Origin: a virus
Length of the DNA stretch: 35,540 nt
IMG/VR virus record: IMGVR_UViG_3300020404_000259
Coordinates: 1-35,540 of that record
Direction: 5' to 3' (one strand)
In this document: one piece after another, positions 1-35,540 of the stretch
Layout: the number at the start of each line of letters is the position of its first letter
How positions within the stretch are numbered: position 1 is the stretch's first letter
Position numbers and translations under genes: made by a program
The notes under the pieces: model-generated
What the model was told of the DNA's origin: nothing
Seen by the model: only the letters and a program-made list of their open reading frames with translations
Database searches by the model: none

Positions 1-446
1 CTACCGTTAATGAATACTGTCTTTGTAGTTGCAAAAAGTCTTCGAGCATGACCTGTTGATGCTTCTCTACCTGCAGCGGTTCCTAAAGTACAATGCCAAG
101 CAGGAGTATTCCTCACCGTAAAGCATTTCTTACCAACAGACATCGTTTTGTGCTGTGTAAAGGTGGGATGCGGAACTAGATCATCCTGATCAATGATTGG
201 GATTAGATTATTGATCATAACATTACGAACAATGGTAGTAGCAGGTTGTTGTGGCCAAGGTGTCCATGTTGCAAAATTATCCGCAATCGGCATTGCTCTA
301 GTGTTGATCTGCGGTGCTAAGGAAGCATGAGGGCAAGGATTTGCAAAACCTCCACCTGGACCTGGTTGCCAGAGAACGCCATTTGCCTTACCATGTCCAC
401 TACATGTTCCCATGAATAGTGCTGCTGCTCCAGTCGCTCCAGTCAT
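1..446 (-). CDS. PAAR-like tail-tip protein, C-terminus cut by window edge
   Basis: The reading frame starts with ATG at 446 and runs off the left edge without a stop, giving at least 148 residues. A strong Shine-Dalgarno AAGGAGG lies just upstream, inside the preceding mini-gene. The visible protein is rich in Gly, Ala, Cys and His (GTCSGHGK near residue 14) and ends in a stretch reading TKTVFING followed by a codon beginning AG, which fits the FVNGRP-type core of PAAR proteins. PAAR proteins cap the T4-type tail spike as a small metal-binding cone (the gp5.4 role). It is the last visible gene of a late virion operon, which suits that role. The assignment rests on the motif and context only, and the missing C-terminus would decide it. 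Confidence 0.6.
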   Translation of the reverse strand, partial: MTGATGAAALFMGTCSGHGKANGVLWQPGPGGGFANPCPHASLAPQINTRAMPIADNFATWTPWPQQPATTIVRNVMINNLIPIIDQDDLVPHPTFTQHKTMSVGKKCFTVRNTPAWHCTLGTAAGREASTGHARRLFATTKTVFING

Positions 447-526
447 TAATCCTCCTTTACGTCAAAGTAGTTAGAAACACATACACCCCAAAGAACAAAT
501 GCTCCAAAAAAGATTAAGTATTCCAT
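446..526 (-). CDS. 26-residue single-pass membrane mini-protein
   Basis: A short frame from ATG at 526 to TAA at 446-448 encodes MEYLIFFGAFVLWGVCVSNY followed by an acidic hydrophilic tail. The first 18 residues form one plausible membrane segment. Its start directly abuts the stop of the 870-residue gene, and its stop overlaps the start of the PAAR-like gene as TAATG, so all three may be translationally coupled. Its last codons also carry the Shine-Dalgarno of the next gene, so it could be partly a by-product of that site. It is too short to recognise by family. Confidence 0.4.
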   Translation of the reverse strand: MEYLIFFGAFVLWGVCVSNYFDVKED

Positions 527-3139
527 TTATGTTACCAAATAAGGGTTACCGTATACTCTAGTTGCTTTTGCCATGGTTTGTGCAGCATTAGTAAAGTCAT
601 TACGCATTATCATGTCCCCACTTGCGCTCCAATTTTGACATCCTGGACCCTGAGGTACTTGTCCAAAGGGGAATGTGAATGTAGATGATGTAACTGCGCC
701 AGTATTAGGATCTGTAACACTTGGTCTACTTGAAGCAGATGCGCTACAAGAGAAATGTGCTTTTCCTACATTCTGTTGAGTAACTCCGAGTGTAACACGG
801 ATGTTTAACTGTTCCCTATTATCGGGTCTATACTGTCGTAATATGTATTTAGTTAGGTTTGACGCATATGGTAGTTCAGAGAAGGGTCCTTGTACTGTTT
901 GAATAAAAGTCTCATCATATACCACAATTTCTGGAATTACATCTTGAGTAAAGTCCTCAGTTAGGTTTTCAATCGCTGTTCCTAGAGTTTCCATGTTATC
1001 TTTTGCTGCTTTCTTGAAATTTTGTGCTAATGCACTAGGTCCTAGGTCAACTCCATCAATTTCCTTATAACTTTGCTTTGGAAGCATGACTTCTTTGATA
1101 GATTTCATGTCTCCTCTTGAAAATTGCTTCTGAACCATGATTTCTCTACGCTTACTCTTAGGATCTAACTTAATTTCAATGTTTGGTTCGACAATTTCCG
1201 TAACTTGCTCTGCTAATTTATTCAAATCTTCCTTTCTTTGCGTATTATCTGCTAAAATCTCTTGAATTTTGGTCGAAGAGAGTCCATCAAACGCTTCTGC
1301 TGCGTCTGGGAACGTTTTATAGAAATTTTCGAGGTTATCAAACCCAAGATCGCGCAAAGATTCGTCTACAAACTTTTCAGTTCGCTTTTTATGGATGTTT
1401 ACTACGGAAATTTGAGGTAAATTGTTGCCACTATACCCGCTACCACCGTTTTTAATAGTAATTCCAGTCAAAACACCGTTTGTAAACTCCCCTTCAACCT
1501 CTGCAGGTGTTCCAGAATCAACATATGGTGCGGTAATACTTAATTGAGGTGTTCTTCCAAGCGTATCCCAACCAGAACCGCCTCCATTTGTGTTAATAAT
1601 TGCTCCAACTACCGTTCCATTAGCAACAACTGTCGAAACATCGGGTTGAATTAGAGTATTATAGACATCAGGAGCATTTTTATCAACAAAACCAGTGGCA
1701 TATTGTACAGATTTCTCTGTAAACTCGTAAAGTCCACCAAAAAACCCAACATCTTTGATGCCATAACCTGCAATCGCCTTCACATCATGGTTACGATTGC
1801 TTGTATAATCAGTATTTTTGGTAAAATCACTACCATTTCCATCAAGATAAGCAAAATGATAAGGGAAATACCCTAGAGAAGGATCAAAATCACCTGCTAC
1901 AGACGGTCCATGAAGGACACGAGTGATTGTATGACCATTTAATGTGTCACCAGAGCGTAAAAGATCACTAATAGTTCCTGATTGTGATGGAATAGGTCCA
2001 ACAGTAGTAATTTTAATCGTCAGTGTAAAGGTTGTAGTACTATTATCGGGATGAATATGGTCATGAGTGATATTAAAGGTATCATTTACAGCATATCCTG
2101 TGCCAGGTTGAACAATATCAAGCACTGTCCAACGTGTACCACTGAATACAGTAGGATCAACTGACTCATCTTTGATAGGTTCGATACGAATATTGACTTG
2201 AAGACCTGTTTTTCCTGCTGTTTCAAGAGTATATACAGTAAATGTGGTTGCGCCCTCATCGCCCGCTTGCCAAGTATTCTGGGGAGAGTCGAATTGAATA
2301 CCCTCAAGTTCACCTTCGTTCCATGCATCAGAGTAATTTACCCCATCATAGGACACTGAGAGGTCCGTCACACCGTTTGGAATGGTAGTAGATAGGGAAT
2401 TGTATTCAAATACGACTTTCTTACTACCTGTACCAATACCAAAGAGTGTGGGATGGGGGCAGTCGGGGTCGCCCGTATAATCGATATCCTGATCAATGGT
2501 ATATGAACACTGTGTGGAAGCGGGGGTACAGGTAAATCCTGCACAAGGGTGACAGATGGTATTATTAATGCTGCTCGACGCCCCAGGAGTTGTTGTTACC
2601 TCACCTGTCTCTGGATCTGTAGTAGTAGTGCTAGGCAGTGTAGTCGTGGATTCCTCGTCCTCAATGATATAAGCAGCAATACCGACCTGACCTGAGTTAC
2701 TTGTTATATCATACACATAAGCAAACCATGTATCACTCCCTTGAAACCCAAAGGAGAGTTCATTCGGGAAATAATCATAGATTGCAACAGCACCATCACT
2801 ACACTCAGAACAATCTGAAGAGGATTTAACTGCTTTACCACAGTTAGCAGCAGAAGCAGGTTGATAGAAACTTCCAGGACTTGTCCCGAAACTGGAATCA
2901 CCTTCCTCTAGACAGACAATCTGGGAAGGATACATCACTGCTTGTCCCTCAGCACCAGAGACATTCACAGCATAGTTGTTTAAACTCAGACTGTTGCGTA
3001 TAAAAGACTTCGGATACTCTTTATAAGACAATCCGATTGTTTGATCTGAAGGAGCAGGTACAAATCTAGGACATCCGTTTGGATCATCGCATGGATCTGT
3101 GATTCGATCTGCTCTCCCATCGACTATTTTACATCCCAT
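527..3139 (-). CDS. Large virion structural protein (870 aa)
   Basis: The product has a Cys-rich N-terminal third (Cys at about 76, 100, 110, 113, 196 and 199) and a Thr/Ser/Pro linker at about residues 165-191. A long beta-rich middle follows with Gly-Ser-Gly-Tyr turns of the kind repeated in phage tail proteins (GTGYAVNDTF and GGSGYSGN). The C-terminal part is charged, helical and lysine-rich, and ends in a Cys-containing beta region. I see no enzymatic motif. The start overlaps the upstream 75-residue gene by 11 nt, and the PAAR-like gene follows after one mini-gene. Length, composition and neighbours point to a baseplate or tail-associated virion protein. The exact T4 counterpart cannot be named. 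Confidence 0.8.
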   Translation of the reverse strand: MGCKIVDGRADRITDPCDDPNGCPRFVPAPSDQTIGLSYKEYPKSFIRNSLSLNNYAVNVSGAEGQAVMYPSQIVCLEEGDSSFGTSPGSFYQPASAANCGKAVKSSSDCSECSDGAVAIYDYFPNELSFGFQGSDTWFAYVYDITSNSGQVGIAAYIIEDEESTTTLPSTTTTDPETGEVTTTPGASSSINNTICHPCAGFTCTPASTQCSYTIDQDIDYTGDPDCPHPTLFGIGTGSKKVVFEYNSLSTTIPNGVTDLSVSYDGVNYSDAWNEGELEGIQFDSPQNTWQAGDEGATTFTVYTLETAGKTGLQVNIRIEPIKDESVDPTVFSGTRWTVLDIVQPGTGYAVNDTFNITHDHIHPDNSTTTFTLTIKITTVGPIPSQSGTISDLLRSGDTLNGHTITRVLHGPSVAGDFDPSLGYFPYHFAYLDGNGSDFTKNTDYTSNRNHDVKAIAGYGIKDVGFFGGLYEFTEKSVQYATGFVDKNAPDVYNTLIQPDVSTVVANGTVVGAIINTNGGGSGWDTLGRTPQLSITAPYVDSGTPAEVEGEFTNGVLTGITIKNGGSGYSGNNLPQISVVNIHKKRTEKFVDESLRDLGFDNLENFYKTFPDAAEAFDGLSSTKIQEILADNTQRKEDLNKLAEQVTEIVEPNIEIKLDPKSKRREIMVQKQFSRGDMKSIKEVMLPKQSYKEIDGVDLGPSALAQNFKKAAKDNMETLGTAIENLTEDFTQDVIPEIVVYDETFIQTVQGPFSELPYASNLTKYILRQYRPDNREQLNIRVTLGVTQQNVGKAHFSCSASASSRPSVTDPNTGAVTSSTFTFPFGQVPQGPGCQNWSASGDMIMRNDFTNAAQTMAKATRVYGNPYLVT

Positions 3140-3356
3140 TGACTTCTTTCTCCAACTTATCTAAACGTTGGTAGATATGATCGTAGTTTTCCTTTATATT
3201 TAAGTACTTTTCGTGTCCGTTTGGTTTATATAATATCTTTTCATGAAATGGCATTGTAGTTACATACTCTTCAATCTGTTTAATTCTATCTCCAAGGGAA
3301 AGTAAACACTCGTTGATAGTGTTCAAAGCAGTTACTACATCTTGTTCATTGTTCAT
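3129..3356 (-). CDS. Small coiled-coil protein (75 aa)
   Basis: The protein is short, charged and probably helical, with heptad-like regions at both ends (residues 8-30 and about 55-75, including YDHIYQRLDKLEKEV). This suggests dimerisation through a coiled coil. Its start lies inside the end of the 54-residue gene and its end overlaps the 870-residue structural gene by 11 nt, so it is expressed with the late virion operon. It may be a chaperone or a minor baseplate component, but no family is recognised. Confidence 0.8.
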   Translation of the reverse strand: MNNEQDVVTALNTINECLLSLGDRIKQIEEYVTTMPFHEKILYKPNGHEKYLNIKENYDHIYQRLDKLEKEVNGM

Positions 3357-3510
3357 TGCGTTTCTTCAAAGTAAAGGAGTCTTCCTCTATAGTGTAATCA
3401 AGTTCAGAGTTAACGGTCCAACCAAGTTCTTCACAAACCTCGTAAGGAATCGTAAGGATGAGATCACCAAAGTCGTCTTCTTCGAGTGTAGTGTAGAATC
3501 TGTGTGACAT
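3346..3510 (-). CDS. Small AbrB-like protein (54 aa)
   Basis: A 54-residue frame from ATG at 3510 to TGA at 3346-3348 overlaps the next gene by 11 nt. The middle reads DLILTIPYEVCEELGW, followed by alternating hydrophobic residues and a Lys-Arg tail. This is the layout of a swapped-hairpin AbrB/MazE DNA-binding half: beta strand, PxExxxxLGW turn, then strand. The resemblance is by eye only. If real it would be a small phage DNA-binding or regulatory protein placed inside a virion operon, which is a little unexpected. Confidence 0.7.
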   Translation of the reverse strand: MSHRFYTTLEEDDFGDLILTIPYEVCEELGWTVNSELDYTIEEDSFTLKKRNEQ

Positions 3511-3513
3511 ATT

Positions 3514-3717
3514 TCATAGGGGGTTCGTATTCTTAGAGGGGTGCATAGTCTTCCACCCCATCCATAGTGTATATAGTGCTTCGGGATTTTTGGTTGTATA
3601 CGCACCTAGGTACATATCTGCAACCTGATACATGTCAGTGTGTAAGCAATTCTCATAGTGTATTAAAGACTCTAGGCACCATGTACGAAGATCTTGAGGA
3701 TAATCTCTGGAGGGCAT
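3514..3717 (-). CDS. Conserved-looking small protein (67 aa), first gene of the left late operon
   Basis: The protein is small, mixed-helical and aromatic-rich, with several Tyr, Trp, Met and His residues (for example YTLWMGWKTMH). It opens the left-hand operon: only 3 nt separate its stop from the next start at 3510, and a 200-nt regulatory region lies upstream. A purine stretch (AGAGAA) precedes the ATG but is a weak Shine-Dalgarno. No family is recognised. Confidence 0.75.
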   Translation of the reverse strand: MPSRDYPQDLRTWCLESLIHYENCLHTDMYQVADMYLGAYTTKNPEALYTLWMGWKTMHPSKNTNPL

Positions 3718-3749
3718 TTTTTCTCTGGGAAATTTTTTGAATCTAGGTG

Positions 3750-3758
3750 TATTTAATA
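3750..3758 (-). promoter_or_regulatory. Possible late-type promoter box
   Basis: The minus strand reads TATTAAATA about 33 nt upstream of the ATG at 3717. It resembles the T4/cyanophage late box TATAAATA but differs by an inserted base, and it lies at the same distance from its gene as the better boxes elsewhere in the window. Confidence 0.35.
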
Positions 3759-3808
3759 ATTGAAATAATATAACTCTCGCTCCTGGGTACCTTTGTAGGT
3801 TAGGGTAG

Positions 3809-3906
3809 TTAACCGTTTTAATATAAGGGCGCGATTTTAGGGCGAGAACCCGCGCTATGACTGCGATCTCGACTGTTTATTATAATATATAAGAGACTGC
3901 GGTTAA
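3809..3906. other. GC-rich structured intergenic segment
   Basis: This AT-rich intergenic region holds a GC-rich island. TTAACCG (3809-3815) and CGGTTAA (3900-3906) form distant inverted arms. Inside, GCGCG (3829-3833) can pair with CGCGC (3851-3855), enclosing GGG/CCC. Alternatively CGAGA (3843-3847) can pair with TCTCG (3867-3871). The last two pairings exclude each other. No gene is visible in 3718-3971. Confidence 0.5.
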
Positions 3907-3907
3907 T
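3879..3907 (-). promoter_or_regulatory. Possible sigma70-type promoter upstream of a structured leader
   Basis: On the minus strand a perfect TATAAT at 3879-3884 is preceded, 16 nt upstream, by a weak -35 (TTAACC). Transcription would begin near 3872 and give a leader of about 155 nt before the gene at 3717. That leader contains the GC-rich paired segments at 3829-3871. Confidence 0.4.
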
Positions 3908-3917
3908 TCATAACATT

Positions 3918-3940
3918 AAAAAGGGGGTTGTTTTACCCCC
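3918..3940 (-). terminator. Rho-independent terminator
   Basis: On the minus strand GGGGG (3936-3940), an 8-nt loop and CCCCC (3923-3927) are followed by a run of five T. It lies about 30 nt beyond the stop of the gene at 3972-4307 and separates that early unit from the left late operon. Confidence 0.75.
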
Positions 3941-3971
3941 TAATTATATCATTTTTTGGTGTGTCTGTCAA

Positions 3972-4307
3972 CTAGGCGAAGCACCCGTTGAAATTTACCT
4001 CGATTCCGTTTTCAAAATCTTTAACTGTTTTGTTCTGGTAGTCACCTACGAACCATTCCCAGTTTTTTTGAAATACTCCGAAACCTGTCGCAAACTCATA
4101 ACATAGAGCGTTTAATCTGCTCTTAGTTGTGTTTGACTGCCAACCGCCATCGAATAAAACAACAGTGTTATCTGTTACTGTTGCGATGTGATTGCCATGT
4201 AAAAAGACCTGTGCACCGTTTTCATCATGTGAAACAGAAGTGTTAGAACTGCTGAAGTTGTTACCAGTTCTGATTGCTCTGTTCATTTGTGCTTCGATCT
4301 TTCTCAT
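3972..4307 (-). CDS. Phage protein of unknown function (111 aa)
   Basis: The longest frame would start at 4385, but that extension runs through the promoter module, so the ATG at 4307 is chosen, about 27 nt below a TATAAT box. The protein has a basic N-terminus, a Ser/Asn-rich stretch and a compact beta region (VVLFDGGWQSNTTKSRLNAL), then an aromatic segment (FGVFQKNWEWFVGDY). The motifs recall small conserved phage proteins without an assigned role. It is the only gene of its unit and is closed by the terminator at 3918-3940. Confidence 0.8.
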   Translation of the reverse strand: MRKIEAQMNRAIRTGNNFSSSNTSVSHDENGAQVFLHGNHIATVTDNTVVLFDGGWQSNTTKSRLNALCYEFATGFGVFQKNWEWFVGDYQNKTVKDFENGIEVNFNGCFA

Positions 4308-4334
4308 GTGTGTTGCTTTGTTTGTTATGTACTT

Positions 4335-4393
4335 ATTATAACCCCCTAGCAACCCCTGTGTAGTCACCTTATGCCACTTTGTCAACTGTCACA
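4335..4393 (-). promoter_or_regulatory. Dyad/-10 promoter module 1
   Basis: TATAAT lies at 4335-4340 on the minus strand. A dyad at 4372-4393 (minus-strand left arm TGTGACA) is centred about 42 bp upstream of it and overlaps the 3' end of the neighbouring gene at 4369-4575. No -35 hexamer is present at the usual spacing. The 26 bp at 4316-4341 are repeated exactly at 7166-7191. Confidence 0.7.
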
Positions 4394-4575
4394 GGGCATT
4401 TGATTTCCATATAATAACCGATTGATTTAATATAATCAAATACGGATAATTTCGGCAATTCTTTATATCTTTCCCCTCTACGGTTTCTAACATCGTCCAT
4501 AAAATGTTCCATGTCGTAAATTGATACAAACTCCCCTACAAGTTCGCATTCTTCGTTGTAAATTAGATAGGTCAT
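4369..4575 (-). CDS. Small hypothetical protein (68 aa)
   Basis: An upstream in-frame ATG exists at 4587, but GGAG sits at the right distance before the ATG at 4575, so that start is used. The protein begins MTYLIYNEECELVGEF, a beta-hairpin-like start common in small phage proteins, then has a charged helical middle (DDVRNRRGERYKELP) and a Cys near the end. Its stop codon is at the edge of dyad 1. Function is unknown. Confidence 0.75.
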   Translation of the reverse strand: MTYLIYNEECELVGEFVSIYDMEHFMDDVRNRRGERYKELPKLSVFDYIKSIGYYMEIKCPVTVDKVA

Positions 4576-4596
4576 TTTATTCTCCATTGTTTATAT

Positions 4597-4797
4597 TTAA
4601 GGGGTGTAAACATAATAACAATAACCTTCTGACATGAGATAATTTGCTGTCTTAGTTAACATCGGATCATCCCAACATTGATCGGTATCTAACAAGAATT
4701 GAAACAAAGAGATACCTTCATTTAGTGGGCATAATCCTTTCTCATAAAGTGTTAATAACTCAAGGTACTTTTGAGGTGCTTTGATGTTACTTAGCAT
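4597..4797 (-). CDS. Small hypothetical protein (66 aa)
   Basis: The protein is helical in its first half (YLELLTLYEKG), has two Cys residues, and ends in an aromatic tail (YCYYVYTP). It is the first gene of a two-gene unit with 4369-4575 and follows a near-consensus sigma70 promoter about 40 nt upstream. No family is recognised. Confidence 0.75.
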   Translation of the reverse strand: MLSNIKAPQKYLELLTLYEKGLCPLNEGISLFQFLLDTDQCWDDPMLTKTANYLMSEGYCYYVYTP

Positions 4798-4835
4798 TGA
4801 TACTTAGAACCTTTGTTTGAAACCCTACAGTGTTA

Positions 4836-4864
4836 ATTGTACCAGAATTATAATAATTTGTCAA
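4836..4864 (-). promoter_or_regulatory. Sigma70-type early promoter
   Basis: On the minus strand TTGACA (4859-4864) and TACAAT (4836-4841) are separated by exactly 17 bp, upstream of the gene starting at 4797. Unlike the nine dyad modules it has a full -35 box and no dyad. Confidence 0.8.
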
Positions 4865-4987
4865 GTCTATCTGAGTTTTCTGACAGATGTTGACTTTCGG
4901 TAAGTTGCGTGCTAAGAGTACATTTAGTTGACACATTTAACACACTATTGTAAACACTTAGTGATTTTTTTAAGTATTTAACAATAT

Positions 4988-5131
4988 TCACAAATTTCTA
5001 CGGAAAGTAACATTTTTCCTTCTTACAGTTAATCTATAATAGTCCCATAAGTCTACAGTCAGTTCTTTACACATAGTCCAAAATGTGTTAAACTCGTTGT
5101 TACTTACTCCCTGCGGATTACTCTTCTTCAT
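4988..5131 (-). CDS. Small basic protein (47 aa)
   Basis: The frame runs from ATG at 5131 to TGA at 4988-4990. It overlaps the end of the 80-residue gene by 14 nt, and GAGG inside that gene serves as Shine-Dalgarno. The product begins MKKSNPQGVSNNEFNTFW and ends in a strongly basic run (YYRLTVRRKNVTFRRNL), suggesting nucleic-acid binding. Function is unknown. The 120 nt between its stop and the promoter at 4864 show only T-rich sequence and a short CACT/AGTG palindrome. Confidence 0.65.
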   Translation of the reverse strand: MKKSNPQGVSNNEFNTFWTMCKELTVDLWDYYRLTVRRKNVTFRRNL

Positions 5132-5360
5132 TGTTAGTTACCTCTTCAAAGTACCTATTCTGTTTATTACTTTTAACCATATCTTTCCATTGATGACTAT
5201 ACACTAGTAGGTTTACTTGTTGATACTTACTACATGCACCTATCTGTAATTCTTCTCTCTTTTCCCATTCATTTAGTACTAGGGTTATATAATCTTTATC
5301 AATGAAATTAACGAACCCAAAATGTTCATTAAGTGAGTAATAATCGCCTTTTTGAAACAT
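5118..5360 (-). CDS. Small hypothetical protein (80 aa)
   Basis: The start FQKGDYYSLNEHFGFVNFID suggests a small beta-barrel-like fold. The protein then has a charged middle (NEWEKREEL) and an acidic tail of Glu residues. Only 2 nt separate its start from the stop of the upstream gene at 5363. The next gene starts inside its last codons. No family is recognised. Confidence 0.75.
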   Translation of the reverse strand: MFQKGDYYSLNEHFGFVNFIDKDYITLVLNEWEKREELQIGACSKYQQVNLLVYSHQWKDMVKSNKQNRYFEEVTNNEEE

Positions 5361-5362
5361 AA

Positions 5363-5575
5363 TTAGATCTTTAAATAAGGGAACTGATTGTTATCGAAAA
5401 AGACTAATTCATTATGAACTAGACACTTTTCGTTTAAATGTTCATCATAGATAGCAACATTCTTTTTCAACTGATTAGGGTTGAGTTGTTGTAACTTAGT
5501 GAGCAAATCTTCATAGGTCATTGTTGCCATTACGTTAGTAGTTTGTTCACTCCAAGGGATAAGATTCCAAGACAT
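5363..5575 (-). CDS. Small hypothetical protein (70 aa)
   Basis: Core residues TYEDLLTKLQQLNPNQLKKN form an amphipathic helix followed by short beta strands. This pattern is common in small phage and bacterial proteins that begin MTYxxLLxxLxxLxxxQL. The ATG at 5575 gives 70 residues, but starts at 5530 or 5521 would fit that pattern better. None has a convincing Shine-Dalgarno. Function is unknown. Confidence 0.65.
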   Translation of the reverse strand: MSWNLIPWSEQTTNVMATMTYEDLLTKLQQLNPNQLKKNVAIYDEHLNEKCLVHNELVFFDNNQFPYLKI

Positions 5576-5617
5576 TTGAATTAATAAGTTAATACTACTT
5601 ATACATGATTGCGGACG

Positions 5618-5824
5618 TTATTTATCACTTTCCGCACCAAGTTCATTTAGATCCGCAATAGTGAATAATTGATAATCTTCCTCCAATTCTTTAATATCAA
5701 ACTCCATCATGTAATGATCTAGATTAACACCTAATCGGGCAATTTCATTTAGATAAGATTGCATAACTTTCTTAGACTTGAAGTCATAAATGTTATGTTC
5801 TGTTGTCAAAGTTTGCTTAGTCAT
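5618..5824 (-). CDS. Small acidic hypothetical protein (68 aa)
   Basis: The protein is helical and acidic, with its C-terminal half rich in Asp, Glu and Leu (EFDIKELEEDYQLFTIADL). Its stop lies in GATAAATAA, which resembles a late promoter box and may be coincidental. It lies 41 nt below the DUF7717-like gene. No family is recognised. Confidence 0.7.
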   Translation of the reverse strand: MTKQTLTTEHNIYDFKSKKVMQSYLNEIARLGVNLDHYMMEFDIKELEEDYQLFTIADLNELGAESDK

Positions 5825-5865
5825 TGTTAATTAGTGAGTAGAGTAAGTATAAAGAAAACAGGCGA

Positions 5866-6321
5866 TTATCTCATATAGAGATGACCACCTGCCCAGTCTG
5901 TATTGATTGGATTGTGTATATAATTTCTCTCTCTGATAATTCTCATATCAAATCTTACATGTTTAGCGGGACTTTTCCATGATGCAGGTTTATATACCTG
6001 ACCAGTTTTTTTATCAACAAATGCTGTTACTGATCCGCCAGAATGTCTAGGATCAACTTGAATAATCTTGAAATACTTTTTACCAGACTTGATTTCAAAC
6101 TTAAGTAATTTCTCTGTACCGTCTTCGATACCTTTTAATTGCTGTTTAGCATAGTCTGATAAGTCTGCTCTAGGGTTAAGAATATTTCTAGAGTGCATAT
6201 TAATACGATACTGCTTATAATTCTCAGTCAATGCGTTTGCATATGCTTCAGTCCATTCTACAACTCTTTGCTCTAGAGTTTTTGTTTCTAATTCTTGAGT
6301 AGTTAGAGTTGTGATTGTCAT
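5866..6321 (-). CDS. DUF7717-like conserved phage protein (151 aa)
   Basis: The C-terminal half carries the pattern KYFKIIQ, then SVTAFVDKKTGQVYKPASW, then KHVRFD, and ends WAGGHLYMR. This matches a widespread small phage/bacterial family whose members share VHAFVDxxTGxVYKPASW and end in GGYLY; I recall it as DUF7717, of unknown function. The ATG at 6321 is used. A longer form from GTG at 6375 would add a hydrophobic stretch (FLAYFTFFFIIL) that looks translated by chance but cannot be excluded. It is preceded by dyad module 2. Confidence 0.8.
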   Translation of the reverse strand: MTITTLTTQELETKTLEQRVVEWTEAYANALTENYKQYRINMHSRNILNPRADLSDYAKQQLKGIEDGTEKLLKFEIKSGKKYFKIIQVDPRHSGGSVTAFVDKKTGQVYKPASWKSPAKHVRFDMRIIRERNYIHNPINTDWAGGHLYMR

Positions 6322-6407
6322 AGTGAGAATAATAAAGAAAAAAGTGAAATAAGCAAGAAAGGTATCCCTAAGCACTTGTGAATGTTAGCATTCTTGCTTA
6401 TGTTCTT

Positions 6408-6467
6408 ATTATAGGGGAAGAACCAACCACATAAGGGCAATAGTGGACAGTTTATAAAGTGTCACTA
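6408..6467 (-). promoter_or_regulatory. Dyad/-10 promoter module 2
   Basis: TATAAT lies at 6408-6413 on the minus strand. The dyad 6441-6467 has arms TAGTG/CACTA flanking GACA/TGTC, is centred about 41 bp upstream, and overlaps the stop of the gene at 6452-6631. A 7-codon frame (MLTFTSA) follows the box and may be a leader peptide or chance. Confidence 0.6.
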
Positions 6468-6631
6468 TGCTGCTTGACAAGATATTCTCCTGTCTGTATT
6501 CTTTCAAATACTGCTGACTGTTCATCAGTCAGTTCAAAATCCATATCTCTGAGAATATCCCAAAGTTTAATCATCTGGTAAGATTCATCAAATGACATTG
6601 GAATTGAAATGGGGAAATAAGTTTTTGACAT
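6452..6631 (-). CDS. Small hypothetical protein (59 aa)
   Basis: The frame runs from ATG at 6631 to TAA at 6452. It begins MSKTYFPISIPMSFDES and is otherwise helical and acidic (LWDILRDMDFELTDEQSAVF). Its start shares one base with the stop of the upstream gene (TAATG). Its stop lies inside dyad 2, so it is the last gene of its unit. No family is recognised. Confidence 0.7.
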   Translation of the reverse strand: MSKTYFPISIPMSFDESYQMIKLWDILRDMDFELTDEQSAVFERIQTGEYLVKQHSDTL

Positions 6632-6792
6632 TAATCGTACAATGGGTAACGTACTTCTTTTTCAACTGCATCCTTCATTACATCATACATTGCAAATTCG
6701 GGATCTTCCAATTTACAAGTTGATAGGATGTTGATAACCTCCTCCATGAGACCGATTATCATTTTTTCTTTTGGTGTTGTCTTCATTGGCAT
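6631..6792 (-). CDS. Small helical protein (53 aa)
   Basis: The start at 6792 is chosen over 6828 because GAGG lies 5 nt before the ATG, inside the end of the overlapping upstream gene. The protein begins MPMKTTPKEKMIIGLMEEV and is predicted all-helical with an acidic second half. It sits in a chain of overlapping genes. Function is unknown. Confidence 0.7.
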   Translation of the reverse strand: MPMKTTPKEKMIIGLMEEVINILSTCKLEDPEFAMYDVMKDAVEKEVRYPLYD

Positions 6793-6941
6793 AAGTCCTC
6801 GAATCTTTCTCTTGCAATATACTCGCAATGCTCCTGCAATGCTTCCTCGGTTAGTGTATCAGCAATGCCTGATTTCTTCATTGCTTCATACTCTTCATCA
6901 AAAAGAGTTTCTAACATATCTGCGTGATGTAAAACTGACAT
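6783..6941 (-). CDS. Small acidic helical protein (52 aa)
   Basis: The frame runs from ATG at 6941 to TGA at 6783, and its start directly follows the stop of the gene at 6942-7160. It is rich in Glu and His and helical (ETLFDEEYEAMKKSGIADTL), with two Cys residues near the end. It carries the Shine-Dalgarno for the next gene in its final codons. No family is recognised. Confidence 0.7.
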   Translation of the reverse strand: MSVLHHADMLETLFDEEYEAMKKSGIADTLTEEALQEHCEYIARERFEDLCQ

Positions 6942-7160
6942 TTAAGCAACCTCCCTTATGTAACCGTTTTCTGCTTTGATGAATGCATCTAACTTAGCAA
7001 CATCTAGATCAGCATCATCAAATTCAATTTTAGCACATCCTGTAACACCCCACTCTTCCAACTCTTGAGTAAATTCTGCCCAGTTAGAGCAACAACATGC
7101 CATGTTTTGAAAGTTGTCAACTTGAACGATTCTGTTCATGATTGTTTGAGTTTTGTTCAT
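6942..7160 (-). CDS. Small Cys-containing protein (72 aa)
   Basis: The N-terminal part contains NMACCCSNWAEFTQELEEWG with three consecutive Cys, then a Cys at VTGCAKIEFDDADLD and a helical C-terminus. The clustered Cys residues could bind a metal, but no known motif fits exactly. It starts 18 nt below the 26-bp promoter/leader repeat of module 3 and heads a three-gene chain. Confidence 0.75.
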   Translation of the reverse strand: MNKTQTIMNRIVQVDNFQNMACCCSNWAEFTQELEEWGVTGCAKIEFDDADLDVAKLDAFIKAENGYIREVA

Positions 7161-7184
7161 AGTATCTTTGTTTGTTATGTACTT

Positions 7185-7244
7185 ATTATAAACAATAATG
7201 AGATCAAAAGAAACCCACCTTGTGCCACTTTGTTATGTGTCATA
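7185..7244 (-). promoter_or_regulatory. Dyad/-10 promoter module 3
   Basis: TATAAT lies at 7185-7190 on the minus strand. The dyad 7221-7244 (arms TGTGCCAC and GTGTCATA) is centred about 42 bp upstream and contains the stop codon of the gene at 7233-7367. The promoter and leader 7166-7191 are identical to 4316-4341. Confidence 0.7.
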
Positions 7245-7367
7245 GTCCTCCAGTTTTTTGAATAGGTTTGCATTAATGTGAATTATCTCTGCTTTGAGAT
7301 CATCATTCTCAGAATAATGAAAGTTTAAGCATTCTTTGAGATATTCAACTTCTTCCTTACTAAACAT
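7233..7367 (-). CDS. Small helical protein (44 aa), paralogue of the next gene upstream
   Basis: The frame runs from ATG at 7367 to TAA at 7233. It begins MFSKEEVEYLKECLNF and ends NANLFKKLEDYDT. The pattern (EE-Y-LL start, acidic middle, FxKLE end) parallels the gene at 7360-7515, so the two look like a diverged tandem duplication. Its stop lies inside dyad 3. Function is unknown. Confidence 0.65.
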   Translation of the reverse strand: MFSKEEVEYLKECLNFHYSENDDLKAEIIHINANLFKKLEDYDT

Positions 7368-7515
7368 TAGCACCCTCCAGTTTATCGAATGAATGATAGA
7401 ATAAGAGATCCAAAATTCTCTCGCTTAATACTTCTTCTTTATCAGTCATATAAAGACGGTAGTTTTTAAATGCTGAATAGAGTAGTTCATACTCTTCTCT
7501 TGTTAAATCTCTCAT
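7360..7515 (-). CDS. Small helical protein (51 aa)
   Basis: The frame runs from ATG at 7515 to TAG at 7360. It begins MRDLTREEYELLYSAFKNYR and ends SFDKLEGANV. It overlaps the downstream paralogue by 8 nt and the upstream membrane gene by 4 nt (ATGA). The pair of similar genes suggests a small helical fold that has been duplicated. No family is recognised. Confidence 0.7.
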   Translation of the reverse strand: MRDLTREEYELLYSAFKNYRLYMTDKEEVLSERILDLLFYHSFDKLEGANV

Positions 7516-7649
7516 TTTTTATCATTATTAAGTGGACTTGCGAAGTAATCCCTATTGGCAACAAATAAAACTAGCAATGCTGTGAAGATGCCAAAGAATC
7601 CAATTATCAATATTGGGGACTGGGGAAAATCGTAGGTTGGAATTGTCAT
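7512..7649 (-). CDS. Single-pass membrane protein (45 aa)
   Basis: Residues 13-31 (ILIIGFFGIFTALLVLFVA) form one clear membrane helix after a short polar N-terminus. The C-terminus is polar and ends in Lys-Lys. The stop overlaps the next start as ATGA. Its place in the early region suggests a small host-membrane factor, but no function can be assigned. Confidence 0.75.
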   Translation of the reverse strand: MTIPTYDFPQSPILIIGFFGIFTALLVLFVANRDYFASPLNNDKK

Positions 7650-7652
7650 TGT

Positions 7653-7817
7653 TTAATCCTCGTAGTATGGTGCAAAAAGTTGATAGTAAAAATCATCAAA
7701 GATTTGAAACTGGTAAGCGGTATCTGCTAGAGTTTCATCCTGATCCCATCCTTTACCGATTGTATTAGTGGGATGATTGTAACAGTCTAGAACTGCCTGA
7801 TAAGTATCGTATTTCAT
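7653..7817 (-). CDS. Small hypothetical protein (54 aa)
   Basis: The frame runs from ATG at 7817 to TAA at 7653. It is acidic and aromatic-rich (FDDFYYQLFAPYYED at the C-terminus) with a helical N-terminus (YDTYQAVLDCYNH). Its start overlaps the stop of the gene at 7814-8026 as ATGA. Its last codons carry a GAGGAT Shine-Dalgarno before the membrane gene. No family is recognised. Confidence 0.7.
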   Translation of the reverse strand: MKYDTYQAVLDCYNHPTNTIGKGWDQDETLADTAYQFQIFDDFYYQLFAPYYED

Positions 7818-8026
7818 TTCTTTAAAATTCCTCTAGTTGAAGTTGACAAGTAAGTAGACTTTGCTGACATTACATTGTCTACCATGTTATCGAAAGTCTG
7901 GACATCCCAGTCTTTCATTTCTGCGATGTCTAGATCATATGCTGACATCACGAGGTCAACGAGCATATCGTATTGACCAGAAGTAATCTCGATGTTGAGA
8001 CCTTTAGTGGAAGTTGTTTTGTTCAT
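7814..8026 (-). CDS. Small helical protein (70 aa), possibly leaderless
   Basis: An upstream ATG at 8092 would translate through the promoter module, so the ATG at 8026 is used. The product begins MNKTTSTKGLNIEITSGQ and continues as an acidic amphipathic helix (YDMLVDLVMSAYDLDIAEMK). It lies only about 7 nt below the TATAAT box, which would put the transcript start at or next to the ATG. No family is recognised. Confidence 0.75.
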   Translation of the reverse strand: MNKTTSTKGLNIEITSGQYDMLVDLVMSAYDLDIAEMKDWDVQTFDNMVDNVMSAKSTYLSTSTRGILKK

Positions 8027-8032
8027 GTCTTT

Positions 8033-8092
8033 ATTATAACCACTCATGACCCCATTGCGAGGATCATTGTGCCACTTTATCATCTGGCACAA
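8033..8092 (-). promoter_or_regulatory. Dyad/-10 promoter module 4
   Basis: TATAAT lies at 8033-8038 on the minus strand. A perfect 8-bp dyad TTGTGCCA (8067-8074) / TGGCACAA (8085-8092) is centred 41-42 bp upstream, and its loop contains the stop codon of the gene at 8080-8367. Confidence 0.75.
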
Positions 8093-8367
8093 GGGTTTGG
8101 ATTTCCGTTGTGATCTTTTGGTAGTCTTAAATCGTTCTCATCAGTATAGTATGAGTCTACTGCATTCTTCACTTCTTTATAAACACCTAAAATGGCATCT
8201 TTACCAAAATAGTCATGTTCGATTGTATCATGACCAGTACAAGAAGATCCCCAACTTGTTACATCGCTATCGATGCGAGCATATAATCCTCTGGTTATAT
8301 GGTTAAGTAATCCTAGTTCTCTTTTAGATAATCGGATTACTACTTCTTTTGAATTGTCGTAGTTCAT
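8080..8367 (-). CDS. Small hypothetical protein (95 aa)
   Basis: The start at 8367 is chosen because it overlaps the upstream stop as ATGA; the longer frame to 8421 would run into that gene. The protein has a beta-strand start (EVVIRLSKRELGLLNHITRG), a Gly/Ser/Cys/His middle and a Pro/Asn-rich end. Its stop is inside dyad 4. Function is unknown. Confidence 0.75.
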   Translation of the reverse strand: MNYDNSKEVVIRLSKRELGLLNHITRGLYARIDSDVTSWGSSCTGHDTIEHDYFGKDAILGVYKEVKNAVDSYYTDENDLRLPKDHNGNPNPCAR

Positions 8368-8642
8368 GAGCATTGTAAAGTGTAAAGTTTTCTCTCTTCT
8401 GTTGTTAGACAACATTCGCAAATTCGATGTGCGAAATCGTAGAACATAACAGGGGCATCATCATCCCATCCGTAAACATCGTTTGGTGTAATGTCTTCAT
8501 CAAGTGGAATCTTTGTATCACATCTGTCACACTCTAGTGAAGCACATTCAGCACACATATAACCATCATCGGACGGTATTCTGTTTACATACCATCCAGA
8601 TCCAAAATCTACGGATCTACCACATTCTGTGCAACATGTCAT
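8364..8642 (-). CDS. Zinc-ribbon-like Cys-rich protein (92 aa)
   Basis: Four Cys clusters are visible: C4-x2-C7, C30-x2-C33, C38-x2-C41 and C75-x-C77-C78. This spacing is typical of small structural zinc ribbons or LIM/rubredoxin-like knuckles, which would hold one or two zinc ions. Between them lies an acidic stretch (DEDITPNDVYGWDDD). It is joined by ATGA overlaps on both sides. It may bind nucleic acid or a host protein. Confidence 0.8.
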   Translation of the reverse strand: MTCCTECGRSVDFGSGWYVNRIPSDDGYMCAECASLECDRCDTKIPLDEDITPNDVYGWDDDAPVMFYDFAHRICECCLTTEERKLYTLQCS

Positions 8643-8857
8643 TTTTGATCTCCATAATAGTTTACTGCATCGGACACAACTAAGTGCCTATGAATGTAGA
8701 GTAACTTATCAAGTTCGATACCCTCTAAGTCAGTCCACTCACTCACATAATCGGTTTGATCTTCCATGAGAGTGCCATCCTTTAACCAAGGACATGAGCA
8801 TAAGTTATGCTCTTCATCTAACCAAAATGCTCTACCAAAGTGAAGTGAATGTATCAT
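8639..8857 (-). CDS. Small hypothetical protein (72 aa)
   Basis: The protein begins MIHSLHFGRAFWLDEEHN and is acidic, with Trp, His and Cys residues scattered along it and a helical C-terminal half (LDKLLYIHRHLVVSDAV). It is linked by ATGA overlaps to both neighbours in a four-gene chain (9117 to 8080). No family is recognised. Confidence 0.75.
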   Translation of the reverse strand: MIHSLHFGRAFWLDEEHNLCSCPWLKDGTLMEDQTDYVSEWTDLEGIELDKLLYIHRHLVVSDAVNYYGDQK

Positions 8858-9117
8858 CTGAAATTCAACTCCCTGACTGGGTTTTGAGCATCTTCGATTG
8901 CTCTAGTTTCGATGATGATGTCTCTGACTCTTTCTCTATCGAGACTATCGCCCTCGCCCCAGTTGATTGTATCAGTTGATGCACATAGATCAAGATACTT
9001 AAGGATTGCGATTGCGATCTCTCCAGTTGTTAGTCCATCGATAGGATAGAGAACATCGGGATGACTAGGTAAGTAGAATGATTCAACATACTCTAGAAAT
9101 TCTTGAAAGTTGTGCAT
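8854..9117 (-). CDS. Small acidic hypothetical protein (87 aa)
   Basis: This is the first gene of a four-gene chain. AAAGGA stands 5 nt before the ATG at 9117 and a TATAAT box about 20 nt further up. The protein is acidic and helical (NFQEFLEYVESFY; IAIAILKYLDLC) and ends in a charged segment (DRERVRDIIIETR). Function is unknown. Confidence 0.8.
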   Translation of the reverse strand: MHNFQEFLEYVESFYLPSHPDVLYPIDGLTTGEIAIAILKYLDLCASTDTINWGEGDSLDRERVRDIIIETRAIEDAQNPVRELNFR

Positions 9118-9137
9118 GTGTCCTTTGCTTAACTATT

Positions 9138-9199
9138 ATTATAATAGAGGATATTCACAACGAATGGGGAAACTATGTGCCACTAATCGAACTGGCACA
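9138..9199 (-). promoter_or_regulatory. Dyad/-10 promoter module 5
   Basis: TATAAT lies at 9138-9143 on the minus strand. The dyad TGTGCCA (9176-9182) / TGGCACA (9193-9199) is perfect over 7 bp and centred about 44 bp upstream, next to the stop of the gene at 9200-9433. Confidence 0.75.
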
Positions 9200-9433
9200 C
9201 TACCACATTTCTTCTGGTTGTTTTGCTCTATTATCCATCATTAGTTGATATTCTTCTTCTGTTCTTACTCTGAGTCTATCTTGTGTCTCTTGTAACTGTT
9301 GTAATGTGTTCTCTATCTCTGGAAATTCGAGATCACATCCTGCTTCATTGATCTCTGAGATCTTCCACTCAAGATAGTAAATCACATCACTTAGTTGATC
9401 GTAACTAAGGGGAACATTGATTGTTTTGGTCAT
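9200..9433 (-). CDS. Small coiled-coil protein (77 aa)
   Basis: After a beta-like start (TINVPLSYDQLSDVIYYLEW) the protein is a long Gln/Glu-rich helix (NTLQQLQETQDRLRVRTEEE) likely to form a coiled coil. It is the last gene of a three- to four-gene chain starting at 10092, and dyad 5 follows its stop directly. No family is recognised. Confidence 0.75.
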   Translation of the reverse strand: MTKTINVPLSYDQLSDVIYYLEWKISEINEAGCDLEFPEIENTLQQLQETQDRLRVRTEEEYQLMMDNRAKQPEEMW

Positions 9434-9675
9434 GCTAGTCTCCTGTCAAGTAAGTAAGAAATAAAGTTGTTGTGGTCTGCCCAGTCCTGATCGTAAAAGT
9501 CTTCGATGACTTGTTCAATTACTTCCTGTTTAGTTTGCTCACTCGCAAACTCATATCCATAGGATTGTATGACATGCTCAATATCTGCTCTCACGTCAAC
9601 ATACTCAAGTCTAAACTTAAGGATGTCTGGGCAAGATTCGATCCATGCCTGAAAATCTTTGTCTGCTTGATTCAT
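9430..9675 (-). CDS. Small hypothetical protein (81 aa)
   Basis: The protein is acidic and predicted helical throughout (FQAWIESCPDILKFRLEYVD; EVIEQVIEDFYDQDWAD). It overlaps both neighbours by 4 nt (ATGA), which indicates coupled translation. A single Cys and several Trp are present. No family is recognised. Confidence 0.75.
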   Translation of the reverse strand: MNQADKDFQAWIESCPDILKFRLEYVDVRADIEHVIQSYGYEFASEQTKQEVIEQVIEDFYDQDWADHNNFISYLLDRRLA

Positions 9676-9893
9676 TCTTTGATCTCCTCGATAATTTCAT
9701 CAAAATACTCATCCCAGTACGAGTATGCTTCATCAATAAATTCTGCTTCATTTAACTCGTTGACATAGTTGTATAGATCATCAGTCACATATTGAATAAG
9801 TGACTTCATGTCCATACCATCTACCATTCTCTCAACATACAAATCTTTGAGATTGTCAAGTTGGTTGTCTGTTAGATCTCCTGTTTTAAGCAT
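9672..9893 (-). CDS. Small acidic helical protein (73 aa)
   Basis: The ATG at 9893 is used: GGAG lies 8 nt upstream and the start sits just inside the end of the upstream gene. The longer frame to 9962 would overlap that gene by 77 nt. The protein begins MLKTGDLTDNQLDNLKDLY and ends in a strongly acidic run (DEYFDEIIEEIKE). It resembles its acidic helical neighbours in composition, but no family is recognised. Confidence 0.7.
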   Translation of the reverse strand: MLKTGDLTDNQLDNLKDLYVERMVDGMDMKSLIQYVTDDLYNYVNELNEAEFIDEAYSYWDEYFDEIIEEIKE

Positions 9894-10092
9894 TGTCTTC
9901 TCCGATTGTAAAGTTTTTAAGGAAAATGAATTTGTAATCGCCATCTTGCGGATCTTTGCCATCTACCAACCACTCTTCACATATAGCAAGAGCATCAAGT
10001 TGTTTCTCACTCTTGATAAGATTCTTCATCTGGTCAAAGAGTGAATCTGCCATGTTGTCGATGGCATATTCTCTTTCGAGTTGTAGATCCAT
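9886..10092 (-). CDS. Small hypothetical protein (68 aa)
   Basis: This is the first gene of a chain. AGGA precedes the ATG at 10092, with a TATAAT box further upstream. The N-terminal half is helical and charged (LEREYAIDNMADSLFDQMKN), and the second half contains Asp/Gly turns and a hydrophobic strand (YKFIFLKNF). No family is recognised. Confidence 0.75.
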   Translation of the reverse strand: MDLQLEREYAIDNMADSLFDQMKNLIKSEKQLDALAICEEWLVDGKDPQDGDYKFIFLKNFTIGEDNA

Positions 10093-10114
10093 GTGTGTCC
10101 TGTTGAACTATACT

Positions 10115-10177
10115 ATTATAATGCCATAAAAAACCCCCTGATGGGGGGTTTAGTGGTCACTTTGTGAACTGTCACAT
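10115..10177 (-). promoter_or_regulatory. Dyad/-10 promoter module 6
   Basis: TATAAT lies at 10115-10120 on the minus strand. An imperfect dyad (10151-10177, minus-strand TGTGACAGTT then CAAAGTGAC) is centred about 44 bp upstream and overlaps the end of the gene at 10177-10395. A terminator lies between the dyad and the -10 box. Confidence 0.65.
10127..10152 (-). terminator. Rho-independent terminator between dyad and -10 of module 6
   Basis: On the minus strand AACCCCC and GGGGGTT form a 7-bp stem around a 5-nt loop, followed by a T run that ends about 6 bp before the TATAAT box. It would end transcripts of the 10777-10177 gene chain immediately before the next promoter. Confidence 0.75.
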
Positions 10178-10395
10178 CACTTGCCAATACCCATAGGATC
10201 ATCTGCTTGACTTTCTAGATCAGAAATGGTAGTTTCATCGTAGATCTTTTTTTGATACTCTGAAACAGACAGAAATTCATCGCTATCAATTTGATAGGAT
10301 AAACCAGTATTAGCATCAAAGTAAAATCCATCCTCTGAACTATACCAGAAGTCATCCCAGTCCTTTTTTGAGTTGGTTACATCTTTAGTTGTCAT
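10177..10395 (-). CDS. Small acidic hypothetical protein (72 aa)
   Basis: The start at 10395 is used because it overlaps the end of the upstream gene by 11 nt; the longer frame to 10455 would overlap it by 71 nt. The middle is aromatic and acidic (DDFWYSSEDGFYFDANTGLS), like a short WW-type beta hairpin with DxxTGxS. The end is acidic. No family is recognised. Confidence 0.7.
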   Translation of the reverse strand: MTTKDVTNSKKDWDDFWYSSEDGFYFDANTGLSYQIDSDEFLSVSEYQKKIYDETTISDLESQADDPMGIGK

Positions 10396-10534
10396 CGTAG
10401 TAAACCCTAACTGAAAGTTCTGCATTGTCTGGTAGTTCTCCATACTGTTTTTCAAATGCTTCCCATAGTTGTTTTACTATTGGATTGTAAAGATCATCAG
10501 GTAGATCTACCAAGTTGTAATATTTATCAGTCAT
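10385..10534 (-). CDS. Small hypothetical protein (49 aa)
   Basis: The frame runs from ATG at 10534 to TAA at 10385, with AGGAG 8 nt upstream. It reads MTDKYYNLVDLPDDLYNPIV, then a helix (KQLWEAFEKQYGELP) and a short strand. It lies 9 nt below the stop of the 77-residue gene. Function is unknown. Confidence 0.75.
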   Translation of the reverse strand: MTDKYYNLVDLPDDLYNPIVKQLWEAFEKQYGELPDNAELSVRVYYDDN

Positions 10535-10543
10535 TTTAGTCTC

Positions 10544-10777
10544 CTATAGAAATGATGTTAGAGCGTGGGGTGCATTTGGTTGGTAGTCAATCGATCTAAT
10601 ACACCAACCAGTTGTATCTGAGATTTTATCAACTAAGTCATCCTCTGACTCAACTTCCCAAAGACCAAGTGCATTGTTTGTGTTGAAGTCTTTTTCTTCC
10701 TGAGATAATTGCCACTCAGGGTTTCCATCCCCAAATTCATCAAAGTCAAACTCAATGTCTGTTACTAAAAGTTTCAT
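10544..10777 (-). CDS. Small acidic hypothetical protein (77 aa)
   Basis: The start MKLLVTDIEFDFDEFGDGNP and the later LWEVESEDDLVDKISDTTGW give an acidic beta-alpha-beta-like pattern. The protein ends with SIDYQPNAPHALTSFL. It overlaps the upstream gene by 4 nt (ATGA). Small phage proteins with a similar start are common in cyanophage early regions, but no function is known to me. Confidence 0.75.
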   Translation of the reverse strand: MKLLVTDIEFDFDEFGDGNPEWQLSQEEKDFNTNNALGLWEVESEDDLVDKISDTTGWCIRSIDYQPNAPHALTSFL

Positions 10778-10953
10778 TTTGAATCTCCTAATGCTATTTT
10801 GTCCATTGCTTTAACTGCATCAAACAAATCATAGTGTGCATTATCCAATTCATATTCTCCTGCAAGTGCTTCAGACTTATAGATGTCTGGTAGATCTTTG
10901 ACTGCATCATACAGTTCATTGAATTGATCTTTTGTCAATGTGAGTGTGACCAT
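10774..10953 (-). CDS. Small acidic helical protein (59 aa) behind a structured leader
   Basis: The frame runs from ATG at 10953 to TGA at 10774, with AAGG as Shine-Dalgarno. It begins MVTLTLTKDQFNELYDAVKD and has a second similar helix (YDLFDAVKAMDKIA), so the two halves may be an internal repeat. It is the first gene after dyad module 7, and its mRNA would begin with the long hairpin at 10974-11047, which suggests post-transcriptional control. Function is unknown. Confidence 0.75.
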   Translation of the reverse strand: MVTLTLTKDQFNELYDAVKDLPDIYKSEALAGEYELDNAHYDLFDAVKAMDKIALGDSK

Positions 10954-10973
10954 AGTGACCTTAAATTAGATGG

Positions 10974-11047
10974 GTCGAAACAAAACTCACTGATTCTCAT
11001 ATCTTAGTAGGATAACCCCACAAATGAGTTCGGTGGTTTGTTTCGAC
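10974..11047 (-). ncRNA. Long 5' leader hairpin
   Basis: Perfect 11-bp arms GTCGAAACAAA (10974-10984) and TTTGTTTCGAC (11037-11047) enclose further pairing, including CTCAT/ATGAG at 10996-11000 and 11024-11028. On the minus-strand RNA an apical stem GUGGG-GUUAU-CCUAC also forms. The right arm (11037-11047) lies about 5 nt below the -10 box, so the transcript would start with this structure. It is a candidate cis-regulatory RNA or stability hairpin. Confidence 0.6.
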
Positions 11048-11051
11048 ATTA

Positions 11052-11112
11052 TTAATATAACATGCTGAGACCCTGCTGTGTGCCTCTGTGTGCCACTTTA
11101 AGTAGTGGCACA
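11052..11112 (-). promoter_or_regulatory. Dyad/-10 promoter module 7
   Basis: A -10-like TATTAA/TATATT lies at 11052-11059 on the minus strand. The best dyad in the family, TGTGCCAC (11089-11096) / GTGGCACA (11105-11112), is perfect over 8 bp. It is centred about 42 bp upstream and directly follows the helicase stop codon. Confidence 0.7.
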
Positions 11113-12345
11113 TTAGGAAACATAGGATACTGGCGGAATGCCCTCAACAAAGATATAATCAATGACATTCTGTAGTCTCTTTGCAATGCGATCTCCATAC
11201 TTGTAACCAGTAGGTACGATTGCCTGACCAAACTGTTTTTTATACAAGTTGAATGCACCAACTGGAATGAGTCCCTGCTCAACTGCTTTACGATCATCTT
11301 TGTGAATACGAATGACCCTACCAATAGTTTGTGCCATTTCAATAATAGGCAAGTTCCTCAACAAAACAGTATGAGTGAGACCAGTAACATTGATACCTTC
11401 AGACAGTATGCTGTAGTGAAAAACAACGAACCTCCTACTGTTATCGTTGCCCCACTCAGTAAGAGTATTGAAAAACTCTTCACGTCCAACTTTCTTGCCA
11501 TTGATGATAGCACCAAACTTTGATGTGATATGCATAACGTCATATCCATTCTCTTTGAGATAGTGTAGAATGTCAGTCCTACCCAACATGAAACCTAGGA
11601 TCTTTGAACTAGGGGCAGCAACCAAAACTTTTGCTACTTCATTACTATCGAATGAATCTAGAATGTCTTTTAGGTTGGCAGCATCTACCTCAAAGTTGTT
11701 GTGCTTATCCCTGACTCGATCAGTCTCGAAAGGCACAACTTTAGGTGGTAGAATAGCACCTGCTTCGATCAATTCCTGTGCGGGTACTGACTCTAGAGTC
11801 TGACCCCACACTTGTGAGTTGTTCATGCCACGATTCTTTGATGCACCACGTCCAAACTTAGGTGTTGCTGTGAATGCAAACCTGCGACTAGCATTGTATG
11901 TCATGCCCATCACACCTTCAAAGAATCTTTTGCCTGTTCCATTGTGTGCTTCATCGTAGTAAATGGTATCAACATTGATGTCAGCATCTACCACACGATG
12001 CAATGAGTGATAAGTTGTAAAAATGATCTTATGCTTAGTATGTGTGCTTACAAATAGTTTCACATCCTCTGCTTTTGTGCTAGAGAAATAGTGTGTCTCT
12101 CCTGAGTGAACATGCATAATATCTGCATCGAGACTGAACTCTGTAAACTCTGCACACAACTGATTTGCCAACAGAATACGAGGTGCAACTACAACTGTAG
12201 TTGAATCATATCTCTGCTTCATTTGCTCCAACAAATCAGCGATCATGATATAAGTCTTACCACCACCAGTAGGCACGATGATCTGACCCATGTTGTATTC
12301 CTGCATGCGATCAAATGCACGTTGCTGATGTGGTCTCAAGTTCAT
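11113..12345 (-). CDS. SF2 DEAH-box helicase (UvsW-like, 410 aa)
   Basis: This is a DNA or RNA unwinding ATPase. The Q-like region LRPHQQRAF opens the protein, Walker A is PTGGGKT (25-31), motif II is DEAH (131-134), motif III is TATP (159-162) and the C-terminal motif VI is QTIGRVIR. This is the core of SF2 helicases related to T4 UvsW, RadD and type III restriction subunits. At 410 residues it holds just the two RecA-like domains, without the N-terminal extension of T4 UvsW. In T4 UvsW remodels branched DNA and removes R-loops at origins; a similar role is inferred. It stands alone between modules 8 and 7. Confidence 0.88.
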   Translation of the reverse strand: MNLRPHQQRAFDRMQEYNMGQIIVPTGGGKTYIMIADLLEQMKQRYDSTTVVVAPRILLANQLCAEFTEFSLDADIMHVHSGETHYFSSTKAEDVKLFVSTHTKHKIIFTTYHSLHRVVDADINVDTIYYDEAHNGTGKRFFEGVMGMTYNASRRFAFTATPKFGRGASKNRGMNNSQVWGQTLESVPAQELIEAGAILPPKVVPFETDRVRDKHNNFEVDAANLKDILDSFDSNEVAKVLVAAPSSKILGFMLGRTDILHYLKENGYDVMHITSKFGAIINGKKVGREEFFNTLTEWGNDNSRRFVVFHYSILSEGINVTGLTHTVLLRNLPIIEMAQTIGRVIRIHKDDRKAVEQGLIPVGAFNLYKKQFGQAIVPTGYKYGDRIAKRLQNVIDYIFVEGIPPVSYVS

Positions 12346-12364
12346 AAATCAATCTTTCAATAAT

Positions 12365-12426
12365 ATAATAATACAAGAAAAAACCCCTTGTGTCAAGGGG
12401 TTTAGTCCAGTTTGGCAACTGTCACA
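12365..12426 (-). promoter_or_regulatory. Dyad/-10 promoter module 8
   Basis: TATTAT lies at 12365-12373 (two overlapping registers) on the minus strand. The dyad region 12404-12426 (minus-strand TGTGACAGTT, then CAAACTGG) is very similar to module 1 and centred about 42-45 bp upstream. It overlaps the stop of the gene at 12422-12634 and drives the helicase. Confidence 0.65.
12378..12402 (-). terminator. Rho-independent terminator between dyad and -10 of module 8
   Basis: On the minus strand AACCCCTTG and CAAGGGGTT form a perfect 9-bp stem with a 3-nt loop, followed by a T run. It ends the 13223-12422 unit before the helicase promoter. Confidence 0.85.
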
Positions 12427-12634
12427 AGGGTGTCACTTCATGACGTTTACACTCTACGTTCAACTTAATGGATCGATCAGCAACATAATTGTCTACCCAT
12501 TTAACCATACGATCATTTTGTGCAACCTTACCTTTATGTGTTGTTGGTTTAGTTGGCATTGTCCTAGTGAACTGTTCGATAGTTCCATCGTTGTATTCAA
12601 TTTTGATGTTGTACGTTTGAGTTGTCGTTTGCAT
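12422..12634 (-). CDS. Small basic protein (70 aa)
   Basis: The ATG at 12634 overlaps the upstream stop as TGATG and has AGAGG 7 nt before it; an in-frame TTG at 12637 is ignored. The first half is a beta hairpin (YNIKIEYNDGTIEQFTRTMP) and the second is basic (VDNYVADRSIKLNVECKRHE), suggesting nucleic-acid contact. No family is recognised. Confidence 0.75.
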   Translation of the reverse strand: MQTTTQTYNIKIEYNDGTIEQFTRTMPTKPTTHKGKVAQNDRMVKWVDNYVADRSIKLNVECKRHEVTPL

Positions 12635-12795
12635 CAAACCTCTTGTCCTTTTTTGTTGAATGTAATGTTGAGATCAGGGATGAATAGCACACCATCATCT
12701 TTTAACAATGATAGCATACGGAAGAACCAAATGTCGTTATACTGTTGCTCGTATGGATCGAGATCAGGATAATACTTTTGAGAGAATGCGATCAT
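12634..12795 (-). CDS. Small hypothetical protein (53 aa)
   Basis: The frame runs from ATG at 12795 to TGA at 12634. It begins MIAFSQKYYPDLDPYEQQYN and has a hydrophobic middle (DIWFFRMLSLLKDDGVLFIP). It overlaps both neighbours (ATGA upstream, TGATG downstream). The DDGVLFIPDL segment resembles part of the beta strand after motif IV in methyltransferases, but the protein is too short to be one. Function is unknown. Confidence 0.7.
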   Translation of the reverse strand: MIAFSQKYYPDLDPYEQQYNDIWFFRMLSLLKDDGVLFIPDLNITFNKKGQEV

Positions 12796-13223
12796 GATAC
12801 CACCTCTGGAATTGATACAGGAACGATATTAGTACTGACTACGTTATAATTGTCATCATACTTTGTATCAATAGCAAATGCTTCCCACTTGCCATTGTAG
12901 ACATATAAGAACTCTTCTCCTGAGTTTGAGTTCTCTGCATACTCATCAAAGTTTCCATCAAGACGAGGTGCTTCACTATCTCCACCATAATATTCTGGTT
13001 GGGGATCTCTCTTTACAAACTCTTGCTTTTCATTATCATATACATTATCTGACCAACATGAACTCATGTTACCACCATCGATTAGATCAACAATATTCTT
13101 TTTTGTATTGTACTGTTCTTTGAGAGTAACACCCAACCACTCAGGATAACCATCCCAATGATGATATACTGAGAGGATTGAACCATCTGCTAGTTGAAGT
13201 CCGATTCTTGCGTTGGTTGACAT
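12792..13223 (-). CDS. Conserved phage protein of the NARIGxxLxxGxxxSVYHHWDGYPEWLG type (143 aa)
   Basis: The start MSTNARIGLQLADGSILSVY leads into YHHWDGYPEWLGVTL, a signature I recognise from a widespread phage and bacterial family of unknown function. Two Cys residues, an acidic Asn/Asp-rich middle and an aromatic C-terminal beta region (EEFLYVYNGKWEAFAID) follow. It is the first gene of a three-gene unit below dyad module 9. The HHWDGYP block could bind a metal or nucleotide, but I know of no proven activity. Confidence 0.85.
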   Translation of the reverse strand: MSTNARIGLQLADGSILSVYHHWDGYPEWLGVTLKEQYNTKKNIVDLIDGGNMSSCWSDNVYDNEKQEFVKRDPQPEYYGGDSEAPRLDGNFDEYAENSNSGEEFLYVYNGKWEAFAIDTKYDDNYNVVSTNIVPVSIPEVVS

Positions 13224-13242
13224 GTGTTTTTCTTAACTATTA

Positions 13243-13305
13243 ATAGTATGGCATAAAAAATGACCCCTGCCTAGGGGTCATGTGACAGTTTGTAGATTGT
13301 CCTAC
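13243..13305 (-). promoter_or_regulatory. Dyad/-10 promoter module 9
   Basis: TACTAT lies at 13243-13248 on the minus strand. The imperfect dyad 13281-13305 is centred about 45 bp upstream, carries the conserved ACAAA..TG.CACA half, and overlaps the stop of the gene at 13302-13469. A terminator lies between the two elements. Confidence 0.6.
13255..13281 (-). terminator. Rho-independent terminator between dyad and -10 of module 9
   Basis: On the minus strand ATGACCCC and GGGGTCAT pair over 8 bp around a 6-nt loop, and a T run follows. It ends transcripts of the gene at 13302-13469. Confidence 0.8.
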
Positions 13306-13469
13306 TCAGGAACTAGATACCTACAAATTCTTCGTGCCGATTTGTTGTGTTTTAAGTTCTCAGAATCGACTAAACAATCGAAATAGTCGTTCCATAACTC
13401 TGATTCGTATGTATCGGCATCAAAGTGGTTGTATTCTGGAGTTTGTTTGTGCGTTAAAATGTTATGCAT
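13302..13469 (-). CDS. Small hypothetical protein (55 aa)
   Basis: The frame runs from ATG at 13469 to TAG at 13302, with GAGG 7 nt upstream. It begins MHNILTHKQTPEYNHFDADT, continues acidic and aromatic (YESELWNDYFDCLVD) and ends basic (HNKSARRICRYLVPE). The 95 nt upstream hold -10-like TATGAT/TATTAT sequences and two palindromes (CTCAT-AATA-ATGAG and AGCATATGCT), but no dyad of the repeated family. Function is unknown. Confidence 0.7.
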   Translation of the reverse strand: MHNILTHKQTPEYNHFDADTYESELWNDYFDCLVDSENLKHNKSARRICRYLVPE

Positions 13470-13564
13470 AGGTTTTCCTCACGATAATATCATAATTATC
13501 TCATAATAATGAGAGGGTTTAGTGCATCTTGTTTTCCTCTGTGTGTAGCATATGCTGACTGGTA

Positions 13565-13735
13565 TTATTTATGTGTCAATGTCTCAAAATTCACACAATG
13601 TACATCATAATTAATGTTCTCATTGAACAGTTCCATCACATGATAAGTTGACTCTTCTCCAACAGTAATGACCTCTGTTTTATTCCAAGGTGTGTCTTTG
13701 TCATGATAGACAATTCGGTATGCATTTGGGATCAT
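13565..13735 (-). CDS. Small hypothetical protein (56 aa)
   Basis: The ATG at 13735 overlaps the upstream stop as ATGA, so it is preferred to the longer start at 13750. The product begins MIPNAYRIVYHDKDTPWNKT and looks like a beta-rich small domain ending in VHCVNFETLTHK. It belongs to the 15250-13565 chain of overlapping genes. No family is recognised. Confidence 0.7.
   Translation of the reverse strand: MIPNAYRIVYHDKDTPWNKTEVITVGEESTYHVMELFNENINYDVHCVNFETLTHK
13566..13573 (-). promoter_or_regulatory. Possible late promoter box
   Basis: The minus strand reads CATAAATA, overlapping the stop codon region of the gene at 13565-13735, as late boxes do elsewhere in the window. It is about 95 nt from the next start (13469), farther than usual. 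Confidence 0.35.
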
Positions 13736-13920
13736 CGATGTACAATCCAATTAGGGTCATCAGTTGGGTGTACCCACCATCCTTGATTCATATTAGGATG
13801 AAAGACATACCACCTCTCAAGGCGTTCACTCACATGAACGAAACCATCTTTCTTTAGATGGTATTGGAACATTTCACATGCTTCCCTTGATTCTTTTCTG
13901 GGTTCAAGTCTTACTCTCAT
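13732..13920 (-). CDS. Small basic, aromatic protein (62 aa)
   Basis: It begins MRVRLEPRKESREACEMFQY, continues HLKKDGFVHVSERLERWYVF and ends in a Trp/His-rich segment (GWWVHPTDDPNWIVHR). The high Trp, His and Arg content suggests a compact beta domain, perhaps nucleic-acid binding. It overlaps its downstream neighbour by ATGA and lies 3 nt below the upstream gene. No family is recognised. Confidence 0.75.
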   Translation of the reverse strand: MRVRLEPRKESREACEMFQYHLKKDGFVHVSERLERWYVFHPNMNQGWWVHPTDDPNWIVHR

Positions 13921-13923
13921 GCT

Positions 13924-14040
13924 TCAATAGAGTGAGTTTACTGCATCATATTCAGATCCGAGTACACTAGATACCCAATCATCCTCGTTTTCTTGAACAC
14001 AATCAAATGAACTGTTGTATTCAATGTTGACTCGATCCAG
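13924..14040 (-). CDS. Small acidic protein with no clear start codon
   Basis: An open frame ending in TGA at 13924 encodes an acidic, protein-like stretch (VNIEYNSSFDCVQENEDDWV) and fits exactly between its neighbours. It has no ATG, GTG or TTG in a sensible place. CTG at 14040 would give 38 residues; an ATG at 14142 would give 72 but would overlap the next gene almost completely in another frame. It may use a rare start, be fused by frameshift to the gene at 14042-14242, or be a relic. Confidence 0.4.
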   Translation of the reverse strand: MDRVNIEYNSSFDCVQENEDDWVSSVLGSEYDAVNSLY

Positions 14041-14041
14041 T

Positions 14042-14242
14042 TTAAATGTACTGACCGAACCCCTTGCGATCTTCGATGTTTGCTCTTCGCTCAAGATCTT
14101 GCCATTGACGTTTTTTGCGTTTGAGAGTCCTGATTTCGTCATCTGTGTATAAAAATGGGTCTTTGTTTGCCTCTTTGAGTGCCTTGTTGATGGATTTAAT
14201 AATCCCAACACTCGTTGTAGGTTTGTTTACAGGAGTAATCAT
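14042..14242 (-). CDS. Small basic helical protein (66 aa)
   Basis: The start PVNKPTTSVGIIKSINKALK is followed by a long helix with a very basic stretch (DEIRTLKRKKRQWQDLERRA) and a GFG-containing end. This suggests DNA or RNA binding. The ATG at 14242 overlaps the stop of the 2OG oxygenase gene as ATGA. No family is recognised. Confidence 0.75.
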   Translation of the reverse strand: MITPVNKPTTSVGIIKSINKALKEANKDPFLYTDDEIRTLKRKKRQWQDLERRANIEDRKGFGQYI

Positions 14243-14880
14243 AACATTGAATCTTTTGGTGTGGGGGACTCTTGTGACGCTTTGTCGTTTGGCATAACGT
14301 ACAAGTTCCCTGAGAATGTAATACGGGGTGTATCTACGGGGTTAGGTGCAACCATATGAGGGTAATGTGATGGGAATACAATCAGATCTCCCTTAGATGC
14401 TTTAGGGATGACTCTAGTTTGTATTGGCATTTTGAATGCATCACTTAAACCAGACTTCTTATACTTGTCATGATCGTTGTATATAAAACGAAACAACGGA
14501 TCTCCGTCAGGTACATCATATAGGTAACACATGCTCAGGTTACAAAAAGGAACATCATGAGTATGATACTCTTGATGCATACCTTTATTATATAGATTTG
14601 CCCATGCCTCTTGAGGTTTGATCTCTATATCAATTTGAGGTTTAAGTTCATCGATCATCTTGTCTAGGGTTGATCGGATACATTCCAACCAATCATTCCA
14701 AGGTAGATCAAGATTACCCTGAGATTGAAATGTACTTAGACAATTACAATCCCAAGGGGAATCTACATAGATGCTTTCGTCTCTGATCTGCGGTTCAAAT
14801 AATTGTTCGATCTGTTGTTGGTATTCAACAGGAACTGTCTCAATGTAATACCATTGAGGACAGAACATTTCTATAGTCAT
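14239..14880 (-). CDS. 2OG-Fe(II) oxygenase (213 aa)
   Basis: Enzymes of this type hydroxylate a substrate using 2-oxoglutarate, O2 and Fe(II). The metal-site region reads QEYHTHD (H106, H108, D109). It is followed by CNLSMCYLYDVP, then GDLIVFPSHYPHMVAPN (H172, H175) and a 2OG-binding Arg in TPRITFSGN (R186). This order and the FPSxxxHxVxPN block match the 2OG-FeII_Oxy_5 family (PF13759) often found in cyanophages. The substrate is unknown. It is chained by ATGA overlaps to genes on both sides and unrelated in sequence to the two other oxygenases in the window. Confidence 0.85.
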   Translation of the reverse strand: MTIEMFCPQWYYIETVPVEYQQQIEQLFEPQIRDESIYVDSPWDCNCLSTFQSQGNLDLPWNDWLECIRSTLDKMIDELKPQIDIEIKPQEAWANLYNKGMHQEYHTHDVPFCNLSMCYLYDVPDGDPLFRFIYNDHDKYKKSGLSDAFKMPIQTRVIPKASKGDLIVFPSHYPHMVAPNPVDTPRITFSGNLYVMPNDKASQESPTPKDSML

Positions 14881-15077
14881 TGCTTATAAAGATCATTAAG
14901 ATGAAGTTTATCTACAACAGATTGAACATAGTCCATCTGTCCATGATAAAAGTCTTCAGAGATATTCTTATCTTTGAAGTATCGTTTCTGTAAGTATGAA
15001 ACGTATTTAACGAGAGACTCTTTTAACATAGTCTTCTCGTTGATGTCTAGTAATGCAGAATGATAGAGGTAACTCAT
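14877..15077 (-). CDS. Small helical protein (66 aa)
   Basis: The start MSYLYHSALLDINEKTMLKE and the rest (YVSYLQKRYFKDKNISEDFY) are helical, with mixed charge and many Tyr. It overlaps both neighbours by 4 nt. It could be a partner of the oxygenase that follows it, judged only from coupling. No family is recognised. Confidence 0.7.
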   Translation of the reverse strand: MSYLYHSALLDINEKTMLKESLVKYVSYLQKRYFKDKNISEDFYHGQMDYVQSVVDKLHLNDLYKQ

Positions 15078-15250
15078 CCCTTTATCCGTAATGATTTAGT
15101 GTATTCTAGTACATGATCTCGTATTTCGAGAAGTTCGTCAAGACATGTTTGGTTTCTCGCACAATTCCTTAGTGCTGAATCAGGTTTATACAATGACTCT
15201 TCAAAAAGAGTCAAACCTCTGTTGTATGCTTCTTCCTGTGGGGATAACAT
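15074..15250 (-). CDS. Small helical protein (58 aa)
   Basis: The frame runs from ATG at 15250 to TGA at 15074, overlapping the next gene by ATGA. It begins MLSPQEEAYNRGLTLFEESL and has two Cys (NCARNQTC) followed by a helix (LDELLEIRDHVLEYTKSLRI). The Cys pair could form a disulphide or a metal site. It lies 1 nt below the gene ending at 15252. No family is recognised. Confidence 0.7.
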   Translation of the reverse strand: MLSPQEEAYNRGLTLFEESLYKPDSALRNCARNQTCLDELLEIRDHVLEYTKSLRIKG

Positions 15251-15251
15251 G

Positions 15252-15359
15252 TTAGTATTGTGTTGTGTAATCCATTTCGTAGGTTACTTCGGTACTGTCA
15301 TCAAACTCTACTTCATCATACAAATCATCATCCCCAATCTTCGTCTTGGACGTTGGCAT
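15252..15359 (-). CDS. Small acidic protein (35 aa)
   Basis: The frame from ATG at 15359 gives MPTSKTKIGDDDLYDEVEFD and a further acidic tail ending in TTQY. It overlaps the 3' end of the basic 60-residue gene by 32 nt in another frame. The frame remains open to 15488, but the extra part is simply the basic gene read out of frame. The strongly acidic product next to a strongly basic one may be an interacting pair. Confidence 0.5.
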   Translation of the reverse strand: MPTSKTKIGDDDLYDEVEFDDSTEVTYEMDYTTQY

Positions 15360-15510
15360 TGAATCTTTGTTTTCTTTTGTTTGATTTGTAGTTGCCATTT
15401 GTATCTTCAAGAAAGTTTGATTTTGAATTCCGAGTCCTTTTATCTCGGATAGATTTACCATAGGAGTAGTTGCCTCGTTCGCTTCCACCCCTTCTGAACG
15501 TCTTACCCAT
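15328..15510 (-). CDS. Small, very basic protein (60 aa)
   Basis: It begins MGKTFRRGGSERGNYSYGKS and is rich in Arg, Lys, Asn, Gly and Ser, with few hydrophobic residues. It is therefore probably disordered and nucleic-acid binding. A small palindrome TTTAGA/TCTAAA (15516-15533) lies just upstream of its ATG at 15510. I have the impression that similar MGKTFRRGG proteins occur in cyanophages, but cannot confirm it. Confidence 0.75.
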   Translation of the reverse strand: MGKTFRRGGSERGNYSYGKSIRDKRTRNSKSNFLEDTNGNYKSNKRKQRFNANVQDEDWG

Positions 15511-15564
15511 TGAAATTTAGATTTTAGTCTAAAGTAAACTACAGTTTATATATGAGATGTGAGA

Positions 15565-15798
15565 TCACACCTCTGTTTCGGTTGATACGGTTCGGGACAT
15601 CCCATCAGTAATGCTAAAGGGAATAAGATTCTCTGTATCAGTAATACCTTCATCAACGATGAGGTCATCAAAAACATAACCAACACCATGCAAGAAGTCT
15701 GAAGTCTTTTCCACTACATCTTGAATGAGTGTTCCTTCAAACTCCTTTGTTGTGACAGTTCCGTCTTCGTCAGTTGCGGTCAAAATAAAAGAGGGCAT
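15565..15798 (-). CDS. Small acidic beta protein (77 aa)
   Basis: It begins MPSFILTATDEDGTVTTKEF and has alternating beta strands and Thr/Glu/Asp-rich loops (FDDLIVDEGITDTENLIPFS). It follows a consensus sigma70 promoter, and a TTGGT/ACCAA hairpin overlaps its start codon (15797-15812). Function is unknown. Confidence 0.75.
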   Translation of the reverse strand: MPSFILTATDEDGTVTTKEFEGTLIQDVVEKTSDFLHGVGYVFDDLIVDEGITDTENLIPFSITDGMSRTVSTETEV

Positions 15799-15812
15799 TG
15801 GTCTTAACCAAG
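15797..15812 (-). promoter_or_regulatory. Hairpin at the start codon of the 77-aa gene
   Basis: TTGGT and ACCAA pair around a 4-nt loop, and the first base of the AUG lies in the stem. It could limit ribosome access. No good Shine-Dalgarno is visible. Confidence 0.4.
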
Positions 15813-15823
15813 TGAACCCTCGT

Positions 15824-15852
15824 AGTATAGCAGGTTTTTAGATGGGTGTCAA
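15824..15852 (-). promoter_or_regulatory. Consensus sigma70 promoter
   Basis: On the minus strand TTGACA (15847-15852) and TATACT (15824-15829) are separated by 17 bp. The -35 box contains the stop codon of the gene at 15849-16208. It should drive the 77-residue gene and possibly the chain after it. Confidence 0.85.
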
Positions 15853-16208
15853 CCCTTAGGATATGCCGACTTCGTACTCTTGACTCCGTTGTACCAGACA
15901 CCAGTCTTGGCGGTCTCTCCTAGTTTACCATCATCAATGTCATGCCAGAGTTGATCGAGTTGCTCTTCTATTGGATTATATGCCCACCTTCTTAACGTCT
16001 CATAACTTTGAGTAGGAGTGCTTACTCTTGAGATAGTATCTGTTTCTTTATCATATGTAAAACTTGGCGGTGCATCTGCATCTGCCTTATATGATAATGC
16101 AGACTCATCAAAATTTTTCCATTCGTAATCAGAGTGTACTTCAAATGTAGCGTCATCTGCTACTAATTGATGAACTTGACCTGCTTCGATGTGTACTAAT
16201 GCTTTCAT
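15849..16208 (-). CDS. Fibre-associated small protein (119 aa)
   Basis: The ATG at 16208, 5 nt below the stop of the glycine-rich fibre gene, is used instead of the longer frame to 16316. The N-terminus is a beta region (MKALVHIEAGQVHQLVADDA). The C-terminus carries NPIEEQLDQLWHDIDDGKLG and ends KSAYPKG. The YPxIxDQLDxLWxDI-type block is common in small proteins encoded right after phage tail fibres, where some act in fibre folding or attachment. Such a role is inferred from position. Confidence 0.75.
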   Translation of the reverse strand: MKALVHIEAGQVHQLVADDATFEVHSDYEWKNFDESALSYKADADAPPSFTYDKETDTISRVSTPTQSYETLRRWAYNPIEEQLDQLWHDIDDGKLGETAKTGVWYNGVKSTKSAYPKG

Positions 16209-16213
16209 GTGAC

Positions 16214-17023
16214 TTAAGAATAATTGTAGACGATTACACAACCTGCACCACCACGACTGTTGTTGTGTGCATAACTGTTTTGAGAATAATATCCATAACC
16301 TCCACCAGAACCCCATTGTCCATGGGTGTTCTCAGCGTTAGTGCTACTGTTATGGTGGTTTGATCCTGCTTTATGCCAGAAACTACATCCAGATCCACCT
16401 TCTCTGTTAGATCCGTGGGACATTTCACCACCGCCCCCTGGCAAATTAATGTCTCCACCACTGGCGTTTCCACCATGTCCACCTTCATATGGGTTATCAG
16501 TATAACCTCCATCACCACCAGTAGCAGTACAGTATGAACCAAAGGATGAAGTTCCTCCTGATCCTCCTCTACCACCATTCCTAACATAGTCGCCACCACC
16601 ACCGTAAGTATAACTTACAGTACTAACACCTGAGACGTCAATATATTTAATTGCGGTTGCTCCACCGCCTCCACCTGCACCACGATAGTTGTTATCGTTA
16701 GTTCTAGAACCTCCACCACCACCTGTAACATATACTAAAACATGGTTGCAACCCGCAGGTTTTGTCCAAGTTCCAGATCCACCAGAAGTAGAGTTACTGT
16801 TCCATGTACCATTCTGCGATGTATATACGTTTATACCTAATAATCTACCCTCCATTGCGGTGGGAACCCATGCTGATCCGTTCCACATAATAGAATGGTT
16901 CGTACTGGGTGTACCAGAAAGAAATCCAGTCAGATTAGTAGCAGGTGCAGTATTAATAGTTGACGAGTCGCCAGTAAACTGGGTAGTTCCAACACTCAAA
17001 GTACCTACATTTAACTGTGACAT
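16214..17023 (-). CDS. Glycine-rich tail fibre/adhesin protein (269 aa)
   Basis: A short N-terminal attachment-like segment (MSQLNVGTLSV) resembles the starts of the other fibre genes at 23530, 24666 and 25701. From about residue 95 the protein is packed with glycine runs (GGGGG, GAGGGGG, GGGG) broken by aromatic, Asn, His and Ser loops. This is the pattern of polyglycine-sandwich tips such as T-even gp38 and of Gly-rich fibre domains. It probably forms the receptor-binding tip of a fibre. It has its own late promoter at 17053-17060. Confidence 0.85.
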   Translation of the reverse strand: MSQLNVGTLSVGTTQFTGDSSTINTAPATNLTGFLSGTPSTNHSIMWNGSAWVPTAMEGRLLGINVYTSQNGTWNSNSTSGGSGTWTKPAGCNHVLVYVTGGGGGSRTNDNNYRGAGGGGGATAIKYIDVSGVSTVSYTYGGGGDYVRNGGRGGSGGTSSFGSYCTATGGDGGYTDNPYEGGHGGNASGGDINLPGGGGEMSHGSNREGGSGCSFWHKAGSNHHNSSTNAENTHGQWGSGGGYGYYSQNSYAHNNSRGGAGCVIVYNYS

Positions 17024-17052
17024 TTAACCTACTTCAATAATTCTTACAATCC

Positions 17053-17060
17053 TATTTATA
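17053..17060 (-). promoter_or_regulatory. Late promoter TATAAATA
   Basis: There is a perfect T4-type late box on the minus strand, 30 nt upstream of the fibre gene start at 17023. It contains the stop codon of the membrane-protein gene at 17056-18093. Confidence 0.8.
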
Positions 17061-18093
17061 GAATAAACGTCACTAGGAATGCATACCCTATTAACCATAA
17101 ACACAATCCACCTAAGACCTTATAATATTTCTTGAGAGGTGTACCAAAGTATTGTTGTCCGATCATCAAACATTTATGTGCAGGGGATAGTAGATACCCT
17201 GAGTATTCAGTTGCTAAGAACCATACAAGATACTGTTGACCAAAGATCAATACAAGTGCTGATGTCATACCTGCATACTTACCTGATGATCCCATGATAT
17301 ATGCTGCAACCATACCTACGAGAGTTACAGGAATAATCATACTAGGATCTGCTGCTTTTAGATATGCCATGACAGGTGCTTTAATAAGACCTACCACACC
17401 ACCAAGAGCAAGAACAATAGTAGCAATAATAGCAAAACGACCGTCAAGATACTTACCCCACTTCCAATCTTTACAAATGATACTGTAATAACATGCCATG
17501 CCTATGAACCAAGGAAAGAAGAATATTGCTCCTGCTTTACCTACACACAATAAGAACCAAATCGTTGCAATAAATGGTGCCCATCCTCGTAATGCCCTCT
17601 GCCAGTTGAAGTCTCGGATATTATCCATGTTAGGTACAACTGATCGGGGATCAACCTTAGTAAAGATGAACCACCATGTATATACCAAACAGATAATCAG
17701 AGGTACAAATGTATATGATAGCATTTGTCCATAAGTAATACCCAATGCTGCCATAGGCAGGATGATAGTCTTTTCTAATGGACTCCACCAATAGTAATGA
17801 TGAGTTGAAAGATAATCAATGATCCCGAAGTTGGATCTCTTTTCTTTACTTGGTGGTGCGATAGCATCCAGTAGTGGTGCGGATAGTGCTACCCTGCCTG
17901 GGATTGGTAGTACACCACCCAAGATAGAGGTGATAATAATCATCACCCTGTTGTCTTTAATATATTTCTTTGCGAGTGAGTAAACATCATCTAGTACATG
18001 ATACTCTCGAATAAATCCACCGAGGATCATGATACCAAAAATGTAACCCATGTAGAGTTCTTTTTGGGCGATCGATTCTAAGATCTTAGACAT
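17056..18093 (-). CDS. DUF401-type polytopic membrane protein, putative transporter (345 aa)
   Basis: The protein has about nine or ten hydrophobic segments (roughly residues 14-29, 50-66, 108-124, 126-144, 172-205, 219-237, 253-270, 274-295 and 326-345). Diagnostic stretches are GGVLPIPGRVALSAPLLD (59-76) and SGYLLSPAHKCLM (298-310), the latter with QQYFGTP after it. These match the DUF401 family of the ion-transporter superfamily (PxPG-xxxSAP and LSPxHxCL). The family runs to about 400 residues, so the N-terminus is short here. Substrate is unknown. It overlaps the 2OG oxygenase gene by 8 nt, so it belongs to the late cassette from 23530. Confidence 0.75.
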   Translation of the reverse strand: MSKILESIAQKELYMGYIFGIMILGGFIREYHVLDDVYSLAKKYIKDNRVMIIITSILGGVLPIPGRVALSAPLLDAIAPPSKEKRSNFGIIDYLSTHHYYWWSPLEKTIILPMAALGITYGQMLSYTFVPLIICLVYTWWFIFTKVDPRSVVPNMDNIRDFNWQRALRGWAPFIATIWFLLCVGKAGAIFFFPWFIGMACYYSIICKDWKWGKYLDGRFAIIATIVLALGGVVGLIKAPVMAYLKAADPSMIIPVTLVGMVAAYIMGSSGKYAGMTSALVLIFGQQYLVWFLATEYSGYLLSPAHKCLMIGQQYFGTPLKKYYKVLGGLCLWLIGYAFLVTFIL

Positions 18094-18586
18094 AATTAAA
18101 GTTGATTACCATTCTAAAGGATGCATTTGTAGTTGATGTACCTGTATGTTTCATACCATTTGGAAAGGTTACGAACCTGTTAGCAACAGATTCTACCTTA
18201 GTACCATCTTCAAATGCTGTGTATCCATCACATGTATTCATATAAAGGATACTTGTCTTTATGTATGGACGATCTTCTGCATCCAATACATCAACATGCA
18301 TACCATGTTCAACGAGACGATCAGTCCCCATGACAAGATTTGCTTTGCACTTGATCATAGCACAAGGTTGTACTTTTTGCAAGACAGGGTAAAGAACTTC
18401 AATAGTCTTGTCAACAGGTGCATGCCTGTCATAAAAGAAATGTACCATCTGCATATTACGATTCACATTCTCAGGTGTGTCATCAACAATCTTAGATGAT
18501 TCCCAGAGTATGTTGTAACTCATCATCATCTTATACAGATGTGTAAACTCTTCTACTGGTAGGAACTGATCTTCTACATTAATCAT
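18086..18586 (-). CDS. 2OG-Fe(II) oxygenase, prolyl-hydroxylase-like (166 aa)
   Basis: The ATG at 18586 shares a base with the ferredoxin stop (TAATG) and replaces the longer frame to 18649. The iron triad is H97-x-D99 (GMHVDV) and H147 (NGMKHTG). R158 (SFRMVINFN) is placed to bind 2-oxoglutarate, and YTAFEDGTKV (122-131) resembles the FxGGxL-type loop of prolyl 4-hydroxylase-like enzymes. The whole catalytic core is in the C-terminal half. Substrate is unknown; the neighbouring fibre and methyltransferase genes suggest protein or small-molecule modification. Confidence 0.85.
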   Translation of the reverse strand: MINVEDQFLPVEEFTHLYKMMMSYNILWESSKIVDDTPENVNRNMQMVHFFYDRHAPVDKTIEVLYPVLQKVQPCAMIKCKANLVMGTDRLVEHGMHVDVLDAEDRPYIKTSILYMNTCDGYTAFEDGTKVESVANRFVTFPNGMKHTGTSTTNASFRMVINFNYV

Positions 18587-18873
18587 TAATAAAGCGACTC
18601 CTCCTGATTGCTCAGAATAACTACATCGGACTCTGGATATGCCACACAAGTGAGAACAAATCCTTCTGCGAGTTGGTCATCATCAAGGAAAGATTGCTCT
18701 TCTTGATTGACTGTACCTTCCTCGACTTTACCTGCACAAGTTGAACAAGCACCTGCTCTACACGAGTATGGTAGATCAACTCCTGCTTCTTCTGCTGCGT
18801 CTAGAATATACTGATCGCCTTCGCATTCAAAGGTATCTTTAGTGCCATCGGGGTGTTTAAAAGTAACGTTCAT
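18586..18873 (-). CDS. petF: Plant-type [2Fe-2S] ferredoxin (95 aa)
   Basis: The cluster ligands C38-x4-C43-x2-C46-x29-C76 sit in the canonical CRAGACSTC context, with LTC at the fourth Cys. Length and the acidic surface fit photosynthetic ferredoxins, which pass electrons from photosystem I to reductases; phage copies are known from cyanomyoviruses. Its position between a Cys-rich Fe-S-like enzyme and an oxygenase suggests it may feed electrons to the former. A 7-bp hairpin (18872-18897) covers the start codon. Confidence 0.95.
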
Positions 18874-18897
18874 AGGATATCAAATGGAACATCCTAT
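18872..18897 (-). promoter_or_regulatory. Hairpin covering the ferredoxin start codon
   Basis: ATAGGAT (18872-18878 on the plus strand) and ATCCTAT (18891-18897) are perfect inverted arms with a 12-nt loop. On the mRNA the stem contains the first two bases of the AUG and, in the other arm, the only AGGA-like sequence. It may reduce translation or couple it to the upstream gene. Confidence 0.45.
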
Positions 18898-18900
18898 ATA

Positions 18901-20625
18901 TTACTTCTCAATCACAGCAACGTGTACACCATTCCAGAAATCGTTAGCATCCTCTGACTTTTCGGTCAGAATAGTTCTCTCCCACAGCACATTCTTATCT
19001 TTTAGAAACTCCTTTGCTCTTTCCATTACTTTGTCAAAGTTTGCATCATCAATAACCAGAATGTAATCCTTATCAGCATGCTTATGAAGATGTTCCAAGT
19101 TTGGAATCATATCCTCGTTGACATCAGCATCATAGAATATCACACGAGGGGGATACTGAGGATTAAATTCAACTGCTTGAATAGGTTTAACAGAGAAACC
19201 AATAGAACAATCAGTATTCATCCATTTCTCTGCGTTCTTAATGAACTCATCAACTGGATTTGTGACGTTCTCGTAATCTTTATGCAAGTCTTTACGTTTA
19301 GGTTTGATAATTTCATCTTGGAAATCATCAATAGCATATGCCTTGACTGCACTATTCTGATATAGAGCAGCGAATACTGTACTACCCATGTATGCACCTG
19401 CATCAACATATACTGTCCCACGCTCATTGCATAGGTTGTTGAGTAAGTGTCTGATTTTATTAGATGACAATCCAAGCACATCATAACCCTCAGGGTTAAA
19501 ATTAGAGTTGTTATCTACAGCACCATCAATGGCACGAATGGCACGATCTACCAGAGGATTCATTTTTCGTTGTTGCTTCTTCAATCGAGAGTCTAGCACA
19601 GATTCGCAATAGTTGCAATCCCAACAGTCAAATTGACATGTTTTAATCTTCTCTCGCCAGATATTTATGGGTGCATCAGGCATCTTGATGTCATCCATGT
19701 ACTCTTCAAAGTGAGGAAACATCAACGTAGTTGGTTCTTGCCATCTTTCAATAAGATCCATGGACTCTTTTAGTCTCATGCCATCTTCTCTACCATGTAA
19801 CTTGAATACATCAATACCAAGATCTAAGAACTCTTGCCAGTCCTCCTTCCAAGGGGGTAAGTTTGCTGCTTTAAGTTCATGTGCAGGGTCATAAGCATCC
19901 CATCGCTGACATGATACACGACTGATAGTGCTATTGAAGTATTGAGGTTCACTTCCCTGTCTTGTACTATTATATTGATAATGCTCTGGCATGATAGGAC
20001 ATCCACCCCAACAATGCTCATTCACAAGCAATGATAGTTTGACTGGATTACCTTTCTCTTCACAATATTTCTTGGCATCAACAATTCTTTTTAGCAGATT
20101 TCTATCTCTCATCACATCCCTATCAAGGTTAATGTAATGGAAACCTGCACTTGCAAGGGTGACTATCTCGTTAGGTTTTGTCACCTCTCGTAAGATAGTA
20201 TTCTTAATTTCTAGTTCTGGAAAATGTTTTTGGATCTGTCCAGTCATGATCCATGATGTATGAGGTATAGTTGCACACCTCACACCATTATCATATAGAA
20301 ACTTAAAGTTCTTGATGAACTCATCTAGGTTCTTTTGATCGGGTCTTACCCAAATGTTATTGAATGTAGCAGACAGGGGAATACCTGTCTTATCTGAAAT
20401 GTATAAAGCATTCTTTGCAGCACCTTGTGCATCGCTATTGGTGCGAAAAACATCCCCCATCGCATCCTGCATGAATGGGGGCATTCTTGTAGTAAAGTAT
20501 AGGTCGTATATTACCGTTCCATTTCTCAGCAGGAATGGAATGAACTCCTCGTCAATAAACTCAGGACTTACCTTCGGATTGATTGGCAGACTGAATACGC
20601 CTATCTTCGAGGTTGTTGTGTGCAT
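18901..20625 (-). CDS. Fusion enzyme: U32-like Cys-rich TIM-barrel domain plus SAM methyltransferase (574 aa)
   Basis: ATG at 20625 is used; a TTG at 20652 would add nine residues. The N-terminal ~365 residues look like an alpha/beta barrel with SLLVNEHCWGGCPIMPEHYQ. They carry Cys at about 205, 209, 239, 330, 334, 337 and 340 (CQFDCWDCNYC). The block recalls U32/UbiU-UbiV/RlhA proteins, which hold a [4Fe-4S] cluster and hydroxylate RNA or quinone precursors without O2. The C-terminal ~195 residues form a class I methyltransferase with VYVDAGAYMGST (about 405-416), an acidic residue after the second strand (AIDDF) and a VIDDANF strand. The ferredoxin follows 27 nt downstream. I do not know this domain pairing from another system. 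Confidence 0.65.
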   Translation of the reverse strand: MHTTTSKIGVFSLPINPKVSPEFIDEEFIPFLLRNGTVIYDLYFTTRMPPFMQDAMGDVFRTNSDAQGAAKNALYISDKTGIPLSATFNNIWVRPDQKNLDEFIKNFKFLYDNGVRCATIPHTSWIMTGQIQKHFPELEIKNTILREVTKPNEIVTLASAGFHYINLDRDVMRDRNLLKRIVDAKKYCEEKGNPVKLSLLVNEHCWGGCPIMPEHYQYNSTRQGSEPQYFNSTISRVSCQRWDAYDPAHELKAANLPPWKEDWQEFLDLGIDVFKLHGREDGMRLKESMDLIERWQEPTTLMFPHFEEYMDDIKMPDAPINIWREKIKTCQFDCWDCNYCESVLDSRLKKQQRKMNPLVDRAIRAIDGAVDNNSNFNPEGYDVLGLSSNKIRHLLNNLCNERGTVYVDAGAYMGSTVFAALYQNSAVKAYAIDDFQDEIIKPKRKDLHKDYENVTNPVDEFIKNAEKWMNTDCSIGFSVKPIQAVEFNPQYPPRVIFYDADVNEDMIPNLEHLHKHADKDYILVIDDANFDKVMERAKEFLKDKNVLWERTILTEKSEDANDFWNGVHVAVIEK

Positions 20626-21445
20626 AATCTGAGAGAACTCCTGCTGTATCAAATAGTTGCGGTGGTTTGCCTTCCATCATTTTATCGACCCTTGCTTCTG
20701 CTGCTTCTTTAATGCCACCAACAGATCTATTGACAGCAGTAGAGTATGTCATCGCAAGATCACATACAGCACCTTGATCTTCTGGTGCCATTTGCAACAT
20801 AGATTCCAAGTTACCTGCTTGGATTCTACCAGTAGTTAGCAAGTCAATAGCAGACTGTTTACCCATACGAGCAATCCAATACTTATGCTCTTCAACTTCT
20901 TCTAGTTGTTTGTCCTCTAGAATTTTGACAATTTCACTTGCATCGTCAGTTCCTGCTTTCTCTTTAATAATATTAAAGAAACCATTGAGTTCCTCTTTAC
21001 ATTGCCTGAGTTTGTTTAACCAAATCTGCCTATCAAGATACAGCAATTCTAGTTCGTATTGCTTATCCTGCTTGTAAAAAGGATTCTCTTCCTTTTCCAT
21101 TTCATGCTTAACTCTAGCAATATCATTTAGACACCGCTTGAATTGAATTGTACTTTTTGATAGAGAATTCGTTCTACCTTGAATCTCCATCATTGCCTGT
21201 CGGATCTGCCTGTAGGGTGTGACCTGACTATTAACAACGTAATACTTGTTTTGAAATTCTGTTTGTCCGAAGTGTTGTTGCTCTGACCATGCCATCAGAG
21301 ATTCATCGAACTTATCAATTTCTTCCCACTTATCAATACCTTCGAGTTCCTTAATTACATCAGAAACTCTGTAATCGGTATCAGAACTGGATTCCTTTTG
21401 AGTAGTCGAAAGGTTGTTTTCTTTCGATGTTTCCTGTTTCTTCAT
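20561..21445 (-). CDS. Helical protein of unknown function (294 aa)
   Basis: Several starts are possible (21517, 21481, 21463, 21445); the last is used because GGAAG precedes it. A polar Ser/Thr/Glu linker opens the protein, and the rest is mostly long charged helices (for example RVKHEMEKEENPFYKQDKQY; LEDKQLEEVEEHKYWIARMG) likely to form coiled coils. The C-terminus is Ala/Gly/Met-rich. It overlaps both neighbours by about 65 nt, an unusual amount. It follows the fibre gene and its partner and may be a chaperone or structural helper. Confidence 0.75.
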   Translation of the reverse strand: MKKQETSKENNLSTTQKESSSDTDYRVSDVIKELEGIDKWEEIDKFDESLMAWSEQQHFGQTEFQNKYYVVNSQVTPYRQIRQAMMEIQGRTNSLSKSTIQFKRCLNDIARVKHEMEKEENPFYKQDKQYELELLYLDRQIWLNKLRQCKEELNGFFNIIKEKAGTDDASEIVKILEDKQLEEVEEHKYWIARMGKQSAIDLLTTGRIQAGNLESMLQMAPEDQGAVCDLAMTYSTAVNRSVGGIKEAAEARVDKMMEGKPPQLFDTAGVLSDYAHNNLEDRRIQSANQSEGKS

Positions 21446-22148
21446 TGGTTGTGCATCTTCCATATTCAAGACATTGTGCATTTGACATTGCACTATTGAA
21501 GTAATCTTCAAGTACAACGTTCAGTTCACGAACACTAGAACACCCATTAATAATCTGGATCATCTTTTGTTCTGCGACTGCTAAGTCATAGAGTCCTGTT
21601 TTAAACTCTGATTGCTTGTCAACTATTTTAGTCGCAAACTGTAGAGTTGTCAAGTCTCTGACCTCTGCTAACTTATGTATAAGTTTTGTCTCGAACTCAT
21701 TATCAGCAAGGTATGCGGTTGCTTCACAAATCTGATCTGACCATGTTGCTTCCTCAAGTGTAGAGAATTTAGTCTTAAGAACATTATGTCTATGCTCAAA
21801 CTCTTCTTGCACTGCCAGTACCATGACATCCTTCATGAAAGGAATGACATAGTTTGAGTACATTGTATCATCTATAGTCTCTTTTTCTTTATTTGTAGTT
21901 CCCTCTTCGTTTTGTCCGTAAGTAGATCTTTGATGTCTAATCTCTCCCCAGTACTTGTCTCCAAAGATACCATCTTTACTGGTATATCTGAGATATGTAA
22001 TGTGCTGAGGGATATACTTAAAGTATTCATCTGCAAGATGATATGATTCCAGTCCTAGGTAAGTACCAATACGGACTCCCCACTCTCCCACCTTAGGATA
22101 TTTCTCGACATCTAAAACGATGACGTCATTTGAAGTTGTGCTTGTCAT
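21381..22148 (-). CDS. Unknown protein coupled to a tail fibre gene (255 aa)
   Basis: It begins MTSTTSNDVIVLDVEKYPKV and is mixed alpha/beta with an acidic, helical centre (VLAVQEEFEHRHNVLKTKFS; ETKLIHKLAEVRDLTTLQFA). Several Cys lie near the C-terminus (SNAQCLEYGRC). Its start overlaps the fibre stop as TAATG, so it is translated with the fibre and may help fold or attach it. No catalytic motif is seen. Confidence 0.8.
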   Translation of the reverse strand: MTSTTSNDVIVLDVEKYPKVGEWGVRIGTYLGLESYHLADEYFKYIPQHITYLRYTSKDGIFGDKYWGEIRHQRSTYGQNEEGTTNKEKETIDDTMYSNYVIPFMKDVMVLAVQEEFEHRHNVLKTKFSTLEEATWSDQICEATAYLADNEFETKLIHKLAEVRDLTTLQFATKIVDKQSEFKTGLYDLAVAEQKMIQIINGCSSVRELNVVLEDYFNSAMSNAQCLEYGRCTTNEETGNIERKQPFDYSKGIQF

Positions 22149-23530
22149 TAGTAGTTAGGAATGTTTGTACCGTAATCGTAGTTGCCCTGTCCTGATACAG
22201 AACTAGAGGACGAACAGTGTGCTGATGACATGCCACCATGTCCTGATGGTGGTGAACTACCACCTAAGTTGTTGTAACTATCACTATTATAGTTCACTTT
22301 GAATGTGTTATTGTTCTGAGAACCATTATAGTTACCTAAACAATATCCTTTTCTCATACCCATTTCAAAGTTTTCTTCACCCATGTTACCGAAGTTAAGA
22401 CCTCTAACTTGAATACCAGTAATGTCGTTACACTTCTGGTTACCATTCTGGTTGTTATTACCTGTACCAACGTACATATGTCCTAACATACTAGGAAGAA
22501 TCTTCTTCCAACCATCACCACCTGGCCCATGTTCCCATGATACCCATGATTCTGTCTTGAAGAACTGACCTCTTCTAGTTCCTGATCTCTTGACCCAACC
22601 ATAGAGTCTACCATGTCCACCCCATGTAGGGTCATCGCCACCATCATCATAGTTTGGTGGGAAACCTGAGGTTCTCATAGTTTCAGTCTTAAGATTCATA
22701 GCGTCAACTCTTGAGTTACCACCACCATATAGGTAAGACATACCTCCTGCGTGTTCATGATCTTGGTGAGATCCCATTGAACCTCTGTTCACCGTCATGT
22801 TCCACTGCGACTGGTGTGTTAAACCAGATTCAGTTGACATTGACATCGCATTGGTATAGTTTGAAGAACCTCTATAAGTGTTCTCCATAGAGTGAAAGAA
22901 GTGCTTAGTATCAGTCCATGATCCTGCCATGTAAGCACCTGATCTATCTAAGATATCTCCTAAGTTCGATGATGTATCTGTAGAGTGTACCGTTCTGTTT
23001 ACGTTTCTCCAAGGCGAACCATTTTGGTATCCTCCTCCAACATATCCGTGTGTCCAAATTCTTGCTGTTGACCATCCATTATCGTTTTCTCCATCGAATG
23101 ACCAATATGCGTTAGTTCCGTCTGATCTTAATAATGCTCCGTTCGTGTAATTTAAACTATATCTATCGTTAGACTGGTCTGGTAATGAACTTCCTGCTCC
23201 TGCAATCGGACCCCATTGTACCTGTCCTGCGTCTTGATCGTATGAGTAACCTTCAAAGGTTCTATCTGTACTGTTATATCTGAATAATCCTTCTACTGCT
23301 GCCCCTGGTCTTTGTGCGGTAGTACCTACAGGTACTTTCATACCGTCTGTACCTGCAATATCTAACGTATAACTAGGTGATGCATCATTAACACCGAGTC
23401 TATTATTAGTAGAGTCAACATACAGAGTGCCAGAGTCAAAGTTAAAGTTTCCACCCGCCTCCAGTTGGAATTCAGCAGTTCCACCACCACCTGTTAGTGA
23501 TACAATTTTATCAACGTTTAACTGAGACAT
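22148..23530 (-). CDS. Tail fibre protein with GTTAQRP module (460 aa)
   Basis: The protein begins MSQLNVDKIVSLTGGGGTAE. It contains a short beta repeat typical of trimeric fibres (VDSTNNRLGVNDASPSYTLD) and the shared block VPVGTTAQRPGAAVEGLFRY. The C-terminal 340 residues are rich in Gly, Asn, Ser, Trp and His, with few charged residues, consistent with a receptor-binding globular region, and end in a Ser-rich tail. A late promoter and an AAGGAG site lie upstream. It heads the operon that carries the ferredoxin cassette. Confidence 0.85.
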   Translation of the reverse strand: MSQLNVDKIVSLTGGGGTAEFQLEAGGNFNFDSGTLYVDSTNNRLGVNDASPSYTLDIAGTDGMKVPVGTTAQRPGAAVEGLFRYNSTDRTFEGYSYDQDAGQVQWGPIAGAGSSLPDQSNDRYSLNYTNGALLRSDGTNAYWSFDGENDNGWSTARIWTHGYVGGGYQNGSPWRNVNRTVHSTDTSSNLGDILDRSGAYMAGSWTDTKHFFHSMENTYRGSSNYTNAMSMSTESGLTHQSQWNMTVNRGSMGSHQDHEHAGGMSYLYGGGNSRVDAMNLKTETMRTSGFPPNYDDGGDDPTWGGHGRLYGWVKRSGTRRGQFFKTESWVSWEHGPGGDGWKKILPSMLGHMYVGTGNNNQNGNQKCNDITGIQVRGLNFGNMGEENFEMGMRKGYCLGNYNGSQNNNTFKVNYNSDSYNNLGGSSPPSGHGGMSSAHCSSSSSVSGQGNYDYGTNIPNY

Positions 23531-23553
23531 GTGTAGTTTTTACTCCTTCGTAT

Positions 23554-23561
23554 TATTTATG
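23554..23561 (-). promoter_or_regulatory. Late promoter CATAAATA
   Basis: The T4-type late box lies on the minus strand, 23 nt upstream of the fibre start at 23530, overlapping the stop codon of the gene at 23557-24666. It is the only promoter seen ahead of the fibre, Fe-S/methyltransferase, ferredoxin, oxygenase and transporter chain. Confidence 0.75.
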
Positions 23562-24666
23562 CAGGTCGAACAAGCACACAACCTCTTTTAAGGTATGTAT
23601 CCTCGTTTCCACTGTCTTGGTCTGAGTGAATAACAACATGCATATCATCTGTGTATGATGTGCCGAGATCAACGGTGAACCATGCATCACCATTAAACAC
23701 GTTTGGTCCAGTACCACCAGAATTATCTCCTGGCTGAACTGTAAAGTTTCTCACAAATTCTGAGGTGTAACTAGATCCAGATCTAGAGAAGCATGTGTAT
23801 CTATTACCCATGAAACCACCTGGGTTGTTACCACCTGCAACGTGAGTTGGTTGCATTCCTGCTACTGATGGGCATGAGTTACCATCATTATTAGAAATAG
23901 CAGTATAGTAAGTAAAGATGTGTTGTCCATCCCCTGCACCTGAGTTGTCACGCATGATCGTTAGACCATCACCAACACCAGATGAAATATTTAGGAAGTT
24001 ACGACCATTGACACCATCATTAGAATAATAGTTATAGAGATTAAATCTCATCTTTACATAACGATATGATACACCTCTATTACTAAAGGTTGCATATCGA
24101 TAATCAGATCCACCTACGTTTCTGTAGTAACCGTATGTGCTATTGTTTGTAAAGTTACCTGCAGGAGTTGTATCTCCTGTGTCATTCAAGTTATTACCTG
24201 ATAATGATGATGCGTTACTGAAGAATGCAGCACCACCGCCACCCCAGTTACCAATCAAAAGATAATATGGATGACTGTTTACAGGCACAAAGTATCTACG
24301 AACTGTACCATCTAGGTTTAGATAGTAGTTACCGTCAGCAGCAACACCTGCATCCATAAGTTCTTGAACACTAGATGCTGCTGTAGCAGCAGTTCCACCA
24401 TTATTACCACCAGATGATGCCCTTACAATTTGTAACCATGAACTACCATTATAAACTTCTACTTGCAATTCTTCTGTATTAAACCTAATCATTCCTGTTG
24501 ATGGGGATGATGGTCTTTGTGCTGTAGTTCCTGCAGGTAAACTAAATTGATTAAGTGCAGTCATATTACATGTACCCGCAACAAGCAACGACTCTCCATC
24601 ATCGAAGTTGATCTCGAAGTTATTCATCGAGGATGCGTGTAGTTCGTTAACGTTTAGAGTACTCAT
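23557..24666 (-). CDS. Tail fibre protein with fibrinogen-like C-terminal region (369 aa)
   Basis: The N-terminus (MSTLNVNELHASSMNNFEIN) and the LPAGTTAQRPSSPSTGMIRF block match the neighbouring fibres. After a Gly/Ala linker the segment SVQELMDAGVAADGNYYLNL has the shape of the start of fibrinogen-related (FReD) lectin domains (xCxExxxAGxxxxGxYxI). It is followed by aromatic, Asn- and Ser-rich sequence with two Cys. Such domains bind sugars or acetylated groups. The FReD match is by eye. It starts 3 nt below the next fibre's stop. Confidence 0.8.
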   Translation of the reverse strand: MSTLNVNELHASSMNNFEINFDDGESLLVAGTCNMTALNQFSLPAGTTAQRPSSPSTGMIRFNTEELQVEVYNGSSWLQIVRASSGGNNGGTAATAASSVQELMDAGVAADGNYYLNLDGTVRRYFVPVNSHPYYLLIGNWGGGGAAFFSNASSLSGNNLNDTGDTTPAGNFTNNSTYGYYRNVGGSDYRYATFSNRGVSYRYVKMRFNLYNYYSNDGVNGRNFLNISSGVGDGLTIMRDNSGAGDGQHIFTYYTAISNNDGNSCPSVAGMQPTHVAGGNNPGGFMGNRYTCFSRSGSSYTSEFVRNFTVQPGDNSGGTGPNVFNGDAWFTVDLGTSYTDDMHVVIHSDQDSGNEDTYLKRGCVLVRPA

Positions 24667-24669
24667 GTT

Positions 24670-25701
24670 TTATGCGTAGAAGAATAACCAGTACATATGA
24701 TTTTGGGATCCAGGGTTATTTATCCCCCAACTACCAGACCAGTTAGGTTCTGGGAAGTTTTGGTTTGAATAGTTGTTACCTGTCTGTCCTACCCATGCAT
24801 GGTGTTCAACGTTACAACCGTTAGATGCACAACCTAAAGCATTAATCATACTGAAAGTATAGTTTTCGCAGTTTGCGGGTGAAACATGCCAAGTATTGTT
24901 TGGATTAAGTTCACCTGCACTACTACCTCTATATCTATTGTCTGATGCCTGTGCAGATCCTTTCAAGAACTGCATTCCTGAGAGTTGTGTACCACCAATG
25001 TTACTATGGTTGTTTAGAGAGATGTAACTATTGAACATATTATACATGTTTCCACCTCTGGAAGTGAAAACACCATTGATGTATGCAACTTCAGTAGATG
25101 TATCGTAAGGTGTACCTGCTGTAGCAAACCCTTGCATAATCAATACATCATTTGCTGACCATCCTCTATAATGATTTGACTTGAAGTCAGTTCCCATTGC
25201 ATTTCTTGCAGTACCAGTAGTTGATGTAGTTGTCCAGTTACCATACCAAGAGTCTGAACCACCTGTGTAACTACCATGTGAGGTATTGTCTGTAATAGAT
25301 GCAACCATGACCCAATACTTACCATTACCATCCTTATATGCGTATACTTCTTCTGTATTAGTTCCGTCAAACTTGATATACCAATATCCAGATCCAGGGT
25401 CATTACTTGATAAGTTTGCCATTGATGTGAATGGTGCATTAGATGTACCATTCTCTCCTTGATATTGTACCCAAGTGCTACCACTCCATACTTCTACCGC
25501 CTGATCACTTGTATTCCACCGTATATACCCTGGGTTTGGACTACTTGGTCTTTGCCCAGTTGTACCTGTAGGTAGACGCAAAGCACCAGTTCCATCGTGA
25601 TAAACATTACCGTTTATCTGCAATGTATGCCCTGCAGGAATTGATGTTTGATTTAGTGTTGCGGGTATGCCACCGATGCTACCAACAGTTAGTCTGCTCA
25701 T
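24670..25701 (-). CDS. Tail fibre protein, second fibrinogen-like type (343 aa)
   Basis: It begins MSRLTVGSIGGIPATLNQTS and has the shared block RLPTGTTGQRPSSPNPGYIRW followed by VEVWSGSTWVQ. The C-terminal part starts DPGSGYWYIKFDGTNTEEVY and includes DFKSNHYRGWSANDVLIMQG, which resembles the WTDYKxG and strand elements of FReD lectins. A pair of Cys occurs at GCASNGC. It is a likely paralogue of the fibre at 23557-24666 with a diverged receptor tip. A late promoter lies 20 nt upstream. Confidence 0.8.
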   Translation of the reverse strand: MSRLTVGSIGGIPATLNQTSIPAGHTLQINGNVYHDGTGALRLPTGTTGQRPSSPNPGYIRWNTSDQAVEVWSGSTWVQYQGENGTSNAPFTSMANLSSNDPGSGYWYIKFDGTNTEEVYAYKDGNGKYWVMVASITDNTSHGSYTGGSDSWYGNWTTTSTTGTARNAMGTDFKSNHYRGWSANDVLIMQGFATAGTPYDTSTEVAYINGVFTSRGGNMYNMFNSYISLNNHSNIGGTQLSGMQFLKGSAQASDNRYRGSSAGELNPNNTWHVSPANCENYTFSMINALGCASNGCNVEHHAWVGQTGNNYSNQNFPEPNWSGSWGINNPGSQNHMYWLFFYA

Positions 25702-25720
25702 TCTATTAAGCGTTTACTTC

Positions 25721-25728
25721 TATTTATT
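25721..25728 (-). promoter_or_regulatory. Late promoter AATAAATA
   Basis: The T4-type late box lies on the minus strand, 20 nt upstream of the fibre start at 25701, overlapping the 2OG oxygenase stop codon region. Confidence 0.7.
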
Positions 25729-26347
25729 GACCTGGGGTTGGATACTCCTCCACCCATGCAGTAACAATGTACTTATCTTTATTTAGGGGCGGATTACCTC
25801 GGTGTGTCCATGCCCAGTCACAAGGGAAGATAACAAACTTACCTGCCTTTGGTTTTACTCTGAAATGTTGATATAAAAATTCTGTTTCACCACCTTCAAA
25901 TCCATCATTTAGATAGATCATGGTTGCTAACTTACGATATGGTGCAGAGGGTGTTGATTCATAGTGCCATGCATGATAACCCTGCCCAGGTTCTGTCTTT
26001 TGGAGTTTCGCCATGGTATGTTGAAACCTACGTCCAACCAGAATATCATACTTCAATACATACTCTCTTAATGCTTGTTCAGTAAGATAATTCCAACGTT
26101 GGAAGATTGATCTTGACAAATTATCATGAAAGTATTCTACTGGTAACTCATGCATAAAGATTTGAGAATCAGCAGCACCTTTCTCTGCGTGTCTCTTGAT
26201 TGTCAAACCATTATCTGATATGAACTTATAGTAATCCAGTATTGGTTGACAATCTAGATTAGTTTCAAACTCACTAATGAAATTATCGTTGTGTGTTACA
26301 TTAGTGATTACTGGTTCGCCTCCATACTGAGAAGCGAAAGGACTCAT
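25724..26347 (-). CDS. 2OG-Fe(II) oxygenase, prolyl 4-hydroxylase superfamily (207 aa)
   Basis: The ATG at 26347 overlaps the upstream stop (TAATG) and is used in place of 26353. The C-terminal core reads GYHAWHYES (H125, H128, E130), then LATMIYLNDGFEGGETEFLY, then VKPKAGKFVIFPCDWAWTHR (H182), and ends with DKYIVTAWV. The FEGGETEF and PxxGxxxxFP blocks are typical of P4Hc enzymes. The first metal motif is HxxHxE rather than the classic HxD, so the exact ligands are uncertain. It lies between fibre genes and may hydroxylate a structural protein. Confidence 0.85.
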   Translation of the reverse strand: MSPFASQYGGEPVITNVTHNDNFISEFETNLDCQPILDYYKFISDNGLTIKRHAEKGAADSQIFMHELPVEYFHDNLSRSIFQRWNYLTEQALREYVLKYDILVGRRFQHTMAKLQKTEPGQGYHAWHYESTPSAPYRKLATMIYLNDGFEGGETEFLYQHFRVKPKAGKFVIFPCDWAWTHRGNPPLNKDKYIVTAWVEEYPTPGQ

Positions 26348-26535
26348 TACCATTTATTAATCGGGCAGTGGAATACAGGAAAGCGTGCTTTAACTGCAAG
26401 CACACAATTACATTTAGTACAGATCCCAATAGGGGATTTATACTGACAGTCATTGCATATTCTAATCCGATTTTGATATAATGTCAAGTCAGGTACATCA
26501 CCATTCTCGACAATCAGTTTAGCTTGACCAGACAC
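26347..26535 (-). CDS. Small Cys-rich protein, DUF6171-like (62 aa)
   Basis: Six Cys are spaced C27-x2-C30, C39-x2-C42-x-C44 and C57, with the end FHCPINKW. The RxRIC..C, ICxKCxCxLxxKxR and CPxxKW pattern fits small zinc-binding phage proteins that I recall as DUF6171. It uses a GTG start at 26535 and overlaps the upstream gene by 17 nt. Metal binding is likely; its role in a fibre operon is unknown. Confidence 0.75.
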   Translation of the reverse strand: MSGQAKLIVENGDVPDLTLYQNRIRICNDCQYKSPIGICTKCNCVLAVKARFPVFHCPINKW

Positions 26536-26788
26536 CGTTATTGAATACTTCTAATTTATTGGATCCCGTATTGAATCTTAACTGCCCGTTTACATATCCT
26601 CTGTTGGGTGCTCTATCAATCACTATATCATCAAACTGTTGAGTTGTGCCATATGGTAATGGTAATGCACTTTGTGATCCTGTAATTCTTAATTCTGCTC
26701 CACCTTTAAATGCAAAATCACTGTCTTGATCTAAAGTAACAGTGAATCCAGGTGTTAGTCCTTGTAATTGTGCAACTCTTACCTTCAT
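26519..26788 (-). CDS. Short fibre-module protein (89 aa)
   Basis: The ATG at 26788 overlaps the upstream stop as ATGA. After MKVRVAQLQGLTPGFTVTLD and an Ala/Gly/Leu segment it contains a variant of the shared block (LPYGTTQQFDDI, GQLRFNTGSNKLEVFNNGVW). It consists of little more than that module, so it is probably a small collar, adaptor or chaperone-like virion protein. Confidence 0.8.
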   Translation of the reverse strand: MKVRVAQLQGLTPGFTVTLDQDSDFAFKGGAELRITGSQSALPLPYGTTQQFDDIVIDRAPNRGYVNGQLRFNTGSNKLEVFNNGVWSS

Positions 26789-27201
26789 CGTACACTCCAA
26801 GCACCACCAGACTCCACAGTGACTGTGAAACCAGAGTTAATTGTGATAGGTCCTGCACTCATTCCGTTAGCAAATTCTGCTCCTGCACTTGGTCCGACTG
26901 AAATATTTTCTGCAATAGTGTTTGCGTTAGTTCTAATGATACTATCCGTTCCTAAACTTGGTCCACCACCTGCAACTGGTGCCCATCCTGCACTACCTGT
27001 ACCATCATCTGCTTTGTAGATTTCTGCGGAGTCAAGATCACTATTGAATCTTAGTGTACCAACTGAAATACCAGTAGGTCTTTGTGCCTGAGTACCTGAG
27101 GGTAACCTAAACACTGAGTTAGTGTTCAAGAAACTTAAGGTTGTTATGATTGCTTGTGTACTAGTGGCAATCTGATTACCACTTACTCTTGAAATTGCCA
27201 T
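26785..27201 (-). CDS. Short fibre-module protein (138 aa)
   Basis: It starts MAISRVSGNQIATSTQAIIT, carries RLPSGTQAQRPTGISVGTLR and the matching GxLRFN...EIY strand. It then has a beta-rich C-terminus ending GFTVTVESGGAWSVR, a sequence often seen in phage fibre tails. It lies 5 nt below the 1322-residue structural gene and is presumably co-expressed with it. Confidence 0.8.
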   Translation of the reverse strand: MAISRVSGNQIATSTQAIITTLSFLNTNSVFRLPSGTQAQRPTGISVGTLRFNSDLDSAEIYKADDGTGSAGWAPVAGGGPSLGTDSIIRTNANTIAENISVGPSAGAEFANGMSAGPITINSGFTVTVESGGAWSVR

Positions 27202-27205
27202 GAGA

Positions 27206-30200
27206 TTAGATAGGTAGTTCTAAGATGTGAACAGTGTCTGATGCGAGTGGAGCATCACCAGATGAGAATACAACGTTAGCACCGTTTGCATCAACTGTAT
27301 AATTGGTTCCTGCAATCTGTGCTACACCATTAAGGAATACTAAGAGTGAATCATCAGAGTGTTTGATACCTCCACTATATGTAGTTACAGCAAACGTTAG
27401 AGTAGTACCGTCTCCTGTATATGTTTTAGTGATATACTTGTCAGCACCAACACCACCTCGTCCAGTAACAACTAAGTCACCATCAACTTTTGCGTTACCG
27501 AGGATGCCCACTCGGAATCCAGATACCGCAGCAGTACCAATACCAATATGTTCAGTGTTATTAAAAGTATCAATATTGATCTCACCAGTATTTGTGAGAC
27601 CAAACTCTGACCACACTCCATTGTAATAAATCCAACCAAGAGATTTCCCAGGTGTCCAGTTAATATTATAAACAAGGTCACCATCAGAAGGTGTATCGTA
27701 GTTGGTGATATTACTAAAATCTGGTTGTCCATTCGCTAATGAAGGTGCTAGTAAGGTTTGCTTAATAACTGTGCCATCTGCGTTGTAGTAAGAAATCTTT
27801 CTTGCTTGAATATTATTAGTAAAGGTTGATAGTCCTTGGAATGTAACAGGACCTGCGAAGATAGATTCTAACTGGTTAGATGCACCACCAAGTACGGTGA
27901 GTTTGTCGGTAAGAACCAACTCAGAGAATGTCTGAATTGTAGTGTTCTCTTCACCAACAACGTTCAACTGAGCGATGTCTTCGTTTGTAATCTGACCTGT
28001 AACAGGGTTGATAACTTGGTTACCAATGAATAGGTCACCATTAGAGTTAAGACCTGAGTAGAATGAAACTCCTCCTTCTTCTTTAATAGACTGAGAGAAT
28101 CGGATCTGCTCTTGAGTTAGAGTCTCTACCTGTGTTTGAGGGAACGCTGTACTATAGTTTCCAGGTCCGAAACCAAGGTACTCAAAGGTGTGATTACCTG
28201 ATCTGAGGATGGAGTGACGTCTGAATTCGACATTGATCGGAGCAACAGTTCCATCGTTGTTTTCTCTGATCTTGATCTTCCTGACCTCTTCATCGCCAGC
28301 TCGTGCAGTAAGTTGCACGTTAGAGAGTTTTGCGTTATTGGAATCATAGTTAGGTGTAGTACCAGGTTGAGTCCAACCTGTATCAGTTAAGAGGAACTCG
28401 ATTGCTTCCTTAGTAATTGATCTCTTAGGATCCTTTGCAGGAGTTGGGTTTGCACCATCAGTAGCATTAACAAGACCAATGGTAACATTATCAGCAACTG
28501 AGACTGCAGCGAGAGGGTCTGCAAGGGGGTTGTCTCTGTCAAACGTAGGATAGACCTCATTAACGTTTTGAGAGAACTTCCTGTCGTCAAAGTTGGAAGT
28601 TGTAGGTGAAATAGAACCGCATAACAATGTCATGTAATAGATACCGTCATTCACACCTCTTTCAAATGGTTGTACGATTTCAATATCGTAGATGTAGAAA
28701 CATCTTTGAAGATTATAAGTCGTAGTATCACTATTCAATGGTTGCATAACATAACCAGAGAGGGGATCTCTAGGTAGAGGATTAGACTTATCCTTATCAA
28801 TGACGTATCTTACACGATAGGTTCTATCCTGCAAGTCACGAGGGTCAGGGATTCTCTTAAGGAATGTGCTTGGAGTAAAGTTTACGTTATTATATTGTGT
28901 GTTTGTAGATATTGTTTGATAGATGTCAGAGTTTGAACTTACAGATAGATACCAACCACCAACTTGTCCTGCTACTCCACCAATGGTGTAAGTTGCACTA
29001 TCATATTGAATTGGAGATCCTGGGACACCTGCTGCCAGACCAGATACACTAGGTCCATAAGGTGAAATGCTTGCTGATTGAACAGTAGCAGTTGAAGCAC
29101 CAGTTGCAACTAAGAGACAGTTGATCTTGTCGGCAACTGCACTAGCACCTGTGCCATCTTGACGTGCACCAACGGTGAAACCCTGCACTCTAGTTGTAGG
29201 AGGTGACGCTTCAGTCGTGTATCCATACAGATAGAGTCTAGTTCCAGGGGTACCACCTTGACCTGCAAGCGATGCATTAACGACCTTAGTCCTTTGAATA
29301 TCGATGTTAACCCAGTTAACAGAAGTTTCTTCGCCAAAGATTATATTTCCTGAGGAGATGTTTCCAGTAAGAGTGCCACTAAGTGTAATAGCACCAGTGT
29401 TAGTATTAACCGTTCCAACAGTTGTACCTGCAGGAATATTAGGTCCTGATACAGACATGCCTTGGATAATACCAAGAGCATCACCAACTTTTGCTGTAGT
29501 TAAGGTAATGGTATTAGTACCAGTAGAACCATTAGCAAGAGTAGAGATAACGTTGAGTGCCTTAGGTGGAATGATGTGAGTCAGTGCACCTGCTTTATCT
29601 TTCGAGAATGCTTTTGCTTTGAAACCTGCTGATCTAAGAGCAGTGTTACCAAAGTTGGAGTTAGAGTTGGTGATTGACATGTCACCACCGCTGAGTGCAG
29701 TGAAGTGACCTTGATATCCCACAGCGAACACTGACACCGCTTGGATGAATGAATCATTACTACACTTAATGTGTTCGTGACCCCATCCTTTTCTATATTC
29801 TGCGAAACCATCTAAGTGTGCACCGTCTCCTGCAGTTGCAACATCATAGTTTCCAGTTGATTGATTATATCTTACGAACGCTCTATCATCTTTTTGAAGA
29901 CTCAAACCAGTGAACTGTGCCACAACCATTGATTTGAAACCAGTTGCTTTAGCACCGTTTGCATGCATACCATTCATGCCCCACACACTTCTCAGTGACA
30001 GGTTGAATGCATAAGGTGATGCTGAGTCAACAGTATCGATTTCAGTCTTAACAGCAATGTTTGAACCTACAGCGTTTCCTGTTGGTTCTCCTTGCATTTG
30101 GTAAGTAAAGACGTTACCACTTGCGGATGTGACCGTGAAACTTCCGTTATAAAGTCCTGCATCAACTTCGGATTGCGGTCCAGTTGATCCTGTAACACCA

Positions 30201-31174
30201 CTAACGTTGATGTTAACACCAACAGAAAATCCGTGGTCCCTGGGATTATCAAACTCGTCAACAGTGACAGCCGTTGCTGTCTGTCCATTTCTTGTGATCT
30301 GTAAGACTCTGTATTCATCTGAAATTGGTCCAACGATTCTATTTTCCTCGACCCTTGGTTGAATCTGGTCAGCAGCAGGATCGCCAGAAGTATCGGGAAT
30401 CGTTGCGAATGCTTTCGATACCTTCTGATAATAAATCTCTAGGTCAGTTCTTTCAAGAATGTTAGGAACAGCAGAGTAATCTGTGTTTGGAACTGTACCG
30501 TCAGTAATAAGTTTGGAGAGAGGGTTAAGACCATCAGCAAACTCAAAACAAGTTAATCTATGGTGTGAGAACTTAGGTGCAAGTGTCTCTACACTATCAG
30601 GTTTGTAATATACACCCTCCTCAGCACCATCAAAGAAGGAGAACTGCCAGAAATATGTACCACCAGTTACTTTGAAGATTGCAGTTCTAGGAGGAACTTG
30701 GTCTTCTGTGTTGATACCCTTCGCAGCATAAGTCGTAGGATAAGGAACATACTTGGGGATGATCTTAGTTCTTCTAAGGTCAGTACCAACCAAAGAACAA
30801 CCTCTAGGTACGATGATACCACCTTCAACAGAATTATACTTGTATAATACGTTGTTAGGTGAGGTTAAGTCTAGGTTAGAGTTTGCGTCAATCGGAGCAA
30901 CGTTTGTATATAAAACTTCACCTGGTCTGTTGTCAACAATATATTCGGCAGGATAGAGCATGATACTGAAAGCATCAAACTCGTCATTACTTAAACCAAC
31001 TCTATATGAAAATCTTGCCACTTCAAGAAATGCCCTTTGAATCGATTTAAAGGGACGCAATGCAGAGTTACCTCTGTTATCAATAGCATCCGATGCATCG
31101 AAGTCATCAGGGTTGACATATATGATACGTCCAGTTCTGGACGTAATAATATTCTTCAGTCTAGTTAGGGACAT
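27206..31174 (-). CDS. Very large virion structural protein (1322 aa)
   Basis: It begins MSLTRLKNIITSRTGRIIYV, followed by NPDDFDASDAIDNRGNSALR, a start I recognise from cyanomyovirus structural proteins. The region after it (FKSIQRAFLEVARFSY) resembles the opening of phage beta-helix/pectate-lyase-like folds. The body is beta-rich with many Gly/Thr/Asn turns. The last ~80 residues hold YTGDGTTLTF and LLVFLNGVAQIAGTNYTVD, a module common at the C-termini of phage fibre proteins. No enzyme motif is seen. It is probably a baseplate-attached or long-fibre component. Confidence 0.85.
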   Translation of the reverse strand: MSLTRLKNIITSRTGRIIYVNPDDFDASDAIDNRGNSALRPFKSIQRAFLEVARFSYRVGLSNDEFDAFSIMLYPAEYIVDNRPGEVLYTNVAPIDANSNLDLTSPNNVLYKYNSVEGGIIVPRGCSLVGTDLRRTKIIPKYVPYPTTYAAKGINTEDQVPPRTAIFKVTGGTYFWQFSFFDGAEEGVYYKPDSVETLAPKFSHHRLTCFEFADGLNPLSKLITDGTVPNTDYSAVPNILERTDLEIYYQKVSKAFATIPDTSGDPAADQIQPRVEENRIVGPISDEYRVLQITRNGQTATAVTVDEFDNPRDHGFSVGVNINVSGVTGSTGPQSEVDAGLYNGSFTVTSASGNVFTYQMQGEPTGNAVGSNIAVKTEIDTVDSASPYAFNLSLRSVWGMNGMHANGAKATGFKSMVVAQFTGLSLQKDDRAFVRYNQSTGNYDVATAGDGAHLDGFAEYRKGWGHEHIKCSNDSFIQAVSVFAVGYQGHFTALSGGDMSITNSNSNFGNTALRSAGFKAKAFSKDKAGALTHIIPPKALNVISTLANGSTGTNTITLTTAKVGDALGIIQGMSVSGPNIPAGTTVGTVNTNTGAITLSGTLTGNISSGNIIFGEETSVNWVNIDIQRTKVVNASLAGQGGTPGTRLYLYGYTTEASPPTTRVQGFTVGARQDGTGASAVADKINCLLVATGASTATVQSASISPYGPSVSGLAAGVPGSPIQYDSATYTIGGVAGQVGGWYLSVSSNSDIYQTISTNTQYNNVNFTPSTFLKRIPDPRDLQDRTYRVRYVIDKDKSNPLPRDPLSGYVMQPLNSDTTTYNLQRCFYIYDIEIVQPFERGVNDGIYYMTLLCGSISPTTSNFDDRKFSQNVNEVYPTFDRDNPLADPLAAVSVADNVTIGLVNATDGANPTPAKDPKRSITKEAIEFLLTDTGWTQPGTTPNYDSNNAKLSNVQLTARAGDEEVRKIKIRENNDGTVAPINVEFRRHSILRSGNHTFEYLGFGPGNYSTAFPQTQVETLTQEQIRFSQSIKEEGGVSFYSGLNSNGDLFIGNQVINPVTGQITNEDIAQLNVVGEENTTIQTFSELVLTDKLTVLGGASNQLESIFAGPVTFQGLSTFTNNIQARKISYYNADGTVIKQTLLAPSLANGQPDFSNITNYDTPSDGDLVYNINWTPGKSLGWIYYNGVWSEFGLTNTGEINIDTFNNTEHIGIGTAAVSGFRVGILGNAKVDGDLVVTGRGGVGADKYITKTYTGDGTTLTFAVTTYSGGIKHSDDSLLVFLNGVAQIAGTNYTVDANGANVVFSSGDAPLASDTVHILELPI

Positions 31175-31193
31175 TTCCTATCTGCTTTTTTAG

Positions 31194-31201
31194 TATTTAT
31201 T
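31194..31201 (-). promoter_or_regulatory. Late promoter AATAAATA
   Basis: The T4-type late box lies on the minus strand, 20 nt upstream of the 1322-residue gene, in the 32-nt gap after the 495-residue gene. Confidence 0.7.
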
Positions 31202-31206
31202 GGGGT

Positions 31207-32694
31207 TTAACTTCCACCGCCAGAACCAGAAGTTCCTGCAGTTTGAGCATAGGTACGAGTAGTGAATCCAGTAGAACTGTCTTCAAAACCAACTAATGTA
31301 AATGAACAATCTGCGTCATTGTTCTCAACGACCAGTCTTTGCCCTGGTCCAATAACAAGAGACTTGATCTCTTCTGTAGTATTTGCAGTGATAGCATTGT
31401 CCTTGCGGATGTAATGCTTCGTTTCAACTGTTGCACCAGAAGAAGTAACAGAAGAAACTGTTACAGTAGAACGAGTGCCAGTTGTTAACTTAGGATTATC
31501 TAAGAATGTATCCGAACCAGAGATGTTCGCAGAACCTTCACCAAGAACAACATATAGAGCAGTTCCTGTGTAGTCACGAACAAATCCAAAAGGACCTGCA
31601 GTTTGACTAGTAATAGTGTAACTTACACCGTTATAATCAAATGTATCTGAGTTGTCTACCCAGGTCCCAGAAACATTGTATACGAAAACAGAGTCATAAC
31701 TATATGAATTTGATGTATTGATAATTCTGTCTGTTCCCCCGTAATTTGAGTTTGCAGCAGTTCCAGTTGTTCCTTCATAATAGTAAAGTGATGCAGGGAG
31801 TGATGAGTTAGCAGTAAGATCATACTGAATGTATGCACCACTGGAACCTGCAGTTCCGTTTGTAGTCTTACCAGTCGTATACTCCGTACCGTCATCAGAG
31901 TTACCTGCAGTTCCGTCAGGACCCCACTCACCATTCACAGTTTCAGAGAGTTTGAATACCAAACTACTCATACTTGAGTCTGATACATCAAAACGATATG
32001 TTCTGTCTCCCAATACTTCAAATGAGGTTCCAAGATAAAGATTCTCAGTACCACCAGAGGTAGTAAATGTAAATTCATTGGCAGCAGTACCAACACCACC
32101 AGATGAGATAGTGGCAGTTGCACCACCAGATGCTGTGATAGAGTCACCATCAGTAAACTCAGATCCAGAACCATTTAAGGTAGAAGGACCAATGTAAAGA
32201 GTTGAACCACCAGAACCAGATGCAACAGCAAAAATAGTTGCAACAGATGTGTTACCACCTGATCCCTTTGAAATAGTATTGCCGACTGCGAAAGTACCAG
32301 TTACAGATTCAACTGCAACAGATCTGATTGCCTTACTCTTTACTACAATAGAAGTGAAGGGTGGAATATAAAATGATTCAAACACTGCTGTCTTTTCTCC
32401 ATCAGCAGATGTTAGTAATTGATTAACGTTAAGACCTTGATCAGCACCAACTGCTGTACCTAAGTTAAACCTGTAACCAGTGAACACGTCACCAGTGTGT
32501 AATTTGTAAGTTGAAGCGTCTAAGACGACATGTTGATCGTAGTCTTTTACAGCAACGTCAAAAGAGGTGTTTGATCCACCTTGTGCAGTCACAGACAAAA
32601 CCGTACTTGCAGATGCATCGATAGGTGCCTTGTAGAGCACCGTATTGGTAGTCGCACCTGGTTTTGCTGATGCAAGTAGTCCTTGTTTAGCCAT
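31207..32694 (-). CDS. Virion structural protein (495 aa)
   Basis: It begins MAKQGLLASAKPGATTNTVL. The N-terminal 120 residues look like a beta domain (YKAPIDASASTVLSVTAQGG), and the rest is extremely rich in Ser, Thr and Gly, as in tail or fibre shafts. The last ~80 residues include SLVIGPGQRLVVENNDADCS, a block seen in several cyanophage structural proteins. It sits between two other structural genes with a 6-nt gap to the upstream one. Confidence 0.8.
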   Translation of the reverse strand: MAKQGLLASAKPGATTNTVLYKAPIDASASTVLSVTAQGGSNTSFDVAVKDYDQHVVLDASTYKLHTGDVFTGYRFNLGTAVGADQGLNVNQLLTSADGEKTAVFESFYIPPFTSIVVKSKAIRSVAVESVTGTFAVGNTISKGSGGNTSVATIFAVASGSGGSTLYIGPSTLNGSGSEFTDGDSITASGGATATISSGGVGTAANEFTFTTSGGTENLYLGTSFEVLGDRTYRFDVSDSSMSSLVFKLSETVNGEWGPDGTAGNSDDGTEYTTGKTTNGTAGSSGAYIQYDLTANSSLPASLYYYEGTTGTAANSNYGGTDRIINTSNSYSYDSVFVYNVSGTWVDNSDTFDYNGVSYTITSQTAGPFGFVRDYTGTALYVVLGEGSANISGSDTFLDNPKLTTGTRSTVTVSSVTSSGATVETKHYIRKDNAITANTTEEIKSLVIGPGQRLVVENNDADCSFTLVGFEDSSTGFTTRTYAQTAGTSGSGGGS

Positions 32695-32700
32695 TGTTTA

Positions 32701-34026
32701 TTAGAATCCTGAGTAGAAGAATTGTTGTTGTCTTGTTTGACCAGTGAGGTTGTTTGCTCCAATACCTGCACCGAATGTAACGTCATCAACAGTTACGTTT
32801 TCAGTAGATAGGAGTGTGGCATCAGCGTCAGGGAACTTAATGGTTCTAGGACCTGTAATACCTTCAGCAGACAGTGTAATTTGTCCCTGAGTGTTTCCAG
32901 TTGATTTAACTACTGGACTGTTTAAACTCTTATTAAAGAGTTCTGCTGCAGACTTCTCAGTGATCAGCATGTTATATGTGTCTGCACCTCTATTTAGATT
33001 ATCTGTAGCAGGGAATCTAAAGACTTCGCTTGTTGATGTGTTTACGTTAGCAAGATTGAATGAAACCTTTTTAGTCGCATCAGTATTGTCTGAAAAGATT
33101 GCATTCTCATAACTCTTGTTAGAGAGTGTTTGAGTTGTCGTTGTACCAACAAACGTTAATGATAAATCAGGAACTGTAAGAGTCCTGTTAGCAGTCAAGG
33201 CAGAGGTGTTAAAAATCGCATAGTTGGTCGCAGTTTCTGCGTTTGCTGCCAACCTAAGATCAACAATAGTCTTATTAAGCGTAATTTGTTCTGCTTTTGT
33301 ATCAAGTAAAGTAGATGAAGTTGCAGTAGGTTCTGCAGTAGTTGTTACTGTACCTGCGTCAGGTAGGAAGTAAGAACGTCTTGCACCTGATGTAGTTGGC
33401 CAATTAATTTGGAAGATTGCTTCCTCTGTGCCATCTACGATAACAAAGTTATCCTCATCAATAAGAATAGTTTTATTTGTCAGTGTCTGCTGAGTATCAG
33501 CACCAACAACAGTAGTTCCATTACCAGAGGTAATAGCGGGAAGGGTGAAGATACGAGTATTAGTACCAGTACCAATATTAGAAACTTCAAATCTCGCTTT
33601 AGGACCTTGAGCATCTTCTAAGATAAATGTCTGGTCAGAGATTAAGAAGTTACCCGTAACCTTTACAGCACCCGTACCTTTCGGTGCGAGAACAATATCG
33701 GTGTTGTTTGCAACGTCATCAACTGCAGTAATGTACAGAGATGTGCTGCTGTTACCATTATCAATACGAGTACAGTAGAAACCACCATCACCAAAGGCAA
33801 TACCGATTTGATCGTATGCATTTTGATACAATCCACTGTCTCGGTCCAAATCAAACGACAGACCTGGGGCAGTTTTAGTACCCTGTGCCAGTCCTTTGAA
33901 CAACTGATTAATTTTTGCCTTTCTGTTTGGAATCAAAGGGTCCGACACCACCACAGGAAGAATCGCTTCTCCTGACAGGTTTGCGTCAGATATTGTCTCC
34001 AGTTGTGAAATCTTTCTGGTTCCCAC
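32701..34026 (-). CDS. Tail fibre/baseplate protein with NKT repeats (441 aa)
   Basis: It begins MGTRKISQLETISDANLSGE, typical of cyanomyovirus structural genes. Repeats of the kind QTLTNKTI, TLSNKSYEN and LFNKSLNSP, each followed by a beta strand and GTEEAIFQI- or STGNTQGQI-like turn, match the repeats that build trimeric fibre shafts. The C-terminus ends FGAGIGANNLTGQTRQQQFF. It has its own late promoter at 34054-34061. Confidence 0.85.
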   Translation of the reverse strand: MGTRKISQLETISDANLSGEAILPVVVSDPLIPNRKAKINQLFKGLAQGTKTAPGLSFDLDRDSGLYQNAYDQIGIAFGDGGFYCTRIDNGNSSTSLYITAVDDVANNTDIVLAPKGTGAVKVTGNFLISDQTFILEDAQGPKARFEVSNIGTGTNTRIFTLPAITSGNGTTVVGADTQQTLTNKTILIDEDNFVIVDGTEEAIFQINWPTTSGARRSYFLPDAGTVTTTAEPTATSSTLLDTKAEQITLNKTIVDLRLAANAETATNYAIFNTSALTANRTLTVPDLSLTFVGTTTTQTLSNKSYENAIFSDNTDATKKVSFNLANVNTSTSEVFRFPATDNLNRGADTYNMLITEKSAAELFNKSLNSPVVKSTGNTQGQITLSAEGITGPRTIKFPDADATLLSTENVTVDDVTFGAGIGANNLTGQTRQQQFFYSGF

Positions 34027-34053
34027 GAATAATCACACTATTTCTTACAGTTT

Positions 34054-34061
34054 TATTTATA
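34054..34061 (-). promoter_or_regulatory. Late promoter TATAAATA
   Basis: There is a perfect T4-type late box on the minus strand, 28 nt upstream of the gene starting at 34026, just after the stop of the gene at 34066-34770. Confidence 0.8.
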
Positions 34062-34065
34062 CAGG

Positions 34066-34770
34066 TTATTCAACTTCGGGTTCGATCTGGACTTCAACTG
34101 CGTTCTCTTCGTTATACTCTCTTTGTTCTTCTTCGATTGTTTTATATGCCCATTCGTCAGTATGTCCGACTGACCACCACTTAGGTAGTGTCTCAACAGC
34201 ATAGTTTTGTGTACACACTTTAAAGTCAGGTGTCTTTAGATGATCATTATCAACTAGACTATTATCAAAGAACTGACACCTATTATTAGGTTGTGCTGCA
34301 AATTGTCCGTTATCTAGTGCAATAACATTGAATGTCTTATGCTCAGGGTCATGCTCTGAGAAGTTTGTATCTAATACGGAGAAGTCAGGATGTGCAGTAT
34401 CAATAGTAAATTCATATTCACCTGGGTGCATCTTTCTATCTTTACCAAAGAACTGACACCTACCTAACAGAGGTTTCTCAACTACGGTAATATTGTAGTC
34501 AAAGCAATCCCATAGTTCTAATACATCTAATGGTAACTGATTATCCCAATCAATATCTGGATTCCATACAAAGGCACTGAGTGGTAACTTATCGAAGAGT
34601 GCACCGTAGTCAGTCAGTAAGGTCTCAAAGTATAATGCTTTTGCTTGAATACTCCTTACAGAGATCCAAATTCCTGGGGTTAGTTCCCCATGTCCTTTTT
34701 CAAGATCGTATAAGTATTCTTTCTTTACCCATACTTTTCTGGGAGGTAAAGGATGAACTAAGTATGCCAT
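34066..34770 (-). CDS. Phage protein of unknown function (234 aa)
   Basis: The protein is basic and Pro-rich at the N-terminus (MAYLVHPLPPRKVWVKKEYL) and acidic at the C-terminus. Two similar segments, RCQFFGKDRK and RCQFFDNSL, suggest an internal repeat of a beta domain. Trp and Tyr are frequent. It overlaps the upstream gene as TAATG and lies directly before a structural operon, so a virion or assembly role is likely. No family is recognised. Confidence 0.8.
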   Translation of the reverse strand: MAYLVHPLPPRKVWVKKEYLYDLEKGHGELTPGIWISVRSIQAKALYFETLLTDYGALFDKLPLSAFVWNPDIDWDNQLPLDVLELWDCFDYNITVVEKPLLGRCQFFGKDRKMHPGEYEFTIDTAHPDFSVLDTNFSEHDPEHKTFNVIALDNGQFAAQPNNRCQFFDNSLVDNDHLKTPDFKVCTQNYAVETLPKWWSVGHTDEWAYKTIEEEQREYNEENAVEVQIEPEVE

Positions 34771-35105
34771 TAAGAGAAATAAGATTCAGTTATAATCCCC
34801 TCTTCAAATGATACCATACACCGAGGGGTAGGTGCATAGTGAACTCCCCATTTTGCAGGGTAGAGTTCAAGTTGTTTGGTTATACAAAATGGCGTAACTT
34901 TGCCATGATTTGTACTTTTTGCGACTTTGATGCATTCAGCATCTTCAAAAGCATAAGTTCCAGAATAGTCAATACTCCAGAGTTTACCTTTAGGATCAAT
35001 ATAATATTGACTCATGAATCCGTCAAGATCCTGAGTTCTAAGTTCGCGGTTCCACATTCCTGGACCCAGATCGAACTGAGAGTATATTATATCATAAATT
35101 CCCAT
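34770..35105 (-). CDS. Small phage protein (111 aa)
   Basis: It begins MGIYDIIYSQFDLGPGMWNR and contains ELRTQDLDGFMSQYYIDPKG followed by LWSIDYSG. I associate this pattern (xLRTxDLDxxMxxYYIDxxGxLWxIDYSGT) with small conserved phage proteins of unknown function. TATATAAG lies about 30 nt upstream on the minus strand as a possible promoter, close to the end of the tRNA. It is translationally coupled to the 234-residue gene. Confidence 0.8.
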   Translation of the reverse strand: MGIYDIIYSQFDLGPGMWNRELRTQDLDGFMSQYYIDPKGKLWSIDYSGTYAFEDAECIKVAKSTNHGKVTPFCITKQLELYPAKWGVHYAPTPRCMVSFEEGIITESYFS

Positions 35106-35129
35106 TCATAGTCTCTCATTTAACTTATA

Positions 35130-35212
35130 TAGGAGTGGGGGGACTTGAACCCCCACGACACAAGGTCAACAGATTTTAAGTCTGGTGCGTCTACCGATTC
35201 CGCCACACTCCC
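35130..35212 (-). tRNA. tRNA-Leu (UAA)
   Basis: On the minus strand the acceptor GGGAGTG (from 35212) pairs with CACTCCT with A as discriminator at 35130. The D-loop contains GGTAGACG, the anticodon stem CAGA/TCTG encloses loop CTTAAAA with anticodon TAA, a long variable arm follows (class II, as expected for Leu), and the T arm reads GTGGGGGTTCAAGTCCCCC. The total is 83 nt. The 3' CCA is not encoded. Phage tRNAs usually supplement host tRNAs for AT-rich codons. Confidence 0.95.
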
Positions 35213-35322
35213 AATTTAGTCTTTAATGCTTTGAGTCGTTTTTTGGCAGCACGAAGTGCCTGAGGTTTAAGATGCCTCTTCTGATCCTTCTTTGAATGTT
35301 TTTGCCAGTTCGGTAGGTACAT
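35191..35322 (-). CDS. Possible very basic mini-protein overlapping the tRNA (43 aa)
   Basis: A frame from ATG at 35322 to TAG at 35191 encodes MYLPNWQKHSKKDQKRHLKP followed by LRAAKKRLKALKTK. The Lys/Arg helix looks protein-like and could bind nucleic acid. It overlaps the 3' end of the 64-residue gene in another frame and 22 nt of the tRNA. It may be real or a by-product of composition. Confidence 0.35.
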   Translation of the reverse strand: MYLPNWQKHSKKDQKRHLKPQALRAAKKRLKALKTKLGVWRNR

Positions 35323-35461
35323 CTTGGGGATGAAATTGACAGTATTCGTTAAAGGTGATTTTCATCTCCTTAGTAGTCAGGTTACAATGTTCTGCTGCTT
35401 TTGGCAAGTTCCATCTAGCATGGAATAGCATTTCCATTGATTTTCTAGTCTCTGGTCTCAT
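35267..35461 (-). CDS. Small HTH-like protein (64 aa)
   Basis: It begins MRPETRKSMEMLFHARWNLP and continues KAAEHCNLTTKEMKITFNEY. The helix - short turn - helix arrangement around AAxxCNLTxxEMKxxF resembles a helix-turn-helix DNA-binding unit, with an acidic tail. Small phage regulators such as late-transcription co-factors have this size, but the match is by eye only. It overlaps the gene running off the right edge. Confidence 0.7.
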   Translation of the reverse strand: MRPETRKSMEMLFHARWNLPKAAEHCNLTTKEMKITFNEYCQFHPQDVPTELAKTFKEGSEEAS

Positions 35462-35540
35462 ATTCTGGTTTTAACTGATGATAAACAAGAACAAATGCTT
35501 CACAACGAGGACAAGTTAGATTAGTTTCTATCTCGTACTC
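35445..35540 (-). CDS. Zinc-knuckle protein, N-terminus cut by window edge
   Basis: The frame enters from the right edge and stops at TAG 35445. The visible 31 residues read EYEIETNLTCPRCEAFVLVY and on to KPEYETRD. The CPRC pair is half of a zinc ribbon; the other half may lie beyond the edge. It overlaps the start of the HTH-like gene by 17 nt. Confidence 0.65.
   Translation of the reverse strand, partial: EYEIETNLTCPRCEAFVLVYHQLKPEYETRD

Follow-up and report, generated by a model that had tools for sequence, protein, structure and literature searches.

Nine minus-strand sites in the window (the whole 35,540-nt stretch of viral DNA analysed here) combine a 22-bp dyad with a -10-like box above a gene or ORF (Table 1). 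All nine dyads reported in the initial annotation were present within a few bases of the positions given there, and their consensus is GTGMCASTTnnnnAASTGKCAC. A position weight matrix (PWM) trained on 74 sites of other phages, with the window sequence excluded, recovered nine out of nine on the minus strand (total score 19.8 to 48.5) and found no match scoring 8 or more in 20 Markov shuffles of the window, which bears out the claim of nine minus-strand dyads at -10 boxes. Four of them scored on the plus strand too (17.3 to 28.7) because the dyads are palindromic; each plus-strand score was lower than its own minus-strand reading, yet fell among the scores of the weaker minus-strand sites. One half is degenerate in four copies (6444, 10154, 12404, and 13282), with dyad scores of 12.0 to 17.4 vs. 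25.8 to 33.8 in the other five.

The distance from dyad end to -10-like box is 30 bp at seven sites and 31 bp at two, and the dyad centre lies 41 to 44 bp from the best box. Two sites, 9177 and 10154, have overlapping boxes, a TATTAT/CATTAT 30 bp away and a TATAAT 33 bp away, which explains the range of 41 to 45 bp given initially. Intrinsic terminators were found inside three spacers (10154, 12404, and 13282), as had been noticed before. Moreover, each of the nine dyads overlaps or directly adjoins the stop codon of an ORF upstream, on which the initial annotation was silent; for the dyad at 7222-7243 this adjoining ORF has 44 codons and its stop at 7233-7235.

Table 1. Dyads, -10 boxes, and predicted RNA hairpins in the window (all on the minus strand; d, distance from dyad end to -10-like box)
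Feature	Position	PWM score	d (bp)	Inferred +1	Gene or remark
Dyad 1 (GTGACAGTTGACAAAGTGGCAT)	4371..4392 (-)	48.5	30
Promoter 1, -10 box TATAAT	4335..4340 (-)			4328	gene 3972-4307 (phrog_554)
Dyad 2	6444..6465 (-)	33.2	30		one half degenerate
Promoter 2, -10 box TATAAT	6408..6413 (-)			6401	gene 5866-6321 (phrog_818)
5'-terminal RNA stem-loop	6349..6401 (-)				covarying; starts at inferred +1 of promoter 2
Dyad 3	7222..7243 (-)	40.1	31
Promoter 3, -10 box TATAAT	7185..7190 (-)			7178	gene 6942-7160 (phrog_9580)
Dyad 4	8069..8090 (-)	47.7	30		near-perfect
Promoter 4, -10 box TATAAT	8033..8038 (-)			8026	+1 = A of ATG (leaderless); gene 7814-8026, no PHROG match
Dyad 5	9177..9198 (-)	45.9	30 to TATTAT, 33 to TATAAT		near-perfect
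Promoter 5, overlapping -10 boxes TATTATAAT	9138..9146 (-)				gene 8854-9117 (phrog_7799)
Dyad 6	10154..10175 (-)	21.6			one half degenerate; terminator hairpin in spacer
Promoter 6, -10 box CATTATAAT	10115..10123 (-)				gene 9886-10092 (phrog_710)
Dyad 7	11090..11111 (-)	41.9	30		near-perfect
Promoter 7, -10 box TATATT	11054..11059 (-)			11047	ORF 10774-10953
Predicted 5'-terminal hairpin	10974..11047 (-)				from inferred +1 of promoter 7; -27.1 kcal/mol, z -4.7; single sequence
Dyad 8	12404..12425 (-)	22.7	30		one half degenerate; terminator hairpin in spacer
Promoter 8, -10 box TATTAT	12368..12373 (-)			12361	helicase gene 11113-12345 (phrog_16)
Dyad 9	13282..13303 (-)	19.8	31		one half degenerate; terminator hairpin in spacer
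Promoter 9, -10-like box CATACT	13245..13250 (-)			13238	gene 12792-13223 (phrog_1987)
Weak tenth candidate dyad	14274..14295 (-)	14.2	30		box TATGAT

The dyad recurs at a near-fixed distance above -10 boxes in related cyanophages, where the initial annotation had proposed to look for it: the PWM scan, which limits the spacing to 28-32 bp, gave 112 matches over all 13 T4-like picocyanobacterial phages examined. They correspond to 110 distinct dyads, two being counted in both directions, and one Markov shuffle of each scanned piece gave 0 matches. Most sites fall in a block of small genes without known function, and some precede helicase/uvsW, peptidase, cobS, and nrd genes. P-TIM40 presented 10 matches (nine distinct dyads) in such a block, and the small-gene block of Syn9 held candidate sites, several of them with half-degenerate dyads and TATTCT-like boxes. 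The same scan found no site in coliphage T4, nor in P-SSP7, PSS2, pelagiphage HTVC008M, Microcystis phage Ma-LMM01, and KVP40. Ma-LMM01 has been termed a T4-like cyanophage (PMC5780444), and we count its lack of sites against a class common to every T4-like cyanophage.

Since the genome scan restricts the spacing, we tested the spacing by a box-blind count and by pattern counts in IMG/VR. Below 108 dyads of the 13 phage genomes, an exact TATAAT occurred 37 times at offset 30, six times each at offsets 29 and 31, and 0 to 3 times at every other offset. In IMG/VR, the specific dyad followed by N30 and TATAAT was present in 91 stretches vs. 0 with N35, and a loose pattern in at least 120 stretches with N30 vs. 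36 with N25. A logo of 176 sites placed TGTG at positions -1 to 2 and CACA at 19 to 22 of the dyad. It displayed no consensus for a TTGACA-like hexamer 16-18 bp above the -10 box, and conservation from -35 to -30 was at most 0.46 bits per position, in agreement with the initial claim that the -35 hexamer is lacking. From this logo and the hairpin copies described below, the dyad centre lies at -53.5 from a +1 that is predicted rather than experimental.

The dyads could instead be RNA hairpins at the 3' ends of the genes above them, serving as terminators or in transcript processing or stability, and their distance to the next promoter would then merely reflect compact packing. This would fit the stop codons at all nine window dyads, and in the S-CRM01 record a Rho-independent terminator is annotated at one copy (125862-125891). 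However, the box peak has a width of a single base, whereas the distance to stop codons is loose: a stop-to-stop ORF of at least 40 codons ends from -150 to +60 of the dyad in 111 of the 112 matches, with a median of +2 and an sd of 42. True terminators are separate elements, located between dyad and box; a complete one lies in the spacer at 9 of the 112 matches, and the spacing is kept. One dyad, at 123574(-) in S-CRM01, sits between the divergent annotated genes 165c and 166 and thus not at a 3' end. Nor did 155 non-redundant sites present the compensatory changes between dyad arms expected of an RNA stem. Positions 4/19 paired in 49.7% of sites vs. 47.9% expected from shuffling, four other tested pairs were within 1 sd of shuffling, and the sixth variable pair, 7/16, paired less than expected (z -4.8) and is anti-palindromic. 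We rejected the stem or terminator reading on the one-base box peak, the 0 at N35, and the arms without covariation, and regard it as very improbable. The proposal of a DNA-bound factor rather than a transcript feature is the one that these data favour, with spacing fixed despite differing spacers and halves that do not covary.

An RNA stem-loop does exist below one promoter, with compensation at 11 of 11 stem pairs. In 17 of 17 copies, the hairpin starts 41-44 bp below the best dyad, coinciding with the +1 that the -10 box predicts; in one of them the dyad is very weak (score 2.8). An Rfam search with the window hairpin (6349-6401) at a lax threshold returned nothing credible.

Altogether, the sequence patterns make it highly probable that the nine sites belong to an activator-dependent promoter class common to T4-like picocyanobacterial phages, in which a dimer would occupy the dyad centred near -53.5. 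In the mechanism we propose, a protein, probably a dimer, would bind the 22-bp dyad and recruit or activate RNA polymerase where a TATAAT-like -10 box stands without a -35 element; the transcript would begin 7 nt downstream of this box. That the protein activates and does not repress, that it acts early, and that it is a dimer are inferences. A repressor silencing the promoters later in infection would be conceivable, as dyad operators are typical of repressors and early-gene shut-off is expected in lytic phages. However, it would presumably require neither single-base precision in spacing nor a position from -43 to -64, and these promoters probably need help because they are without a -35 element. 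We consider repression improbable.

For the activator, recruitment of a host regulator by the phage (CRP, NtcA, PhoB, or other) has precedents: PhoB of WH7803 binds S-PM2d promoters (PMC10976474), and NtcA boxes were predicted in all 16 cyanophages considered (PMC3037559). A scan of genome contigs retrieved 21 stretches vs. about 30 by chance (estimated from 17 fixed bases). ORF matches mark six of them, on four contigs, as phage-like, and three are cyanobacterial: a strong composite site in Synechococcus lacustris (contig L416, PWM 36.8, spacing 30), a weaker one in Calothrix (L410, 29.8), and one in Aphanizomenon (L403, 18.9). These three may be chance or real. The L416 site sits within a longer inverted repeat.

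Against a host regulator, the dyad is unlike the CRP consensus. It also differs from the NtcA site GTA-N8-TAC (PMC3037559) and the Pho-box consensus (PMC3037559, PMC10976474). Among the matches listed, the dyad core was present in 96 of 300 host-family genomes vs. about 119 of 300 for a reversed control, by hand count. Two strong host matches inspected (L427 and L430) lie inside a LysR-type coding gene; G033 and two matches in G232 were left out of this inspection. A CRP, NtcA, or Pho operator was rejected for its unfit geometry and for the lack of dyad excess among the matches listed in those 300 genomes, and a host factor of any kind, including one that has no recognisable regulon of its own, seems unlikely.

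A phage-encoded factor, either packaged in the virion or expressed from an initial promoter that lacks the dyad, has a slightly less than even chance in our judgement. It would account for an element present in 13 of 13 T4-like picocyanobacterial phages while no site scores in the T7-like P-SSP7 or PSS2 of Prochlorococcus, and no host regulon was seen among the matches listed in the 300 genomes. On the other hand, early promoters would have to await the factor, and the core ORFs screened offered no candidate gene. In that screen, 24 of 674 metaG-MbCM1 ORFs had counterparts in at least 12 of the 13 phages but no match in T4 or HTVC008M. Some of the 24 are presumably mazG, psbA, hli, and thyX, and others are probably spurious antisense ORFs. 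A Pfam scan of six of the 24 retrieved one Sm-like (PF16243) and one DUF3110 protein and no convincing regulator; the N-terminal part of CobS gave a sub-threshold HTH match. We tentatively suggest that a phage-encoded dimeric activator, perhaps virion-delivered, may dock at -53.5 and replace the -35 contact.

Doron et al. (2016, ISME J 10:1437) reportedly described a novel early-gene regulatory element conserved among T4-like cyanophages, in Syn9 and P-TIM40, with host-like promoters for middle genes. The element found here, which has sites in the small-gene blocks of Syn9 and P-TIM40, is probably the same. Of the possible new class of promoter initially proposed, the dyad at its fixed distance from the box is real and widespread, and its newness is doubtful, as it was probably outlined in 2016. 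In the literature surveyed apart from Doron et al., the motif was not found in print. The suggested role as middle promoters is doubtful in view of the early-gene element and the host-like middle promoters of Doron et al. and of the location of most sites among small genes, even if those before helicase/uvsW, peptidase, cobS, and nrd genes would suit it; early promoters are more likely than middle ones.

With an element this sharply delimited (22-bp dyad, 30 bp, -10 box, +1), the missing activator can be sought directly by DNA-affinity capture. Occurring in 13 named genomes as well as numerous metagenomic contigs, the element also provides a promoter annotation rule for abundant ocean viruses.

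Compared to known systems, CRP-family sites likewise have TGTG at one end and CACA at the other. However, the CRP consensus is TGTGA-N6-TCACA, with a gap of 8 bp and site centres at -41.5 or -61.5, vs. 16 bp between TGTG and CACA and a centre at -53.5 here, so the CRP-like regulator first suggested does not fit. Late promoters activated by P2 Ogr or P4 delta also carry a dyad, with its centre at about -55, upstream of a -10 box, and a phage activator binds it; here, -53.5 is counted from an inferred +1 and the activator is putative. The Ogr consensus, given as TGT-N12-ACA for Ogr-dependent promoters (PMC3931495), is not matched, as 18 bp separate the outer TGT from the outer ACA here. Unlike those systems, the phages are T4-like and most of the genes are small and without function by annotation. 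Sigma-70 promoters with a -35 element require a TTGACA-like hexamer, of which the 176 sites present no consensus.

The middle promoters of T4, driven by MotA/AsiA, also combine a TATAAT-like -10 box without a -35 element and a DNA-bound helper, which is putative here. The MotA box is at -30, whereas little is conserved near that position in our sites (at most 0.46 bits per position, -35 to -30). According to a 2010 review (PMC2984593), motA and asiA are absent from cyanomyoviruses, and early and middle transcription of T4-like cyanophages, without alt, modA, motA, and asiA, is termed unclear. If the tentative reading of a phage-encoded activator is true, T4-like picocyanobacterial phages would open infection with a private activator and not with host-like promoters, unlike coliphage T4.

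We located all nine proposed sites in the sequence at the positions given by the initial annotation, each within a row of small minus-strand genes. A position weight matrix (PWM) trained on 74 sites from other phages, with the window sequence excluded, recovered nine of nine on the minus strand. The distance from the end of the 22-bp dyad to the TATAAT-like -10 box was 30 bp at seven sites and 31 bp at two, and 20 Markov shuffles of the window gave no PWM match scoring 8 or above. One half was poor in four of the nine dyads, and four palindromic dyads also scored when read on the plus strand, each below its own minus-strand score. Taken over all sites, positions 7/16 show an anti-palindromic preference within the otherwise symmetric dyad, with CAGT in one half and CACT in the other.

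The closest named relatives by DNA of this 35,540-base virus record are metaG-MbCM1 (MbCM1) and P-RSM1, each from Kyanoviridae. A PHROGs scan of 10 window proteins assigned eight to families of unknown function and one to a DNA helicase, and left one without a match.

Of the 14 genomes compared, the 13 T4-like phages of picocyanobacteria had the dyad core and coliphage T4 did not. We picked 108 dyads in these 13 genomes blind to the box and examined both directions. Exact TATAAT boxes numbered 37 at offset 30 and six at each of offsets 29 and 31, with no more than three at any of the remaining offsets. When one mismatch was allowed, the counts were 59 (offset 30), 16 (offset 31), and 9 (offset 29), over a background that averaged 1.6 across offsets 50-149. 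Minor peaks appeared at offsets 33 (14) and 41 (9), the former probably due to overlapping boxes, as in two window sites.

The claim that the spacing is held was borne out in IMG/VR, where the specific dyad followed by TATAAT retrieved 91 stretches at 30 bp (N30) and none at 35 bp (N35). A loose pattern gave at least 120 stretches at N30 vs. 36 at 25 bp (N25), the latter not being a pure chance level, since many N25 loci were themselves cyanophage-like. An ORF related to those of the 13 phages was found in 119 of the 120 N30 loci listed vs. 28 of the 36 N25 loci.

Scanning the related cyanophages, as the initial annotation had proposed, gave 112 PWM matches, which fall on 110 distinct dyads and cover all 13 genomes. 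T4 gave none, nor did a single Markov shuffle of each piece. In P-SSP7, PSS2, HTVC008M, Ma-LMM01, and KVP40, the one-mismatch dyad core was at about control level and the PWM found no sites. Since Ma-LMM01 is termed T4-like in a passage of PMC5780444 and HTVC008M is filed under Kyanoviridae, the element is a mark of the examined picocyanobacterial T4-like phages, S-CRM01 included, and not of every relative.

We rejected the dyad as an RNA stem, because its arms did not covary in 155 non-redundant sites when compared to halves dealt out at random. The variable position 4/19 was Watson-Crick paired in 49.7% vs. 47.9% expected, and position 7/16 in 23% vs. 40% (z -4.8), favouring G...G and C...C; four other position pairs did not depart from shuffling. 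Pairing at or below random is the opposite of what an RNA stem would give, and this pattern of variation argues for a DNA site. GC hairpins with a T run directly after them were present in 9 of the 112 spacers, in line with the claim of terminators between dyad and box; these are thus separate objects, which may lie there and leave the spacing unchanged. Upstream ORF stop codons cluster by the dyad (median +2), but with an sd of 42. In S-CRM01, the site at 123574 (-) is flanked by genes 165c and 166, which are annotated as divergent.

The logo of 176 N30 sites displayed no -35 consensus, upholding the proposed lack of a -35 hexamer, and at the position 7 nt downstream of the box 72% of sites had A and 25% G. 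With +1 inferred from the box that matches best, an ATG follows 14-21 nt below it at six window promoters and coincides with it at one. At the promoters with dyads 6444 and 11090, the distance from the inferred +1 down to the listed gene's start codon is 80 and 94 nt, and other ATGs are at 10 and 47 nt. MbCM1 43616 and P-RSM4 47660 resemble promoter 4, whose mRNA would be leaderless. P-SSM2 presents dyad promoters at 66431 and 66592 (-), with scores of 30 and 53 and no annotated minus-strand gene leftward; antisense or small RNA is a possible product.

The stem-loop below promoter 2 has a conserved 30-nt loop, with TGCTNACATTCACAAGYGCTNAGGGATACC nearly fixed, and an outer stem in which all 11 pairs show compensatory change (11 distinct sequences among 17 copies). 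In each of the 17 copies, the distance down to the 5′ end of the stem-loop is 41-44 bp from the best dyad and 5-7 nt from the -10 box; the dyad of one copy is very weak, with a score of 2.8. It was detected by maximal pairing, a method biased toward pairing, on which neither the conserved loop nor the fixed distance depends. Rfam gave no credible match, and the stem-loop is possibly an undescribed phage leader RNA at the inferred transcript 5′ end. As an independent marker, it agrees with the +1 predicted from the box, and its distance to the dyad would place the dyad centre at about -53.5.

Features associated with the dyad promoters, in the window unless another source is named
Feature	Position	Strand	Remark
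RNA stem-loop, 53 nt	6349-6401	-	downstream of promoter 2, upstream of phrog_818 gene
Second predicted hairpin	10974-11047	-	z -4.7; 5′ end exactly at an inferred +1
Promoter 4	8026-8038	-	leaderless mRNA predicted, +1 = A of ATG
S-CRM01 dyad copy	125862-125891		annotated in the record as Rho-independent terminator
L416, Synechococcus lacustris contig	1418-1475	-	dyad-box arrangement within longer inverted repeat
L401, L419 (NZ_RMVE01000006), L404, L412, L418, L409			phage-like stretches in bacterial assemblies

A spacing fixed within one base, a position immediately above the polymerase, and the lack of a -35 element suggest that the bound factor would be an activator rather than a repressor, and the symmetry of the dyad that it would bind as a dimer. 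Our first guess is a phage-encoded factor, and our second a host one. The dyad core was not in excess in host-family genomes: among the matches listed, it occurred in 96 of 300, and its reversed pattern, by hand count, in about 119. Pointing the other way, a search of genome_contigs (84,980 species) for the complete dyad-box arrangement gave 21 matches, a number that chance could give, three of them cyanobacterial. One strong cyanobacterial match, in Synechococcus lacustris (PWM 36.8), may represent chance, a mobile element, or a signal that the host itself uses. Cyanophage promoters can be targets of host transcription factors, as PMC10976474 shows for PhoB binding on S-PM2d. An assembly contig of 'Nonlabens xiamenensis' with the P-TIM40 dyad set is phage DNA filed as bacterial, and TMED113 Flavobacteriales and gammaproteobacterial MAG contigs with cyanophage-like ORFs are likewise phage DNA in bacterial assemblies.

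Early and middle control in cyanomyoviruses is called unclear, with motA and asiA lacking, in a section of PMC2984593, and part of PMC5780444 describes T4-like middle promoters as absent from T4-like cyanophages. The initial annotation had suggested a possible new class of promoter, which we do not retain. In 2016, Doron and colleagues reportedly found that early genes of Syn9 are controlled by a novel regulatory element and that its middle promoters are host-like, and their results for P-TIM40 are said to be similar. Since our sequence scan found the dyad element in both phages, we regard the nine window sites as newly found members of a class that has probably been reported before. The printed form of the motif was not found in the literature searched, which is not proof of absence. 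In function, the closest parallel is found in the P2 Ogr promoter, with its dyad near position -55. The dyad promoters described here do not follow the rule of the P2 Ogr family, whose consensus reads TGT-N12-ACA in a passage of PMC3931495.
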